From: Bacteroidota bacterium
GTDB lineage: Bacteria; Bacteroidota; Bacteroidia; Chitinophagales; Chitinophagaceae
NCBI GenBank assembly: GCA_028876495.1
Contig: JAGWRO010000089.1
Coordinates: 1-64,000, forward strand
DNA length: 64,000 nt
Direction of reading: 5' to 3'
Shown: positions 1-64,000 of the stretch, in pieces
Position numbering within the stretch: position 1 is the stretch's first letter
Layout of the letters: the number at the start of each line of letters is the position of its first letter
Program-made: the position numbers and the translations under genes
Notes under the pieces: model-generated
The model's input: only the letters and a program-made list of their open reading frames with translations
What the model was told of the DNA's origin: nothing
The model's database searches: none

Positions 1-1323
1 ATTATAATTGGAACCGGTTCGGGGAGTGCAGTGGCTCACCGCTGTGCCAAAGCAGGTAAAAAAACCGCTATAATAGATTATCTTCCTTATGGTGGCACCT
101 GCGCTTTAAGAGGATGTGATCCAAAAAAAGTACTGGTGGGACTTGCTCATGTTTTATCGCTCAACGAGCAACTGAAGGAAAAGGGAATCTCTACTGCCGC
201 TACTGCTTCCTGGAAAGATTTAATGGAATTCAAGAAAACGTTTACAGAACACAGACCGCCTAAAAACGAAGAGAGTTTAAAAAAAGCCGGGGTTACTACC
301 TACCACGGCAGAGCCGTATTTATCAATGAAAATATGTTGCAGGTTAATGGAACCACTTTGCAAGGAAAGAAGTTTGTTTTTGCCAATGGCGCTAAACCGC
401 GCCGACTTAATATTCCGGGAGAAGATTTATTAATAATCAGTACTGATTTTTTGGAACTGGGAAAATTACCCGAAGAAATGCTGTTTGTTGGCGGGGGTTA
501 TATTGCTTTTGAATTTGCACATATTGTTTCGCGGTTTGGAGTAAAAGCAACGATTGTCCACCGGGGTGAAAGGCCTTTGGAAAACTTTGATGCTGATCTC
601 GTTAAACTTTTGATGAAAGCCAGCGAAGACCTGGGAATTAAAATTATATTAAATGCTGAGGTAAAAAGTATAACCAAAGAAAATAGCCGTTTCATTGTTC
701 ATGCTGAGCAGAATGGGAAAGAAGTAAATTTTACTACTTCCCTTGCAGTACATGCTGCCGGAAGAACAGCCGATATAGAAGATATGGGATTAGAAAAGTT
801 GGGCGTTACCGTCAATAAAAAAGGAGTAGCTGTGAATGAGTATATGCAAAGTGTGTCGAACGCGAACGTATATTCTTGCGGTGATGCCAATGATAAAGGT
901 TTGCCGTTAACGCCTGTTGGAGGGAAGGAAGCAATTGTGCTGGCCAGTAATTTATTAAAAGGAAATCATGTTAAAATTGAGTATGGTCATATCCCTTCCA
1001 ATGTCTTTACCATTCCGGCTCTTGGGGCTGTTGGGTTAGCGGAAGATGAGGCAAAAAATGAAAACTTAAATTACATCGTACATTTTAAAGAGACTACAGA
1101 TTGGTATGCTTCAAGGCGGTTGAATGAACCGGTATCTGCTTTTAAAACAATTGTGGGTAGAGATACCGACCAAATACTTGGCGCACATCTCTTAGGCCCC
1201 AATGCCGAAGAAATCATCAACATTTTTGCGTTAGCCATAAACACAGGCGTGAAAGCAGGCGATTTGAAAAAAACAATTTTTTCTTATCCTACGAATGCTT
1301 CGGATATTGTTTATATGTTATAA
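1..1323 (+). CDS. FAD/NAD(P)-dependent disulfide oxidoreductase (glutathione/mercuric reductase family), 5'-truncated
   Basis: The reading frame is open from base 1, so the true start lies left of the window. The first residues carry the FAD-binding GTGSGSA motif, followed by the redox-active disulfide in GGTCALRGC (Cys-x4-Cys). A central NAD(P)-binding segment has GGGYIAFE, an FAD site has CGDAND near residue 290, and the C-terminal dimerisation domain follows. This is the class I pyridine nucleotide-disulfide oxidoreductase layout. The C-terminus lacks the HPT-x-E catalytic motif of classical glutathione reductase and has FSYPTNASD instead, a form common in broad-specificity members. The substrate cannot be assigned; a role in thiol or metal stress fits the neighbourhood but is inferred. 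Confidence 0.9.
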   Translation: MIIGTGSGSAVAHRCAKAGKKTAIIDYLPYGGTCALRGCDPKKVLVGLAHVLSLNEQLKEKGISTAATASWKDLMEFKKTFTEHRPPKNEESLKKAGVTTYHGRAVFINENMLQVNGTTLQGKKFVFANGAKPRRLNIPGEDLLIISTDFLELGKLPEEMLFVGGGYIAFEFAHIVSRFGVKATIVHRGERPLENFDADLVKLLMKASEDLGIKIILNAEVKSITKENSRFIVHAEQNGKEVNFTTSLAVHAAGRTADIEDMGLEKLGVTVNKKGVAVNEYMQSVSNANVYSCGDANDKGLPLTPVGGKEAIVLASNLLKGNHVKIEYGHIPSNVFTIPALGAVGLAEDEAKNENLNYIVHFKETTDWYASRRLNEPVSAFKTIVGRDTDQILGAHLLGPNAEEIINIFALAINTGVKAGDLKKTIFSYPTNASDIVYML

Positions 1324-1365
1324 CTACAACTGAATGGAAAAGCTTCGCAGAAAATAAAACAATCA

Positions 1366-1723
1366 ATGGGCTTTTATACAACTAGGGCGGCCTTCGCAGT
1401 TGGTCACTATGTGGAAGGCTTTTGCATAGTTGTTCGTGATGATATTGAAATACATTTATTGAAGCCGGGTGTGATGAAAGCTGGAGAAATACAGGTGCAT
1501 CTTTACAGAAAACCCGGTATGGAGTGGTGCAGAAAGTTTTATAGAAGGCACAGCAAGTTACAGAATACAAATGCAAGGTATAGAAGAACTATTTGAAGAA
1601 TACAAAAGCAAAGGTGCACTGCATAGTAGGAGCACAAAAGTGGAAAAGCAGCCCAGGGGAGATAAAGAATTTCATGCAGTAGATCATCATCATAATCTTC
1701 TTACTTTTTATGAAGAAATTTGA
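1366..1723 (+). pseudogene. Broken VOC-superfamily (glyoxalase/bleomycin-resistance-like) gene
   Basis: Two frames together look like one small VOC protein. The first frame (from about 1366) contains VVRDDIEIHLLKPG, matching the strand that carries a metal-ligand His in bleomycin-resistance-like proteins. The second frame (from about 1529 to the stop at 1721) gives AESFIEGTASYRIQ, GIEELFEEYKSKGAL and FHAVDHHHNLLTFYEEI, the typical second beta-alpha-beta-beta-beta module. At least one frameshift separates them near 1500-1530. The start and the N-terminal strand are not recognisable. The assignment rests on motif resemblance only. Confidence 0.5.
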
Positions 1724-1748
1724 ACAACGATTTTGAATTTTCGCGTCT

Positions 1749-1756
1749 TAGATTTG
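1749..1756 (+). promoter_or_regulatory. Candidate Bacteroidota promoter -7 element (TAGATTTG)
   Basis: TAGATTTG fits the Bacteroidota consensus TAnnTTTG and lies 25 bases upstream of the nucleoside phosphorylase start. No well-spaced -33 TTTG is visible. Confidence 0.35.
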
Positions 1757-1781
1757 CAAAACAAGCATTCTTTAAACTATA

Positions 1782-2579
1782 ATGGAAAGTATTTTAAATA
1801 ATAAGTTTTATAAAGAACCCTCTATCTTTCTTCCGGAAAATCTGCTTCGCGAAGCAAGAAGGCAAAAGAATAAAAAAGAGTGCAAGGTGCCGGCTGTTTG
1901 TTTACTTGACCCAGATGGAGATGTAGCTGATTATCTTATAAGACAAAAGCTGGCATCAAAAAACGAATGCTGGGCTTGCTATCACTCTTCCCTTTACACG
2001 TTTCATCTTGATGGCATTACAATTGGTATTGTCCCTTGCATTGTCGGTTCGTCTTATGCAGTTTTGGTGGCAGAACAATTATTTGTGTCTGGTTGTAGTT
2101 TATTAATCAGTATAACGTCTGCCGGTATAATCAATCAGCCCGGCAATTCTAAAAGGTTCGCCTTAATAACAAATGCGATACGGGATGAAGGGACAAGTTA
2201 TCATTATTTACCACCGGGTAAGCCTTCAACTTTAAAAAGAGAAATATTGCAAATACTATCTCCTTCAATGCAGGAATCAGGATGTACTTATTTTGAGGCA
2301 CGTAGCTGGACAACCGATGCCCCTTACCGGGAAACACAGTCTGCTATTGATGAGATGAAAAAACAAGATGTAGTTTGTGTTGAAATGGAAGCAGCTTCAC
2401 TCTATGCACTTTCACAAGTAAAAAATTATAGAATTATTTGTTTTGCGCATCTTACCAATTCAATGGCCCTTTCTGAAGGCGATTTTGAAAAAGGGGAAGA
2501 ATTTGGAAGCCCCGATACCTTAAATTTGATCAGGTTTTTGCTAAGTGTGCCAGGGATTGTAAGAGAAAATATTGATTGA
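1782..2579 (+). CDS. Nucleoside phosphorylase (PNP/UDP family, uridine phosphorylase-like)
   Basis: The 265-residue protein matches the nucleoside phosphorylase fold. The phosphate-site region includes ISITSAGII (about residues 108-116), the substrate region has IRDEGTSYHYLPPG, SWTTDAPYRET corresponds to the segment that often follows a catalytic loop in uridine phosphorylases, and VEMEAASLYAL near residue 205 is the signature that binds the ribose hydroxyls through Glu-Met-Glu. It should split a nucleoside with phosphate into base and sugar 1-phosphate in the cytosol. Whether the base is uracil or a purine cannot be decided from sequence. It stands alone in its transcript, 60 bases ahead of a methyltransferase gene on the same strand. 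Confidence 0.85.
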   Translation: MESILNNKFYKEPSIFLPENLLREARRQKNKKECKVPAVCLLDPDGDVADYLIRQKLASKNECWACYHSSLYTFHLDGITIGIVPCIVGSSYAVLVAEQLFVSGCSLLISITSAGIINQPGNSKRFALITNAIRDEGTSYHYLPPGKPSTLKREILQILSPSMQESGCTYFEARSWTTDAPYRETQSAIDEMKKQDVVCVEMEAASLYALSQVKNYRIICFAHLTNSMALSEGDFEKGEEFGSPDTLNLIRFLLSVPGIVRENID

Positions 2580-2638
2580 CCTTTTATGAAAGGGAGATAA
2601 CATATTGGAATGTATTTTAAGAAATTAATATCACAGAA

Positions 2639-3256
2639 ATGATTACCAAAGAGCAACAACACTGGGATAATATTTATGATACAAAAGCTGAAGATGAGGT
2701 AAGCTGGTTTCAGCCTTATCCGAAAACTTCAATGGAGTTTCTTGAATTATTTAACCTGCCATTACATGCAAATATTATTGATATAGGTGGCGGCGACAGC
2801 CACTTTGTAGATGCCTTGATTGATAAAGGATATCAGAATATTTGGGTGCTGGATATTTCTGTTCATGCAATTGAAAGGGCAAAAGAGAGATTACGGGAAA
2901 AAGCGTCTAAAGTTCATTGGATTATTTCTGATATTACCGAATTTAAACCACCGGTTCAATACGATTTGTGGCACGACAGGGCAGCATTTCATTTTCTTAC
3001 CACCGAAGAAAAAATAAATAAATATGTTTCACTGGCAGAACAGGCTATTAAACAAAACGGCTATTTAATATTGGGAACCTTTTCAGAAACTGGGCCTGAC
3101 AAATGTAGCGGATTAGATGTAAAAAAATACTCTGAAACTTCCATGTCGGCCCGATTTGAAATAGCGTTTGACAGGATTAAATGCATCCATGAAAATCATT
3201 CAACTCCATTTAATACTGTACAGAATTTTTTGTTTTGTAGTTTTAAAAGAAAATAA
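2639..3256 (+). CDS. Class I SAM-dependent methyltransferase
   Basis: The 205-residue protein begins with the QHWDNIYDTKAEDEVSWFQ segment typical of small SAM methyltransferases. It has motif I NIIDIGGGDSHFVDAL (residues about 45-60), the acidic end of beta-2 in VLDISVHAIERAKER and a motif II/III region in DLWHDRAAFHFLT and GYLILGTFS. The fold is clear but the methyl acceptor is not. Related proteins are often annotated as trans-aconitate or thiopurine methyltransferase-like. It follows the phosphorylase by 59 bases and may be cotranscribed with it. Confidence 0.85.
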   Translation: MITKEQQHWDNIYDTKAEDEVSWFQPYPKTSMEFLELFNLPLHANIIDIGGGDSHFVDALIDKGYQNIWVLDISVHAIERAKERLREKASKVHWIISDITEFKPPVQYDLWHDRAAFHFLTTEEKINKYVSLAEQAIKQNGYLILGTFSETGPDKCSGLDVKKYSETSMSARFEIAFDRIKCIHENHSTPFNTVQNFLFCSFKRK

Positions 3257-3383
3257 TACGTGAGTTGTACTTAATCTTAGTAAATCAGATTCTTTCTCAT
3301 AATTTTTTTACAAATTGGTAATGTTCCCGCTTTTGCAAATCTTTCAATTTTATGGAAGGTTCATTAATTTAAATATAAAATAT

Positions 3384-3391
3384 TATTTTCG
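3384..3391 (+). promoter_or_regulatory. Candidate promoter -7 element (TATTTTCG) before the metal block
   Basis: TATTTTCG differs by one base from TAnnTTTG and is followed by GCACC, a common transcription-start context in Bacteroidota. It lies just before the small secreted protein that heads the czcA-czcB block. Confidence 0.35.
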
Positions 3392-3397
3392 CACCCG

Positions 3398-3709
3398 ATG
3401 AAATTTTTTGCTTTCATAATGGCGGTTATAGTTTTGGCAATGAGCGTAATGCCGTGCGCCGATGACGCTAATGCTATGATTAAAGTAAAAACAGAATTTA
3501 AACAAGCATCTCATCAACAGGATAATCCAAAAAATGATGCCTGTTCGCCTTTTTGTCAATGTTCATGTTGTGTGGGTTTTACCATCAGTCATTTCCCTTC
3601 ATCATTTCCTTTAATTTCATTTACAGTAAAAAAACAAATAAGTAGTTTTCTTCCTTCTGAAGTTATAGATATTACCCTTCCCGTTTGGCAGCCGCCGCAA
3701 TTAGTATAA
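3398..3709 (+). CDS. Small exported Cys-rich protein (DUF6660-like)
   Basis: This 103-residue protein has an N-terminal signal sequence (MKFFAFIMAVIVLAMSVMPC), possibly a lipoprotein signal. The central cysteine cluster CSPFCQCSCC could bind soft metals, and the rest is a short hydrophilic tail. It resembles the small DUF6660-type proteins that in Bacteroidota sit directly in front of CzcA/CusA pumps, as here, with the pump starting 77 bases downstream. The context suggests a periplasmic metal-binding accessory factor. No enzymatic motif is present, and the metal-binding role is inferred from the cysteines and the neighbours. Confidence 0.7.
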   Translation: MKFFAFIMAVIVLAMSVMPCADDANAMIKVKTEFKQASHQQDNPKNDACSPFCQCSCCVGFTISHFPSSFPLISFTVKKQISSFLPSEVIDITLPVWQPPQLV

Positions 3710-3786
3710 CACTTCCAGTTTAGTATTATGCCTTAAAGCCTTATGGCTACAGCGCATTATTATTTCATGTTTAGAAATTTATATTA

Positions 3787-6700
3787 ATGTTAGAAAATAT
3801 TATACAGTTTAGTATTAAAAATAAACTCGTCATTGGCGTAATGACGTTAGCTCTTGTTGTTTGGGGTGTATGGAGTGCCACACAATTGCCGATAGACGCA
3901 GTACCGGATATTACCAACAACCAGGTGCAGATTATAACGATTACGCCTACACTGGCAACCCAGGAGGTAGAACAATTTGTTACTTACCCGATAGAACAAA
4001 GCATTGCCAATTTGCCCGACCTTGAAGAGATTCGTTCTATTTCCCGTTTCGGACTTTCAGTTATTACGGTGGTTTTTAAGGATAATGTAAATATTTATTT
4101 TGCCCGGCAACTTATCAATGAAAAATTAAAATCAGCGGAAGAACAAATCCCCAAAGGTGTCGGCACACCTGAGCTAGCCCCTGTCAGCACGGGTTTAGGA
4201 CAAATATATGAGTATGTTATCCATCCCAAAAAAGGAAGTGAAAACAAATACAGTTCTTCTGATTTGCGCACCATGCAGGATTGGATTGTAGCGCGTCAAT
4301 TATACGGCACGCCAGGCATTGCAGAAGTGAACAGTTTTGGCGGAATGCTGAAACAATATGAAGTAGCGGTTAATCCTGACAGGTTGAAAGCATTAAATGT
4401 TAGCATTGCGGAGATATTCACTGCTCTGGGAAAAAATAATCAAAATACAGGTGGCGCTTACATTGAAAAAGGGCCGGATGCCTATTTTATCAGGGGCATT
4501 GGTTTGGTTACTTCATTGGATGATATTGGAAAAATTGTTGTAAAAAATACAAATGGTATCCCTGTATTGATTAGAGATGTGGCTAATGTACGTTTCGGAC
4601 ATGCCATAAGATATGGAGCCATGACAAGAAATGGAGAAAATGAAGTGGTGGGCGGTATTGTAATGATGCTCAAAGGCGCTAACAGCGCGGAAGTTACCAA
4701 TCGTGTGAAGGCTAAAATGGAAATCATTAAAAAATCTTTGCCTGCTGATGTGGATATAGAACCTTATCTCGATAGAACCAATTTGGTTAAAAGAGCCATT
4801 TCTACGGTGGAAAGAAATTTAACTGAAGGGGCTTTAATTGTCATTCTTGTTTTAGTAGTTTTCTTAGGAAATTTTCGGGCAGGTTTAATTGTTGCATCTG
4901 CCATTCCTTTATCGCTGCTTTTTGCATTAGCATTAATGAATGTATTTGGTGTGTCTGCAAATCTTATGAGCCTTGGTGCAATTGACTTTGGATTAATTGT
5001 AGATGGCGCTGTGATAATCGTAGAAAATGTTTTGCACAAACTATCTCATTCGCATAAGTTGTCAGGGAAGCTAACTCAAAAGCAAATGGATGAAACCGTA
5101 AACGGCAGTGCAAAACAAATGATGAGTTCCGCGGCCTTTGGTCAAATCATTATCCTGATTGTCTACTTGCCTATTCTTTCTTTGCAGGGAATAGAAGGAA
5201 AGATGTTTCGTCCAATGGCCGAAACAGTAGCCTTTGCCATTCTGGGCGCATTAATTCTTTCATTGACTTATATCCCGATGGCATCTTCTTTATTTCTTTC
5301 AAAAAACATAAAGCATAAAGTAACTTTTGCTGATAGAATGATGAATTTCTTTCAGCGTTTATGCAATCCCGTTATACACTGGGCAGTCAGATTTAAATAT
5401 GCAGTAGTTAGTGTTGCGGCTTTGTTAACCATCATCGCAATTGTTATTTTTAGCCGTATGGGTGGCGAATTTATACCGCAATTGGAAGAAGGCGATTATG
5501 CCTTTGAATTTTTTATGCCGCAAGGCACTTCACTTTCACAGAGCATCGAAACATCCATGCAGGCATCAAGGATTTTAAAATCTTTTCCAGAAGTAAAAGA
5601 GGTAATTGATAAAACAGGAAGTGCAGAAATTCCAACCGACCCAATGCCGCCGGAGGCTTCAGATATAATGATTATTTTAAAAGATAAAAAAGATTGGGTT
5701 ACAACAAAAGATTATAAGAAACTGGCTGAGTTAATGGAAGACAAATTAAAACAAATACCAGGTGCTTCTTTTGAAGCAAGCCAGCCAATACAAATGCGTT
5801 TCAATGAATTAATGACTGGTGTAAAACAGGATGTTGCCATAAAGATTTTTGGTGATAATTTAGATACACTTGCCGCGTTAGGACCGAAGCTTGCAAAAGT
5901 TATTCAAACTGTACCCGGTGTGGAAACGCCCAAGGTAGAACGGACAACCGGGCTTCCACAAATAACTATTACTTACGACAGAAACCGCATTGCCAGTTAT
6001 GGATTGAATATTGAAGATGTAAACGATGTGATTAGTACTGCATTTGCAGGCAAGAAAGCAGGTGTTGTTTTTGAAAATGAAAGAAGGTTTGATTTGGTGG
6101 TTCGTCTTGATACTACAAATCGTACTTCTATTGAGGATGTTGCTAATTTATATATTCCGACTCCAAGCGGTATTCAGATTCCTTTAAGCCAGGTGGCCAC
6201 CGTAGCATTTAAAGATGGACCGGCGCAAATAAGCCGTGAAGATGCCAAACGAAGGATTGTTATTGGCTTTAATGTAAAAGACAGGGATGTGCAATCTGTA
6301 GTAAAAGATATTCAGCAGAAGTTGAAAAACTTTTATCTTCCTACCGGCTATTATCTTACTTATGGCGGCACATTTGAAAACCTGCAAAAGGCATCTGCAA
6401 GGTTAATGATTGCAGTTCCGGCAGCTTTGTTGCTTATTTTTATAATGCTGTATTTTACTTTTAATTCAGCAAAACAGGCAACCATTATTTTCACTGCTAT
6501 TCCAATGGCCGCTATTGGTGGAGTGTTTGCTTTATTGATTCGCGGCATGCCATTTAGCATCTCAGCAGGGGTTGGCTTTATTGCTTTGTTTGGTGTGGCA
6601 GTTTTAAATGGAATTGTTTTGATAAGCACTTTTAATCAATTGGCAAAAGATGGAATAACGGATGTAGTGCAAAGAGTGTATGAAGGAACAAAAATCCGTT

Positions 6701-8118
6701 TACGCCCCGTGTTGATGACAGCAACCGTAGCATCACTTGGTTTCCTGCCAATGGCAATATCTACAGGTGCAGGTGCAGAAGTGCAAAAGCCTTTAGCGAC
6801 AGTAGTTATAGGTGGATTGTTAACGGCAACCATACTAACATTGGTGGTACTTCCATTACTTTATATCATTTTTACAAAAACGAAAAAAATAGGAGATTTC
6901 TCAATACAAAAAGTGGTAAGCATAACCGTTATTATCTTTATTTCTCAAACTATTTTTGTTCAAAAAGCAAACGCCCAAACCCGCATTTCTTTTAGTGCAG
7001 CTTATGATACAGCTTTGGTAAACAACCTTCAAATTCATGCAAGTGATTTACAAATTCAAAGAAGCAGTGTATTGCAAAATACGTGGTTTGATGTTCCAAA
7101 AACGGGTGTGTTTATAGAAAATGAAGATATCAATCCGCAGGATAAACAGGGCGTTTTAAAAATTGGTTTATCCCAGGGACTTGAATGGCCCGGCGTATAT
7201 GAAGCAAGAAAAACTTTATTGCAACAACAAGTGAAATCTGTGGAAATATCAAAAAGAATAAAAGCATTGGAAATTAAAAGGGATGTACAGGAAACCTACT
7301 ATAATCTATGGTATTTTGAAAGCAAACAATTGTTATGGAAAAGATTGGATAGTATTTATTCTTCATTGGCCAAAGCTGCGTTGCTAAGGGTTAGAACCGG
7401 TGAAAGTGCAGGACTGGATAGTATTGCAGCGTTGGCAAAATCAAAAGAAGTTTCTGTTCAACTAAGTTTGTTGCAACGGGATATACAGGTGCAACAGGAA
7501 AACTTGAAAAAGCTGTTAAGTACATCGGTTAATTATTTGCCGGAAACAAATACACTTCAAAAAGTAACAGTATCATTTTTAGATAGCAGTTCACTGAACG
7601 ATCATCCGCAATTGCAATTGCAACAACAGAATATAAACATTTCACAAGCCGAAATAAATGTGCAGAAACAAAACCGCAATCCGAACTTTGAAGGAAGATT
7701 TTTTTCACAGCGATTGTATGGATTGAAAAATCCTTATTCCGGCTTTTCAGTTACAGTTGGCATTCCGCTTTTTGGCGGAGGGGTTTATAGAAATAAAATA
7801 AGAGCTGCCGAATTGGAAACTAATTATCAGCAAACCGTTTTGGATTATGAAAGACTTTCATTAAGCACCAATTACAACCAGGCTTACCAGCAATTACTCA
7901 AAGACAAGGAATTGGTAAACTATTATGAAAGCACCGGATTGGAACAGGCAGGCGCCATTTTAAAATCAGCCAACATTGCATACAGGGCGGGCGAAATAAG
8001 TTTTGCAGAGCTATCCCAATTCTTAACACAGGCCATAGACATTCAGAAAAATTATTTGGATGTACTCAGCCAATACAATCAATCAGCAATTCAATTGAAT
8101 TATTATTTAAACAGATAA
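3787..8118 (+). CDS. czcA: Heavy-metal efflux RND transporter CzcA fused to a TolC-like outer-membrane channel
   Basis: The 1443-residue protein has two modules. Residues 1 to about 1035 are a full HME-type RND pump: IEFSIKNK-like start, TM1, two periplasmic loops and twelve membrane spans. DFGLIVDGAVIIVEN in TM4 (about residue 400) resembles the CzcA (Zn/Co/Cd) signature rather than the CusA one. Residues about 1040-1065 form a hydrophobic stretch ending KANAQ, like a signal peptide. Residues about 1066-1443 are an OEP/TolC coiled-coil repeat protein. The pump would drive divalent cations out with proton influx, with the adaptor gene 5 bases downstream. Such fusions are known in Bacteroidota. 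The internal signal-like segment leaves open whether the two halves are separated after export. Confidence 0.93.
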   Translation: MLENIIQFSIKNKLVIGVMTLALVVWGVWSATQLPIDAVPDITNNQVQIITITPTLATQEVEQFVTYPIEQSIANLPDLEEIRSISRFGLSVITVVFKDNVNIYFARQLINEKLKSAEEQIPKGVGTPELAPVSTGLGQIYEYVIHPKKGSENKYSSSDLRTMQDWIVARQLYGTPGIAEVNSFGGMLKQYEVAVNPDRLKALNVSIAEIFTALGKNNQNTGGAYIEKGPDAYFIRGIGLVTSLDDIGKIVVKNTNGIPVLIRDVANVRFGHAIRYGAMTRNGENEVVGGIVMMLKGANSAEVTNRVKAKMEIIKKSLPADVDIEPYLDRTNLVKRAISTVERNLTEGALIVILVLVVFLGNFRAGLIVASAIPLSLLFALALMNVFGVSANLMSLGAIDFGLIVDGAVIIVENVLHKLSHSHKLSGKLTQKQMDETVNGSAKQMMSSAAFGQIIILIVYLPILSLQGIEGKMFRPMAETVAFAILGALILSLTYIPMASSLFLSKNIKHKVTFADRMMNFFQRLCNPVIHWAVRFKYAVVSVAALLTIIAIVIFSRMGGEFIPQLEEGDYAFEFFMPQGTSLSQSIETSMQASRILKSFPEVKEVIDKTGSAEIPTDPMPPEASDIMIILKDKKDWVTTKDYKKLAELMEDKLKQIPGASFEASQPIQMRFNELMTGVKQDVAIKIFGDNLDTLAALGPKLAKVIQTVPGVETPKVERTTGLPQITITYDRNRIASYGLNIEDVNDVISTAFAGKKAGVVFENERRFDLVVRLDTTNRTSIEDVANLYIPTPSGIQIPLSQVATVAFKDGPAQISREDAKRRIVIGFNVKDRDVQSVVKDIQQKLKNFYLPTGYYLTYGGTFENLQKASARLMIAVPAALLLIFIMLYFTFNSAKQATIIFTAIPMAAIGGVFALLIRGMPFSISAGVGFIALFGVAVLNGIVLISTFNQLAKDGITDVVQRVYEGTKIRLRPVLMTATVASLGFLPMAISTGAGAEVQKPLATVVIGGLLTATILTLVVLPLLYIIFTKTKKIGDFSIQKVVSITVIIFISQTIFVQKANAQTRISFSAAYDTALVNNLQIHASDLQIQRSSVLQNTWFDVPKTGVFIENEDINPQDKQGVLKIGLSQGLEWPGVYEARKTLLQQQVKSVEISKRIKALEIKRDVQETYYNLWYFESKQLLWKRLDSIYSSLAKAALLRVRTGESAGLDSIAALAKSKEVSVQLSLLQRDIQVQQENLKKLLSTSVNYLPETNTLQKVTVSFLDSSSLNDHPQLQLQQQNINISQAEINVQKQNRNPNFEGRFFSQRLYGLKNPYSGFSVTVGIPLFGGGVYRNKIRAAELETNYQQTVLDYERLSLSTNYNQAYQQLLKDKELVNYYESTGLEQAGAILKSANIAYRAGEISFAELSQFLTQAIDIQKNYLDVLSQYNQSAIQLNYYLNR

Positions 8119-8123
8119 AAGAA

Positions 8124-9344
8124 ATGAGAAAATATATTTTAATACTAAGCCTAATCACTCTTATTACTTCATGCGGAAGTAAGGCAACCGAAACCGTAAA
8201 AGAAGAATCACACACTGAAGAAGCGCCATCAAATTTTGTTTCATTAACGGGATTACAAATGAAAACATCGGATATAGAATTAGGCACAATTGAACAAAAA
8301 AATCTCAAAAATTCCATTAAAGCAAATGGCATGCTTTCAGTTCCTAATCAGAATAAAGCATTTGTAACTTCTGTAAATAGTGGAGTGATAAAAACCTTGC
8401 TCATTCAACCGGGTGATTTTGTTCGCAAAGGCCAGGCTGTGGCAACTATAATTAACCCTGATGTAGCGGGCATTCAGCAACAATTGCAAACTGTAAACGC
8501 ACAAATAAGCCTTAATGAAATAGAATATAATCGCCAGAAAGAATTGGTAGCAGGCAATGCAGCGCCATTAAAAAATGTTCAAAGAGTGGAAAGTGAATTA
8601 ACAACGTTTAAGGCTACACGAAATTCATTACAAAAGCAATTAACAACTATGGGCATTCCTGTTTCAAGCGTAAATAAGGGGAATATCATTACTACACTCA
8701 CTATCACTGCGCCTATTAGCGGCACGGTGAGCAATGTAACAGCCCAAATTGGTTCCGATGTAAACCCTTCCACGCCTATTGCAGGTATCGTGAACAACGC
8801 GCTACTGCATCTTGATGTATTTGTGTTTGAAAAAGACTTGCCCAAAGTACACGACAAACAAACTATCCATTTTACATTAACCAATAATCCCGGAAAAGAA
8901 TATGATGCACAGATTTATTCCATAGGCACAGCATTTGCCAATGAAAGCAAAACAATTCCTATTCATGCGGTAGTAAAAGGAGATAAAAAGGGTTTGATTG
9001 AAGGAATGAATATCACCGCTGTGATTAGCATTGGAGACGCATTAGTTTCCGCAGTTCCTTCAGATGCGATAGTGAATTTTCAAGGACAGGATTATATCTT
9101 TGTTTTAAGCAAAGAAGCGCCTGCAAGTCATGAAGAAAAAAAGGAAGACAGCAGCGGAAACAAGGATGAACATAAAGAAGAGCGAGGTTTGAATTTTGAA
9201 AGAGTTCCCGTGATAAAAGGCATATCTGATGTAGGTTATACAGAAATAACTCTTTTTAAAAATATACCACAAGATGCAAAGATTATAACAAAGGGGGCAT
9301 TTTTTGCAATGGCAAAAATGACGAATGCAGGAGAGGATGAGTAA
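8124..9344 (+). CDS. czcB: RND efflux periplasmic adaptor (CzcB/CusB-type lipoprotein)
   Basis: The 406-residue protein starts with a lipoprotein signal (LITLITSCGS, Cys about residue 17), so it should be lipid-anchored in the periplasm. It has the barrel-sandwich halves (GVIKTLLIQPGDFVRKGQ and ITAPISGTVSNVTAQIGS) around a coiled-coil hairpin, then a beta-barrel and a membrane-proximal domain. It lies 5 bases after the czcA-tolC fusion, so translation is probably coupled. A Glu/Lys/His-rich insert (SHEEKKEDSS to EHKEERG, about residues 333-355) near the C-terminus may bind metal. It links pump to channel and may load metal ions. Confidence 0.93.
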   Translation: MRKYILILSLITLITSCGSKATETVKEESHTEEAPSNFVSLTGLQMKTSDIELGTIEQKNLKNSIKANGMLSVPNQNKAFVTSVNSGVIKTLLIQPGDFVRKGQAVATIINPDVAGIQQQLQTVNAQISLNEIEYNRQKELVAGNAAPLKNVQRVESELTTFKATRNSLQKQLTTMGIPVSSVNKGNIITTLTITAPISGTVSNVTAQIGSDVNPSTPIAGIVNNALLHLDVFVFEKDLPKVHDKQTIHFTLTNNPGKEYDAQIYSIGTAFANESKTIPIHAVVKGDKKGLIEGMNITAVISIGDALVSAVPSDAIVNFQGQDYIFVLSKEAPASHEEKKEDSSGNKDEHKEERGLNFERVPVIKGISDVGYTEITLFKNIPQDAKIITKGAFFAMAKMTNAGEDE

Positions 9345-9602
9345 AGATATAAACTCATATTCTTCTACAATAATAATGACAGCAGTAAAAGGACAAATAA
9401 TGAGGATTTTGATTTTGATAATACATTTCAAAGGAATAAATAAACAAACGTTCATGTAGTTAAATACAGATTGTTCTAAAACTTAAATGTATGAAACGTG
9501 TTATTTAGTTTTCTTATTTCAGGGTTTCTTAGAGAATTTACCGATTTCGCAAATTGAACCGATAAAATCAAAGGAAATTGCACGACTAAACTCCATATTC
9601 AA

Positions 9603-11579
9603 ATGCGGCCGCTTATCTCATATAAAATTATTACGAAGATTATTGTTTCATTTATTGTATGTAGCTTTTATAGTACAATTACATTTTCTCAGGGATTGCC
9701 TGATAAAAATAAATCTTCTGATCACTTAACTTATCAGGCACGCACACTTATCAACCTTCTTGATTATGTTTCGCAGGATTATGCAAAAGCAGTAAATAAT
9801 GGCCGGGTTATAAATAAAAGTGAGTACGGTGAAATGCTTGATTTTACTGCACAAACAGTTTCGCTTTTTGATTCAATTGCAATGAAAATTTCTATTACAA
9901 ATAAAAAAAATATTTCGCAGCAATTATCATTTTTACTCACTTCAATAAAGCAAAAAAGCAGCAAGGATTTAATAGCAACGAATGCCCGGCAGATAAAAAA
10001 AGAGATTCTACTGCTTCATCTTATTGATATTTTTCCTGAACAATATCCTGACATTACCGCAGGAAGAAAACTTTTTCAAACAAGCTGCCAGTCATGCCAT
10101 GGAAAGAATGGCGAAGGTGATGGGCCTCTCTCTGCTTCTTTCACGCCACGCCCGGCCAATTTGCAGGATGATTCGCTCATGGAGCACATTTCCCCTTTGC
10201 AGGTCTTCAATACAGCCCGGTTAGGTGTGCAGGGTACCGGCATGCCTGCTTTTGATGGACTATCAGATAAGCAGCTTTGGCAAATAGCCTTCTATATAAA
10301 GTCATTAAGATTCGAAAAAAAATATTCCGGAAAGAAGGACACTCTTGAAAAAATTTTCAAACAAATCCAAACTGTAATTTCTCTTTCAGATGTTGCACAT
10401 CTTTCAGATAAAGAATTGGAAAATAAATTACCTGGCAAAAACAAAGAACAAATTATTGCAGCTATCCGCTTGCATCATCCAACAAAAAATGAAAACAATT
10501 TACTCAACATTGCAAAGAATTATCTCGATGATGCACTCAGTCTTTATAAAAATAATAATTCTTCCGATGCCGAAGAAAAAGCACTGTATGCTTATCTGGA
10601 TGGCATTGAACCATTAGAACAACAGCTTACAGCTATTGATGCCAACATTGTTTCTGAACTGGAAAACAAAATGAACGCAGTACGTTCGGCAATCAAATCG
10701 AAAAAATCACTCGCCGAAGTGGAACAAAAGATTACTGAAGCAAAAATATCTATCAACAAAGCATCGCAATTGCTTGGCGAACAAACTTATTCATTCTGGT
10801 TTTCTTTCTTCATTGCTGCATCCATCTTATTGCGGGAAGGTTTAGAAGCTGTTTTAATTATTATCACCATTCTTAGTTTGCTTCAATCATTAAAAGCAAA
10901 GAAAGCTATCAGGTGGGTTCATGGCGGATGGATTACAGCAGTTGCAATAGGTGCTGCAAGCTGGTTCTTCACGGACTGGCTCATTTCATTCGGTTCACAA
11001 AACCGTGAAATTATAGAAGGGGTCGGCGCAATCATTGCCGTCAGCATTCTCATGTATGTTGGTTTTTGGCTGCATAACAAAACCGAAGCAAAAAAGTGGC
11101 AACACTTTATTCATACACGAATAACCAGTTTGCTTAACCAGGAAAAAATGTTCGGGCTTGCTTTCATTTCATTCATCGTTGTTTTTCGTGAAGCATTTGA
11201 ATCTATCCTGTTTCTTTCATCTATGCAATTGCAGGTGGATGATAACAGCCGCAATGGTATATGGATAGGTGCGGTTTCAGCAATCATTGCCGTCATCCTG
11301 CTTGGTTTCTTATTGCTTCGCTTTGCAGTACGCATACCTTTGCGAAAGTTATTTCAATATTCAGCTATCGTCATCATGATACTCGCTGTGGTGCTGACAG
11401 GGCAAGGCGTACATGCATTCCAGGAAAGCGGATGGCTTTCAGTTACCAGTATTCCTTTTAATTTCCGGGTTGAGATACTTGGTATTTTTCCAACGGCAGA
11501 AACTTATGGAGCACAAATAATAGTTGGCATAATGGTTTTTTTAATGTGGTATAAAAGGAAAAAATCAGTAATTGAGTAG
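9603..11579 (+). CDS. FTR1-family iron permease with N-terminal cytochrome c domain
   Basis: The 658-residue protein has a signal sequence (residues 1-30) and a helical periplasmic region. A cytochrome c domain follows with CQSCH at about residue 162 and a distal Met in GTGMPAFDGLS. A long helical linker leads to a seven-span FTR1 permease. The permease has both REXXE-type motifs: LLREGLEAVL (about residue 412) and VFREAFESIL (about 529), whose Glu residues bind iron in Ftr1/EfeU. The fusion suggests that haem-mediated electron transfer is coupled to iron transport, but direction and substrate are inferred. ATG at 9603 is chosen because the signal sequence begins there. It is preceded by a 258-base gap after the adaptor gene. 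Confidence 0.9.
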   Translation: MRPLISYKIITKIIVSFIVCSFYSTITFSQGLPDKNKSSDHLTYQARTLINLLDYVSQDYAKAVNNGRVINKSEYGEMLDFTAQTVSLFDSIAMKISITNKKNISQQLSFLLTSIKQKSSKDLIATNARQIKKEILLLHLIDIFPEQYPDITAGRKLFQTSCQSCHGKNGEGDGPLSASFTPRPANLQDDSLMEHISPLQVFNTARLGVQGTGMPAFDGLSDKQLWQIAFYIKSLRFEKKYSGKKDTLEKIFKQIQTVISLSDVAHLSDKELENKLPGKNKEQIIAAIRLHHPTKNENNLLNIAKNYLDDALSLYKNNNSSDAEEKALYAYLDGIEPLEQQLTAIDANIVSELENKMNAVRSAIKSKKSLAEVEQKITEAKISINKASQLLGEQTYSFWFSFFIAASILLREGLEAVLIIITILSLLQSLKAKKAIRWVHGGWITAVAIGAASWFFTDWLISFGSQNREIIEGVGAIIAVSILMYVGFWLHNKTEAKKWQHFIHTRITSLLNQEKMFGLAFISFIVVFREAFESILFLSSMQLQVDDNSRNGIWIGAVSAIIAVILLGFLLLRFAVRIPLRKLFQYSAIVIMILAVVLTGQGVHAFQESGWLSVTSIPFNFRVEILGIFPTAETYGAQIIVGIMVFLMWYKRKKSVIE

Positions 11580-11899
11580 CTGTTGAGGAAGGTTTACGAT
11601 TTCAATTTGGAGATAAAAGATAATGGTAAAATGGAAGAAGAAAGTCATTAGTAAATGGAAAAAGAGAAGAATTAATATCAAAGTGAAATTGTATTTGGTC
11701 TGATTTATATAAAATTAAAATCCTTATTATTTGTTGGTTTACTATAAAAAATAGTAAAATCAGAGTGCAAATTGTAAATCACTTTGGTAGACAGGATTAA
11801 TTTTTTCGTATTGCGGGATTACCTGCCTGTTTTTTACCAAAAGAAAACAAGAATAACACGATGGAGCATTCATAAATAATACTTCAAAAAAAATAAACC
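11580..11899 (+). other. Intergenic region before the Fur-family gene, no gene seen
   Basis: About 320 AT-rich bases without a convincing coding frame. A T-run follows CCTGCCTG near 11825, and the region presumably holds the promoter for the regulator. No clear palindromic Fur or Zur box was recognised by eye. Confidence 0.4.
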
Positions 11900-12328
11900 A
11901 TGAGCAAAGAATTAGAAAATATGCTTATCGCAAAACAAATCAGTCCAACCGCAATGCGCTTGCTGGTTCTTGAATTTTTATTAAAGCAAACAACAGCTAA
12001 TAGTTTAGCTGACCTGGAAAAAGAATTCCAACATTCTGACAGAACCACCTTATACCGCACATTGAAAACCTTTGAAGAAAAAGGTTTGATTCATAACATA
12101 CAAGACGGCACCGGGGCTACCAAATATGCACTTTGTGTGAATGAATGTAAAGATGGTGTGCATGATGATTTGCATGTGCATTTTTATTGCAATCAATGTA
12201 AAGAAACATTTTGCCTTCCCAGAAATAAAATTCCCGAAATTCAACTTCCAAAAGATTTTATGCCTGAAGAATTCATCCTGATAGCAAAAGGTATTTGCGA
12301 TAAATGCAGCGGTAAAACTTTGCAATAG
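11900..12328 (+). CDS. Fur-family metalloregulator
   Basis: The 142-residue protein has the N-terminal winged helix of Fur proteins, with the recognition region SDRTTLYRTLKTFEEKGLIH (residues about 49-68). The C-terminal metal and dimer domain has HDDLHVHFYCNQC and CDKCSGK. These two CxxC pairs form the structural zinc site, and HVHF is a regulatory-site element. The gene lies 49 bases ahead of the P-type ATPase and probably controls it and the nearby metal genes. Specificity (Zn, Fe, peroxide or other) cannot be read from sequence; a Zn-type sensor fits the P1B-2 transporter next door. Confidence 0.9.
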   Translation: MSKELENMLIAKQISPTAMRLLVLEFLLKQTTANSLADLEKEFQHSDRTTLYRTLKTFEEKGLIHNIQDGTGATKYALCVNECKDGVHDDLHVHFYCNQCKETFCLPRNKIPEIQLPKDFMPEEFILIAKGICDKCSGKTLQ

Positions 12329-12377
12329 TGTTGCATAGGTTTCCTTGATACCTTTAAGTTGTTTAGAATGAATATTT

Positions 12378-14393
12378 ATGAAAAATAACAACGAACAAAA
12401 TCAAGATACAGTCCTTCAATTTGATGAACTAATAGAAGTTTCTGATAAAAAGCCGCGGTTAACGCCTGTTAAGGATGAAAAGCAGGTCCCTGAAGATAAT
12501 AATGGCAGCAACTATAATGCAGAGGTAACTTCCAATAAACCGGCATGGATGGAACATTTGAATTTATTAGCCGCATTATTCATCCTTGCTGTTTTATTGG
12601 TAATGGAATATGGTTTTAAAATAACTCTTCCAAAAACCTTATCATTCGCTATAAATTCTGTCGCTTATTTGCTGGCCGGTTGGAGTGTGTTGCACATGGC
12701 ATTTCGTAAAGCTAAAAGGGGGGATATTTTCAATGAGTTTGTTTTGATGAGCATAGCAACACTTGGCGCGTTTTACATCGGCGCTTATTCGGAAGGGGTA
12801 GCTGTAATGGTTTTTTATACTATTGGAGAATGGTTTCAGAATTCAGCGGTAAGGAGGGCAAAAGCAAGCATTAAAGCGCTGTTGGACATACGCCCTGATG
12901 AAGTAAATGTGATGCGAAATGGACAAACAGAAAGAGTTCATTCTTCCGAAGTGCAATTGGAAGAAATAATACAAATGAAACCCGGAGAAAAGGTTGCTCT
13001 TGACGGCGAACTAATTTCTGAAAGCTCATCGTTCAACACATCTGCACTTACGGGAGAAAGCAGGCCTGATACAAAGTATAAAGGCGAACAGGTATTAGCA
13101 GGAATGATTAATTTGAATACTGTATCAGAAGTAAAAGTTACTGCTTTATTTAAAGATAGTAAGCTAAGTAAGATTTTGGAGATGGTGCGGGATGCTACTG
13201 CCCGCAAGTCGCAGACACAATTGTTTATTTCACGATTTGCAAAAGTTTATACACCGATAGTATTTTTTCTTGCTTTGGCTCTTGTATTAATTCCTTACTT
13301 TTTTGTAGCCAATTATGTTTTTAATGAGTGGCTATACCGTGGGTTAGTTTTTCTGGTAATTAGTTGCCCCTGTGCATTAGTGGTATCTATTCCGTTAGGA
13401 TATTTTGGCGGAATAGGCCTTGCTTCCAGGAATGGCATACTGTTTAAAGGCGGAAACTTTATGGATGTAATGACGAAGGTGAACACCATTGTTATGGATA
13501 AAACAGGAACCCTTACAAAGGGTGTATTCAAAGTACAAAAAATTGTTGCAAATGGAATGGATGAGAAAGAGTTGATAAGGCTTACTGCTGCACTTGAAAA
13601 AAAATCAACGCACCCTGTAGCTAAAGCCGTGGTTGATTATGCAGGCAATATAAATGGCAATACTACTGTAACTAATGTAGAAGAAGTAGCAGGACATGGC
13701 CTGAAAGGAATTATTGATGACAAAAAAATACTTGCAGGAAATGCAAAACTGATGAAGAAATATAACATTAGTTTTCCTGATGAAATAGAAGAACTGGTTA
13801 ATACAGTTGTTTTAGTAGCCATTAATAATAAATATGCCGGATATATTACAATAGCCGATGAAATAAAAGAAGATGCAACTACAGCCATTAAAGAAATGCA
13901 CGAACTCAATTTAAGAACGGTAATGCTTTCCGGCGACAAACAAGTAGTAGTGAATGAGGTGGCAAGAGAACTTGGTATTGATGAGGCTTATGGAGACTTA
14001 TTACCCGAAGGAAAAGTGGAAAAAGTACAACAGATAAAACAAGAAGGAAAACACATTGCGTTTGTAGGTGACGGCGTGAATGATGCGCCGGTAATAGCTT
14101 TGGCTGATGTAGGAATAGCGATGGGCGGATTAGGAAGCGATGCTACCATAGAAACTGCTGATGTGGTAATTCAAAATGACCAACCATCTAAAATTGTTTC
14201 TGCCATTAAGATTGGTAAAATTACACGAAGTATTGTTTGGCAAAATATTAGTCTTGCCATGGGAATAAAAGTGATTGTATTAATACTGGGTGCTGGCGGC
14301 ATCGCCAATTTGTGGGAGGCCGTCATTGCTGATGTTGGGGTTGCATTGTTAGCAATTATGAATGCAGTAAGAATACAAAGGCTCAAATTGTAA
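12378..14393 (+). CDS. P1B-type heavy-metal translocating ATPase (Zn/Cd/Pb type)
   Basis: The 671-residue ATPase has the ion-path motif SCPCALV (about residue 330), the phosphorylation site DKTGTLTKG (Asp about 374), the HP dipeptide in KSTHPVAKAV and the hinge GDGVNDAP (about 564). TM8 contains IADVGVALLAI, whose Asp is diagnostic of the P1B-2 (Zn2+, Cd2+, Pb2+) group rather than the Cu+ group. The N-terminus is a short hydrophilic acidic segment of about 55 residues and contains no HMA (GMxCxxC) metal-binding domain, which is unusual. It should pump divalent soft cations from cytosol to periplasm, handing over to the RND system. Confidence 0.93.
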   Translation: MKNNNEQNQDTVLQFDELIEVSDKKPRLTPVKDEKQVPEDNNGSNYNAEVTSNKPAWMEHLNLLAALFILAVLLVMEYGFKITLPKTLSFAINSVAYLLAGWSVLHMAFRKAKRGDIFNEFVLMSIATLGAFYIGAYSEGVAVMVFYTIGEWFQNSAVRRAKASIKALLDIRPDEVNVMRNGQTERVHSSEVQLEEIIQMKPGEKVALDGELISESSSFNTSALTGESRPDTKYKGEQVLAGMINLNTVSEVKVTALFKDSKLSKILEMVRDATARKSQTQLFISRFAKVYTPIVFFLALALVLIPYFFVANYVFNEWLYRGLVFLVISCPCALVVSIPLGYFGGIGLASRNGILFKGGNFMDVMTKVNTIVMDKTGTLTKGVFKVQKIVANGMDEKELIRLTAALEKKSTHPVAKAVVDYAGNINGNTTVTNVEEVAGHGLKGIIDDKKILAGNAKLMKKYNISFPDEIEELVNTVVLVAINNKYAGYITIADEIKEDATTAIKEMHELNLRTVMLSGDKQVVVNEVARELGIDEAYGDLLPEGKVEKVQQIKQEGKHIAFVGDGVNDAPVIALADVGIAMGGLGSDATIETADVVIQNDQPSKIVSAIKIGKITRSIVWQNISLAMGIKVIVLILGAGGIANLWEAVIADVGVALLAIMNAVRIQRLKL

Positions 14394-14501
14394 TTTATAA
14401 ATAATCTAAATTTCCATGATAATTATATTACCTAAGTTCAAGTAGTAAGTGCAACACTATCTCAGCCCTTTTTTATAACCACATCAATTCAAAATAAACT
14501 T

Positions 14502-14509
14502 TACTTTTG
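14502..14509 (+). promoter_or_regulatory. Candidate promoter -7 element (TACTTTTG)
   Basis: TACTTTTG matches TAnnTTTG exactly and ends 11 bases before the ATG of the His-rich small protein. This predicts a very short leader and a separate transcript for the 14.5-19.9 kb cluster. No matching -33 box is obvious. Confidence 0.45.
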
Positions 14510-14520
14510 CAATTAATTAA

Positions 14521-14949
14521 ATGAAGAAAAAGAAATCCATACAAATTAAAGCAACCATACTGTTAATAGTATTTTCTTTGAATACTGTTATTGGTTTTGC
14601 CTGTGCTGTTGGAATAGACATGGGGTTTAATTCACATCATCATAAAGAAAGTTCTATAGCATCTGCAAGCATGCATCATCATGATGCTAATGTTGAAAAT
14701 CATCCAACAAAAAATGATAAGGACAATTGCTGTAATGATGAAGTGATGAAATTTCAGAAGGTTAACAAGGCCCTTTCATCTTCGATAAAAATGATCAATC
14801 CCGTTTCTTTTACCTCTTACCTTGCTTCTTTCTACAACCTTGATATTTCATCTCCTTATTCCCAAATTTCAGATATAAAATATTTTGTCCGAAGCCATCA
14901 TCCACCTATTCCAGACATCCGCATAGCTATTCGGAGTTTCCAAATATGA
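14521..14949 (+). CDS. His-rich small exported/membrane-anchored protein (HYC_CC_PP-like)
   Basis: The 142-residue protein has an N-terminal hydrophobic segment (ATILLIVFSLNTVIGFACAV). Two histidine clusters (SHHHKE and MHHHDA), a CC pair in DNCCNDE and a C-terminal RSHHPPIPDIR follow. The layout (hydrophobic start, His cluster, CC, PP near the end) recalls the small HYC_CC_PP family found beside metal efflux genes in Bacteroidota, although no HYC triplet is present. It probably binds Cu or Zn in the periplasm. It heads a run of small exported metal or haem proteins leading to the multicopper oxidase. Confidence 0.65.
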   Translation: MKKKKSIQIKATILLIVFSLNTVIGFACAVGIDMGFNSHHHKESSIASASMHHHDANVENHPTKNDKDNCCNDEVMKFQKVNKALSSSIKMINPVSFTSYLASFYNLDISSPYSQISDIKYFVRSHHPPIPDIRIAIRSFQI

Positions 14950-15025
14950 TTTAATGTTTTTCAATTTTGTGCATGCGATATATTCCGTGCCTGTAATTAT
15001 TGTACTAATATTAAATCAAATAGAA

Positions 15026-15501
15026 ATGAAAAAAATAATTGTAATGGTTGCCATTTTTGCAACCGCATTGGTGCAACAAACTTTTGCACAGGATACTTCA
15101 GTATCCAAACCTTCTGAACTACTCACATCTTATTACAACATAAAGAATGCATTAGTTAGTGGCGATGCTAATAGCGCCGCTATAAATGCAGCGCAATTTG
15201 TAAAAACCATCAATGGCATTAGCCCGGAAATTATCCCCGGATCCACTAAGGAACCATTGCTAAAAGATGCGGGTAAAATCTCAGCTACTAAAGACCTGAA
15301 AAAACAACGTGACTATTTTTCTACGTTTTCTGCAAATATGTATGCATTGGCCAAAACGGTTAAACTCAATACCGAACCGGTTTATTATCAGTATTGCCCT
15401 ATGAAAAGGCAACATGGCTAAGTAGCAACATGGTGATTAAGAACCCTTATTTCGGCAGCGCTATGCCCTCATGTGGTAAAACAACAGAAACCATTCAATA
15501 A
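15026..15501 (+). pseudogene. DUF3347 exported protein, copy 1, frameshifted near its C-terminus
   Basis: The frame starts at 15026 with a signal peptide ending QTFAQDTS and reads a DUF3347 domain (LLTSYYNIKNALVSGD). It breaks after YYQYCPMK, where the current frame stops at 15421. Moving by one base at the AAAAGG run (15404-15409) restores the expected end (ATWLSSN, IKNPYFGSAMPSCGK) to a stop at 15499-15501, so a single-base loss is the simplest explanation. The lost part holds the conserved MPxCG motif. Copies 2 and 3 lie downstream. The start at 15026 is preferred over the upstream in-frame ATG because the signal peptide begins there. Confidence 0.75.
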
Positions 15502-15583
15502 TCCGTCTTTCTTAAACTGATAAGTAGATTGGCATGGGTGTCAATTGCTTTCAGGATATTTTAAACAAATAAAAACAAACGAA

Positions 15584-16162
15584 ATGAAAAAGATAACAAT
15601 GATCATAAGCGCGGGAATTTTAGCGCTCACTTTTACAGCTTGTAATTCTACTGGCAGTAAACAAACAAATAATACAGATTCTGCTACAATGCCTTCTGTC
15701 ACTACAACTTCACCGGCTATAGCTGCTAATGCAAAACCAGCGGATGGTATTTTGACCGGATATATAAACCTGAAAAATTCTTTGGCGGCAGACAACGGTA
15801 GCGATGCAGCAAAAAACGGACAGGAAATTTTAGATGCTTTATCAAAATTTGATGCTTCTGCATTAACGCCCGATCAGAAAAAAGTATTTCTCGGATTGGT
15901 TGGTGATATAAAAGAAAATAGTGAACACATAAGTGAGAACGGTGATAAGATTGCCCACCAGCGGGAACATTTTGAAATGTTAAGTAAAGATATGTACGAC
16001 CTTTTAAAAGCTACAGGTACCAGTAAAGAGATGTATCTCGATTCATGCCCAATGTATGATAATGGGAAAGGCACCTGGCTGAGTGAAATGAAGGAAATAA
16101 AAAACCCCTACCTCGGTAACAAAATGCCGACATGTGGCGCCGTAAAGGAAACTATTAAATAG
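15584..16162 (+). CDS. DUF3347 lipoprotein, copy 2
   Basis: The protein is about 192 residues from ATG 15584. It has a lipoprotein signal (ILALTFTACNS, Cys about residue 17), a Ser/Thr/Asn-rich linker and a DUF3347 domain: ILTGYINLKNSLAADNG, then YLDSCPMYDNGKGTWLSE, NPYLGNKMPTCG. DUF3347 domains are also found at the C-terminus of CusB-like adaptors. The conserved CPM and MPxCG elements offer Cys and Met ligands suited to Cu(I), so a periplasmic copper chaperone or sponge is likely but inferred. The stop lies 5 bases before the haem-binding gene, so the two are probably cotranscribed. Confidence 0.8.
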   Translation: MKKITMIISAGILALTFTACNSTGSKQTNNTDSATMPSVTTTSPAIAANAKPADGILTGYINLKNSLAADNGSDAAKNGQEILDALSKFDASALTPDQKKVFLGLVGDIKENSEHISENGDKIAHQREHFEMLSKDMYDLLKATGTSKEMYLDSCPMYDNGKGTWLSEMKEIKNPYLGNKMPTCGAVKETIK

Positions 16163-16167
16163 AAAAC

Positions 16168-16635
16168 ATGCATATTTTTAAAAAAATATTGTTGGCTCTT
16201 TTAATCGTATTTATTGCCATTCAGTTTGTTCAACCTGCCCGGAACAAAAACGGGCTGGTTGAACCTGTTGATGTTACCAAGGCTGTTTCTGTTCCTGAAA
16301 ATGTGAAAATGATTTTGCAAACTGCTTGTTATGATTGCCATAGTAATAATACCAATTACCCCTGGTACACTTATGTGCAACCTGTTGGTTGGATTTTGAA
16401 CAATCATATCATCAACGGAAAAAAGGAACTGAACTTTAGCGACTTTGGTTCTTACCCAATCAGAAGGCAGCAAAGTAAATTGAAAGCAATTGCAGATCAG
16501 ATTAAAGATGGAGAAATGCCGCTGTATTCTTATACTATTATTCACAAAAATGCAAGGCTTTCAAAAGAACAAAAGGCGTTACTTACTGATTGGGCACAAA
16601 AAGCTAAAGACAGCCTTGATAAAATAAATCCGTAG
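16168..16635 (+). CDS. Haem-binding domain protein (c-type CxxCH)
   Basis: The 155-residue protein has an N-terminal membrane anchor (ILLALLIVFIAIQFV). Its haem-attachment motif is CYDCHSNNTNYPWYTYVQP (about residues 52-70), characteristic of the Bacteroidota Haem_bd family, and MPLYSYTIIH could supply the distal Met ligand. The C-terminal segment LSKEQKALLTDWAQ is typical of the family. It is a periplasmic, membrane-tethered cytochrome. Being inserted between DUF3347 genes and upstream of a multicopper oxidase, it may pass electrons in copper handling, but this is inference from position. Confidence 0.85.
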   Translation: MHIFKKILLALLIVFIAIQFVQPARNKNGLVEPVDVTKAVSVPENVKMILQTACYDCHSNNTNYPWYTYVQPVGWILNNHIINGKKELNFSDFGSYPIRRQQSKLKAIADQIKDGEMPLYSYTIIHKNARLSKEQKALLTDWAQKAKDSLDKINP

Positions 16636-16840
16636 ATGGTATTGGCGTGCAAGGCCGCGGGATACCTGCGGAAGACGATATGTAATTCCATCTTTATATA
16701 TTAAATAGTCCAACGGACTATGTATAAATATTAGATGGTATTATGCCGACAGAAAAATAATTTGGACTACATATTATTTACATTCGGTATAACTTCAATT
16801 TATTTATTAAATTATTTATTAAACGAAAAAAAATTAAAAT

Positions 16841-17299
16841 ATGAAACGGAATCTTATTATAATACTATTGGCAACTATTGCTCTTTCATTTGGTGTTCAT
16901 CAGCAAGCAGATGCTTCCACTGCCAATGATATAAATACGGCTTACCAGCACTATGCCGACATAGATAATGCACTGACAAAAGATGATGCCCAGGCTGCGG
17001 CAAAAGCAGCCGGTAATCTGGAAGCAGCATTGAAAGATGTAAAAGATGCAAACACTGCCTTAGGTCTGGCAACAGCTATCAGCCAAAGCAATAATATTGT
17101 TGAACAACGTAAATCTTTCGCCGCTTTAACCATAGCGATGCACGATTTGTTTAAAACACAGAAACCCGATAAGATGCTGTATATCCATTATTGCCCAATG
17201 GCAAAGGCTTACTGGATGGACGAAAGCAAGTCTATTGCCAATCCTTATTACGGAAAAGCAATGCCTACCTGTGGTAAAACCACCGGAATGGTCATGTAG
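16841..17299 (+). CDS. DUF3347 exported protein, copy 3
   Basis: The 152-residue protein has a signal peptide (LIIILLATIALSFGVHQQADA) and a DUF3347 domain: INTAYQHYADIDNALTKDD, a long helical part, then YIHYCPMAKAYWMDESK and NPYYGKAMPTCGKTT. It shares with copies 1 and 2 the CPM-x(6)-W and NPYxGxxMPxCG elements. It lies 29 bases upstream of the multicopper oxidase and is probably in the same transcript. It is likely a periplasmic copper-binding partner of that enzyme. The 205 bases before it carry no gene. Confidence 0.82.
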   Translation: MKRNLIIILLATIALSFGVHQQADASTANDINTAYQHYADIDNALTKDDAQAAAKAAGNLEAALKDVKDANTALGLATAISQSNNIVEQRKSFAALTIAMHDLFKTQKPDKMLYIHYCPMAKAYWMDESKSIANPYYGKAMPTCGKTTGMVM

Positions 17300-17328
17300 A
17301 TTTTATATTGATAAAAAAATAAGAATAT

Positions 17329-19857
17329 ATGAAAGCATTTAATGCTGTTTTTACCTTTAAAAAAGAAATACTTTTTACTATTATGTGCATGCTGGCTACG
17401 CTTACTTTGCTGGCACAGCATCCCATAAAAGAATATACACTGGTCCTTCGGCAGCAAAAGGTAAACAAAGCGGGAGAATTGGTGAAAGCCATTACTGTTA
17501 ACGATTCTATTCCCGGGCCAACGCTCTATTTTACAGATGGTGATTCTGCTGTTATTCACGTAAAAAATGAAATGAGTGTGCCCTCTTCGGTTCATTGGCA
17601 TGGCATTCTTATTCCCAACTATTACGATGGCGTACCCTATTTGAGTACGCCGCCGATAGCGTCCGGAAAAACATTTACCGTACGTTTTGTCATCCGGCAA
17701 ACGGGCACTTACTGGTACCATTCTCACATGTCATTGCAGGAGCAAAGTGGTTTATATGGCGCTATTGTTATTTATCCCAAAAAAGAAACCCGAAAATATG
17801 ATACGGAAAAAACAATTGTACTTTCTGACTGGACAAATGAAAATCCGCATCATGTAATGAACAACCTGAAAAGAGGGTTGGAGTGGTATTCTATTAAAAA
17901 AGGACAGGCTCAAAGCCTCAACCGCGTAATAGCGCATCACGGCTTTGGTGAAAGATTCCAAATGGCCTGGCAGCGCATGCCACCGATGGATATTTCAGAC
18001 GTATATTATCCTGCCTTTTTAGCCAACGGGCATAAGGCTTTATATTTTCCCAATGCTAAGCCGGGAGAGCGTATCAGGTTGCGAATTGTGGATGGTTCTT
18101 CTTCTACTTTTTTTCATTTGCAATATGCCGGGGGCAACATGGAAATCATTTCTGCTGATGGGCAAGATGTAAAACCGGTAGCCGTTACCCGGATGTTGAT
18201 GGGAGTTGCCGAAACCTACGATGTTATTATTACTGTTCCCGAAAATGGGCAATACGAATTACGCGCCACCGCGCAGGATGGCGCTGGCTACACTTCTTTA
18301 TATTTTGGAAATGGGCAAAAACATGCTGCGCCTACTTTACCCAAACCGGACGTGTTTCATCTGGAAGGCATTTTGATGCAGGGAATGGCCGGGATGAAAA
18401 TGGACATGAATGGCATGAAAATGTATATGAGCAAAAAAATGATGCAACGCGAAATGCCTTATATCAATAAAGCTTTTATAGACAGGGAGGATATTAACCT
18501 GGCAGGCTCGCTGGGCATGCAAATGCCCGGCATGGATATGAAAGGCATGGATATGGGCGGGATGGATGGCATGAACATGAACGGAATGGACATGAAGGAT
18601 ATGAAGATGGATAGTTCAGGAATGGGCAATATGAACGGCATGGACATGAAGAATATGAATATGGATAGCTCAATGGGCAATATGAATGGAATGGACATGA
18701 AAGATATGAAGATGGATAGTTCAGGTATGAGCAACATGAATGGAATGGACATGAAGGGTATGAATCATTCAGAAATGGGCAATATGCATGGAATGGATAT
18801 GGGACAGGAAGGCAGCGAAGATTCGGTCATATTTAATTACGATATGCTTCGTGCATTGCAATCTACTAATTTTGATACCACCAAACATCCAGTGCGCAAT
18901 CTTACATTTAACCTTACCGGCAGCATGTGGCGATACATTTGGAGTATTAATGGTAAAACACTTTCAGAAAAAGATTCAATACAGGTAAAAGAAGGTGAGA
19001 TATTGCGTATTACCATGAAGAACCAAACCATGATGTACCATCCCATGCACCTGCACGGGCATTTCTTTAGAGTGTTGAATGCAGACGGAACTTATTCACC
19101 TTTAAAACACACAGTGATTGTACCACCGATGCGTACAATAACTATTGAATTTTTGGCAGATGAAGTGGGGAATTGGTTCTTTCATTGCCATATCCTTTAT
19201 CACATGATGGCTGGTATGGCCCGCAGTTTCCAATACAAAAATTATGAAGCGCCACCGATAATGAAAAACTATCCCATGAGTAAATTGTTCAACGATGACA
19301 ATCATTGGTTTTTCTGGGGCAACGCCACTGTGGCATCCAATCGTGAAGGAGGCTATTTATCATACTCAAACCGAAAAAATTGGGTGCAGGTGATGGGCGA
19401 TTACAGCGCATGGCAAAAGGGCAAAAGCTATAAAACCTCTCCCGGCTGGTTAAAATCGGCACATCCGTATGAAGTTACCGGAACTTACGAACACTTTGTA
19501 ACGCGTTTTTTAAGGCCTTATGTGGGTGTAGTAGCCAGCAACCAGGATGAATACACCAAATATTACATAGACCACAACAAACCGGTTCCGAAGAATGATG
19601 TAAGAGGTTTGGTGGGGGTGCGTTACCTGTTGCCTCTGTTTTTAAACGCAGATTTAAGAATTGATTCTCGGGCGCATGTACGCTTTGCCATGAGTGGCGA
19701 AACCTGGCTTTTTCCACGGATATGGCTTACTTATATGGCCAATACCGACAAAGAATACGAAGCCAATTTAGAATATATGCTCAGTCAGCGTATCTCATTG
19801 ACAGGCGGCTACAATTCTGACTATAATTGGGGTGGCGGTGTAATGGTGAGGTTTTAA
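17329..19857 (+). CDS. Multicopper oxidase (CopA-like) with Met-rich insert and C-terminal beta-barrel-like domain
   Basis: The 842-residue protein has a signal-like start (residues about 12-30) and cupredoxin domains with all copper motifs: SVHWHG (about residue 88-93), WYHSHMS (about 130), HPMHLHGHFF (about 571) and HCHILYHMMAGM (about 618). A Met/Asp/Gly-rich insert spans residues 397-492. After the last oxidase domain, residues about 660-842 form amphipathic strands and end in GGGVMVRF, like the terminal strand of an outer-membrane barrel. The CopB-like content here suggests a CopA-CopB fusion. It should oxidise Cu(I) or an organic substrate in the periplasm. Its partners are the DUF3347 and haem proteins just upstream. 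Confidence 0.9.
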   Translation: MKAFNAVFTFKKEILFTIMCMLATLTLLAQHPIKEYTLVLRQQKVNKAGELVKAITVNDSIPGPTLYFTDGDSAVIHVKNEMSVPSSVHWHGILIPNYYDGVPYLSTPPIASGKTFTVRFVIRQTGTYWYHSHMSLQEQSGLYGAIVIYPKKETRKYDTEKTIVLSDWTNENPHHVMNNLKRGLEWYSIKKGQAQSLNRVIAHHGFGERFQMAWQRMPPMDISDVYYPAFLANGHKALYFPNAKPGERIRLRIVDGSSSTFFHLQYAGGNMEIISADGQDVKPVAVTRMLMGVAETYDVIITVPENGQYELRATAQDGAGYTSLYFGNGQKHAAPTLPKPDVFHLEGILMQGMAGMKMDMNGMKMYMSKKMMQREMPYINKAFIDREDINLAGSLGMQMPGMDMKGMDMGGMDGMNMNGMDMKDMKMDSSGMGNMNGMDMKNMNMDSSMGNMNGMDMKDMKMDSSGMSNMNGMDMKGMNHSEMGNMHGMDMGQEGSEDSVIFNYDMLRALQSTNFDTTKHPVRNLTFNLTGSMWRYIWSINGKTLSEKDSIQVKEGEILRITMKNQTMMYHPMHLHGHFFRVLNADGTYSPLKHTVIVPPMRTITIEFLADEVGNWFFHCHILYHMMAGMARSFQYKNYEAPPIMKNYPMSKLFNDDNHWFFWGNATVASNREGGYLSYSNRKNWVQVMGDYSAWQKGKSYKTSPGWLKSAHPYEVTGTYEHFVTRFLRPYVGVVASNQDEYTKYYIDHNKPVPKNDVRGLVGVRYLLPLFLNADLRIDSRAHVRFAMSGETWLFPRIWLTYMANTDKEYEANLEYMLSQRISLTGGYNSDYNWGGGVMVRF
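18517..18804 (+). repeat. Degenerate Met-rich tandem repeat inside the multicopper oxidase
   Basis: This stretch encodes residues 397-492 and repeats units such as NMNGMDMKDMKMDSSGM about four times with small changes. About one residue in three is Met. Met-x-x-Met arrays bind Cu(I) in CopA/CueO-type oxidases. At DNA level the units are near-identical, so the array can expand or contract by slippage. Confidence 0.85.
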
Positions 19858-19890
19858 ATAGCCGGTTTTGAAAAAAATCTCCCTGATATC

Positions 19891-19926
19891 AAGCAGGCTA
19901 CAGAAAAGAGATTTTGCAGCCTGCTT
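19891..19926 (+). terminator. Candidate terminator hairpin after the multicopper oxidase
   Basis: AAGCAGGCT (19891-19899) and AGCCTGCTT (19918-19926) form a perfect 9-bp stem with an 18-base loop, 34 bases after the stop codon. The following T-tract is weak, so termination efficiency is uncertain. Confidence 0.45.
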
Positions 19927-20047
19927 TGAATTTGAAAATTAAAATTATGATACACGTGAGCTACTGTGAATCCTGACTCTTACAGTAATTGTAAACAAAC
20001 AAATAATAAGGATTTCAGTTTTATTTAATTATAGCAAAGGCACTAAG

Positions 20048-20125
20048 TTATTCAGTTATAATCTCAATGTCAGAGCTTTTCTCCATCTGCACTTTTAATG
20101 CAAATTGCGCTTTGTTGGTAATCCT
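20048..20125 (-). pseudogene. 3' remnant of a second TolC-like gene
   Basis: On the minus strand this stretch reads TNKAQFALKV then MEKSS and a stop. It matches the last codons of the TolC-like gene ending at 24643 (YNKAQFALKVAEGESL) with roughly four in five bases conserved over about 60 bases. Nothing of the rest of the gene is recognisable upstream of it on the minus strand, so only the last ~20 codons survive. Confidence 0.6.
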
Positions 20126-20390
20126 TGTTTTGTGCCTTTAAAAATGATGTTGGACTGCATACTAAATCAGATTTAGAGTCGGGCTGGCATAATCTTTCAC
20201 TGCTCCATTTTTAGCAGATCTATCAAAATCAGCTTTGTTGCTCAAATGAACAATACCCGGCTTTTTTTTGTTATCTTCAACATAAGAGATTTTATTGAGC
20301 GGCAATTACACGATGAACATTTTTATATATACACATGCAAAAGGCCCGATAAGTTGCGCGTAATGCTTAAATCATTCTAAATATATTTAT
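20126..20390. other. Intergenic DNA with no supported gene
   Basis: A 45-codon minus-strand frame (about 20165-20300) reads KKKPGIVHLSNKADFDRS, faintly like the start of a thioredoxin-type domain, but has no active-site motif. The rest probably holds the promoter of the AraC-type gene. Confidence 0.3.
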
Positions 20391-21497
20391 ATGCCTATAT
20401 ATATGGATCGACATGACGTTTCGGAAACAGTTACCGCAGAGCATGTAGCACAATTGCACCAGCAAGATTTAAAAATACAGGATCAGTTTGGTTGCAGAGG
20501 TTTAACCTATTGGTTTGATGATAAAAGAAAAACAGCATTTTGCCTGATTGAGGCTCCGGACGAAAAGACGCTTGAGAATATGCATAACAAAGCCCATGGG
20601 CAGATACCCAATAGTATCATAGAAGTAGATGCGGGAATTGTTGAATCTTTTTTAGGGAGAATTGAAGATCCTGAAAAGTCACAAAAAACCGTTTTAAATA
20701 TCATAGATGAGCCTGCCTTCAGAACTATCATGGTCATGGAATTACATGAAGTAACGGTTCAGGAAAATGATTCAATCCTATTTAAAGATTTGCTCAACAA
20801 ATTTAATGCTGCTCTACCCGGAATTCTGGATACCTATACAGGGAAAGTAGTAAAACAGGCAAGGCATCATTACCTGGTTTCATTTAATTCCGTTACTAAT
20901 GCGATTCGCACAGCAATTGATTTGAATGCTTTGTTCAAACATTTTTCCAGGGAAATAAATTATACCGGGCATCTTATAAAAATAGGAATAAGCGCCGGAT
21001 TACCGGTAACAGAAAAAAAATCGATTTTTGAAGACACCATAAAATCAGCGGAAAGAATGTGTGCCGTTATCAATGGTGATATTATTATTTCATCTGAAGT
21101 AAAAGAATTATACAATAGTGAAAATGTAACCGCCATAGGTGAATACAAAAAAATTATCACTCTATCCCCTGCGGATGAAAATTTTCTTCATTTATTAATG
21201 GATTACACTGAAACAAACTGGAACAATGGAAATTTAAAAGCCGATGATTTTTGCAAACCCATGGGTATTAGCAAATCCCAGTTGTACCGTAAAATGATTG
21301 TACTCAACGGCAAATCTCCCAATACTTTTATTAAAGAATACAGGTTAACAGCCGCATTACAATTGTTGAACAAAAAAGCTGGTAACATTTCGGAAATTGC
21401 CTTTGAAACAGGCTTTAGCAGTCCTTCCTATTTTTCAAAATGTTTTCAAAAAAGATATGGCCTCATCCCTTCTGATTATATCTCTGCCATGAATTAA
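20391..21497 (+). CDS. AraC-family regulator with N-terminal DUF4242-like and central cyclase-like domains
   Basis: The 368-residue protein has three parts. Residues 1-90 (YMDRHDVSE, LKIQDQFGCRGLTYWFDD, AFCLIEAPDEK) match DUF4242 (SCO4226-type nickel-binding) proteins. Residues about 110-255 resemble a class III nucleotide cyclase core (IKIGISAGLPV, SAERMCAV, ISSEVKELY), but an alternating pair of catalytic Asp residues is not evident, so it is probably a sensor. Residues about 265-368 are an AraC DNA-binding domain (GISKSQLYRKM and ISEIAFETGFSSPSYFSKCF). It probably controls the following haemoglobin, oxidase and hydrolase genes in response to a metal or small ligand; that link is inferred. 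Confidence 0.85.
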   Translation: MPIYMDRHDVSETVTAEHVAQLHQQDLKIQDQFGCRGLTYWFDDKRKTAFCLIEAPDEKTLENMHNKAHGQIPNSIIEVDAGIVESFLGRIEDPEKSQKTVLNIIDEPAFRTIMVMELHEVTVQENDSILFKDLLNKFNAALPGILDTYTGKVVKQARHHYLVSFNSVTNAIRTAIDLNALFKHFSREINYTGHLIKIGISAGLPVTEKKSIFEDTIKSAERMCAVINGDIIISSEVKELYNSENVTAIGEYKKIITLSPADENFLHLLMDYTETNWNNGNLKADDFCKPMGISKSQLYRKMIVLNGKSPNTFIKEYRLTAALQLLNKKAGNISEIAFETGFSSPSYFSKCFQKRYGLIPSDYISAMN

Positions 21498-21578
21498 AGG
21501 AGACATTTACCATCCCAATCTGAACTAAAATTACCGGTTTTTGAACTAAAACTTACAGCCTTTGCTTTTATTATAAAG

Positions 21579-21586
21579 TAGTTTTG
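21579..21586 (+). promoter_or_regulatory. Candidate promoter -7 element (TAGTTTTG)
   Basis: TAGTTTTG fits TAnnTTTG. It lies 108 bases upstream of the haemoglobin ATG, with a TTTG at 21561 that is closer than the usual -33 spacing. It would start the globin-oxidase-hydrolase transcript. Confidence 0.35.
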
Positions 21587-21693
21587 GAATGGCAAAGAAG
21601 TAAATCAATAACGGAAATAATAATTAAAAATTCCACCGGTGGTTATTGCCATCTGTACAACATTTCATTCGTCTTTACATTAAATTATTCGCC

Positions 21694-22068
21694 ATGAAAC
21701 AAATTCTTTTTGAACGCCTGGGAGGAACTCCTGGCATTACATCCATTGTTGATGATGTTATTGAAGCACACATGAACAACCCTGACATTAGTGCCCGTTT
21801 TTTACCTTATAAAGAACAGCCGGAAAAATTGGCAATTATCAGGCAGCATACCATTGATTTCTTTAGTGCCGGAAGCGGGGGGCCGATAGCCTATGCCGGA
21901 AGGGACATGCCCACTACCCATAAAGGAATGAATATAAGTCCGGGTGAATACATGCACACAATTGATGACATTATGCAGGTATTGGAAATGCATAAAATTG
22001 ATGAGGAATCTAAAAAAGAAGTGCTTGCTATTCTTTGGTCATTAAAAGGAATGATCATTTCAAAGTAA
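21694..22068 (+). CDS. Group I truncated haemoglobin
   Basis: The 124-residue protein starts at ATG 21694 (FERLGGTPGITSIVDDVIEA). It has the short 2-over-2 globin pattern: an N-terminal helix pair, RFLPYK, a Gly-rich stretch (SAGSGGPIAYAGRDM), and the proximal His in MPTTHKGMNIS. Upstream in-frame codons from 21646 encode nothing globin-like, so the later start is preferred. It binds haem and O2 or NO in the cytosol. Next to an FAD-linked oxidase it may supply or protect oxygen chemistry, or detoxify NO; the pairing is suggestive only. Confidence 0.9.
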   Translation: MKQILFERLGGTPGITSIVDDVIEAHMNNPDISARFLPYKEQPEKLAIIRQHTIDFFSAGSGGPIAYAGRDMPTTHKGMNISPGEYMHTIDDIMQVLEMHKIDEESKKEVLAILWSLKGMIISK

Positions 22069-22099
22069 TAATTATTTCAAACTTTTAAACTATAATATT

Positions 22100-23487
22100 A
22101 TGTCAAAAAAAGTAAAAGATTTAGATTCTACAGTAATAGAAGCATTAGTTTCCCAAATCAGGGGTAGAATCATTTTTCCAAAAGATACAAACTATGATGA
22201 AACGCGGAAAGTATATAATGCGATGATTGATAAACATCCTGGCATGTTTGTAATGTGCGTGGATGTGGCTGACGTTATGTATGCAGTAAATTTTGGCAGA
22301 GACAACGATTTATTAGTAGCCGTAAGAGGAGGAGGCCATAATGGAGGAGGACTGGGTTTATGCGATGACGGGCTGGTGATTGATTTATCAGGTTTAAAAT
22401 CTATAAGGGTTGATACAACTGATAATACGGTAACAGTTGGCGGAGGAAATGTTTGGGGAGAGGTGGATCATGCCACTCATCCATTCGGTCTTGCAGTTCC
22501 TGCCGGCATTATATCTACAACGGGAGTCGGGGATTAACACTTGGCGGCGGAGTTGGTCATTTATCAAGAAAATACGGGCTTACCATTGATAATTTGCTGG
22601 AAGCAGATATGGTATTGGCCGATGGTAGTTTTGTAACTGTAAATGCTAACCAAAATACTGATCTGTTTTGGGCAATCAGGGGAGGCGGCGGCAACTTTGG
22701 AATTGTAACATCCTTTAAATTCCAGGCGCATCCGGTTAAAACAGTTTTTGGTGGCCCTACATTGTGGCCCATTGAAAAAACAAATGAAATCATGAAATGG
22801 TATCATGAATTTATTAATAATGCCCCTGATGAATTAAATGGATTTATTGCTACTTTGATTATCCCAGGCCCACCCTTCCCGGAATTTCTCCATAATAAAC
22901 AGTTTTGCGGAATTGTATGGTGCTATGTGGGTGAATTAGAAAAAGCAGAAGAGATATTTAAACCCATACTTGCCATGGAGCCTGTGTTTCAGCATGTAGG
23001 CGAAATGCCCTACCCTTCTATACAAACATTATTTGACGGTTTGTTTCCCCCGGGTTTGCAATGGTATTGGAGGGCTGACTTTTTTAATGAATTAGGAGCT
23101 GATGTAAGTGCCAGGCATTTAGAATTTGGATCGAAGATACCAACCCCGCTTTCTCAGATGCACATGTACCCAATAAGTGGTGCTGCCAGCCGGTTGGCAA
23201 AAGATGCAACTCCCTGGGCATACAGGGATGCAAAATATGCCGGTGTAATTGTTGGGGTTGATCCCAATCCTGCAAATGCAGATAAAATTACAAAATGGTG
23301 TAAAGATTACTGGGAAGCGCTTCACCCCTATTCATCCGGTGGGGCCTATTTAAATTTTATAATGAACGAAGGCCAGGACCGAATAAAAGCAAGTTATAAG
23401 GGGAACTATGACCGACTAACAAAAATTAAAAAGACATACGATCCGAATAACTTCTTTAAAGTAAATCAGAATATTTTGCCTGCATAA
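22100..23487 (+). pseudogene. FAD-linked oxidase (FAD_binding_4 + BBE domains), frameshifted
   Basis: The first frame (from 22100) gives the PCMH-type FAD domain with VAVRGGGHNGGGLGL, in which the His is the site of covalent flavin attachment. It stops at 22537. The second frame resumes with GLTLGGGVGHLSRKYGLTID and runs to the BBE motif YDPNNFFKVNQNILPA at 23487. Adding one G to the run at 22529-22532 joins them in one frame of about 462 residues. If the lesion is real the oxidase is dead; if it is a base-calling error this is an intact oligosaccharide/berberine-bridge-type oxidase. Substrate unknown. Confidence 0.85.
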
Positions 23488-23517
23488 ATTAATTAAAAAT
23501 CATTAAATAAATGAAAA

Positions 23518-24426
23518 GTGGATATAGTTGAATTTCCCTCACAAGGGGCGGTTGTTCGTGGAAGATTTTATACTCCTGAAGATAAAGTTGCACCACATCC
23601 TATCGTGATTATGGCTCACGGGTTTACTGCAACTATCAATAACATGAGTGCTGATAAATATGCAGAAGAATTCTGCAAGTCGGGTTTTGCTGTGTTGCTA
23701 TATGACCACCGGAATTTCGGCATTAGCGATGGTTTGCCGAGACAGGAAATAAATAAATGGCTTCAAGCACGTGGATATGTTGATGCGATAAATTATGTAT
23801 GCACTTTGCGAATTGTTGATAAAGAAAATATTGCCTTATGGGGCGACAGTATGAGCGGCGCAGAGGTGTTGCTTGTTGCATCTGTTGAAAAAAGGGTGAA
23901 AGCAATTGTGGTACAGGTTCCTGCCTGTGGAGATAGTGCGGCACCTGTTGACAAAGACGGCACTTTGGGTAACGCTATGATTGATTTTTTCCTGCGTGGC
24001 GATATAACCGGGAAGCCAGAAATAACAACCGGCCCCTTGCCGGTAGTATCCTCCGACCAACAGGGAACTCCTTCGCTATTGCTTCCACTGACTGCTTTTC
24101 GGTGGTTTATTGAATATGGCGGGAGGTATAATACTCATTGGAAAAACGCTGCCACTTTAGTCAATCCAAATGCAGTAACAGCCTTTCATCCGGGCTTATG
24201 TGCAAAACACATAAAGGCAGCCGTGTTAATGATGATAGCAGAAGAAGATGAAATGCCTGCAGCAAATTCCTCGGTGACACGAATGGTGTTTGATGAGATA
24301 CTCTCACCAAAAGAATTAATTGAAATGGACGGCGGACATTTCGGGCTTCTTTATTATCCTGGTGAGTTATTTGACAAAGCAAGCAAAGCTCAATGCAATT
24401 TTCTTAAGCAAAATTTACAAAGCTAA
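23518..24426 (+). CDS. Alpha/beta hydrolase
   Basis: The roughly 302-residue protein has the oxyanion segment IVIMAHGFTATINN, a YDHRNFG strand-turn, the nucleophile elbow WGDSMSGAE (Ser about residue 105) and late DGGHFGLLYYP with the catalytic His. The acid probably lies in IAEEDEMPA. It resembles peptidase S15/DUF1100-type hydrolases. The frame begins at GTG 23518. An ATG at 23511 lies one base out of frame, and removing one A from the AAAA run at 23513-23516 would give MKVDIVEF, so the true start may be 23511 with a one-base error or mutation. It ends just before a strong terminator. Confidence 0.85.
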   Translation: MDIVEFPSQGAVVRGRFYTPEDKVAPHPIVIMAHGFTATINNMSADKYAEEFCKSGFAVLLYDHRNFGISDGLPRQEINKWLQARGYVDAINYVCTLRIVDKENIALWGDSMSGAEVLLVASVEKRVKAIVVQVPACGDSAAPVDKDGTLGNAMIDFFLRGDITGKPEITTGPLPVVSSDQQGTPSLLLPLTAFRWFIEYGGRYNTHWKNAATLVNPNAVTAFHPGLCAKHIKAAVLMMIAEEDEMPAANSSVTRMVFDEILSPKELIEMDGGHFGLLYYPGELFDKASKAQCNFLKQNLQS

Positions 24427-24449
24427 TTCCCATCTTCATTGCAAGTATC

Positions 24450-24478
24450 CTAAATCCCCCTTCGGGATTTAGTTTTCG
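24450..24478 (+). terminator. Rho-independent terminator after the hydrolase
   Basis: CTAAATCCC (24450-24458) pairs perfectly with GGGATTTAG (24464-24472) around a CCTTC loop and is followed by TTTTCGTT. It lies 23 bases after the hydrolase stop and may serve both directions. Confidence 0.75.
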
Positions 24479-24642
24479 TTGGGTGCTTCACGAATCAAAG
24501 AAAGAAGTTACTTCTCTTGATGTTGAATAAAATGTACAGACCTATTGCATCAACTGTATAATAGCAGCTTAAGAGAGATAACTTTTAGCAGGTTGGGTTT
24601 TCAATATATCTGGAGGCTCTCATTCTTTTATAAATTCCAATA

Positions 24643-25928
24643 TCAGAGGCTTTCTCCTTCTGCCACTTTTAATGCAAACTGTGCTTTGTTGTATTCTGAA
24701 ACGGATTTTAAATAATCAACCTTCGATTTTAAATAAAATTGCTGTGCCTGGAAAACTTCAAAAGGCTTTACAGTAACCAGCTTTTGCCGTTCTATACTTT
24801 GGTTCATTGCTTCAGCAGTAAGTTGTAACGCATCTTTAGCAAACTTCATTTGCTCGTTGGCTATTTGTAGCCGGGCATCTGCTGATGTGGTTTCCTGCTG
24901 ATACTCATTTTTAAATTGCTCCACCTTATTCTGTTGTAATGCAATTTTACTGTTCCATTGTTTCAGGTCACCTTTATAAAATATTCTGCCTAGAGGAATG
25001 GTCCAGATTAGTGCTGCATTCAATTGATACGTATTATAAAGAGAAGCTGAATAAGCTCCAAATTCTCCGTTGTCAAAACCAACTCTCAGTTTTGGAAGCA
25101 GCAATCCCTGGTTAATCGACTTTTTTGAAGTTTGAAAAGATTTCAGTTCCGCGTTTAGTCCCAAATATTCAGGGCGTTTTTCAAAGCCGCTGGTATCTGC
25201 TGCCTGAACAGATAATGACAAAGGAACCAGAGAAGTATCAGTGCTCACTAAACTGATATTATTTTCTAAATTGAGAAGATTGGCTAATTGGGCTGATTGT
25301 TTTTGCCATTCAAGCTTCGCTTGGAGCATAGAAATTTTTAAATGATTCAAATTGCTTTGTGCCAATAAATATTCAGACTGGTATCGCAAACCGGCATCCA
25401 CCTGGATTTTGATTTGTTGAGAAAGGGTGTCGGATTGATTAACCAATGATTGCAAAAAAGATATTCTAATTGGTCAGATTGCAAATCAAAATAAGTTTCA
25501 ATTGCCTTTAATATTATTTTATTTTTTTCAGCAATACTGAAAAATTTTGCTGCACCTGCTTTTTGCCTTGCCGCTAATGATTGATAAATCCCTTTCCCAA
25601 AATCAATTTCTGCAGCAATTCCCAAACCGGCCCAAAGATTATATTGTTTTATACCGGTATATATTTTACCATCCGTATTCATGGCGGCGCCGCTTAAATA
25701 GTGAGTTGTGACTCCTGCGTAAATGTTGGGCAACCACCATTCATTCGCCTTGCTTTGGCCTACTAAAGCTTCTTGATATTTCAATTGATATACCTGCACC
25801 ATTAAATTATTTGCTCCGGGTAATTTTAAAACTGTTTCAAGATTTACAGGAAAGGTTTGTTGTGCGTTTGCAAATGAAAATAACCCACAAAAACACAAAG
25901 GCAGGAAGATTTTTTTTATTGATTTCAT
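24643..25928 (-). pseudogene. TolC/OprM-type outer-membrane efflux protein, frameshifted
   Basis: From the start at 25928 (MKSIKKIFLPLCFCGLFSFA, a signal peptide ending ANAQQ) the frame reads an outer-membrane factor domain to QLEYLFCNH and then drifts. The second frame picks up with QSLVNQSDTLSQQIKIQVDA and continues through the second coiled-coil repeat (SQYLLAQSN-like and FEVFQAQQFYLKSK) to the stop at 24643. Adding one A to the A6 run at 25454-25459 (plus strand) fuses them into about 428 residues. It is the third gene of the pump-adaptor-channel operon. A second copy of its 3' end lies at 20.05 kb. Confidence 0.85.
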
Positions 25929-26008
25929 TTTGTTTTGTTTTTTGTTTTGCCACGAAAGCGCAAAGGCAAGAAGATTTCTCCTTTGTTGCTGATTCAATGT
26001 TTTTATGG

Positions 26009-27205
26009 CTAATTAGTTTTTACATTAACTGCAGCTCCATCGCTGCAAAATTCCTTTCCCTGTATTACAACCTGGTCGGTTTGTTTAACATCGCCATTTA
26101 ATATCTCCTTAAATTTTTCATCATGTAATCCCGTTATCACATTCACTTTTCTTGCTTTGCTATTTTCGATAACATAAATAAAAGATTGTCCATCTACATT
26201 TCCTATGGCTTCATTGGGGACAGAGAGAACATCCTGATGCCCGCTCAATTGTAGTTTTACTTTTGCATACATGCCGGGCCTTATTTTTAAATCTTTGTTA
26301 GGTAAATCAATTTCCACTTTCATTGTTTTGGTAGCATCACTCAGCCCGTAAGCAATTCGGGTAACAGTAGCGGTATAATTACCATTTGCCATTTCAGGAA
26401 ATGTAAAGGCGGCTTTTGTATTTTTTTGGATCATTGCTGCTTCAGATTCAGGCACATCAAGTGTGAGGCGTATAGGAATTAAACTTTGAATTTCAAACAA
26501 AGGCATGGTATTGGCATTATTTAAACCATTTTGAATAATGGCTCCTTTATCTGCCAAACGATCTACAATTACGCCTGTAAATGGCGCTTTCACTGTGAGA
26601 TAACTTATTTGTAAATTGATTGCATTTAATTGCGCAACGAGGCTTTGGAAATCAGCTTCCGCCTTGTCTTTTTGTGTGGTGAGCGAAGCTTTGACGCTTT
26701 CATAATCCGCTTTTGTTTTTTCAACGTCTGCTATTGTTGTAAGTTGCGGCGTTTTTTCGTATACGCTCTCGAGGCGTTCATAAATCGATTTTTTGCTGTT
26801 CATATCTGCACCTTCAGGTGTACTTAGCGGTGGGGTGGCATAACGGTTGTATAAACTTTTCTTATCTTTTAAAAGCGCTTCCAGCTTTGCCTTTTGACTG
26901 TATAAATCCGGGTTTTGAAGAACGGCAAGCGTTTGCCCTTCTTTTACAAAACTGCCTATGTCGGCTTTTAATTGTTTTATAAAACCATCGGTCATCGCAT
27001 ATAATTTCACCTGTTGATTAGGCTCGGCTATTCCGCTTATTTGCAGGTTGTCATCAAAGGCATGTGTTCCGGGATGAGCAACTAAAACAGTCGGTGTGTT
27101 TATTGCTTCCGCTTTCTTTTGGCTGTCATTATTATTATTTTCGCAGGAAGAAAGTAGAAATGCGGTAAGAATAATGAAGATTGAACTGATATGATTAAGT
27201 TTCAT
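26009..27205 (-). CDS. Efflux adaptor (membrane fusion protein) module with its own lipoprotein start
   Basis: A full adaptor of 398 residues could start at ATG 27205 (MKLNHISSIFIILTAF, lipobox LLSSCEN). It has both barrel-sandwich halves (GFIKQLKADIGSFVKEGQ and LTVKAPFTGVIVDRLADKG), a long coiled-coil hairpin, then a beta-barrel and membrane-proximal domain. The lipoprotein signal would be useless inside a fusion, so I take this as the original gene start. The first codons lie at the pump's 3' end and the TolC-like gene begins 80 bases after its stop. Confidence 0.8.
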   Translation of the reverse strand: MKLNHISSIFIILTAFLLSSCENNNNDSQKKAEAINTPTVLVAHPGTHAFDDNLQISGIAEPNQQVKLYAMTDGFIKQLKADIGSFVKEGQTLAVLQNPDLYSQKAKLEALLKDKKSLYNRYATPPLSTPEGADMNSKKSIYERLESVYEKTPQLTTIADVEKTKADYESVKASLTTQKDKAEADFQSLVAQLNAINLQISYLTVKAPFTGVIVDRLADKGAIIQNGLNNANTMPLFEIQSLIPIRLTLDVPESEAAMIQKNTKAAFTFPEMANGNYTATVTRIAYGLSDATKTMKVEIDLPNKDLKIRPGMYAKVKLQLSGHQDVLSVPNEAIGNVDGQSFIYVIENSKARKVNVITGLHDEKFKEILNGDVKQTDQVVIQGKEFCSDGAAVNVKTN

Positions 27206-30067
27206 TTTTATTGAAGTTTTTTTATTTAGCAAATAAAATAATACAGGTACTACAAAAAGCGACAGGATAGTTGCTGCCAGCACACCTCCGATAATGGCTC
27301 TTGCCAACGGAACATTTGCTTCGCCACCGGTTTCATAACCAATTGCCATTGGCAACAATGCCAGGACCGTTACTACAGCGGTCATAATAATTGGCCGGAA
27401 ACGATTGGCAACACCTTCTTTTATGGCATCTTCTAGGGGGTTTCCTTCTTTCAAAAGATTATTCATTTTATCCACCAGTAAATTACTGTAAGCCACCGAA
27501 ATCCCCACCATCATTATTATTCCCATCATGGATTGTATGTTGAGATAAGTATTGGTTGCCAGCAGCATTGCAGTTACACCAATTAAGCCAAGAGGAATTA
27601 CTGTGATGATAATTAAGGGCAATTTGAAAGAACGCAAGAGCGGCACAATAACGAGGTAAACCAAAAGAATGGCCAGTGCAAGGCCTAAGCCCAAATTGCT
27701 AAGGCCTTCCTTCATACTTTGCACTTCGCCTCTTGTTGTAATGGTATATCCTTCGGGCAAATTTTTTCTGATGTTTACCAGCTTATCTTTTATGTCTGAA
27801 GCCACAGAACCAATATCCCTTCCTTCCACATTTGAAAAGACATCTGTTACCCTTTGAATATTCCGGTGGTTGATTTCAATAGGTGCAGAGGATAGTGAAG
27901 TGGTAGCAATATTTCTCAGCAAAGTATTTTTGCCGTCGGCTCCGTTAACAGAAATATTATCTAAGGCCTGCGGATTATCCAATTCTGCTTCGGGATAAGT
28001 AACCCCCACAAAATAGTGATTGCCATTTTTATTATCAATCCAAAAAGAGGGTTTAAAATTAACTGAAGAATTTAAGGCGGAAACAGTATTTTTCACTACA
28101 TCCTCAGCACTGATACCCAACTCTGCTGCCTTTGTCCTGTCTATATCTAATTTTATTTCAGGATGATCATACCGCTGCTGAATTCTTACATCTTGTGTTC
28201 CTTTTATATTCTGAACTACATCCCGAACCTTTACCGCTATGTCGTGGGATTTTTGCAAATCGTTTCCCGTTACCTGGATATCAATTGGAGAAGGCAAGCC
28301 AAAATTTAATGCCGTAGTTATAATTCCCCCCGTGTTGAAAATGAATTGTACCCCGGGAAATTGCTGTTTCAAATTTACCCGTAATCTTTTTACATAATCG
28401 GCTGTGCTTGTTTTATGCCCTTCAGTTAACTGAACAGAAATAGTTGCATCCTGGGTTCCTGAATTGGGCGTGTAGGCAGCGGGCCAGTCGTTGAGTACGC
28501 CAATGTTGGAAATAATAATTTTCTGATCTTTTCCTAACTGCTGCTTAATATAGCTTTCAATTTCGGAAACTTTTTTTTCTGTCTGGGTTATGGCTGTCCC
28601 ACTTTCCAATCTTACATCAATAGAAATTTGCCCTACATCCATTTGCGGAAAAAGTTCAGTGCCCAACCTGCTAAAACCAAACATGGAAATGATAAATAGC
28701 AACGCTACACCACCCAGCAGCCACCATCGGAATTTCAGTGCTTTATCAATACTTTTCACATAGCGATGAGTAAGATTGGTAAACCCTTTTTCAAATCTGC
28801 CAAGAAAATTCTTCGGCTGGCCTTCTATATCAGGCTTTCGATTTTTGAAAAGTGCTGCTGCCATGATCGGCACTAAAGTCATTGAGAAAAAACGGGAACC
28901 AATCATTGCCAGTGAGACCACAATAGCCAAAGGAGTAAACAGGTATTTTGAAATGCCGGTTAAAAAAATGATAGGAAAAAAGACAATGATAATGGTTAAA
29001 GTAGTTACCAATACAGGCATTGCCACTTCCTTTGCACCATCATAAGCAGCCTGTTCGGGCGGCTTGCCCATTTTTAAATGTTTGTCAATATTTTCTATCA
29101 CAACTATACTATCATCCACCAATAAACCAATTGCTAATGCGATACCTCCCAGGGTCATAATGTTAATACTTTCACCGGTAAAATACAATCCGATAAAAGC
29201 AAATAGGATGGAAAGCGGAATGCTTAATACAACAATAAATGTGGAACGAAGACTTCCCAGGAAAAGAAGCAAGGCCAATGAAACTAAAATTAATCCGGTT
29301 ATCCCTTCTTTCATTAAACCACTGATGGAATTACGTACATAAGTTGACTGGTCAAGCACTACATCAAGATTTACAGATTTTGGCAAACGTGTTTTTAGTT
29401 CTTTCAGTTTACTTTTTATTCCTTCCACTGCCGCTATGGTATTGCCACCCACACGTTTGTAAATCGGAATATTGACCTGTCTTTTCCCATTGATATGCAC
29501 CACATTGGTTTGTATAGCGCTGGCATCTTTTGCATAGCCTATATCTTTTAAAAAAATTGGAGCACCGTTTTTGCCCATTTTAATTACAATATTATTGAAA
29601 TCCTTAACGGCAGGTAACATACCATTTACATTGACACTGTAATTCATATTGCCAATGTTGATATCACCAGTGGGTATCATCACATTGTTTTTTTGGACTG
29701 CATTTACCACATCTGTTTGGGTAAGGTTGTATGCCTTTAATTTATCCGGATATACATACATATAAATTCTTCTCAACTTACCGCCAAATACTGCAGGAGC
29801 TATTACCCCGGGCACTGAACCCAACAGGTTTCGTAACTGGAAATAAGCAATATCATATAATCCTTTTTCTGAAAGACTATCACTGCTCACTGCCAATAAG
29901 GTTAATGGAATTGAAGCAGTAGGATCAAAAGGCATCACCATGGGCGGAATGGTGCCGGGTGGCTGATAATATAAATCAGACATGGCCAATGAAGTAACCT
30001 CTGATAAGGCCGTGTTGGGATCGATATCTTCATTGAAAAAATCTTTTAAAATACTAACGCCAATCAT
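26009..30067 (-). CDS. AcrB/HAE-like RND pump reading in frame into its adaptor; pump N-terminus missing
   Basis: The open frame encodes 1352 residues. Residues 1 to about 953 are an RND pump from the first periplasmic loop on (TSLAMSDLYYQPPGTIPP, VLSIPLSILFAFIGLYF, GGIALAIGLLVDDSIVVIEN with the TM4 Asp pair, and a final span LFVVPVLFYLLNKK). The first membrane span and roughly 90 residues are missing from this frame; their degraded remains lie upstream. The frame then runs without a stop into a lipoprotein adaptor. A T7 run (27217-27223, plus strand) sits at the join: one more base would end the pump with a stop overlapping the adaptor ATG, the usual arrangement. The substrate is unknown. 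Confidence 0.8.
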   Translation of the reverse strand: MIGVSILKDFFNEDIDPNTALSEVTSLAMSDLYYQPPGTIPPMVMPFDPTASIPLTLLAVSSDSLSEKGLYDIAYFQLRNLLGSVPGVIAPAVFGGKLRRIYMYVYPDKLKAYNLTQTDVVNAVQKNNVMIPTGDINIGNMNYSVNVNGMLPAVKDFNNIVIKMGKNGAPIFLKDIGYAKDASAIQTNVVHINGKRQVNIPIYKRVGGNTIAAVEGIKSKLKELKTRLPKSVNLDVVLDQSTYVRNSISGLMKEGITGLILVSLALLLFLGSLRSTFIVVLSIPLSILFAFIGLYFTGESINIMTLGGIALAIGLLVDDSIVVIENIDKHLKMGKPPEQAAYDGAKEVAMPVLVTTLTIIIVFFPIIFLTGISKYLFTPLAIVVSLAMIGSRFFSMTLVPIMAAALFKNRKPDIEGQPKNFLGRFEKGFTNLTHRYVKSIDKALKFRWWLLGGVALLFIISMFGFSRLGTELFPQMDVGQISIDVRLESGTAITQTEKKVSEIESYIKQQLGKDQKIIISNIGVLNDWPAAYTPNSGTQDATISVQLTEGHKTSTADYVKRLRVNLKQQFPGVQFIFNTGGIITTALNFGLPSPIDIQVTGNDLQKSHDIAVKVRDVVQNIKGTQDVRIQQRYDHPEIKLDIDRTKAAELGISAEDVVKNTVSALNSSVNFKPSFWIDNKNGNHYFVGVTYPEAELDNPQALDNISVNGADGKNTLLRNIATTSLSSAPIEINHRNIQRVTDVFSNVEGRDIGSVASDIKDKLVNIRKNLPEGYTITTRGEVQSMKEGLSNLGLGLALAILLVYLVIVPLLRSFKLPLIIITVIPLGLIGVTAMLLATNTYLNIQSMMGIIMMVGISVAYSNLLVDKMNNLLKEGNPLEDAIKEGVANRFRPIIMTAVVTVLALLPMAIGYETGGEANVPLARAIIGGVLAATILSLFVVPVLFYLLNKKTSIKMKLNHISSIFIILTAFLLSSCENNNNDSQKKAEAINTPTVLVAHPGTHAFDDNLQISGIAEPNQQVKLYAMTDGFIKQLKADIGSFVKEGQTLAVLQNPDLYSQKAKLEALLKDKKSLYNRYATPPLSTPEGADMNSKKSIYERLESVYEKTPQLTTIADVEKTKADYESVKASLTTQKDKAEADFQSLVAQLNAINLQISYLTVKAPFTGVIVDRLADKGAIIQNGLNNANTMPLFEIQSLIPIRLTLDVPESEAAMIQKNTKAAFTFPEMANGNYTATVTRIAYGLSDATKTMKVEIDLPNKDLKIRPGMYAKVKLQLSGHQDVLSVPNEAIGNVDGQSFIYVIENSKARKVNVITGLHDEKFKEILNGDVKQTDQVVIQGKEFCSDGAAVNVKTN

Positions 30068-30301
30068 GTTTTACTTTCCTGGCGGGCAATTCCATAGGCT
30101 TGACCTGTTCACCATTCTATTCGGCGGGAAATATCTTTTTCCATTGTTTCGGCTGGCATACCGGGAAAAGCGTCAGTACCTGCTTAGCGGAGGTTTTGTT
30201 TTGTGGCAGTATTTCTACCGGCAGCTTATTCAAAGTTATGATGCTGATAACTGCAATCAATAATGATAAAACGATAATCGGGAATTGATTTTAAATGCCA
30301 A
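30068..30301 (-). pseudogene. Degraded 5' end of the RND pump gene
   Basis: Read on the minus strand in shifting frames, this stretch gives LNKLPVEILP, FPGMPAETMEKDISRRIEW and TGQAYGIARQESKT, the expected first span and early periplasmic loop of RND pumps. Together they lead into MIGVSILKDFF at 30067. At least one in-frame TGA where Trp is expected, and several frame changes, interrupt it, so no start gives a full pump. Confidence 0.7.
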
Positions 30302-30350
30302 TTCTAATATTAATATTAGATGAATTAGTTAATCTTTAGATTAAAACAAT

Positions 30351-30500
30351 ATGGCTCCTTTCGATAAGGGCAAAAGAAGGCATGTTGAAAAAGGAGAAAT
30401 GTCAGAAGCGATCAACAAGAAGTTGGGCCAACAAGGGGACTATCGAAAATTAGGTAAGGACCTCAAAGACAAGAAAATAAGGGGATATCTGTCTTTTTGA
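30351..30500 (+). CDS. Small basic protein of unknown function
   Basis: A 49-codon frame from ATG 30351 (MAPFDKGKRRHVEKGE, then MSEAINKKLGQQGDYRK) is rich in Lys and Arg and ends GYLSF. It is not a family I recognise. It sits between the divergent, decayed pump gene and the gene-poor region. No strong ribosome-binding site is visible; the even codon use and lack of overlap make it a reasonable but weak candidate. Confidence 0.35.
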   Translation: MAPFDKGKRRHVEKGEMSEAINKKLGQQGDYRKLGKDLKDKKIRGYLSF

Positions 30501-31700
30501 ATATAGGGAGAATAGTGTAATTCCTGGTAATATTAGAAGAGTAAAAATGATCATTAAGTTTTTTAAACGAATACTTCTGCTGGTAGTGTTTATTTAATTG
30601 AACATCGTTGCAAAAATATTTCCTGTAAAAAATCGACATCTGTGAATGGCTGTTAACTTCAGCCTTCCTGATGTATTCGGTAGGGTTTTCTATAAAACCG
30701 CGTACAACCTTTAGTATTGCAGTAATCCGAGTAGCAAGTGTATGAATGCCATTACATATAGCCAATAATGATAAGGATATAAAGCGGGAGACCTGAAACA
30801 AATATAGTAATAATTAATTGTTTCCATCCGGCTAATTTTTTATATCAATTATAGCCTTAGCCACCTCAATTTTATTAGTCCCTATATATGAAAGTTTAGC
30901 AGACAAAGGGAAAATTAACTGTCCTATTCTTTATAAATGCCATCTGCAGCTCTTCCTGTACAGCATCAGCTATATCCCAGCCGGGTGAGGCTACCGTTAT
31001 AATATCAGCCGGATTTACGCTTATTTGATCTGCCGCTCATTTACAAGTTCCAGGCCCAGGTTTATATTTTCTAATTGTATCTATGCTTAACGTTTGTTCA
31101 AAATATTCAAAGAGTCTTGAATTTTTTAATTATTCAAAAAGAGTACTTGCCGGCGAATTTGTAAATGTTGATAATCGGAAACTATTTTTCTTTAAAAAGT
31201 GTTACGCCCATCCTGACATCTTTATGTGCATTCAACTTTTTCATTATTGCGAGTACTGCATTGATTTCTTTTTTAAGAGACTTCTATGCCATTTCTAATG
31301 TAACAAGAGCAATTGAAGGAAAATCATGATATTGATTGGTGCAGTTATCAACAAGAGGATAGCGCAAATGCATGCCAAACCAGGTATTCAAAACTTTCCT
31401 GCTGCCCAAAAGTTTAATAATATTTTTCTTAAAAGCAGTGCTATCTGCTAATATTTCGATCACATCAAATAGTAACCGATGATTGATTAGCGGGACAGGG
31501 TTTAATTTTTTGATTCAGTTTTTTGTTTGTTTTTATTGTAAATAAATAACTTACATTCTTCACTTCCAAAAAATCCATAAATCAAAATTGCAGACAATCT
31601 TTTTCTCAATATCTGCAGGTAACCTTTAAGCGTTTTCAACATATGGTGTATAAATAAATAATCCGAACCTGAATTTCTAATTTATTATTGCAACAAGTTT
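30501..31700. other. Gene-poor, degraded region
   Basis: About 1.2 kb with no convincing full gene. Minus-strand frames with no clear start read as fragments: near 31320-31500 HLRYPLVDNCTNQYHDFPS, and near 30930-31010 IITVASPGWDIADAVQEEL. They look protein-like but I could not assign a family. A 112-codon minus-strand frame at 30463-30801 has no signature. It appears to be the remains of several small genes. Confidence 0.4.
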
Positions 31701-31719
31701 TTGGTTATAGTAATGTGAG

Positions 31720-31872
31720 TTTTTTCATTACTGTATTAAAAGGGAATCAGGTGAAAATCCCGGACTATCCCCGTAGCTGTAAGCTCCTTTAAAAAGTTGT
31801 TTAATCCTCATGCCACTGTCGAAATGGACGGGAAGGCTTTAAACAATGGAGCAAGTCAGAAGACCTGCCAAA
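31720..31872 (+). ncRNA. Cobalamin (B12) riboswitch upstream of nrdB
   Basis: The conserved cobalamin aptamer elements are present in order: GGGAATCAGGTGAAAATCC, then GGACTATCCCCGTAGCTGT, GCCACTGTC, GGGAAGGC, and the B12 box AGTCAGAAGACCTGCC (31854-31869). The aptamer lies 135 bases upstream of the nrdB start, so B12 should switch off the B12-independent ribonucleotide reductase. No strong terminator hairpin was identified; control may be at translation. Confidence 0.93.
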
Positions 31873-32003
31873 ATCAAATATTTAGTAACAACGCTTTCGG
31901 GAGAAAGGCAATCGTACTGGTAAGTCTTCGCTGCTTCATTGCGGCTCATTCTTTCAGCACCATACTTTTCATCTGTAGTTAAAAATTGAAACAATTATTT
32001 ATT

Positions 32004-32975
32004 ATGCTGTATACAGAAGAAATACTTTTAAAAGAAAACAAAGACCGCTTTGTTATCCTTCCCATCAATTACCCAAAAATCTGGGAACATTACAAGAGGC
32101 ATGAAGCCAGCTTTTGGACAGCCGAAGAAATTGATTTAAGCAGCGACCAAAAAGATTGGGACAATTTAAATAATGGCGAACGCCATTTTATCTCTCATGT
32201 ACTTGCCTTCTTTGCCGCCAGCGATGGCATTGTAAATGAAAATCTTGCCGTGAACTTTATGAGTGAAGTGCAATTGCCTGAAGCAAGGTGCTTTTATGGT
32301 TTTCAGATTATGATGGAAAACATACACAGCGAAACGTATGCATTGCTCATTGACAATTACATTAAAGACCCGCAGGAAAAACATAAACTATTTCATGCCA
32401 TTGACACCGTACCGGCCGTAAAGAAAAAAGCAGGATGGGCTTTGCGTTGGATAGATAATGGAAATTTTGCAGAACGCCTTGTTGCTTTTGCAGCCGTGGA
32501 AGGAATATTTTTTAGCGGTAGTTTTTGCTCCATTTTTTGGATGAAGAAAAGAGGACTTATGCCTGGCCTTGCATTCAGCAATGAATTAATAAGTCGTGAT
32601 GAAGGCTTGCATTGTGAATTTGCCTGTTTGCTTTACGATATGCTGCAAAATAAATTGCCTGAAAAACAAGTACAGGATATAATTACAGATGCAGTAAAAA
32701 TAGAAAAAGAATTTATTACAGAAGCTTTACCAGTTGATTTAATTGGAATGAATGCAAAACTAATGCAGCAATATATTGAGTTTGTTGCTGACCGTTGGCT
32801 AAGTGAATTGGGCTGCAAAAAAATTTACAATGCCACCAATCCATTTGATTTTATGGAAATGATTTCATTGCAGGGCAAAACTAATTTCTTTGAAAAAAGA
32901 GTTGGCGACTATCAAAAAGCTGGTGTAATGGGCAACAAAGAATCACAGGTATTTTCAACAGAAGAAGATTTTTAA
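32004..32975 (+). CDS. nrdB: Class Ia ribonucleotide reductase beta subunit
   Basis: The 323-residue protein has the diiron and radical residues of class Ia beta subunits: [11 protein letters not shown] (Asp), [13 protein letters not shown] (Glu, His and the radical Tyr seven residues after the Glu), [11 protein letters not shown] (Glu) and [10 protein letters not shown] (Glu and His). It generates the tyrosyl radical used by NrdA. ATG 32004 is chosen; the upstream TTG at 31986 adds six residues not typical of the family. It forms an operon with nrdA (26 bases downstream) under a cobalamin riboswitch, implying another, B12-dependent reductase in the cell. Confidence 0.95.
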
Positions 32976-33001
32976 AACCATTAAAATAAATATACTAAAC
33001 C

Positions 33002-35398
33002 ATGTTTGTAATAAAAAGAAACGGCAAAAAAGAATCTGTAAAGTTTGACAAGGTAACTGCAAGAATTGAAAAACTCAGTTACAGTTTGAGCCCGATAGTA
33101 AGTGTTATAGATGTTGCCAAGAAAACTATTGAAGGCATTTATGAAGGTGTGCCTACCACAGAGTTGGACAATCTTGCAGCAGAAACGGCAGCATCGCTTA
33201 CCATTACACATCCTGATTATGCAATTCTTGCATCAAGAATTGCTGTGAGCAATTTGCACAAGAATACCATTAAAAGTTTTTCGGCAACAATGCGAAAACT
33301 ATATAATTATGTGGATGCATCAACAGGAAAAAAATTACCCCTCCTTGCTGATGATGTGATGCAGATAATTGAGGAACATGCAGAGCTGCTGGACAGCACC
33401 ATTATTTATGATCGGGATTTTGGTTTTGATTACTTTGGATTCAAAACTTTAGAAAAATCCTATCTCTTAAAAATTGATGGAAAAATTGCAGAACGTCCGC
33501 AGCACATGTATATGAGAGTGGCAGTGGGTATACACAAAGAAGATATTGAAAGTGCCATTATCACTTATCACCTGATGAGTGAAAAATGGATGACACATGC
33601 CACACCAACTTTATTTAATGCAGGTTCACCCAAACCGCAAATGAGTTCCTGTTTTCTTTTAACCATGAAGGAAGATAGTATTGATGGCATATACGACACA
33701 TTAAAACAAACCGCAAAGATTTCGCAAAGCGCAGGTGGCATTGGTTTGGCCATTCACAATATAAGAGCAACGGGAAGTTATATTGGGGGAACAAACGGCA
33801 CCAGCAACGGCATCATCCCTATGCTTCGTGTGTTTAATGATACTGCCCGTTATGTTGACCAGGGCGGTGGCAAACGTAAAGGAGCTTTTGCCATTTACTT
33901 AGAACCCTGGCATGCTGATGTATTTGAATTTTTAGATTTAAGAAAAAATCATGGTAAAGAAGAAATGAGAGCAAGGGATTTATTTTTTGCTTTATGGATT
34001 TGCGATTTGTTTATGAAGCGTGTGGAAGCAAACGGTGAATGGAGTTTGTTTTGCCCCAATGAAACTCCGGGATTAAGCGAATGTTGGGGAGCGGCATTTG
34101 AATCTCTTTATATAAAATATGAAGCTGAAGGCAAAGCAAGAAAAACTATCAAAGCACAGGATTTATGGTTTGCCATTTTGCAATCGCAAATAGAAACAGG
34201 CACGCCATACATGCTGTATAAAGATGCTGCTAACAGTAAAAGCAACCAGCAAAATTTAGGTACCATAAAGAGTAGCAACCTATGCACGGAGATAATGGAA
34301 TATACCAGCCCCGAAGAAGTGGCAGTATGTAATCTGGCTTCGTTGGCATTGCCGAGATTTGTAATAGACGGAAAATTTGACCAGCAAAAATTATATGAAG
34401 TAACTTACCAGGTTACCAAAAACCTGAACAAAATAATTGACAACAATTACTACCCGATTGAAGAAGCAAGAACTTCCAATATGAAGCACCGTCCTATTGG
34501 TTTGGGCGTACAGGGTTTGGCAGATGTTTTTATTTTATTGCGTCTGCCATTTGAAAGTGAGTTGGCTAAAATGCTCAACAAAAATATTTTTGAAACCATC
34601 TACTTCGCTGCGATGACCGCCAGTAAAGATTTGGCAAAAGAGCAAGGTGCTTATGAAACTTTTGCGGGCTCACCTGTTTCTAAAGGAATTTTCCAATTTG
34701 ATATGTGGGGTGTAACCCCCTCGGAGTATTGGGACTGGAATTCATTAAAAGAGGAAGTAAAACAATTTGGTGTAAGAAACTCTTTATTAGTTGCCCCAAT
34801 GCCGACTGCATCCACATCGCAGATTTTTGGCAATAACGAATGTTTTGAACCATACACCAGTAATATTTATACAAGAAGAGTTTTAAGTGGTGAGTTTATT
34901 ATCGTAAACAAGCATCTTTTAAAAGACTTAGTGAATTTGGGGTTGTGGAATAATAGTATGAAAAACAAAATTATTGCTGCCAATGGCTCTATACAAAACA
35001 TTGAAGAAATACTTGCCGACATAAAAGAACTCTACAAAACAGTTTGGGAAATAAAACAACGTAACATTATTGATATGGCTGCTGACCGGGGAGCATACAT
35101 TTGTCAATCGCAGTCATTGAATTTATTTGTTGATAATCCAACTACATCCAAACTCACATCCATGCACTTTTATGCATGGAAAAAGGGTTTGAAAACAGGC
35201 ATGTATTATTTGCGTACACAAGCCGCTACACAAGCAGTTCAATTCACAGTAGAAAAACAAGGAAGCAATGAAGTGGAACCTGTTGTTCCAAAATCAGAAA
35301 TCAAAAGTCACCATTCGAATCACAATAATATCGAACCTGCACAAGCTGATGGACCTGCTTGCAATATGGAGGATGGTTGTATTAGTTGTGGCTCTTAA
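33002..35398 (+). CDS. nrdA: Class Ia ribonucleotide reductase alpha subunit
   Basis: The 798-residue protein begins with an ATP-cone ([20 protein letters not shown]). The catalytic core shows MSSCFLL (first active-site Cys), NLCTEIMEY (Asn, Cys and Glu of the active site), [13 protein letters not shown] (second redox Cys) and the radical-transfer Tyr pair in [12 protein letters not shown]. The C-terminal tail ends DGCISCGS, the CxxC that is reduced by thioredoxin. It reduces NDPs to dNDPs with NrdB. The gene has the usual family length and no visible lesion. Confidence 0.95.
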
Positions 35399-35488
35399 TA
35401 GTTTTTAAAAGCATTCACGAAGATGAGGCCTATTATCAACGGGAATGGTTCATGCCTTTATTTTATTTTTCAATGGCTCGAAATAGGC

Positions 35489-35496
35489 TATTTTTG
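35489..35496 (+). promoter_or_regulatory. Candidate promoter -7 element (TATTTTTG) for the metE leader
   Basis: TATTTTTG followed by CACC matches TAnnTTTG and lies about 45 bases ahead of the metE cobalamin aptamer. It gives a leader that would contain the whole riboswitch. Confidence 0.5.
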
Positions 35497-35539
35497 CACC
35501 CTAAGTTCTTTACTTAATTTCTTCATCAAACGGATAAGG

Positions 35540-35702
35540 TTTTACTTAACGTAAATTAATAGGGAATTGTGTTTAAATCACAAACTGTCCCGCAACTGTA
35601 AGTAACGCAAAATTTTTACCCATTGTTGTCCACTATATTGCCTCAGGCTATACGGGAAGGACGGTAAAAATGTTACAAGTCAGGAGACCTGCCTTTACCG
35701 TG
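35540..35702 (+). ncRNA. Cobalamin (B12) riboswitch upstream of metE
   Basis: The aptamer elements are AGGGAATTGTG, CAAACTGTCCCGCAACTGTAAG, ACGGGAAGG and the B12 box AGTCAGGAGACCTGCC (35678-35693), closed by ACGGTAAA/TTTACCGT. A short hairpin with arms AAAAGAG (35762-35768) and CTCTTTT follows and may be part of the expression platform. It should repress the B12-independent methionine synthase when B12 is present. The downstream gene is now broken, so the switch controls a pseudogene. Confidence 0.93.
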
Positions 35703-35877
35703 TTGACAATGCTTTCGTGGAATGAAGCAGATAGTCAGGTTGGTGTACATATTATTTCTACAAAAGAGTCGCCTCTTTTTATGTACATACATTCTCTTTA
35801 TTTTTCATTTTACAAAACATCGAGAAGTTTAGCAAAAGGGCTTTTAACTGGTTTATTCATTTTAAAAGCAATCAAAA

Positions 35878-38209
35878 ATGCAAACACACAACTTAGGTTA
35901 CCCGAGGATTGGTAGCCAACGTGAACTCAAAAAAGCCTCCGAACTGTATTGGTCGGGAAAGCTGACTGTACAGCAATTATTGCAAACGGGCAAAACCATT
36001 CGCCAACAAAATTGGCAACTGCAAAAGGATGCAGGTATTGATTTGATACCCTGCAACGACTTTTCTTTTTACGACCAGGTGCTTGACATTAGCCTGATGG
36101 TTGGGGCAATTCCTGAAAGGCATCATATCTTAATGCAGGACAAACAATTGCCCGAAATTGATTTGCTTTTTGCAATGGCAAGGGGGTATCAAAAAGATGG
36201 CTACGATGTTACCGCTATGGAAATGACAAAATGGTTCGACACTAATTACCATTACATCGTTCCTGAATTTACCGCTAATCAAAAATTTACATTGTATTCA
36301 ACCAAAGTAATTAGCGAATTTATTGAAGCAAAGCAAAGTGGATTTAATGCAAAGCCTGTATTGTTAGGCCCTGTTTCATATCTATCTATTAGGAAAGGAA
36401 AAAGAAGAAGGTTTTCATCGTCTTGAACTGATAAAAAACTTATTGCCTGTTTATTTGGAAGTGTTGAAAAGATTGGATGATGCTAATGCTAATTATATTC
36501 AGTTTGATGAACCTTGTCTTTCGTTAAATCTTACCGAAACAGAACGACAGGTTTTTATCAAAACCTATCAGGAAATAAAAAATAAGTTTCCTCACCTGCA
36601 CCTCATTTTAGCAAGTTATTTCGAATGTTACGGACAAAACCTGCAAACAGCATTGAGCTTGCCCGTACAAACTGTACATTTGGATTTAGTACGTTGTCCA
36701 TCGCAATTAAATGATATTTTGGCAAGTGATTTTGTAAAAACAAAAACTAATCTTTCGTTGGGTGTTGTTGATGGGAGAAATATTTGGAAAAATGATTTTC
36801 AACATTCGCTTTCATTAATAAATAAAGCTGTTGAAAAAATCGGAGCAGAAAGAGTTTGGATAGCTCCATCCTGTTCATTGATACATTCGCCATGCGATTT
36901 GGATTTGGAAACAAATGAACAAACATTAATCCCCGAAATAAAACAATGGCTTGCATTTGCCAAACAAAAAATTGATGAGGTGGTAACACTGAAGCAATTG
37001 GCAAGCAGCGAAAATTCAGAAACGGCAAATATAAAATTGCAGGAAAATATCCGTGCCAATGAAAGCCGTAAAACATCCACACTGATTCATAATAAAAAGG
37101 TGAAACAGCGTGTGGCTGCCATTACTGAAAAAGATGCACAACGTATAAATGGTTTTTCAGTACGAAAAATAGAACAACGTGAAGCCCTGCATTTACGGAT
37201 GTTTCCAACTACTACCATTGGTTCATTTCCGCAAACAACCGAAGTAAGAAATTGGAGAGCTAAGTTTAAAAAAGGAGAACTGACACAAGAGCAATACGAT
37301 GAACTAATTGCAAAGGAAACAGCAGAAGCAATCCGCTGGCAGGAAGAAATTGGTATTGATGTGCTGGTACATGGTGAGTTTGAACGCAACGATATGGTGG
37401 AGTACTTTGGCTAACAATTAGAAGGTTTTGTTTTCACTAAAAATGGCTGGGTACAAAGCTATGGCAGCCGTTGTGTAAAGCCGCCTGTCATCTATGGTGA
37501 TGTAAGCCGCCCTTCACCTATGACAGTAAGATGGTCGACCTATGCCCAATCATTAACAAAACAAATAGTAAAAGGAATGTTGACGGGGCCGGTAACCATA
37601 TTGCAATGGAGTTTTGTTCGCAACGACCAGCCACGCAGCGAAACCTGTACGCAGATTGCATTGGCTATCCGTGACGAGGTAGTTGATTTGGAAAAGGCAG
37701 GAATAAAAATAATACAGATTGATGAACCCGCTATTCGTGAAGGCTTGCCATTGCGTAAAGAAAACTGGCAGGAGTATTTACAATGGGCTGTTCATGCATT
37801 TCGTATTTCGGCAAGTGGTGTGCAGGATAAAACACAAATCCATACACACATGTGCTATTCCGAATTTAACGATATCATCCAAAACATTGCTGACATGGAT
37901 GCGGATGTAATTACGATTGAGTGTTCCCGTTCGCAAATGGAATTGTTAGATGCGTTTGCGGATTTTAAATACCCCAACGAAATAGGTCTTGGTGTATATG
38001 ACATCCATTCTCCACGAGTTCCTTCAAAAGCAGAAATGGTAGCATTAATGGAAAAAGCAAAAGCTGTTATTCCGGCCGGCCAGCTTTGGGTAAATCCCGA
38101 TTGTGGATTGAAAACCCGCCATTGGGATGAAACAAAAAAAGCATTAATAGAAATGGTTAAAGCTGCAAAAGAATTGCGACTATTAATTCATCAATCCACA
38201 GTTTTATAA
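35878..38209 (+). pseudogene. metE: Cobalamin-independent methionine synthase, broken by a frameshift and a nonsense codon
   Basis: The N-terminal part (LGYPRIGSQRELKKASE) reads to GPVSYLSI and then leaves frame near 36380-36392, where TATCTATCTATTA looks like a CTAT duplication or one-base insertion. The next frame resumes at LLGKEKEEGFHRLELIK and continues. At 37412 the expected EYFGEQL reads EYFG then TAA, a GAA-to-TAA change. The rest is intact: [17 protein letters not shown] and NPDCGLKTR supply the His, Cys, Glu and Cys zinc ligands. Both lesions are needed to explain the break. The original enzyme transfers methyl from 5-methyl-THF (polyglutamate) to homocysteine. Confidence 0.93.
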
Positions 38210-38218
38210 TTTCAGGGT

Positions 38219-38256
38219 GCAGGTAATTGAATAAACCAATTGCCTGCTCTTTTATT
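38219..38256 (+). terminator. Terminator hairpin at the metE 3' end
   Basis: GCAGGTAATTG (38219-38229) pairs with CAATTGCCTGC (38237-38247) with one G-T pair and a 7-base loop, followed by TCTTTTATTT. It lies 10 bases after the metE stop and before the CWC gene. Confidence 0.7.
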
Positions 38257-38265
38257 TCTGTATAA

Positions 38266-38490
38266 ATGGAGAAACAAGAGGAAAAATATTGTCCCAAATG
38301 CAATACGCCCTTTATCTGCAAAATGGGCGATATTGTTAATTGCCAATGCAACACAGTAAAACTAAGTGATGATACAAAAGATTTTTTATCAAAAACCTTT
38401 TTTGATTGTTTGTGCAAGGACTGTCTAGCAAAAATCAACCAGGATTTAAAAGCAGCAAAAAATTATCGTTTCCCAACACACAAAGAATAG
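38266..38490 (+). CDS. Cysteine-rich CWC-family protein
   Basis: The 74-residue protein has the pattern YCPKCNTPFIC, VNCQCNTVKL and FFDCLCKDCLAKI, eight cysteines in CxxC and CxC pairs typical of the Cysteine-rich_CWC family, presumably binding zinc. Its function is unknown. It starts within 10 bases of the metE terminator; in related genomes small CWC genes are often near metabolic genes, so linkage here may be accidental. Confidence 0.8.
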   Translation: MEKQEEKYCPKCNTPFICKMGDIVNCQCNTVKLSDDTKDFLSKTFFDCLCKDCLAKINQDLKAAKNYRFPTHKE

Positions 38491-38553
38491 TTTATTGAAG
38501 GGTTCGCAATGCCCGAAAACGTTATCTTTCATTCCAGTATCATTTTAAAATTT

Positions 38554-38874
38554 CTAAAATTCAATACCTAACGTCTGTGCATAAACGACCTTTTTAAAAA
38601 TTTTGGTAACGCTTTTTTTCTGGTTAGTTTCTGCTTTTACTTTGTAAGTTCCAGGTTTAACTTTTATTGCAAGCATCGAAACATAACTGCAACCAAACAT
38701 ATCAGATAAATATTGCCTGCCGGTGTCTTAATTGTATAAATAAATTCTTGCCCTGCATTCGTTGGAAATGCTTACCAATACTTCGTCTGAAACTTTTAAA
38801 TCTTCTTTCATGCAGCTTTGTAAAACGGTTGAGGTTATGATGGCCATAATGATTATTGTTTTCTTGGTTAACAA
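38554..38874 (-). pseudogene. Broken small lipoprotein gene
   Basis: Starting at TTG 38874, a lipoprotein signal (KKTIIIMAIITSTVLQSC) leads into EDLKVSDEVLVSISN. The frame then drifts: NAGQEFIYTIKTPAGNIY lies one frame over, and the last part SYVSMLAIKVKPGTYKVKA to QTLGIEF and a stop at 38554-38556 lies in another. Two frameshifts in a protein of about 105 residues indicate decay. The beta-rich sequence resembles a small exported binding or regulatory domain; no family recognised. Confidence 0.45.
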
Positions 38875-39191
38875 ATTTGAATGTATTTGAGATAACCATT
38901 TACGGGCTCGTTTTTCACAATGTGGATCTTGGATTTCAAAAAGGCTATTTTATTATTTAAAGCCGTAAAGTTTTCAGGAATTACAGGAAAGTTGTTTAAA
39001 GAATTTTTATAGGACGATTTCAGTTTCTGAATAGATTTCATCGCCATTTCTTTTGCAGAATGATCGTTTGAATTCAGGCCGTTTAAAGCTTTATTATATT
39101 TCGCCGGAATGATTATATTCTCCCCTTTCTTTTTCTTTATCAACTGTAATTTAGCATTAAATAATTCCTGTTTGGTAGAAAGTTCTTGCAA
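38868..39191 (-). CDS. Uncharacterised Lys-rich protein, probably 5'-truncated
   Basis: The 107-residue frame from TTG 39191 (ELSTKQELFNAKLQLIKKK) is helical and Lys-rich and has no domain I recognise. The same frame is open upstream only to a TAA near 39226, beyond which VLNGKL and earlier residues continue the same sequence style. The original gene was probably longer and is interrupted. It overlaps the broken lipoprotein start by a few bases. Confidence 0.35.
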   Translation of the reverse strand: MQELSTKQELFNAKLQLIKKKKGENIIIPAKYNKALNGLNSNDHSAKEMAMKSIQKLKSSYKNSLNNFPVIPENFTALNNKIAFLKSKIHIVKNEPVNGYLKYIQIC

Positions 39192-39333
39192 CGCGTCGAA
39201 TGGTTCCTTTTCAGTCTGTTTAAGTTACAATTTCCCATTTAGTACTTCTCCTGGAATAAGACTTTTTTTCGATGTATTGATAAACTATCAATTCAAATTC
39301 ACGGAATAATCTTTAGGGTTCGTAGTAAGGCAA

Positions 39334-39618
39334 TCATTTCGGAAGTAGAATTTTTTCTCGCAATGGAACTTTTATTAATGCCTTGTCAAAAATTTGAGAT
39401 TGTTTCCAGTAATAGCAATGATTGAGCAAATCAGCTTTTAAAATTTTTAGTAAATCCGTGGATGGCGCTAATTCATTATTTTTACATTGATCTTCCAATA
39501 CTTTCTTTACTAAGCATTTTGCAACAGTTTCATCTTGTATAATTCGTCTTGAATATCTTTCTAAAAGAGGCTTGAAGTAGTCGATCGCTCCAACTTGAGT
39601 TGATTTAATTCTTGACAT
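39334..39618 (-). CDS. Uncharacterised protein (short, helical)
   Basis: The 94-residue protein begins MSRIKSTQVGAIDYFKPLL and contains YSRRIIQDETVAKCLVKKV, LKADLLNHCYYWKQSQIFD and a final PLREKILLPK. It looks like a family of short proteins common in Chitinophagaceae. Its N-terminal helices recall the start of ECF sigma factors, but no promoter-binding region is present. It is divergent from the XRE gene, with a shared 85-base promoter region. Confidence 0.45.
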   Translation of the reverse strand: MSRIKSTQVGAIDYFKPLLERYSRRIIQDETVAKCLVKKVLEDQCKNNELAPSTDLLKILKADLLNHCYYWKQSQIFDKALIKVPLREKILLPK

Positions 39619-39748
39619 TATTTGATATTTATTTCAAACTTTTTCGAGTTTCTAAAAAAGTCAAACGTTAAAACAAAAATAAGCAATTCATTTCAGTACA
39701 CAAATGTGTATCAAAATATTTTCTTTAATGGTTCAACTTTCCATTTCA

Positions 39749-40129
39749 ATGCAAGAAAAAGGAAAGGAATATATTAAACTCAAACTGGCAACTTGTTTTA
39801 GGATTATCCTTAAGAGCAAAAAGAATCTTGATTTAGAAAACAAAGCAAAAAATATTGAAGATGTAAGGTTAGTAGCATCAATGAGACAGTTGGAAGCTGA
39901 GTCCGGTCTTAGTTATACGATTATTCAGAATGTTTCGGTAGGAAAAAGAGATTTGCAATTTACCAGCTTAATTGCATTAATTGAAAATTTGGGTATTAGT
40001 TTTTCTGAGTTTGCCGGATTATATGATACCATTACTGAAAAGCAAATGATAGAAGAGAAGGCATTAATAGAAAAAAATAAAATTAAGAAGAAAGTAAAAT
40101 CAAAGAAATCCGTAGAAAACATGAAATGA
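39749..40129 (+). CDS. XRE-type helix-turn-helix protein
   Basis: Using ATG 39749 (MQEKGKEYIKLKLATCF) the protein is 126 residues; an ATG at 39704 would add 15. The HTH is SMRQLEAESGLSYTIIQNVSVG (about residues 54-75), followed by LIALIENLGISFSEFAGLYD. The C-terminal tail is a Lys-rich helix. It probably regulates the divergent gene or itself. Confidence 0.7.
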   Translation: MQEKGKEYIKLKLATCFRIILKSKKNLDLENKAKNIEDVRLVASMRQLEAESGLSYTIIQNVSVGKRDLQFTSLIALIENLGISFSEFAGLYDTITEKQMIEEKALIEKNKIKKKVKSKKSVENMK

Positions 40130-40167
40130 GAGGAGAGAAAAGAAGAGGATCTTTACAGTCTCCGGGA

Positions 40168-40842
40168 TTATTGCTCTATCAGATTAAATTTATAAGCTGC
40201 CTTTACCAATCCTGCCGTATTCTTTACATTCAATTTATTGATCAAATTTTGCCGGTGTGTATCAATAGTTCTTTTAGACAAAAATAATTTTTGAGCAATT
40301 TCATCATTAGTCATTTCCATGGCTATCATTCGCAACACTTCTGTTTCCCTGGTTGATAAAATCTTTTCCAATTGTACCTTTTGGGTATTCTTATTTTCTG
40401 CAGCTTCAATAATTTTTATAGATACATCATTGCAATAATAAATTTTATTTGAAAGAATCGTTCTTAAGGCCTTAAGCATTTCTCCAGGTTCAATATTTTT
40501 CAAAACAAACCCATTTGCACCTGCATCCATCATACTTTCAATATACGAAAGTTCATCATAATTACTCAATGCCAAAATCTTCAAATGAGGTTTTAATCTT
40601 AATATTCTTTGGATAGTTTCTACTCCAGACATTCCTGGCATTTGATAATCCACAATTGCTACATCAAAATTGAAACGGTTAATTTTCGTTAGGGCTTCTT
40701 TCCCGGATTCTGCTTCCTGAACATTAAAATGTACAGAATTTTTTAAAGATGCCATCATTATTTTTAATCCTTCTCTTACCATTTTATGATCATCAATGAT
40801 CAGGAGATTAATTGTTTCCTTTATTCTGGAATTTGAGTTCAT
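40168..40842 (-). CDS. NarL/LuxR-type response regulator
   Basis: The 224-residue protein has an N-terminal receiver: IDDHKMVREGL (acidic pocket) and Asp65 in VAIVDYQMPGMSG. A C-terminal LuxR helix-turn-helix follows: LSTRETEVLRMIAMEMTNDE and IAQKLFLSKRTIDTHRQNLI. It starts 2 bases after the kinase gene stop and is surely cotranscribed with it as its cognate partner. The regulon is unknown; the divergent alpha-oxoamine synthase gene is the nearest candidate. Confidence 0.95.
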   Translation of the reverse strand: MNSNSRIKETINLLIIDDHKMVREGLKIMMASLKNSVHFNVQEAESGKEALTKINRFNFDVAIVDYQMPGMSGVETIQRILRLKPHLKILALSNYDELSYIESMMDAGANGFVLKNIEPGEMLKALRTILSNKIYYCNDVSIKIIEAAENKNTQKVQLEKILSTRETEVLRMIAMEMTNDEIAQKLFLSKRTIDTHRQNLINKLNVKNTAGLVKAAYKFNLIEQ

Positions 40843-40844
40843 TT

Positions 40845-41993
40845 CTAAAGATTTAGCGGAATACCTATTTTATAGCAAGTGCCTTTGCCAATATTGCTTA
40901 TGATATCTAATGTGCCATTATGAGATTTGACCCTCGATTTTACATTTTGTAACCCCATGCCTTTCCCAATTTGTTTACTTTCAAATCCTTTTCCATTATC
41001 CAATAATTTTACTTTAAGAATTTTTTTATTAAAATAAAAGGAGATTTTAATCTCGCTGGCTTCTCCATGGTTTATTGCGTTGTTTATGAATTCCTGGATA
41101 ACTCTATACAAATCAATCTTGATTTCAGAAGAAAATTCAGGAAGTTTATTGCTTTGTTCAATAATAAAATTTGTTTTCCTATGATAAATTGAATGATTGC
41201 AAAATTCCCGAACAGCTTTTACCAATCCAAATTCATGAAGCGTCTTTGGCATGAGATTAAAACAGGTATTTCTCATTTCATTAATAACTTCAGAAAGCGC
41301 TTCATTTGAATTATTTAAAATTGTTTTTAGTTTTTGCGATCTTGAAAGATAGGAAGTTGAACTTATGTAAAACTTAATTGCAGAGAGCTGTTGAATCAGG
41401 CTGTCATGAAAATCTTTAGCCAGCCTTTGCCTCTCTTTTTCTTGTGTATCTATTATTGCCCTGATGATCAGGTTTTCAGTATTTATTTGAAAAGTAATAT
41501 CACTTGCTGTTAAAAGAATGGGATTATCTTTTTTTTCATTTGTAAGGTACGATACACCGATTTTTACAGGAATCGCTTCTTTCTTTCTGGAATAGATCAT
41601 ACTTTCACTTTTAGTGTAAGGGCCATTCTTTTTTAATTGACCCACCATATTTGTAAAGAAAGACGGGGGATCATTTATCAATTCATTTATTTTTTTGCCT
41701 ATTAAAGAATCGTGGTCATATCTCAATTGTTCCTTAGCTGATTTATTGGCGTCGGTAATTATCCCTCTCGGATTTAATATAAAAACCATATCCGAAACTG
41801 AATTAAAAATATTATTGAAATAATCCCTGGATATAGTAATGGATTTCAATTCTTCTCCTAGCATATTTATTCCACTACTGATGGCATCAACTTCATCAAG
41901 CTTTGGAGATATTTTTATATTATTATCAAAATTTCCAATAGAATATTCACTTAGCCGTAAATTGATTTCTTTGAGCCGGTTATCCATGATCAA
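40845..41993 (-). CDS. PAS-domain sensor histidine kinase (NarX/HisKA_3 type)
   Basis: The 382-residue cytosolic kinase has no transmembrane segment. A short HAMP-like coil (residues 1-55) precedes a PAS domain (about 57-170: VSDMVFILNPRGIITDANKS). The HisKA_3 helix carries the phospho-acceptor His196 in RQRLAKDFHDSLIQQLSAIK, and the ATPase domain has EFINNAINHGEAS, DNGKGF and GKGMGLQNVKSRV. It phosphorylates the response regulator encoded 2 bases downstream. The STAS-like gene lies 8 bases upstream in the same direction. Confidence 0.95.
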   Translation of the reverse strand: MIMDNRLKEINLRLSEYSIGNFDNNIKISPKLDEVDAISSGINMLGEELKSITISRDYFNNIFNSVSDMVFILNPRGIITDANKSAKEQLRYDHDSLIGKKINELINDPPSFFTNMVGQLKKNGPYTKSESMIYSRKKEAIPVKIGVSYLTNEKKDNPILLTASDITFQINTENLIIRAIIDTQEKERQRLAKDFHDSLIQQLSAIKFYISSTSYLSRSQKLKTILNNSNEALSEVINEMRNTCFNLMPKTLHEFGLVKAVREFCNHSIYHRKTNFIIEQSNKLPEFSSEIKIDLYRVIQEFINNAINHGEASEIKISFYFNKKILKVKLLDNGKGFESKQIGKGMGLQNVKSRVKSHNGTLDIISNIGKGTCYKIGIPLNL

Positions 41994-42001
41994 AAGTTAA
42001 A

Positions 42002-42379
42002 CTATAAAATAATGTATTGTTGTAACCATTTAACAGCCTTTTGCGTATCTGAAAATATCTTAACAGGCATTTTTGTTTTGTTGACAAAAATGAAAAAATT
42101 ACCCAATAGCCTGCTATAGTCAGAGTTAACAATAATCGCTGTTGCTGATAAATCCCTTATTCCTTTTTCCGAAGCAAAATATTCCCTTGCCGGTTTATCT
42201 ATACTAATTACACCTTGGCTTTTAATTATTACGGCCATATTTTTCCCTTTTGTAAAAGATAAGCGGTCCCTCACAATTTTCTCAGCTATTTCATAAGTGA
42301 TATGAAGGCCTTCCTTATAAGTAACCTCAAGAATCTTTTCCTTTACAATAAGGCGTGCAAACGTTGTATCATGTTCCAT
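42002..42379 (-). CDS. STAS/SpoIIAA-like domain protein
   Basis: The 125-residue protein has the alternating alpha/beta pattern of SpoIIAA/STAS-like proteins: MEHDTTFARLIVKEKILEVT, FTKGKNMAVIIKSQGVISI and LSATAIIVNSDYSRLLGNFF. It starts the transcript of STAS-kinase-response regulator with only 8 bases before the kinase. A role as a sensory or partner-switching protein for the kinase is inferred from position; the conserved phosphorylatable Ser of classical anti-anti-sigma factors is not clear. Confidence 0.65.
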   Translation of the reverse strand: MEHDTTFARLIVKEKILEVTYKEGLHITYEIAEKIVRDRLSFTKGKNMAVIIKSQGVISIDKPAREYFASEKGIRDLSATAIIVNSDYSRLLGNFFIFVNKTKMPVKIFSDTQKAVKWLQQYIIL

Positions 42380-42536
42380 TTTATAAAGATAAGTTCTGAT
42401 CTTAAAAAAAATCTACGTCTTTATACTTAATAAATAAAGGAGCATAAATTACCAAAATTCAGCTTTTAATCTGTTGAATTTGCAATCAAAAAATTTCAGT
42501 TTTGAAAAATATTTTACAATTAAAAGTTTACGAATT

Positions 42537-44981
42537 ATGGGTAGAAGCAATTCATTTTATGAAACAGTTGACCAGATAGTAACTTATGGAATTGAGAAGA
42601 AAATACTTCATCTATATACTTCCAATAAACCATTTAACGGAACAAAAATCGTTCTTAATGATAAAGATGTATTGAATTTCGGATCCTGTAGTTACCTGGG
42701 ATTGGAATTTGATTCCAGAATAAAGGAGGGTGCCATTGACGCTATCAAAAAATATGGGACTCAATTTTCGGAATCCCGGGCTTATGCTTCCCTTGGCTTA
42801 TATAAAAAACTGGAAACCCTTCTTGAAAAGATTTTTAATGCTTACTGTGTAATTACGCCAACAACAACCCTGGGTCACATTGCTAATATCCCGGTTTTGG
42901 TTGAGGACTCAGATGCAGTTATTATGGATCAGCAAGTCCATAATTCCGTACAAACTGCAGTTCAGATTGTAAAAGCAAGAGGAGTGCATATTGAATTGGT
43001 AAGGCATAATAGGATGGATTTATTGGAAACAAGGATAAAAGAACTTCGTTCCAAACACAAAAAAATATGGTATATGGCCGATGGCATATATTCTATGTTC
43101 GGCGACAGCAGCCCTGTTGATGAGATTTATTCTTTAATGGATCTATACCCTGAATTATATTATTATGTTGATGATGCCCATGGAATGAGTATTCATGGTA
43201 AACACGGTAGAGGTTATGTTTTAAGCAATCATGACATTCATCCGAAAATGGCGTTGGCCACTTCCTTAAATAAAGCATTTGCAACTGGTGGTGGTGTGTT
43301 AGTCTATGGAGATAAAGAACTCGCCAGGAAGGTTGGAACTGTTGGTGGCCCTCTGCTAAGTTCTGGTCCTATGCAACCTTCCGCGTTAGGTGCAGCTATT
43401 ATTTCAGCGCGGATTCATTTGAGTAATGAGATCATTGAAATGCAGGAACAACTTAAAGTCAATATCCAGTTTACGATACGGATGTTAGCAAAATATAAAC
43501 TTCCTGTTATTTCCCGTGCTGGGGCTGCGATATTTTTTGTGGGAGTTAGTTTGCCTAAGTTAGGGCACAATATAGTAAAGCGTATGCTTGATGCGGGTTA
43601 TTATGTAAACCTTGGAGTCTTCCCTACTGTGCCTATGAAACAAACCGGAATAAGATTTACCATCACAAGGCTCCATTCCTTTACTGAAATTGAAAGTATG
43701 ATCGCAAAACTTGCGGAAGTTTTCCCAATTACAATGGAAGAGGAAGGTGTTTCTTTTCAGGAAATTTATAAAGCATTTAAAAAACCTGTACCAGGAGAAT
43801 TATTATTAGGAGATGCAATTGAGAATATTATTAAAAAGGCAAATTTGGTTCATCTGAAACATTTTTCTAGTATCCGGGAAATTGATAAAAGCCAATGGGA
43901 CCAGTTGTTTAAGGGAAAAGGAACGTTTGATTGGGAAGGCTTGCAAATTTTGGAACAATCTTTTAGCAATAATGATCTTCCGGAAGATAACTGGATATTT
44001 GATTACCTCATTATAAAAGATAATGAGGGCAATATAGTTGCTGCTACATTCCTTACAACAGCTATTTGGAAAGATGATATGCTATCAAAAGATCTGGTTT
44101 CAGCCCAGATTGAAGATCAAAGAAGAAATGACCCCTATTACTTAACCAGTAAAGTGATTTGCTGTGGTTCTTTAATTACCGAAGGATCTCACTTATTTAT
44201 CAAAAAAGATTCCACTTTGTGGAAGGAAGCATTACAGTTATTATTTGAGAAAGTGTACTCATTACAAGAAATGTATAATGCGAATCATATTGTATTTAGG
44301 GATTTTCAGGGATTAAATGAAGATCTTGATAACCTAATGATTGAAAATGGCTTTTTTAAATTCAATATGCCAGATTCAAATGTTATTAATAATTTGTCCT
44401 GGGATGGCCCAAAAGATTTTTATAATTCACTTTCTTTAAAATCAAAAAGCCATTTACGCCGATACGTATTGCGGAATCAAGCCAAATTTAAAACTGAAAT
44501 AATACATCAAACTAATTCTCAATCTGAAATTGATTACTGGTATAATTTATACCTTAATGTACAAAATAAGGGGCTTGAATTAAATACTTTCCCGCTTCCG
44601 CTCAAACTTTTTAAGGAAATGAATTTAAATCCTAATTGGGAAGTAGTTAAACTTAGTTTGGACATTCCAGGCGATTCGAATGAAAGACCATGTTGCGTAG
44701 TATTCTGTTATAAAACACCGGAGGCTTATATCCCTGTTATAATTGGATTGGATTATGCTTATAATAAGCAATTTGGTATTTACAGGCAGGCCTTGTATCA
44801 ACTGGTCTTACGGGCACATCAATTAAAAAAGAAAAAAATTTTACTTGGATTTGCTGCTAACATCGAAAAGAAAAAATTTGGCGCAAATTCTATTAACACA
44901 TTTGCGTATATGCATACCAGAGATAGTTTTAATTTGGAGGCGCTTTCCACCCTTCCAACCTATGCCAAACAATTAGGGTAG
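42537..44981 (+). CDS. Bifunctional alpha-oxoamine synthase (PLP) with C-terminal acyltransferase-like domain
   Basis: The protein is 814 residues from ATG 42537. Residues 1 to about 405 are an alpha-oxoamine synthase: FGSCSYLGLEFDSR, the PLP-contacting YVDDAHGMSIHGKHGRGY (Asp about 211) and the Schiff-base Lys246 in SLNKAFATGGG. Such enzymes condense an amino acid with an acyl thioester, releasing CO2. Residues about 435-814 are a GNAT-type domain with SHLRRYVLRNQAKF and IPVIIGLDYAYNKQFGIYR, as in acyltransferases. Fusion suggests that the ketoamine made by the first half is acylated by the second, as in sphingo- or sulfonolipid pathways. The upstream TTG at 42474 gives 21 extra residues, not chosen. 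Confidence 0.85.
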   Translation: MGRSNSFYETVDQIVTYGIEKKILHLYTSNKPFNGTKIVLNDKDVLNFGSCSYLGLEFDSRIKEGAIDAIKKYGTQFSESRAYASLGLYKKLETLLEKIFNAYCVITPTTTLGHIANIPVLVEDSDAVIMDQQVHNSVQTAVQIVKARGVHIELVRHNRMDLLETRIKELRSKHKKIWYMADGIYSMFGDSSPVDEIYSLMDLYPELYYYVDDAHGMSIHGKHGRGYVLSNHDIHPKMALATSLNKAFATGGGVLVYGDKELARKVGTVGGPLLSSGPMQPSALGAAIISARIHLSNEIIEMQEQLKVNIQFTIRMLAKYKLPVISRAGAAIFFVGVSLPKLGHNIVKRMLDAGYYVNLGVFPTVPMKQTGIRFTITRLHSFTEIESMIAKLAEVFPITMEEEGVSFQEIYKAFKKPVPGELLLGDAIENIIKKANLVHLKHFSSIREIDKSQWDQLFKGKGTFDWEGLQILEQSFSNNDLPEDNWIFDYLIIKDNEGNIVAATFLTTAIWKDDMLSKDLVSAQIEDQRRNDPYYLTSKVICCGSLITEGSHLFIKKDSTLWKEALQLLFEKVYSLQEMYNANHIVFRDFQGLNEDLDNLMIENGFFKFNMPDSNVINNLSWDGPKDFYNSLSLKSKSHLRRYVLRNQAKFKTEIIHQTNSQSEIDYWYNLYLNVQNKGLELNTFPLPLKLFKEMNLNPNWEVVKLSLDIPGDSNERPCCVVFCYKTPEAYIPVIIGLDYAYNKQFGIYRQALYQLVLRAHQLKKKKILLGFAANIEKKKFGANSINTFAYMHTRDSFNLEALSTLPTYAKQLG

Positions 44982-45048
44982 GGAAGATTTTTCCTAAAAC
45001 ATTATTTCACAAGAATTTACTCTTTTAACAAAAAAAGCAAATTAAACC

Positions 45049-45414
45049 ATGGAGGGAATAATTATTTCAATTGATAAAGAAGAACTCGAAGAAATTATTT
45101 GCAGAGCAATTGAAACTGCATTTGAAAGAGAAGGAATTATCCGGGAACAAAATGAGCCGGAAGATTTGAATGAATTAGTAATGAAATCACCAGAAGTATG
45201 CAGTTATCTTAAAATGAAAATATCTACTCTTTACCAGTTGACTCACAAAAGAAAAATCCCTTTTATTAAGAAAGGAAAAACCATGTATTTCAAAAAAGAT
45301 GAAATAGACAAGTGGTTATCTGAAGGCAAGCAAGAAATGAAATCAGAACAAAATCTGGCAAGAGAAATACAAATAAGCCTTCTTGATAAAAAAAGAATGA
45401 AAACCATTGCTTAA
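45049..45414 (+). CDS. Excisionase/MerR-type helix-turn-helix protein
   Basis: The 121-residue protein has an acidic N-terminal helix and a DNA-binding domain: MKSPEVCSYLKMKISTLYQL followed by PFIKKGKTMYFKKDEIDKWL, the usual HTH_17 (excisionase-like) layout with a beta wing and a terminal helix. Proteins of this kind begin many Bacteroidota plasmid and conjugative-element modules. It lies 380 bases before the replication initiator. Confidence 0.75.
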   Translation: MEGIIISIDKEELEEIICRAIETAFEREGIIREQNEPEDLNELVMKSPEVCSYLKMKISTLYQLTHKRKIPFIKKGKTMYFKKDEIDKWLSEGKQEMKSEQNLAREIQISLLDKKRMKTIA

Positions 45415-45428
45415 CAAAAAAAATATAA

Positions 45429-45782
45429 ATGAAAGCGTCTGATTTAAGAATAGGTAATGTTGTAGGAGTATGCTATGAGAAAAATTTTATGCCAGATGAG
45501 GTGGTTGTTCTTGAACCAGGAGTTGTGCATCTTTCAAAAAGGGAATATCCGGATAGTGACAGGGATATTGTGGGAGTACCTTTGAAAGAGAATTGGCTTA
45601 GAAAATTGGATTTTAGTTTCAATTCCATTTTAGACAGGTGGGAATTAGAGAATATAATTATAAAGAAACTGTTTATTAAATCTGTATGTTATTGGGTATG
45701 GCAATCAAAAGCCGGTATAATGAAAATTGATTTTGTTCATGAACTGCAGAATTTAATACATATACTAAGACAAGTAAATTAA
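45429..45782 (+). CDS. Hypothetical protein of phage/mobile-element type
   Basis: The 117-residue protein begins MKASDLRIGNVVGV and ends IDFVHELQNLIHILRQVN. The start motif (LRIGN) and the C-terminal VHELQNL are shared by a family of short proteins in Bacteroidota phages and mobile elements. The function is unknown. It lies between the HTH gene and the replication initiator. Confidence 0.6.
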   Translation: MKASDLRIGNVVGVCYEKNFMPDEVVVLEPGVVHLSKREYPDSDRDIVGVPLKENWLRKLDFSFNSILDRWELENIIIKKLFIKSVCYWVWQSKAGIMKIDFVHELQNLIHILRQVN

Positions 45783-45796
45783 TTCCTTCAATCTCT

Positions 45797-46828
45797 GTGG
45801 GCAAAGAAAAGACTATAGAAAATTATTCTTTAATTCGACAGCCCTACCGCATTACAATGGCCCGTTGGGATTTTTCTGTTTTGCAAAAAAGGATAATGAC
45901 GAAAATTATTTCCAAATTACAGAGAGAAATAACACTTCTTGAAAATGGGGCTGAATTCGGTCAGTTGGAATTATTTAGGAATGTCATTGATAATTCAGAT
46001 ACAATAAAACTTCATTTTTTACTTAGTGAGTTTGTAAAGGATAGTAATAATTATGTTCAATTCAAGAAAGCCATTAATCAGTTACGTTCTATCAATGTAG
46101 AAATCTTTCAAATTGTTTTGCCTGCTGTAAAAAGTAAAAAAGCAAAAAAGCCTGAAGAAGAATTAATCCTGACCGGCCTGATAGAAAGGGCAGTTATTAA
46201 AAAATATGCAAGAGATATAACCATTTCATTGCATAAAGCAACTGCGATGGAATTAATTAAGACTGCTAATGGGTTAACAGCTTTTGCAGAAAATGTGATG
46301 TATGAAACCAATAATAAATACACTCAAAAGATTTATGAAATAATATGCCAATGGAAAGATATTGGAGTTTATACATTGGCAATAGAAAAATTCAGGGAAT
46401 TACTTGTATTAGAAAATAAATATCCCGAAACTAAAATATTGATCAGAAATGTTATCAGGCCAACAGAAGTTGAATTAAAAAAAATCGGAGATGTGTTTTT
46501 TGATTTCAGTGTAACAAAAAGAGGAAATATAATTACTCATTTCAATTTTATCATTAAAACAAAAGATTGTCTCAAAAAACAAAACGAACATCTTATTCTT
46601 GTTAAAGAAGACACAATCAATTTACTTCGCCAGCACTTTGGTTTTAAAACCATCCATCTGGAGCAAATTAAACCTGTTTTAGGTGATTTCAGTAATATCC
46701 CAACACTTAGGAGTAAGTTAACAGAATTGGCTCTAAAATCAGCCGATAGAAAGTTGAGTTGCCAACCTATAAAAGATGTTCCAGCCTGGACAGTTAGAAG
46801 TATTTTAAATGAATTTCATATAGATTAA
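45797..46828 (+). CDS. Rep_3-family plasmid replication initiator
   Basis: The protein is 343 residues from GTG 45797. It has the two-winged-helix layout of Rep_3/RepB initiators: LIRQPYRITMARWDFSVLQK (start of the first domain), ALKKIGDVFFDF-like strands and a second domain with LAIEKFRELLVLENKYPETK and VIRPTEVELKKIGDVFFDF. A series of 22-bp iterons lies about 160 bases downstream, the expected binding site. It should open a theta origin. No partition function is in the protein; ParA lies further on. Confidence 0.9.
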   Translation: MGKEKTIENYSLIRQPYRITMARWDFSVLQKRIMTKIISKLQREITLLENGAEFGQLELFRNVIDNSDTIKLHFLLSEFVKDSNNYVQFKKAINQLRSINVEIFQIVLPAVKSKKAKKPEEELILTGLIERAVIKKYARDITISLHKATAMELIKTANGLTAFAENVMYETNNKYTQKIYEIICQWKDIGVYTLAIEKFRELLVLENKYPETKILIRNVIRPTEVELKKIGDVFFDFSVTKRGNIITHFNFIIKTKDCLKKQNEHLILVKEDTINLLRQHFGFKTIHLEQIKPVLGDFSNIPTLRSKLTELALKSADRKLSCQPIKDVPAWTVRSILNEFHID

Positions 46829-46984
46829 TTTCTTTAAAATAGTAAATGCCTATCTCGCTTTTTAGTACTTTCTCAGATCGGAAAATTTAAGGGGCCTTCC
46901 CAATCTTTAAAATATTGCATTAATAAGAACATTCACCCGTATATTTATAGTATCATATCCTTGTAAAAATACTTTTCATTATAA

Positions 46985-47103
46985 AATCCATTTTTTTCCT
47001 ACACTTTTTAGAAAAAATCCATTTAATCTTTACACTTAATCCATTTATTTTCTACACCTAATCCGTTTATTTCCTACACCTAATCTGTTTAATTTCTACA
47101 CCC
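46985..47103. repeat. Iterons of the plasmid origin (five ~22-bp repeats)
   Basis: Five repeats follow the pattern AATCCATTTATTTTCTACACCT with small changes. They begin at 46985, 47016, 47038, 47060 and 47082, so the last four are exactly 22 bp apart and the first is offset by 31. Such in-phase repeats next to a Rep_3 gene mark the origin where the initiator binds. Confidence 0.85.
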
Positions 47104-47151
47104 ATTTTCGCCTAAATGGCTGTAAACAGTGGGTTTCATGGCAGCTTCTAA

Positions 47152-47178
47152 ATTATCTATTGATTATCAATAGATAAT
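47152..47178. repeat. Perfect 12-bp inverted repeat next to the iterons
   Basis: ATTATCTATTGA (47152-47163) and TCAATAGATAAT (47167-47178) are perfect inverted copies with a TTA spacer. Position, 49 bases after the last iteron, suggests an operator, dimer site or part of the melting region. The AT-rich stretch 47179-47360 that follows could be the unwinding element. Confidence 0.7.
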
Positions 47179-47369
47179 CAATGAAAAAGATTTTTTTAAA
47201 ATTTTAAAAAAAGGGAGAAAAAATAGTAGGGAAATTGCAGATTATTAAAGGGTATTGAAGACTTTTAAAGAAATAACTTTTAACAAGATCCGAATCCGTT
47301 AATTTAATTCACCTGGATTTTTTTTATTTTTTTTCAAGTAATATAAATAAATGGATTTAGAGATAATTG

Positions 47370-47597
47370 TTAATTAAGCTGTGTTTTTCGATTAATGCTT
47401 TGCAAGTTTTTATAAAAAGTATTAAATATTCTTCTTTCAACCAATAAGTCTAAATCTTTCGTTGGTCTGACTTCGTCGACCATTCTGTCTGCATACAAAG
47501 ACACGGTAGCTCCTCCTACAAAAACGAAGTTATCTTTTAGCGCCTCCAGCGCTTTTTTTACTTCTTTTAGTCGCCTGATATTAATTGTGTGACTCAT
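47370..47597 (-). pseudogene. Truncated nucleotidyltransferase (AbiEii/DUF6036-like) fragment
   Basis: The 75-residue frame holds the start of a MNT-fold nucleotidyltransferase: NFVFVGGATVSLYADR (GG-AT motif) and RPTKDLDLLVE (metal-binding DxD). It then ends after a short non-family tail (NRKTQLN). The full-length family is about 200-300 residues, so most of the protein is missing. Its ATG overlaps the end of the winged-helix frame, so they were probably one operon, like a toxin-antitoxin pair. The deletion reaches the edge of the AT-rich origin region. Confidence 0.65.
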
Positions 47598-48110
47598 CTT
47601 TAATCATTTTATCTAATTCTGATACAGCGATTGGCAGCTCCCTAATTCTGCCGACTCATATCACATCTATATGAGTACAAGCATTTTGTATAGCTTTTCA
47701 TCCGACATAACCGCTTTTACAACATCTTTATATAAAGGCTCTATCGAAAATCTCCGCACACGTCCCCTTTCTGCCGGCCAGACATAATTCACTTCCGTAG
47801 CAAACTTTTGTTGCATAAAAGGATACGAATGGGCAGTATAAATTCCATTGACCATGGCTCCCGGACTTGCGGGGTATATGTAACGCAGACCATGTTCAAT
47901 AAATTCCATCAAAGCGTGGCCGTGAACCTTCTTTTTTTCTGCGTTGAGAAGGCCGCTAATTGCGTTCCTGTTCAAAGACTCGGAAATCTCTGACTGGCCG
48001 ATGAAAAGTTCATTGGTAAGATCCAGGTGCCTCCAGGGATTACTTCCTCTAACCATAATTTTTAATGAGACCACGATATCCTGTGGTCGCATACCACTGT
48101 GCTTTCTCAT
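47581..48110 (-). pseudogene. Winged-helix partner of the nucleotidyltransferase, 3' end disrupted
   Basis: From ATG 48110 (MRKHSGMRPQDIVVSLKIM) the frame reads a winged helix with LFIGQSEISESLNRN, then GLRYIYPASPGAMVNGIYTA and RRFSIEPLYKDVVKAVM, to a stop at 47667. A two-base shift near 47670 (ATAT) and reading through a TGA restores VGRIRELPIAVSELDKMIKD and a stop at 47581, overlapping the nucleotidyltransferase ATG. At least two lesions are needed. Together the two genes look like a decayed antitoxin-toxin-type pair. Confidence 0.6.
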
Positions 48111-48561
48111 GATACAAAGTCATTAAAATTAATCGCAAATCGCGATTTGCGATATAAAAATCAGGAAAATTGATCGCAATGTAGTATGGTTGGAAAAGAG
48201 CGCTAAAATGTAATTCAACAATTTGTCTTCCAGTATTCAAATCACCGAATGAAACTAGGTTGTAGAGGAAGATTATAATTGACTATGTCTTTTATTTTTG
48301 AAGTAAATCGCTTTTTCTCATATCATCCATATGATGGTTTCCAAGACAGCCAATCGGCCCTCCATAAAAATTAATAACTATATCCTCATAAGCAATGGAG
48401 GAATAAGCTACAGAATAAGGCCAGCCTCTTTTGCCTGCTCTGTATTATAATTGGCACAACCAGCAATTTTTTCTGTTTGTATTGCCCTACTATCATTATT
48501 GTCTATGAAAAACCAAGCGGTGGACTGTAATGAAATAAATAAATTTAAGTTTGACTATAAT
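48111..48561. other. Gene-poor stretch between the decayed pair and the Toprim gene
   Basis: No complete gene is supported. A minus-strand frame near 48292-48427 reads PYSVAYSSIAYEDIVIN, then FYGGPIGCLGNHHMDDMRK and a stop. It has no start and is preceded by IAGCANYNTEQAKEAG in another frame, so it is probably another broken gene. Confidence 0.35.
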
Positions 48562-49533
48562 CTATATTTTAATTCCTCTGATTTGACTTTTTTTTAAATC
48601 TTCATTATAATCCTTTGATCTTGGAAAATCTTCAATAATCTTCCCTGGAAAAGTTTCATTAAATTTTTGTGTATAGATCCTACCCATTTCATCATTGTCT
48701 ACTGCACATATTATTTTTAGCTCCGGGCTTACATTTGCACAGGCTATAATAGTCTTTACCGTTTTTAATTGGCCAAAAGTAACTGAGCCTCCAAATGAAA
48801 CATACCATGAATTTTTCTTTCCCTTTAATTGATGATAGGATAATGCATCTATCGGGCTTTCGGTAAGTATTACGGATTCAAGAATTTGAGGTAGATTAGA
48901 ATGCCAAATACCAAATGAGCGATCAGTTCCTTCAATAACATGCCTCAATTGTTTGTTGCGTAATTCAAAGCCTACTGTATCGCCAAAAGCATTATAATAA
49001 GGGAAACCTATGTTATTATATTCGTTCGATTTTACATTAAATATTTTCTTTTTGAAAAAGTAATTATTAATTGTCTGAGATTGAATTCCTCTAAAATACA
49101 GGTATGTAGGGTCTTTCAATTCCGAAAGCCCATCTGGAATGTGAAATTCTTTTTCGGAATATTCTATCACTAAATTATTTGCATCTATTTTAAACAGATC
49201 TTTTTTAGGCGTTGGCAAACATTGGTAATTGTAAAGCACAGCGTTGATGTTGCCGGCTTCTGATTTACCATTTAGATATGGAAATATGGAACCTAACCTG
49301 TTCTTTACAAAATTGATCAAGGTTCCCTTATCCTTTAAATCCTGTGGATTAAAATAACCCTGATTGGATATTGATTGAGGGTTGACGATAATTATCTTAT
49401 CACCTGAAACTTCATCTTTTAATACCGGCCATTTAATACCATCCTTTTTCCTGAGTTTATATCCTACAGAAAGCGCTAGTTCTATGATTGAAATTTCATT
49501 GCGAAAATCCTGGAAAGATTTGAATTGATTCAT
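48562..49533 (-). CDS. Toprim-domain protein (plasmid primase-like)
   Basis: The 323-residue protein has an N-terminal DUF3991-like region (LRKKDGIKWPVLKDEVSGDK) and a Toprim domain with SVILTESPIDALSYHQL (the Glu motif, about residue 225) and ICAVDNDEMGRIYTQ (the DxD motif, about 280). It probably acts as a primase-like or topoisomerase-like nuclease subunit in plasmid maintenance or transfer. It is the last gene of a minus-strand operon with ParA, a membrane protein and a lipoprotein. Confidence 0.75.
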   Translation of the reverse strand: MNQFKSFQDFRNEISIIELALSVGYKLRKKDGIKWPVLKDEVSGDKIIIVNPQSISNQGYFNPQDLKDKGTLINFVKNRLGSIFPYLNGKSEAGNINAVLYNYQCLPTPKKDLFKIDANNLVIEYSEKEFHIPDGLSELKDPTYLYFRGIQSQTINNYFFKKKIFNVKSNEYNNIGFPYYNAFGDTVGFELRNKQLRHVIEGTDRSFGIWHSNLPQILESVILTESPIDALSYHQLKGKKNSWYVSFGGSVTFGQLKTVKTIIACANVSPELKIICAVDNDEMGRIYTQKFNETFPGKIIEDFPRSKDYNEDLKKSQIRGIKI

Positions 49534-49544
49534 TGATAAAATTT

Positions 49545-50045
49545 TTAGTTGACATTTACTTTGTAATCAAAATCTTTGGGAGTGGTAAAATCCCCACCGG
49601 ACAATTGGTCATAAGAAAATGTTTGATTGTCTCTTAAATTTCCATCAAAATATATTTTTATAGTCATAGAAAAATTTTCATCCTGAGTAGTAGCATAAAC
49701 TTTTGGAGAAATGGCAAGCATTACACTAACAGAGCTAACTTTCATTGTTGAGTGATAAGTGGTCAGGTTGTGAGACGCAAAATCTGAATTTTGTAAAAAA
49801 GGGCCGGCGGTAATTTTTCCAGTAGTATCGTTGGCGATGCTTATTAATTCTCCGGCAGCGTTCACTGCAAGAAAGGTTAGCACGGCAACCTGGGATTGAA
49901 TATCCCCTTTACAGATAACCTCCATTTTCATTATCGCCTCCTTATTTTGTACAGTAGGATTATCAACTTTCTTTCCACAGGAAGAAATTATTAATAAAGA
50001 CAAAGTGATCAATGCGAGTAATGATTTTGTGGTGGTATTTTTCAT
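49545..50045 (-). CDS. Hypothetical lipoprotein
   Basis: The 166-residue protein has a lipoprotein signal (LALITLSLLIISSCGKK, Cys about residue 23). The remainder is a beta-rich exported domain with no motif I can identify (VICKGDIQSQVAVLTF, NFSMTIKIYFDGNLRDN). It lies 4 bases from the next membrane-protein gene and 11 bases from the Toprim gene, so it is part of one transcript. The role is unknown; exported proteins in a partition operon are unusual. Confidence 0.7.
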   Translation of the reverse strand: MKNTTTKSLLALITLSLLIISSCGKKVDNPTVQNKEAIMKMEVICKGDIQSQVAVLTFLAVNAAGELISIANDTTGKITAGPFLQNSDFASHNLTTYHSTMKVSSVSVMLAISPKVYATTQDENFSMTIKIYFDGNLRDNQTFSYDQLSGGDFTTPKDFDYKVNVN

Positions 50046-50049
50046 CTTT

Positions 50050-50427
50050 TTATTTTTTTTGAATTGGTAAATAATAATTGGCGCTGTCTGTTTTTAATTC
50101 TAAATATTGAATATTATTTTTCATAAAGATTTTCGCAGGGATCATGAATTGAGGATGCTGTTTACTCATTGTATTTCTGAAAAATAATGTTGAAAGAAAT
50201 ATAGTAACTACCAAAGAAGGGGTTAACCATTTTCCAAGCCCATATAAAAAATAATCCCACCCTGTCTTAAAGGTTACCTTAGGAAGGTTACGGATATCCT
50301 TTTTTAAATCTTTTTGCATCTCATTTACCCTGACAAAAAAATATAGAATTTCATCATCAAAATTGATATCGTATTTATTACGGTAGTAGGTTCTAAACTC
50401 TTCTAATATTTTTTTATAATCAGTCAT
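50050..50427 (-). CDS. Hypothetical single-span membrane protein
   Basis: The 125-residue protein has a soluble N-terminal part (EEFRTYYRNKYDINFDDEIL), one membrane span (WLTPSLVVTIFLSTLFF) and an extracytoplasmic tail (MIPAKIFMKNNIQYLELK). No family recognised. It lies 1 base after parA and 4 bases before the lipoprotein, so it is in the same operon. It may link the partition or transfer apparatus to the membrane. Confidence 0.6.
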   Translation of the reverse strand: MTDYKKILEEFRTYYRNKYDINFDDEILYFFVRVNEMQKDLKKDIRNLPKVTFKTGWDYFLYGLGKWLTPSLVVTIFLSTLFFRNTMSKQHPQFMIPAKIFMKNNIQYLELKTDSANYYLPIQKK

Positions 50428-50428
50428 A

Positions 50429-51145
50429 CTAAACTTTTGCTATTTCCCTTTTAATGATAGTCCTGGCGGCAAATGAATGGTAGAATGAAAACCCCATTCC
50501 GTTTCGAATGTTTTCTGTAACTATTTGCCCTGAATTTCTATCCACATGGATATCGCCAAATCGTACAACCCTGGAAATATATCCCTTAGCTTTTTTGGCG
50601 AATTCATTTAATTCATCAATCAAAAGATTGTAATTCTGAAAGGTCAGTTCATTGAGATACATAACTATCTCAAATTTGCCTTTGACGATTTCAATAAGCT
50701 TTTTCAGGTACTCAAAAGTGCTTGCATAAGAGGTGCCTCCACAAAGGATAACATTGAATACAAATTTTGCCTTTAGTTCTTTTTCAAATTCTTTGAATTC
50801 TTCTATTGTGAAATCCAATGAAAAAAGCGAAGGAAGTTGTTCGCTTTCCGGTGCGCCAAAGTCAATATAGATCTCTTCAAAGGGCTGCGAATTAAAAGCC
50901 TGTAAAACATCGTAAAGTTTTTCACGTTCAATCTTTTTCAGGTTATCAAAAATGTCAACAGAAAACAGCCTGTTAGCTTCCTGTCTGGTTAAAAAAGCAA
51001 GCTGCCTGGTTGAGGTTTGGGTGGAGCTATCGAGGTCAACAAATGCTGCCTTTTCATTTTTTTCATGTTTAAGGGCCTGTAGATAGGTGAGCATTGATTT
51101 GCCTGCCCCGCCTTTACTTTGAATATTGAAATAAAATGACTTCAT
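50429..51145 (-). CDS. parA: ParA-family ATPase
   Basis: The 238-residue protein has the deviant Walker A motif SKGGAGKSMLTY (Lys11 and Lys16), AAFVDLDSSTQTS (switch I, motif A') and IYIDFGAPES (switch II). The rest folds like ParA/MinD proteins. It should act in plasmid partitioning by moving on the nucleoid. It is followed by the membrane-protein, lipoprotein and Toprim genes with spacings of 1-11 bases, and the gene upstream of it is the likely DNA-binding partner. Confidence 0.85.
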   Translation of the reverse strand: MKSFYFNIQSKGGAGKSMLTYLQALKHEKNEKAAFVDLDSSTQTSTRQLAFLTRQEANRLFSVDIFDNLKKIEREKLYDVLQAFNSQPFEEIYIDFGAPESEQLPSLFSLDFTIEEFKEFEKELKAKFVFNVILCGGTSYASTFEYLKKLIEIVKGKFEIVMYLNELTFQNYNLLIDELNEFAKKAKGYISRVVRFGDIHVDRNSGQIVTENIRNGMGFSFYHSFAARTIIKREIAKV

Positions 51146-51198
51146 AATTTTTTATTTAGTTTGAAAGAATAGAATAGAAATATTTTAAAGCGGAAGCA

Positions 51199-51570
51199 TT
51201 ATTTAATCAGCTTAATAAGTGTTTTGTTCTGTTTCAGTGATTCAGCATCGGAAGGTTTAAAGGTTTCCCATTCTTCGGATTGTTCAGCAACTTTTTCCGG
51301 TCTTGATTTTTCAACCTGAAGTAAGGATGTTCGTGCTGAAATAAAAGACCTGTTTTTTTTCTTGTATCGTTGAAGCCATGACCAAAAGGTTTTCCGGTTA
51401 ATGGCTGCATCAGGAATTGAAAACCTATCAATGATATTTTTTAAAAGTATCCGGGGTTTGGCGCTAAGAATTTCCTCCTTTGAATAAACGGCATCAATCA
51501 AATCAAATTTGCCATAACCAGAAGATAATATTCTCTCCCTTATTTTAGCATCGCTTATTTTATCTTTCAT
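51199..51570 (-). CDS. Putative partition partner (unknown, ParB-like position)
   Basis: The 123-residue protein is helical: DAKIRERILSSGYGKFDLID, then FSIPDAAINRKTFWSWLQRY and a basic tail ending TLIKLIK. The middle part resembles a small DNA-binding domain (FWSWLQRYKKKNRSF). It lies 53 bases upstream of parA, in the position of a ParB- or centromere-binding gene. The assignment is by position and length only. Confidence 0.5.
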   Translation of the reverse strand: MKDKISDAKIRERILSSGYGKFDLIDAVYSKEEILSAKPRILLKNIIDRFSIPDAAINRKTFWSWLQRYKKKNRSFISARTSLLQVEKSRPEKVAEQSEEWETFKPSDAESLKQNKTLIKLIK

Positions 51571-51831
51571 AATAATACTTTAATGAATAAGAAGTGCAAA
51601 TATAGTTAATAAAGTATTAAATAATAGTTCCTGAATAATTTTTTTTAAAGTTTGTTGAAGACAATTAGATGTTAATGAGGATATTTAAAGCCTGATGCAG
51701 ACAATTGCAGATTATAAGAGGAATATCAGGAGAATAATTAAATACAAATGCAGATTAATACATACCAATAAAGAGTTTCAAGGATTAATTATTTTTTTAA
51801 TAAAGGAACCCTGAAAAAAAAGTAGCCAGGA
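51571..51831. other. Divergent intergenic region upstream of the partition and mobilisation genes
   Basis: About 260 bases contain no gene. Two near-copies of AGACAATTAGATG / AGACAATTGCAGATT lie at about 51658 and 51696 and may be partition or regulator sites. The mobilisation oriT candidate follows. Confidence 0.35.
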
Positions 51832-51885
51832 CAAGATGTGTCTTTGTCTTTACATTCCAAAGACTATCTTGCCCGCTGAGGCGGG
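51832..51885 (+). other. Candidate origin of transfer (oriT) with IncP-like nic region
   Basis: An imperfect inverted repeat (CAAGATGTGTCTTTG at 51832-51846 and CAAAGACTATCTTG at 51858-51871) leads directly into CCCGC-TGAG-GCGGG (51872-51885), a perfect 5-bp hairpin. The joint CTATCTTG/CCCGCTGA resembles the IncP (RP4) nic region CTATCCTG/CCCGGCTGA, predicting cleavage between 51871 and 51872. It lies 90 bases upstream of the mobC-mobA genes, where oriT is expected. Confidence 0.75.
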
Positions 51886-51934
51886 GAAATAAAATTATTC
51901 GCAACTCTGTTTATTAATATAAATTATTAAACTA

Positions 51935-51942
51935 TAACTTTG
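51935..51942 (+). promoter_or_regulatory. Candidate promoter -7 element (TAACTTTG) for mobC-mobA
   Basis: TAACTTTG matches TAnnTTTG and lies 19 bases ahead of the mobC ATG. It is a plausible start of the mobilisation transcript. Confidence 0.45.
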
Positions 51943-51960
51943 GTTAATAATTATAGTATT

Positions 51961-52317
51961 ATGAAGGAAGCCCGGATACAAGTGAACTTTAGAATGACGA
52001 AAGGTTTGAAAGAAAAATTGAAACAGCAAGCAAGCGAAATGAAAGTTTCAATGCGAGAAGTGATTGAGCATAAAATTGAAAACACACCCATAGTAGATCA
52101 TAGAATGAAAAATGAAAAATTCCTGGCAATACATACACTTTGCAAAGAGATTAATTACATTGGAAAAAACATCAATCAAATCACTATAGCGATACGCCAA
52201 ATAAAATCTGACAGGAAAATAGAAGATGGAGAATTTTTAATGCTGATTCGGGAATTGAAAAATTATAATGAAAAGAGAAATGAGATCAGTGAGCTACTTG
52301 GGAAAAATTTATTCTAA
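51961..52317 (+). CDS. mobC: MobC-like relaxosome accessory protein
   Basis: The 118-residue protein starts at ATG 51961 (MKEARIQVNFRMTKGLKEKL). A ribbon-helix-helix-type N-terminus (IQVNFRMTKGLKEKLKQQAS) is followed by LHTLCKEINYIGKNINQIT-like helices, the signature of MobC/BmgB relaxosome proteins. It should bind near nic and help the relaxase. It lies 2 bases before mobA. An in-frame ATG is absent upstream within the transcript. Confidence 0.85.
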   Translation: MKEARIQVNFRMTKGLKEKLKQQASEMKVSMREVIEHKIENTPIVDHRMKNEKFLAIHTLCKEINYIGKNINQITIAIRQIKSDRKIEDGEFLMLIRELKNYNEKRNEISELLGKNLF

Positions 52318-52319
52318 GA

Positions 52320-53483
52320 ATGAAAAGTGCCATCTTTAAAATAATGCCTGCGGCAGGGAGCCGCTTTAATGCAGTGAATTATAATGAGAAGAAAGTAAAA
52401 CAAGGGAAAGCAGGGCTTGTTTATTTTGAAAACTTCGGAAATCTTCAGGACAGATCACAAATATCAAAGGAGGAATTTAAAAAATATCTACAGAATTATT
52501 CTGGCAGAAATACTAGAATAAAAAATCCGGTATTTCATGCAACGTGTAGTTGCAAAAACAATGAATTAAGCCATGAACAATTAAAAGAAATTGCTTTAAA
52601 TATTACCCAGCAATTGGGTTATGCAGAAAACCCTATCATGATTTATGAGCACCATGATACAAAGAATAACCATGTTCATATTGTATCCAGCCGGGTTGGA
52701 ATTAATGGCAAGAAGGTCAACGATAGTTTTGAAGGTAAAAGAGCGAACCATTTTCTTAATGCGATTTTAAACAGAGAACCCCACCAGGAATTTAATCAAC
52801 ATTTGAACTCTGCATTGACTTATAAATTTGGGACTCACGCTCAGTTTTGTTTGCTTATGGAAATAAACGGGTATAAAGCTCAAAAGACCAAAGACCAATT
52901 ATTATTTTTCAAACATGGGGAACAACAAGGGTTTGTTCAATTGTCAGACCTTGATAAAAAAATTGTGATAACCGAAAAATCAGGGAAAAATATTAATCAG
53001 ATAAAAGCTATTATTTATAAATATAGAAAACAGTATTCGGGCAAACTGCAAAGCAACCACGATATTAAATTCACGACAGAACCTACGAAGTTTGAAAGCG
53101 ACTTGACTAATCTATTAAAACAAAAATTTGGTTATGATTTTATTTTTTTCTCTGGAAAAAATAAGGATATACCTTATGGCTATGTTTTTATAGATCATAA
53201 TAAGAGAGAAGTTTACAAGGGAAGCGATTTATTGAAGCTTGATCTACTTATTTCTGACGTAGTTAACAAGGAAAAAACTTCTTTTTCTAAATCAGGAGGC
53301 TATATATACACTAAAACTGTGAACGAAAATAGTATAGCATATTTTCATCCGGAGATTGAGTTCAAAAGTGAAATGCAATTAGGTAACATTTTAAGTGATT
53401 TCCTGGAAGAAGTTGAAAGAGCAAATTACCTGGGTAATGGGCGGCCGAGGAACAAACGAAATAGAACGCGAAAAGGGATTTGA
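52320..53483 (+). CDS. mobA: MobA-type relaxase (MOBP family)
   Basis: The 387-residue protein has the relaxase motifs: Tyr21 in FNAVNYNEKK (likely nicking Tyr), the IYEHHDTKNNHVHIVSSRV metal-binding motif (about residues 112-130) and a motif II Ser region (NPVFHATCSC). The C-terminal half is basic, with a Lys/Arg-rich tail (NRTRKGI). It should nick oriT 450 bases upstream and lead the strand into the recipient. The IncP-like nic region fits a MOBP relaxase. Confidence 0.9.
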   Translation: MKSAIFKIMPAAGSRFNAVNYNEKKVKQGKAGLVYFENFGNLQDRSQISKEEFKKYLQNYSGRNTRIKNPVFHATCSCKNNELSHEQLKEIALNITQQLGYAENPIMIYEHHDTKNNHVHIVSSRVGINGKKVNDSFEGKRANHFLNAILNREPHQEFNQHLNSALTYKFGTHAQFCLLMEINGYKAQKTKDQLLFFKHGEQQGFVQLSDLDKKIVITEKSGKNINQIKAIIYKYRKQYSGKLQSNHDIKFTTEPTKFESDLTNLLKQKFGYDFIFFSGKNKDIPYGYVFIDHNKREVYKGSDLLKLDLLISDVVNKEKTSFSKSGGYIYTKTVNENSIAYFHPEIEFKSEMQLGNILSDFLEEVERANYLGNGRPRNKRNRTRKGI

Positions 53484-53796
53484 ACTCTGATTAATGACGA
53501 ATAGCGTTCTTAAAAGGAAATGTCTGAAGACTCTCAAAATTCTTTCTGTTTCTCCCTTCACCCAATATTTTTGCTAAGTACAGTATATCCCTGGATTTTA
53601 TTGATTAGGAATGTATAGATTTTTACTTTTCTATTTTCGGGAAAATAGAAACTATTTTTTAAGGAGCGTCTATGTTGCTTTAAATGAATAATTAAAAGGT
53701 CTTTTTATAAATAAGAGTAATAATAATAAAAATTATTTTTATTATTATAAATAAAAGTATTAATATTGTGTCTAAATATTAATATAGTTTATAATT
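53484..53796. other. AT-rich region between mobA and tra genes with a long inverted repeat
   Basis: No gene is supported. A 14-bp inverted repeat (53720-53733 and 53735-53748, one base apart) forms a long AT hairpin. It could terminate mob transcription or be an operator for the tra operon. No TAnnTTTG element is obvious. Confidence 0.5.
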
Positions 53797-54153
53797 ATGC
53801 CTTTCAGTAAATTCATTTCCATTGTATCCGGAATTTTAGGAAGCTACTATTTTATCATAATTCTTTTTGATTTAATAAAATCAAATAACAGAGTAGCCCA
53901 GGTTACAAATCACGCCGTTCAGTTTGAGGGCCCTGATAAACCCGTGCTGGTTTCAGATGAACCTGAAGAAAGTGTCCAATTCAATAATTCGGAAAGAGAA
54001 GAAAACTTAAAGAAATATTTACCGCCGGGTTATAACACTCAAACCAGGGAAGTTGAAAATAAATTCCCGGTTATTGATTTGGGATTAGAAACATTGTCCG
54101 GAGAGCCTTATACCGTGGATGCGGAGAACCTTTCAAAATTTATGATTGCCTGA
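53797..54153 (+). CDS. Hypothetical single-span protein heading the transfer operon
   Basis: The 118-residue protein has an N-terminal membrane span (FISIVSGILGSYYFIIILFD) and a hydrophilic acidic tail (DEPEESVQFNNSEREENLKK, then PPGYNTQTREVENKFPVID). No family recognised. It stands 5 bases before the first DUF4134 gene, so it is probably the first gene of the T4SS operon; its job in transfer is inferred from position. Confidence 0.55.
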   Translation: MPFSKFISIVSGILGSYYFIIILFDLIKSNNRVAQVTNHAVQFEGPDKPVLVSDEPEESVQFNNSEREENLKKYLPPGYNTQTREVENKFPVIDLGLETLSGEPYTVDAENLSKFMIA

Positions 54154-54158
54154 AATTA

Positions 54159-54440
54159 ATGAATACAAAAATGGGGATACATCAAGTATTGGATATTATG
54201 CCAACAGGAAGTTTACCGGAGATCAATTCATCTTTTAAACATGAAATATGGCCGCTTCTAAAAATGCTTTGTTATGCAATTGCAGCCATGTTGGGACTGA
54301 TTGCCGGATTGCGTATATATAATCTTTGGAACGTGAATGGAAGGCATCATGTGCATATTGACGCCCAGGTGATTTCATGGGGCGCGGCTGCTATATTTTT
54401 AGTTGTAGCGACTGCATTTATTAATGTGGCATTAATGTAA
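54159..54440 (+). CDS. DUF4134/TraE-like pilin-type membrane protein, copy 1
   Basis: The 93-residue protein has a short N-terminal part and two spans: IAAMLGLIAGLRIYNLW and AAAIFLVVATAFINVALM. The stretch between ends HIDAQVISWGAAAIFLV. DUF4134 (TraE in Bacteroides elements) has this two-span layout with a (H/N)xxI(D/N)xxxxxWGGA-type turn and is held to be the pilin-like subunit. This is the most divergent of three copies in a row and lacks the signal peptide. Confidence 0.75.
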   Translation: MNTKMGIHQVLDIMPTGSLPEINSSFKHEIWPLLKMLCYAIAAMLGLIAGLRIYNLWNVNGRHHVHIDAQVISWGAAAIFLVVATAFINVALM

Positions 54441-54445
54441 ATGAA

Positions 54446-54658
54446 ATGAAGCTATTGGATATTGGAATTGATTATGGGGACTTGTCCGCATTGATTCTGA
54501 CAATTGGAGGTTGCCTTGCACTGGTGGGAGCTGTAGTCATTTATAAAAAATGGAGTATGGGCAACCACAATATTGAAAATGAAGTGCTGATGTGGGCAGG
54601 AGGTATAGTAATGCTGATCATTATCCAGGTTTTTATTAAAGTAATGTTTGGAATGTAA
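54446..54658 (+). CDS. DUF4134/TraE-like membrane protein, copy 2 (short)
   Basis: The 70-residue protein keeps only the two spans (LILTIGGCLALVGAVVIYKK and LMWAGGIVMLIIIQVFIKV) with the joining NHNIENEVLMWAGG turn. It lies 5 bases after copy 1 and has no signal peptide. It resembles copy 3 in the turn (NIENEVLMWAGG against EIQKEIIGWGGA). Confidence 0.75.
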   Translation: MKLLDIGIDYGDLSALILTIGGCLALVGAVVIYKKWSMGNHNIENEVLMWAGGIVMLIIIQVFIKVMFGM

Positions 54659-54760
54659 CGTTGGTTTTTCCCGGATAGAATGATTAAGAATGAACTGTCC
54701 TATTGAAAAATAGCTTCTTTAAAGATAGGTTTCGATTTTTTAATTATTAAACAATTATTT

Positions 54761-55096
54761 ATGAACAAAATGCAAAATCAAATCGGAAAGAAAAAGATTA
54801 TTTTCTTTTTCCTGGTTGCCTTACTTGGTATTATTCCGGGGATCGCTGATGCTGGTAACTTATTGGATATTAATAGTGGTTTAACCCAGGCGGCCACTAC
54901 TATTAATGGCACTTATGACCTGGTGTCAAAACTATGCCTTGCTATTGGAGCCATAGTCGGTCTTGCCGGTGGTATTCGGGTTTATGTGAAGTGGAATAAC
55001 GGAGACCATGAAATTCAAAAAGAAATTATCGGCTGGGGTGGCGCTTGTGTATTCCTGCTCTTAACAGGAACGGTTCTCAACGTATTTTTTGCTTAG
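54761..55096 (+). CDS. traE: DUF4134/TraE pilin-like protein, copy 3
   Basis: The 111-residue protein is the canonical DUF4134 form. It has a signal peptide (IIFFFLVALLGIIPGIADAG), then ATTINGTYDLVSKLCLAIGA, a first span, GGIRVYVKWNNGDHEIQKEI and GWGGACVFLLLTGTVLNVFF. TraE proteins are the proposed VirB2-like pilin of Bacteroidota transfer systems. It is separated from copy 2 by 102 bases and from traF by a hairpin. Confidence 0.88.
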   Translation: MNKMQNQIGKKKIIFFFLVALLGIIPGIADAGNLLDINSGLTQAATTINGTYDLVSKLCLAIGAIVGLAGGIRVYVKWNNGDHEIQKEIIGWGGACVFLLLTGTVLNVFFA

Positions 55097-55141
55097 GACT
55101 AACACTAAAAGCCTCAAAACTAAAGTTAGGGTTAGGGTGCC

Positions 55142-55182
55142 GGGAGGGTATTTAAAAGAATTTTATTTACCCTCCCTATTTT
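55142..55182 (+). terminator. Hairpin between traE and traF (terminator or attenuator)
   Basis: GGGAGGGTA (55142-55150) and TACCCTCCC (55168-55176) form a perfect 9-bp stem with a 17-base loop, followed by TATTTT. In an operon this is likely a partial terminator that lets traE messages exceed those of downstream genes. Confidence 0.6.
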
Positions 55183-55207
55183 AAAAACCGGATCAGAAAT
55201 TATAGCC

Positions 55208-55489
55208 ATGCAAACACAAGAATACGCAATTTACAAAGGGTTACAACGTCCTTTGGTATTTAAAATGTTCAAAGGAAAATTCATTTATTACGCAGCAGGC
55301 GTATTGGTTGGAGGAATTATTATCGCAGGTCTTATAACAGCCATCATTTCAAGCATAGTGGGGCTCGTAGCGCTTTTTATTCTTACAGTACCAGGTTTGC
55401 TATATGTGCTCAATAAACAAAAAGATGGCCTTCATGGTAAAAAAAGAGAAAAGGCAATATTCATTCACAAACCGGTTTTTAGAAAATAA
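55208..55489 (+). CDS. traF: DUF4133/TraF conjugation protein (VirB3-like)
   Basis: The 93-residue protein starts YAIYKGLQRPLVFKMFKGKF and has two spans (AAGVLVGGIIIAGLITAIIS and VGLVALFILTVPGLLYVLN), ending with a basic tail (RKREKAIFIHKPVFRK-like). The order just before the TraG ATPase, and the two-span VirB3 layout, define TraF in Bacteroidota transfer modules. Confidence 0.9.
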   Translation: MQTQEYAIYKGLQRPLVFKMFKGKFIYYAAGVLVGGIIIAGLITAIISSIVGLVALFILTVPGLLYVLNKQKDGLHGKKREKAIFIHKPVFRK

Positions 55490-55507
55490 AAATTGAAGTA
55501 ATTTATA

Positions 55508-57970
55508 ATGAAAAGGAAAGAATTTATAAAACCGTTTATACGCATAGAGGAAGAAATACCGGGATGTAATGTGGTATATAGCAGCACCGGTAGTTTATCA
55601 CTCATTATACAAATTTTTAACCTCTCTCCCCAGTATTGTGCCGATGCTGAAAATTATGAAAATTATCACCTGCTGTTCGGACAGATCGTTAAATTATTGG
55701 GTGATGGCTACATCCTTCAAAAGACAGATATAATAGCCTCTCAAAAATATTCAAAAGACAAGAGCCGTATAACCGATTATTTGTCCAAAAAATATTTTGA
55801 GCATTTTGAGAATAGAATATACAAGGAAATCACCACCTACTTAACCATTACTAAAGAATCCGCTAAGGGGCATCTCTTCAGTTACGATGGAAAATCATTA
55901 AAAGATTTTTTAGATAAAGCCAATAAAATTGTTGACACGATAAAGAGTCAAAAAATTGCCTGCTGCTTATTAACAAAAAAAGAGGTTGAGGCTCTTTATA
56001 ACAGGTATCTCGCATTTAATTTTTCAGATAAAAAATTTTCGATTGGTAATCTTTCATGCGATGAAAAAGGCATCTATTATGAAGATAAAAGCATAAAATC
56101 CATTTCCCTGGTTGATATAGACGAAATCAACCTGCCATCAAACGTTACCACCTTTACAGTTAGCCAGGATATAGGGAAAACATTTCCTGTTGATAATCTT
56201 GCATTTCTTCTCACGGTAAACGCAGATACCATTTTATACAACCAGGTAATAAAAATACCGGATCAACGCAAACTGAAAACGGAACTCGAATTGAAAAAGA
56301 AAAGGCATTCATCCATGCCGGATCCTGCCAACGACTTATCAGTAGCAGACATAAATGATATGTTTGTTGACATAGCACAAAATAACGAACTGCTGGTTTA
56401 TGCTCACTATAATATTATCGTATGTGATACTAAAGACAGAATAGAAAAAGCAGTCAATGCAGTTGAAAACAGTTTATTCTCTGTAGGAATCATTCCTGGT
56501 AAAAACACTTACAACCAATTGGAATTATTCCGGAGTGCAATTCCCGGGAATGCGGAAGAATTAAAAGAGTATGATCTGTTCTTAACCAGCCGCCCTGCGG
56601 CGATATGCTTCCTTTTTAAAGAAACGCTGCCCGAATCTGATAAATCAGATTATCAATTATGGTTCACTGACAGACAAGGGCTTCCTATTGCAATTGACAC
56701 CAGTGAATTACCAATGTTTACCGGGAGGATTTCTAACAGAAACCGGTTTATACTCGGCCCTTCCGGAAGTGGAAAATCTTTTTTTACGAATTCTTATGCA
56801 AAGCAATGCAGGGAATTGGGTGCAGACATTGTGCTTGTTGATACAGGTAACAGTTACTATGGCCTGTGTAAATATTTTGGCGGCAAGTATATCACCTATA
56901 CAGAGGAAAAGCCAATCACCATGAACCCATTTAAAATAGAAGCCATTGAAAACAATGAGGAAAAACGACAAATATTAAAAGAACTTATCGGGCTTATATG
57001 GAAAGGGGTAGATGGAAAATTATCGCAGGTAGAAGATGATATTTTGACAAAAACAGTTACCAACTATTATAGTGATTATTTCGGAAAAAAGGAGAAAGTA
57101 ATCCGATTGTGTTTTGACACATTCTATGAGTTTAGCTGCCGGGAAATTGAATCCATCATGCAGGATGAAAGAGTACGTTTTGACCTTGATGAATTCAGGT
57201 TTATTCTCCAAAAGTTTTATAAGGATGGCATTTATGATAAAATCTTAAATGATGAATTTGATAATACGCTTTTTAGTGAAAGTTTTATCGTTTTTGAAAT
57301 TGATAATATCAAAGAACACAAGCTTTTATTTCCCATAACAACGTTGATTATTATGGATGTTTTTATTCAAAAGATGCGCCACAAGAAAAACAAGAAAGTG
57401 TTGATTATTGAGGAAGCCTGGAAAGCCATTGCCTCGCCAATGATGGCGGGTTATATCCTTTACCTGTATAAGACGGTAAGAAAATTTGCCGGAGAGGCCA
57501 TAGTTGTAACCCAGGAACTGGGGGACATTATCGGAAACGCCATTGTGAAAGATAGTATCATCAGCAATTCCGATACTATTTGTTTACTGGATCAAACAAA
57601 GTTCAAAGACAATTTCTCCCAGATAGCCCAATTACTATCACTCAGTGAAGTAGAGCAGAACAAAATTTTTACCATTAATAAATTAGATAACAAAGATAAC
57701 AGGAGCCGGTTTAAAGAAGTATATATCAAACGTGGAGCTACCGGTGAAGTATATGGAGTGGAAGTGCCCATTGAAGAATACCTGACCTACACAACAGAGC
57801 GAAGTGAAAAAGAGGCGCTGCAGATTTACCTGGATTTTTTCGAAAAATATGAAAATGCAATGGACCATTTTGTCTCAGACATGAAAGGTAGCGGATTACA
57901 ACTTCCTGCCTTTGTAAAGGAAATCAATAAAAGAGAAACTATTTATACAAAATTAAAAATAGTGTTATGA
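55508..57970 (+). CDS. traG: TraG conjugation ATPase (VirB4-type)
   Basis: The 820-residue ATPase has an N-terminal VirB4 domain (KPFIRIEEEIPGCNVVYSST) and a C-terminal motor with Walker A RFILGPSGSGKSFFTNSY (about residues 416-424) and Walker B KVLIIEEAWKAI (about 631). VTQELGDIIGN follows, as in VirB4 motif D. It powers substrate and pilin handling in the T4SS. Its end overlaps the next gene start by 4 bases, so translation is coupled. It is a full-length family member with no visible lesion. Confidence 0.93.
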   Translation: MKRKEFIKPFIRIEEEIPGCNVVYSSTGSLSLIIQIFNLSPQYCADAENYENYHLLFGQIVKLLGDGYILQKTDIIASQKYSKDKSRITDYLSKKYFEHFENRIYKEITTYLTITKESAKGHLFSYDGKSLKDFLDKANKIVDTIKSQKIACCLLTKKEVEALYNRYLAFNFSDKKFSIGNLSCDEKGIYYEDKSIKSISLVDIDEINLPSNVTTFTVSQDIGKTFPVDNLAFLLTVNADTILYNQVIKIPDQRKLKTELELKKKRHSSMPDPANDLSVADINDMFVDIAQNNELLVYAHYNIIVCDTKDRIEKAVNAVENSLFSVGIIPGKNTYNQLELFRSAIPGNAEELKEYDLFLTSRPAAICFLFKETLPESDKSDYQLWFTDRQGLPIAIDTSELPMFTGRISNRNRFILGPSGSGKSFFTNSYAKQCRELGADIVLVDTGNSYYGLCKYFGGKYITYTEEKPITMNPFKIEAIENNEEKRQILKELIGLIWKGVDGKLSQVEDDILTKTVTNYYSDYFGKKEKVIRLCFDTFYEFSCREIESIMQDERVRFDLDEFRFILQKFYKDGIYDKILNDEFDNTLFSESFIVFEIDNIKEHKLLFPITTLIIMDVFIQKMRHKKNKKVLIIEEAWKAIASPMMAGYILYLYKTVRKFAGEAIVVTQELGDIIGNAIVKDSIISNSDTICLLDQTKFKDNFSQIAQLLSLSEVEQNKIFTINKLDNKDNRSRFKEVYIKRGATGEVYGVEVPIEEYLTYTTERSEKEALQIYLDFFEKYENAMDHFVSDMKGSGLQLPAFVKEINKRETIYTKLKIVL

Positions 57971-58626
57971 AAAGATTTTTAATATTTTTTCTGATCCTGA
58001 CAGGTACTTCTTTTATAAAAGCCGGAGGCCAGAACATAGATCCTTTTCTTGAAGGAGCCATTATCACTGCCAACGCAACAGAGAATGCGGACTACAATAA
58101 TATTAAGGATAACCAGACAGCCATACAAAAGGCGCAGGAAGCCACCATCCTAGTTGTTGACCAGGTCAATCAAATTCAGAACAAAATATACCAGGGATTG
58201 ATGCACGTAAGTTCCCTCTTAAAAAATGCCTATCAAATTAAAGAGTGTTTACAGGCATTGAACGACATCTTTTCTTATGAAAGTGATATGCTTGCCGAAG
58301 CACAACAAAATCCATTAGCCCTTGCTTTTGCATTAAAAATTCAAAATGAAATGGCTAATAAGGCGATAGCCTATTATGCCAATATCAGCGCGGTGGTATT
58401 AAAAGCAAATACAAAAGATTTATTGATGGATGCAGGAGAAAGGAGCACGCTGTTATATAAGATACAACTGGATTTGAACACACTTAGAGCAATGGCAGCG
58501 TATTCATATTATAAAGTCCATCTCGCTGTAATGCAGGGTATCATCAACAGCTTTAATCCTTTCAAAGGCTATGTTGATATTGACGGAAAAATTGTAAAGG
58601 ATTTACTTGCTAACTGGAAACATTAG
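57967..58626 (+). CDS. Exported helical protein of the transfer operon, member 1 of 4
   Basis: The 219-residue protein has a signal peptide (MKRFLIFFLILTGTSFIKAG, cleavage near GGQN) and a mostly helical body (AIQKAQEATILVVDQVNQI, YESDMLAEAQQNPLALAFAL). It ends VDIDGKIVKDLLANWKH. It overlaps traG by 4 bases. It is not a family I recognise. Its position between TraG and TraJ is where canonical systems have TraI (a VirB5-like exported protein), so a structural role in the channel or pilus is possible. Confidence 0.7.
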   Translation: MKRFLIFFLILTGTSFIKAGGQNIDPFLEGAIITANATENADYNNIKDNQTAIQKAQEATILVVDQVNQIQNKIYQGLMHVSSLLKNAYQIKECLQALNDIFSYESDMLAEAQQNPLALAFALKIQNEMANKAIAYYANISAVVLKANTKDLLMDAGERSTLLYKIQLDLNTLRAMAAYSYYKVHLAVMQGIINSFNPFKGYVDIDGKIVKDLLANWKH

Positions 58627-58629
58627 ACT

Positions 58630-59292
58630 ATGAAGACGAAATATATTTTAGGTGCTTTATTATTAATTCATTTCTCATTTGTGAGAGTAGAAGCACAACC
58701 AAACATCTGGGATATTCCTGCAACAGAAGCGCTGATATCACACAATAAAACCAACTTTTCTGATAACAAGACAGCGAAAGAAAACCAGGTAAAATCTACA
58801 GTTACAATAGGTGTCCTGAAAAGTACGAAGGATAAGTGTAAACAATTAATTGACTCTCTTGATAAGAGAATGACCTCTCTTTATATCATACTGGCAGATG
58901 CCACTCTTGCGATACAAGTATCCAAAATCATAGCTGACATCTATGATTACCAGGCTGAATCTTTTCAGTTGGTTATAAAATACCCTTATGCCGCGTTTTT
59001 ATATTATAACAATCAACAAAAGATCATAAAAGATGCAGAGAGCCTGCTCGGCCTGATTTATATGGTGGTGCTTTCTTACGGAGATATTGGGAAAATGAAA
59101 GTCTCCGAAAGGAAAATGGTTTATACGCACATCATCATGCAGATGGGGTATTTAAGAGCAAAATGCAGCGCTTTGGAAGGGCAATTAAAAATGATTCATT
59201 TTTCAGAAACCTATAAAAATTCAAAGGGGTGGAACTATATAGATATGGATAAGAATAAAGTAAACCAGATTTTAAATAATTGGAAACATTAA
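58630..59292 (+). CDS. Exported helical protein of the transfer operon, member 2 of 4
   Basis: The 220-residue protein has a signal peptide (ILGALLLIHFSFVRVEA, cleavage before QPNIW) and a helical body (KSTKDKCKQLIDSLDKR, DATLAIQVSKIIADIYDYQ). Its C-terminus is YIDMDKNKVNQILNNWKH, almost the same as member 1 (VDIDGKIVKDLLANWKH). It follows member 1 by 3 bases. Length and layout match member 1, so the pair arose by duplication, but overall identity is low. Confidence 0.7.
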   Translation: MKTKYILGALLLIHFSFVRVEAQPNIWDIPATEALISHNKTNFSDNKTAKENQVKSTVTIGVLKSTKDKCKQLIDSLDKRMTSLYIILADATLAIQVSKIIADIYDYQAESFQLVIKYPYAAFLYYNNQQKIIKDAESLLGLIYMVVLSYGDIGKMKVSERKMVYTHIIMQMGYLRAKCSALEGQLKMIHFSETYKNSKGWNYIDMDKNKVNQILNNWKH

Positions 59293-59302
59293 TTAAAAAA
59301 TA

Positions 59303-59962
59303 ATGAAAGCATTTTTAATAATTGGTTTTATAATTTTTTCTCTAAATGGGAGATCCCAAAACATTGTATATCACCAGGATCTGATGCAAAGGGTTGCGGA
59401 GAATACTGCTGATAAACAAAGCTGGTTGTTGCTTTACAATAACAGCCTTGATTCCATTCAAAGCCATAGGAAGAAAGTGTTAGCCAATTGGAGCGTGATT
59501 GAAGCAGTACAACAAAAGATTTATAAAAACCTCACCAACGTTGACGATGGTATCAAACAGAGCAGGCAGCTTTATTATATAGCGCAGAAGGTTCCGAAAA
59601 TCTTTGATAACATTTTACAGGCGAGCCAAATTGCAGTAGGGAAGCCGTATTTAGTAATTTATTGGAATGGCACAGGGCAATTGTTGATTGATAAAATTTT
59701 ATCCCTTCAAAATTTTGTAAGCACTTTCATAATGAGCCATGATAATGATTCATTGCTGATAGATCAAACCACCCGCGATCAGCTTTTATGGGCTACCTAC
59801 AACCAGGTTAATACCATTTATAATATTAGCAACAACATGGTTTATCAGTTCAGACAATATACCCTGCAAATGGCGATCAATAAAGTAGTTCCCTATGAGT
59901 GGTATATCAACCTTGATAAGGGAATTACACAACAAATTTTAAATAACGCAAAATTTTGGTAA
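59303..59962 (+). CDS. Exported helical protein of the transfer operon, member 3 of 4
   Basis: The 219-residue protein has a signal peptide (LIIGFIIFSLNGRSQ, cleavage before NIVYH) and a helical body (ILQASQIAVGKPYLVIYWN and LLWATYNQVNTIYNISNN). It ends YINLDKGITQQILNNAKFW, a variant of the shared tail. Its stop overlaps the next start by one base (TAATG). Confidence 0.7.
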   Translation: MKAFLIIGFIIFSLNGRSQNIVYHQDLMQRVAENTADKQSWLLLYNNSLDSIQSHRKKVLANWSVIEAVQQKIYKNLTNVDDGIKQSRQLYYIAQKVPKIFDNILQASQIAVGKPYLVIYWNGTGQLLIDKILSLQNFVSTFIMSHDNDSLLIDQTTRDQLLWATYNQVNTIYNISNNMVYQFRQYTLQMAINKVVPYEWYINLDKGITQQILNNAKFW

Positions 59963-60759
59963 TGACTAAAATGAAACCTTTTTTAATAGGTATCAACTTC
60001 TTATTATTCACTTATTTTCTGAAGGCACAAACAGTAACTCCTGTTCAGGACAAAGCAAATAACGGCCAGTTAAAACGAATGGTATTTAATCAATGGAATG
60101 ATTGGCAACCTACGCCAAATACCAATTGGCTTGGAATTCCAAAAGATCCGATAGGATGGGCTTATTGGAGGGTATTGCATCATGATTATTGGAAAGGCGA
60201 AGACAAGCGTCCCTGGAAAACCGGAGGACAATTTCAACAAAATTATGTATCACTTCTGGCGCAGAAAGATCTGGATAAAAAAATAGTGGATACTACCAAT
60301 GCAATGATGCAAACCAATCTTGCCACTGCTGTAAGTATGAGTGGAGGCGTTGCTGATTTACCCTACCAGCTTTATTTTGAAAATAAGTTTGCTGATTTAT
60401 ACCAGGACGTAACCAATTATTATGAGGCATTACAAATAAAGTACCCCGCTTCTTTTAACCTTATGATGAATTCTGCAAATGGGAAAAGGTATGTAGAATT
60501 TCTGGACGTTGAAAAAAAACGGATCGAAACGATTCACGGACTTTTCGTTGACAGGGGGTCAAGAATGATAAGTTATTTTAAAATATTGAATGAACTACAG
60601 CCTGCCTGCGAAGAAATAAAAAACTATGTACACTCATATATGCTCCTGGCGCAGTTACCTCCGCAACAAAAAATAAATGAACCTAAAAAGCCCAACATTT
60701 CTGATTCTACTGATTCGCAAATAGTAAGAGAACTTTTGAAAAACTGGAAATCGAACTAA
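59962..60759 (+). CDS. Exported protein of the transfer operon, member 4 of 4
   Basis: The protein is about 265 residues from ATG 59962 (MTKMKPFLIGINFLLFTYFL, signal peptide, cleavage before QTVTP). It is longer than the others and begins with an aromatic region (QWNDWQPTPNTNWLGIPKD, YWRVLHHDYWKG). A helical part leads to the tail SQIVRELLKNWKSN. ATG 59962 is preferred over TTG 59956 because it overlaps the previous stop as TAATG. It is 14 bases upstream of traJ. Confidence 0.7.
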   Translation: MTKMKPFLIGINFLLFTYFLKAQTVTPVQDKANNGQLKRMVFNQWNDWQPTPNTNWLGIPKDPIGWAYWRVLHHDYWKGEDKRPWKTGGQFQQNYVSLLAQKDLDKKIVDTTNAMMQTNLATAVSMSGGVADLPYQLYFENKFADLYQDVTNYYEALQIKYPASFNLMMNSANGKRYVEFLDVEKKRIETIHGLFVDRGSRMISYFKILNELQPACEEIKNYVHSYMLLAQLPPQQKINEPKKPNISDSTDSQIVRELLKNWKSN

Positions 60760-60773
60760 GAAAAATTAAACAA

Positions 60774-61907
60774 ATGGAAACCTTATCTATATTCCTTGAC
60801 ATACCTAATAAATTCTGGGATCAGAATATTATGGATCTCATTCATGGAATCCAGATGCAATTAGGTTCCGGAGAATTTATAACAATAGCTAAAGAAATTG
60901 CTGCGGTTTTAAGTTTGATCTATTTATCAGTAAAAGCATATGCCATGATACTTGGTGATGGAAGACTGGAGATAATGCAACTTTTCCGGCCCTTCCTCAT
61001 TACACTCGTTATCGTGAATTTCGGATTATATGCGGGCGTTGCAGGAGGACTGGGTAATGCGGCTGCCAAAACAGAGGAAGGTTTGTTTAAAGCCAATGCA
61101 AGCCACATGGATGATTTAATGTTTTCAAAAGATTCTTTGAGTACCACATTCTGGACAAGAATATTGGACAGTACCAGTCAAATCCGGAACCAGATTTCAG
61201 AACAGGACAACCTCAATTCAGATAAAGTGATAGATGCCGGTGACCCCAATTGGTTGGTAGGCGGTGTTTCAAAGGCGGTAGCTCATGCTCAGAATGCAAT
61301 CGGTTCTTACATTACTATTTATGAACAATTAGCGTGGGCAAAACTTTCGATGTGGCTTCAGGGATTAATTGAAAGTATCGCACTTTCCATTTTTAAGGGG
61401 ATTGCTTACTGCCTGTTTTTTATACAAATGGTACTGATGCATATTCTTTTAATTCTTGGGCCAATCTCATTTGCATTGAGCATTGTCGGGGCGTTCAGAG
61501 ATTCATGGGTTCAATGGACGGCAAGATACATCGCCGTTTCATTTTATACAGCTATAGGAATGATAGTGCTGAATATGGCCATCCTGATCATCTCTTATGG
61601 TATGCAGCAGGAAATCTCACGAATGCAGCAAATTTTAGACAAAGCTATAGGCCCTGATTTTTATCAATCGGTTATACATATTGACAACTTTCTTGGATAC
61701 CTTCTGATTGGACTATTAGTAGCAGTCGGCGGCATTATGGCGGTACCAATGGTTTCAGGATGGATCGTCGGAGGAGGTGACAGTGGAAGTGTAATGCATG
61801 CAACAGGAGTGGCAGGTGCCAAAACAGGTATGAAGGTAGCTTCAGGTGCTGCTGCCAGTAAGATTGACGCAGTCAGAAGTAGCTTTAAACTCAAAAGGAA
61901 TCTATAA
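60774..61907 (+). CDS. traJ: TraJ conjugation protein (VirB6/TrbL-like)
   Basis: The 377-residue protein has several spans: IAKEIAAVLSLIYLSVKAYA, FLITLVIVNFGLYAGVAGGL, then LFFIQMVLMHILLILGPISF and IAVSFYTAIGMIVLNMAILI. It ends with a Gly/Ala-rich basic tail. Polytopic layout and position after the exported proteins match TraJ of Bacteroides transfer systems, the inner-membrane channel component. Confidence 0.88.
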   Translation: METLSIFLDIPNKFWDQNIMDLIHGIQMQLGSGEFITIAKEIAAVLSLIYLSVKAYAMILGDGRLEIMQLFRPFLITLVIVNFGLYAGVAGGLGNAAAKTEEGLFKANASHMDDLMFSKDSLSTTFWTRILDSTSQIRNQISEQDNLNSDKVIDAGDPNWLVGGVSKAVAHAQNAIGSYITIYEQLAWAKLSMWLQGLIESIALSIFKGIAYCLFFIQMVLMHILLILGPISFALSIVGAFRDSWVQWTARYIAVSFYTAIGMIVLNMAILIISYGMQQEISRMQQILDKAIGPDFYQSVIHIDNFLGYLLIGLLVAVGGIMAVPMVSGWIVGGGDSGSVMHATGVAGAKTGMKVASGAAASKIDAVRSSFKLKRNL

Positions 61908-61946
61908 TAATTTTTTAAAAAATTAATTAACTATAAAAATAAGTGT

Positions 61947-62567
61947 ATGGCATTTATAAAAAATATTGAGGCGAAAATGAAGATGGCTCTTTGGATTGCT
62001 ATCGCATCTATGCTTACTTCAATAATAGTCAGTGCCCTTGCTTTTTCTTATTCAAAAAAGATGATTACAGAAGAAAGAAAGCATATTTATGTATTAGATA
62101 AAAACATCCCGCTGGTAGCAGTCAGTACTAACATTGAGGACAACAGGGAAGTAGAGTACAAAGCAGATGTAGAAACTTTTCATCAGCTTTTTTTTACCCT
62201 TCCACCGGATGATAAATTTATTGAAAACCAACTGCAAAAGGCAATGTACTTAATTGATGCTTCTGGGATAGCGCAGTATAATACCCTTAAAGAAAAAGGG
62301 TATTATACCAATCTCGTTGCAACAAGCAGTATCAGCACTTGTACCATGGATAGTATTCAGCTTGATATGAATACAGGACATTTTATTTTCTATGGCAAAC
62401 AGAAGATTCAACGACCGTCCATGATAACCATTCGCTCCCTTATCACAGAAGGCTGGCTGATTGATCAGCCCCGAACAGATAATAATCCTCATGGAGTTTT
62501 AATTACCAAATGGAAGACTCTTGAAAATAAAGATTTAGAAAATGAAGCTAAAAAACTTTTTCAATAA
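61947..62567 (+). CDS. traK: TraK conjugation protein (VirB8-like)
   Basis: The 206-residue protein has a short cytosolic part, one span (MALWIAIASMLTSIIVSALAF-type, residues about 12-32) and a periplasmic domain of the VirB8 class (YKADVETFHQLFFTLPPDDK, DSIQLDMNTGHFIFYGKQ). TraK organises the inner-membrane complex. Its 3' end overlaps the next gene by 26 bases, a tight coupling. Confidence 0.88.
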   Translation: MAFIKNIEAKMKMALWIAIASMLTSIIVSALAFSYSKKMITEERKHIYVLDKNIPLVAVSTNIEDNREVEYKADVETFHQLFFTLPPDDKFIENQLQKAMYLIDASGIAQYNTLKEKGYYTNLVATSSISTCTMDSIQLDMNTGHFIFYGKQKIQRPSMITIRSLITEGWLIDQPRTDNNPHGVLITKWKTLENKDLENEAKKLFQ

Positions 62568-63054
62568 CCAAAGGAGAAATGACTTTGTCCGGGAAATCAA
62601 AAATGACTTTAAACCAATTTGGGAAAAAGTAACCGTACCCATAAAAACTCATGCAAAGAAGAATCCTCAAAGAACATTTTTTCTTATGATCACTATTGTC
62701 ATCCTTAACATAATCATCTTATTCTTTTTCACAGATGCTTTTAAAACTAAAGGGAAAACTGGAATAACAGATTTTAAATCCCTGGATTTTAAATATGGAA
62801 GTAGTAAAGGAGCAACACCCGATATACCATTTTCATTTGAAAATATCAGAAAGGTTAAAGCCATGAAAGACACATTGGCCTATTTGCTGTCCTTAAAAAG
62901 GATGACGTTCCAGGACACATTGACCTTTGTACGTGTCATGGATGAATTTCAAAAGATTAGTTCGGGAACCAGCGGTATCCCCACTTTAAAATTAGAAGAT
63001 CTAAGAAAATCCGGGCAGTTTGATAAGTCGGCAAAAGATTCAGCAATTAAATAA
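62542..63054 (+). CDS. Hypothetical single-span transfer protein (TraL position)
   Basis: The 170-residue protein has a basic N-terminus (NQRRNDFVREIKNDFKPIW), one span (FFLMITIVILNIIILFFF) and a periplasmic Lys/Ser-rich tail. It lies between TraK and TraM, the place of TraL in Bacteroides elements. It overlaps traK by 26 bases. Sequence similarity to TraL is not obvious to me, so the name is positional. Confidence 0.65.
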   Translation: MKLKNFFNNQRRNDFVREIKNDFKPIWEKVTVPIKTHAKKNPQRTFFLMITIVILNIIILFFFTDAFKTKGKTGITDFKSLDFKYGSSKGATPDIPFSFENIRKVKAMKDTLAYLLSLKRMTFQDTLTFVRVMDEFQKISSGTSGIPTLKLEDLRKSGQFDKSAKDSAIK

Positions 63055-63074
63055 TAGTGATAAAATATTTAAAA

Positions 63075-64000
63075 ATGAAAATCAATTTTAAACAACCCAA
63101 ATACTTGATTCCATTGATTATTCTGCCCTTTTTAATTTTCGGTTTTTTTGTTCTCGGTGGCAAGATGAATGCAGATCAAAAAGTAATTCCTGATGAAAAG
63201 TTCGAGGGTATTAATACCAATATGCCTGGGGTGGACACCAGTATTTCGAAAGGGGAAATCAAAGATAAATTTTCAGCCTACCAACAGGCGTTTAAAAACG
63301 TAACCGATCAATCTGCAATGGGAGATATGGTTAAACCAGGATCCGGAGTTCAGGGTTTTGATTATGCATCATCATATACTTTGGCCGATAAACAAAGGTT
63401 GGAAGCCCAAAGAAGGATGGATAGTTTAAACCAAGTTCTAAAATTCGGACAATCTAAAATACAAACTAAAATAGCACAATATAACAGGTCGGGCGGATTT
63501 GATGAATCCGGAGAAACAACGGAAAGAAATTCGGCTGATGATTATTTGCCAAATAAAAATGAAAGCGGGGAATTACTTCTCAACAAATTATTGAAGAAAC
63601 AGCAACAGGATAGTAAACCAACATTTAATAAGGATAATGAAAACCCTGGTTCTTATGAAAGCCAGATGCGCGTTTTTCATGAACAGATGAGATACCTGGA
63701 TAGTATGCAACATACGAATGAAGTACCCACATCAAATTGTAAGAGTGAAGCAAAATACAAAACATTCAATAAAGATTTTAATCCGAAAAAGGATACTTCG
63801 TTTAAACCGTTGCCCATTTCTTCTTCAAATGCAAAAGGACAAAATGTATTTAATACGGTCCGCAATTTTGAAGATGACGATGACAACATTGCTGCCATGA
63901 TTGATCAGGATGTAAAAGCAACTTTGGGATCAAGGGTTAGAATACGTTTATTAAAAGATATGTATGTCGGTGATTACCTAATAAAAAGAGGAACCTATAT
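63075..64000 (+). CDS. traM: TraM conjugation protein (VirB10-like), cut by the right edge
   Basis: The frame is open from ATG 63075 to the last base (about 308 codons). It has an N-terminal span (LIPLIILPFLIFGFFVLGG) and a long Asn/Lys/Gln-rich linker (EAQRRMDSLNQVLKFGQ, LLNKLLKKQQQDSKPTF). It then enters the beta-rich TraM domain (IAAMIDQDVKATLGSRVRIR, LLKDMYVGDYLIKRG), where Bacteroides TraM proteins begin their outer-membrane-contact region. The rest lies outside the window. Confidence 0.9.
   Translation, partial: MKINFKQPKYLIPLIILPFLIFGFFVLGGKMNADQKVIPDEKFEGINTNMPGVDTSISKGEIKDKFSAYQQAFKNVTDQSAMGDMVKPGSGVQGFDYASSYTLADKQRLEAQRRMDSLNQVLKFGQSKIQTKIAQYNRSGGFDESGETTERNSADDYLPNKNESGELLLNKLLKKQQQDSKPTFNKDNENPGSYESQMRVFHEQMRYLDSMQHTNEVPTSNCKSEAKYKTFNKDFNPKKDTSFKPLPISSSNAKGQNVFNTVRNFEDDDDNIAAMIDQDVKATLGSRVRIRLLKDMYVGDYLIKRGTY

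Follow-up and report, generated by a model that had tools for sequence, protein, structure and literature searches.

Genes around the site

The window, that is, the whole stretch of 64,000 nucleotides analysed here, contains at 51832-51885 a group of repeats located between a TraL/ParA-like ATPase gene (50429..51145, minus strand) and the mobC (51961..52317) and relaxase (52320..53483) genes, both on the plus strand. The relaxase, of 387 residues, is assigned to the MOBP type by its match to the MobA/VirD2-like family PF03432, which exceeds the curated cut-off (78.7 vs 24.6 bits). Residues Tyr21, His73, His111, Asp113, His118, and His120 are invariant in 11 aligned relaxases, including TraI of the IncP-1 plasmid pBS228. 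Tyr21 is presumably the nicking residue, the catalytic roles of the Tyr and His residues being taken from the family. A phmmer search against solved structures returned nothing at E ≤ 1. MobC, a relaxosome accessory protein, resembles NikA-like proteins with 19.9 bits, under the Pfam cut-off of 27; among 15 aligned MobC proteins, 13 match the NikA-like family and 13 the MobC family (Pfam, E ≤ 0.01). The TraL/ParA-like protein matches PRK13886 TraL at E 4.2e-6 with 26.3 bits, far under the cut-off of 360, and has no Pfam match.

Farther along the plus strand, genes for two DUF4134 proteins and a TraG/VirB4 ATPase of the Bacteroidota conjugative apparatus (54159..57970) are followed by TraJ-like and TraK-like genes (60774..62567; Bac_Flav_CT_J under its cut-off, Bac_Flav_CT_K over it). 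A TraM-like gene crosses the window end (contig 63057-64355) and, beyond the window, a DUF4138 protein (contig 64375-65244) and a coupling protein (contig 65348-67279) are encoded. A Rep3-type replication initiator (45797-46828) is found in the same region as the transfer genes and the sole integrase match on the contig is at 111751; the element carrying this initiator could be either a plasmid or integrated. Judged by eye from the list of open reading frames (ORFs), three successive ORFs at 35878-38209 resemble one broken methionine synthase gene of the metE kind, and ORFs at 3787-14393 and 17329-19857 resemble a metal-efflux RND pump, a P-type ATPase, and a multicopper oxidase.

Architecture of the site

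In direct reading, the site comprises the outer arm CAAGAT (51832-51837), the inner-stem arm GTCTTTG (51840-51846), a loop of 11 nt (51847-51857), longer than that of most relatives, the second inner-stem arm CAAAGAC (51858-51864), the heptamer TATCTTG (51865-51871) directly after this inverted repeat, and a perfect 5-bp GC hairpin, CCCGC-TGAG-GCGGG (51872-51885). The initial annotation had proposed an oriT made of these last pieces, and all of them are present beside mobC and a relaxase gene of the MobA/VirD2 family. Its distance of 90 bases to mobC is also right, when counted from 51871 to the ATG at 51961. The CAAGAT arm pairs with ATCTTG (51866-51871), forming an outer palindrome (51832..51871) with the nick core within the dyad. 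As single-stranded DNA, 51825-51890 folds at -14.9 kcal/mol, compared to -6.1 (sd 1.75) for shuffled sequences (z -5.03; none of 200 shuffles as good), into the 6-bp outer stem, the 7-bp inner stem and the 5-bp GC hairpin. The string CAAAGACACATCTTG recurs as an exact copy in locus L059 and in a Chryseobacterium plasmid (L086); the window's own genome has no other place with fewer than two mismatches to it. Taken with the comparisons described below, these features make it very probable that a MOBP-type Bacteroidota conjugative element has its oriT here.

Relatives of the relaxase and of its site

Relatives were collected through the relaxase. Within the family, 81 of 195 genomes have a match at E ≤ 0.001 (own genome counted); at E ≤ 1e-20, matches occur in 4 of 348 genomes of the order, 9 of 395 of the class and 8 of 395 of the phylum (own genome counted each time). 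A search of genome contigs with the single relaxase protein gave only three distant loci. In a plasmid collection, the relaxase search returned 105 records. Regions were fetched around 24 of the plasmid matches and, together with the loci from the genome searches and from the single-protein contig search, make up 70 loci, several of which are near copies of each other. The fetched records of 17 of these 24 plasmids are typed as non-mobilizable in the collection; each of the 17 has a site that matches the oriT model described below or was used in its training. At the DNA level, 161 bases searched against the plasmid collection at E ≤ 10 gave 67 records, the best 20 listed having E values from 0.1 to 5 and being mostly AT-rich pieces. 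No relative was confirmed in viral contigs. Two faecal records of a phage collection filed as Bacteriophage sp. (MT837113.1 and MT836073.1) encode a relaxase 36% identical and may be plasmids. In the plasmid pBFY46, mobC and the relaxase gene are separated by an IS1182-like insertion, ISBf3 (L040 996-2657).

A covariance model was built from the aligned sites of 24 relatives. The window was excluded from it, and one site from another contig of the same genome (L003) was included. In this alignment, the structure is supported by the base pairs counted, 10 of 15 having changed on both sides; the covariation reaches 0.311, compared to 0.133 (sd 0.016) in shuffled alignments and equalled in none of 500. 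One of five measures, the number of further pair types, stays within the shuffles (20 vs 17.1; 53 of 500). If the partners are shifted by one column, the share of paired cells drops from 83.9% to at most 55.2%; a shift of +1 still leaves a covariation of 0.286, since the inner stem is out of register by one in some rows. A search of the 64-kb window with the model puts the minus strand of 51828-51888 first (34.1 bits, E 5.9e-8), the runner-up having E 0.034; at E ≤ 5, the site does not appear in its plus-strand reading. The inner stem-loop (51840..51864, read on the minus strand), whose arms covary in relatives, is a probable relaxase recognition hairpin.

The presence of motif and stem on that strand partly guided the choice of training sites; it played no part in that of the held-out loci and of the other loci of the genome. 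Conservation beside homologous relaxase genes is borne out by the held-out loci: the model matches 35 of these 45 at E ≤ 1, the weakest best match having E 0.013, with L052, L049, L043, L053, and L088 being near copies of training loci (the last two alike). In each of these 35 loci, the best match lies on the strand opposite to the relaxase gene and 494 to 1409 nt upstream of it. Because the oriT unit is palindromic, 11 of the 35 also show a second match of lower score on the relaxase strand, and the margin between strands can be small (20.7 vs 19.2 bits in L026; 24.4 vs 20.0 in L006). Ten held-out loci have no match at E ≤ 1 (L007, L008, L009, L010, L016, L029, L034, L056, L057, and L060). 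Widening the flanks of L056, L057, and L060 brought out opposite-strand matches in two of them, one at 1.7 kb upstream with E 2.7e-5 (L109) and a weak one some 2.2 kb upstream with E 0.025 (L110); the third (L111) gave no match of note. For the other seven unmatched loci and the IncP-1 control L090, an unfiltered search gave at best 10.7 bits, the L007 site reaching 10.3.

The genome itself contains five PF03432 relaxase matches, on contigs C24, C28, C30, C78, and C90, and each of them is preceded, at 480 to 552 nt, by one oriT match on the opposite strand (C30, E 1.3e-10; C78, 4.3e-6; C28, 3.5e-4; C24, 0.019; C90, 0.16). The C30 site belongs to the training set and the others do not; the C90 match is weak and cut by the contig end. 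A further match lies close to the contig end on C47, and this DNA is found again where C90 begins. Overall, the genome has at least seven model matches at E ≤ 1, with 150 of 2173 first-look candidates scored. C28 and C90 carry a variant core, GCTTG, with a matching outer arm. A weak oriT-like match at C78:138195-138251 (plus strand; L105 4196-4252; 20.7 bits, E 0.044) has ATCCTGC and CAGGAT arms, with no PF03432 gene nearby; it may be either an orphan site or a chance match.

Strand of the predicted nick

The most conserved motif in the relatives is ACATCTTG/Y (slash, cut position), on the strand opposite to the relaxase gene. The unit that the relatives conserve is 5′-[stem-loop]-ACATCTTG/Y, opposite to mobC and the relaxase gene. 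Every YATCYTG on both strands of the 70 loci was checked for a stem directly 5′ of it. On the opposite strand, within 1300 nt upstream of the relaxase match, a stem is found beside 31 of 41 ACATCYTG and 2 of 30 other YATCYTG; the corresponding figures are 0 of 2 and 8 of 24 on the relaxase strand, and 4 of 20 and 2 of 158 elsewhere in the loci. Sites combining motif and stem number 39 (63 loci), compared to 0 to 7 in 20 Markov shuffles. Since these stem statistics use sites partly chosen for the motif, the held-out test of the model was added.

In the window, the minus strand reads CAAAGAC-ACATCTTG/TC. The inverted repeat (51858-51864 with 51840-51846) is thus located 5′ of the predicted nic region, ACATCTTG/T (51831..51839, minus strand), which is part of the model match; the predicted cut falls at 51832/51831, at a distance of 8 nt from the inner stem. 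On the opposite strand of the relatives, the gap is mostly 1 or 2, which puts the cut 8 or 9 nt after the stem. The cut is followed by T in the window and in L004, its nearest relative, and by C in 24 of 24 aligned relatives; a T at this place fits the MOBP consensus as given in passages of PMC3772185. CATCTTG/T fits YATCCTG/Y at 7 of 8 positions, and the ATCTTG core is present in 21 of the 24 aligned relatives. In one locus (L005 1041-1100, L113 8447-8502), the unit is downstream of the relaxase gene and on the coding strand. In this single case, side and strand have flipped together, so that the relaxase gene is still behind the cut and the polarity is kept.

The initial annotation had placed the nick on the plus strand, at 51871/51872. 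This placement is not sustained by the relatives, which conserve ACATCTTG/Y on the other strand and have a variable plus-strand spacing. The plus-strand CTATCTTG/C (51864..51872), 7 nt from stem to cut and devoid of a model match at E ≤ 5, is probably not a working nic; CTATCTTG/CCCG is the mirror arm of the same palindrome as the minus-strand nick core. A palindrome over the nick core can place a nic-like string on both strands, which explains the earlier reading. Of the 8 relaxase-strand sites, 7 mirror an opposite-strand site (L001, L003, L004, L023, L024, L031, and L045).

Outer arm and GC hairpin

The outer helix is 92.9% paired in the 24 relatives. At 27 of 32 sites (window included), at least 5 of the 6 bases outside the inner stem are complementary to the nick core, compared to a mean of 0.065 and a maximum of 1 in shuffles; these sites, too, were partly selected for carrying the motif. 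The exceptions are L041, L062, L087, L007, and L058, L062 being a stem-boundary artefact in which CAAGAT is present. The arm changes with the core in L040 (CGAGGT:ATCTCG), L041 (CAGGGAT:ATCCTG, one extra base), L046 (CAAAGTT:AACTTG, one extra base), L109 (CAAGTT:AACTTG) and, in the genome itself, C28 and C47/C90 (GCAAGC:GCTTGC); the double changes of the outer helix within the 24-site alignment rest on single sequences. L004 is a counter-example, with CAGGAT:ATCTTG and one wobble. Four plasmids (L038, L044, L050, and L054) keep, or nearly keep, the 3′ arm and the core and differ on the 5′ side.

The nick core pairs with an outer arm, and in several lineages the two have changed together. This is the less ordinary feature of the site and merits specialist attention. 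If the arm co-evolved with the core, the single transferred strand would fold with nic double-stranded. We tentatively suggest, as a possibility that we hold somewhat short of even, that the MOBP-type oriTs of Bacteroidota make up a family whose nick core is enclosed in a palindrome of its own, with a co-evolved outer arm (CAAGAT:ATCTTG and the pairs given above for L040, L041, L109, and C28), and in which such folding of the transferred strand would serve as a signal for the end of transfer, guard the site, or let either strand be cut. In the open-access papers searched, no description of this oriT family or its outer arm was found.

Beside the outer arm, the GC hairpin (51872..51885) lies on the side that would be transferred last if the minus strand is nicked. 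Of 26 sites, the window counted, 10 have a stem of 5 or longer here, closing a loop of no more than 8, compared to a mean of 1.1 and a maximum of 5 in shuffles; 13 of the 26 are without a stem of even 4. The second hairpin recurs in position and not in sequence, which implies that CCCGCTGA is not a conserved part of nic.

Proposed mechanism and alternative readings

We consider it highly probable that the window dyad is an oriT at which the relaxase cuts the minus strand after ACATCTTG (51832/51831), so that the TraL/ParA side enters first. The comparison of relatives shows the site, its strand bias and its co-variation; the cutting, the protein binding, the direction of transfer and any role of the outer pairing are inferred, as follows. 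MobC and the relaxase would bind the dyad between the TraL/ParA-like gene and mobC, the inner stem-loop being recognised by the relaxase. Tyr21 would then cut the minus strand between 51832 and 51831, and the relaxase would stay on the new 5′ end, to be pumped with the strand through the TraG-type apparatus. The side of the TraL/ParA-like gene is predicted to be transferred first, and mobC, the relaxase gene and the tra genes would come last. In the single strand, the CAAGAT arm would pair with the nick core, which may assist in recognising where transfer ends or in keeping the site closed.

In another possible scheme, the oriT is nicked on the plus strand, at CTATCTTG/CCCG (51871/51872), and mobC, the relaxase gene and the tra genes enter first. 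The string there is one base away from CTATCCTGCCCG of RP4 and stands beside a stem, a relaxase-strand YATCYTG with a stem also lies upstream of the relaxase match in 8 of the 70 loci, and 11 of the 35 matched held-out loci have their lower second match on that strand. However, the gaps at the eight plus-strand sites are variable (0, 2, 0, 4, 3, 3, 2, 4) and the other loci of the 70 have no such site. Moreover, the plus strand of the window gives no model match there at E ≤ 5, the two strands of the L113 palindrome score 52.7 and 26.2, and the resulting polarity would oppose that of IncP-1. Plus-strand nicking thus appears very unlikely.

It could also be imagined that the palindrome is only an operator through which MobC autoregulates mobC and the relaxase gene, the oriT being elsewhere. 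The dyad is just upstream of mobC and, according to passages of PMC4175270, MobC of RA3 represses its own promoter beside oriT. An operator would, however, be expected to show symmetric halves, whereas the most conserved part is a one-sided MOBP-type nick core; in L005, whose mobC position was not located, the unit is downstream of the relaxase gene. A role as operator alone appears very unlikely; operator and oriT functions could coexist. Finally, the strong fold of 51825-51890 would suit a transcription terminator or an RNA element formed by the GC hairpin and the dyad. Neither strand of 51560-52000 has a terminator-like site, 51500-52100 has no Rfam match at gathering scores, and a terminator gives no place to the strand-specific conservation of ACATCTTG, which leaves this last explanation with an almost negligible probability.

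Minus-strand nicking within an oriT of a known kind, strongly supported by comparison and with the strand of the nick corrected, thus appears to account best for the site. With a strand-aware model of this oriT family, one can predict for plasmids and integrated elements of Bacteroidota where transfer starts, where the cut is likely and in which direction the DNA moves. The case also illustrates a trap: in a palindromic site, nic-like strings can occur on both strands, and a choice guided by RP4 likeness alone falls on the wrong one.

Comparison with known systems

The initial annotation had stressed the resemblance to the nic site of RP4. CTATCCTGCCCG with at most one mismatch occurs once in the window, at the site itself (expected 0.10; at least one match in 10 of 100 shuffles). 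The likeness of the plus-strand CTATCTTGCCCG was rejected as proof, being expected 0.10 times per window and not conserved in relatives. What stands of the resemblance is the near-fit to the MOBP consensus; the CCCGCTGA part belongs to the local GC hairpin, whose sequence is not conserved. The RP4 likeness amounts to the known MOBP nick rule and layout. Passages of PMC3772185 give the consensus (C/T)ATCCTG(C/T) with an inverted repeat for RP4 TraI and VirD2 and apply it to a Helicobacter element, so that agreement of nic sites across phyla was already known. A conserved nicking rule and a shared ancestor had been offered as alternatives, which they are not: the relaxases do align around the same Tyr and His residues, but the oriT model has no credible match in IncP-1. 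For the control L090, no match was obtained at E ≤ 1, and the unfiltered best (9.8 bits, E 0.64, 4607-4639) is away from the nic near 2521; no sequence relationship over the whole oriT was found with the RP4/IncP-1 oriT proper.

In layout, the oriT of IncP-1 (pBS228) resembles that of the window. An inverted repeat is located 5′ of nic, 8 nt separate stem and cut (CTTCAC-CTATCCTG/C), the core is YATCYTG/Y, and the oriT adjoins relaxosome and relaxase genes, the latter on the strand opposite to the nicked one. In pBS228, traJ and traI are behind the cut, in the same order as in the minus-strand reading of the window, and therefore enter last. In contrast, the core is ATCCTG in IncP-1 and ATCTTG in the window, and the IncP-1 repeat stops before the nick core, whereas that of the window extends over it via the outer arm.

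Among elements of Bacteroidota, the closest known systems include Bacteroides conjugative transposons of the CTn341/CTnDOT kind (mobABC): a conserved oriT, an inverted repeat and a nick site of CTn341 are mentioned in passages of PMC5729914, and nick positions are known for some mobilizable elements of Bacteroidetes according to parts of PMC5704250. No published Bacteroides nick sequences for comparison were found in the open-access papers searched. The mobA-mobB-mobC locus L085 (Parabacteroides) has an upstream, opposite-strand model match (E 0.0011), the window relaxase being only 23% identical to its MobB in the alignment. Also comparable are the Bacteroides plasmids pBF9343 and pBFY46 and related plasmids of Pontibacter, Adhaeribacter, Persicobacter, and Chryseobacterium, which carry mobC and a relaxase gene, often with ParA and DUF4134. 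The ParA-like gene, where annotated, follows the relaxase gene in these plasmids, whereas in the window, L085, and L087 it is on the other side of the oriT and divergent. The oriT unit of the window is present in these plasmids on the same strand.
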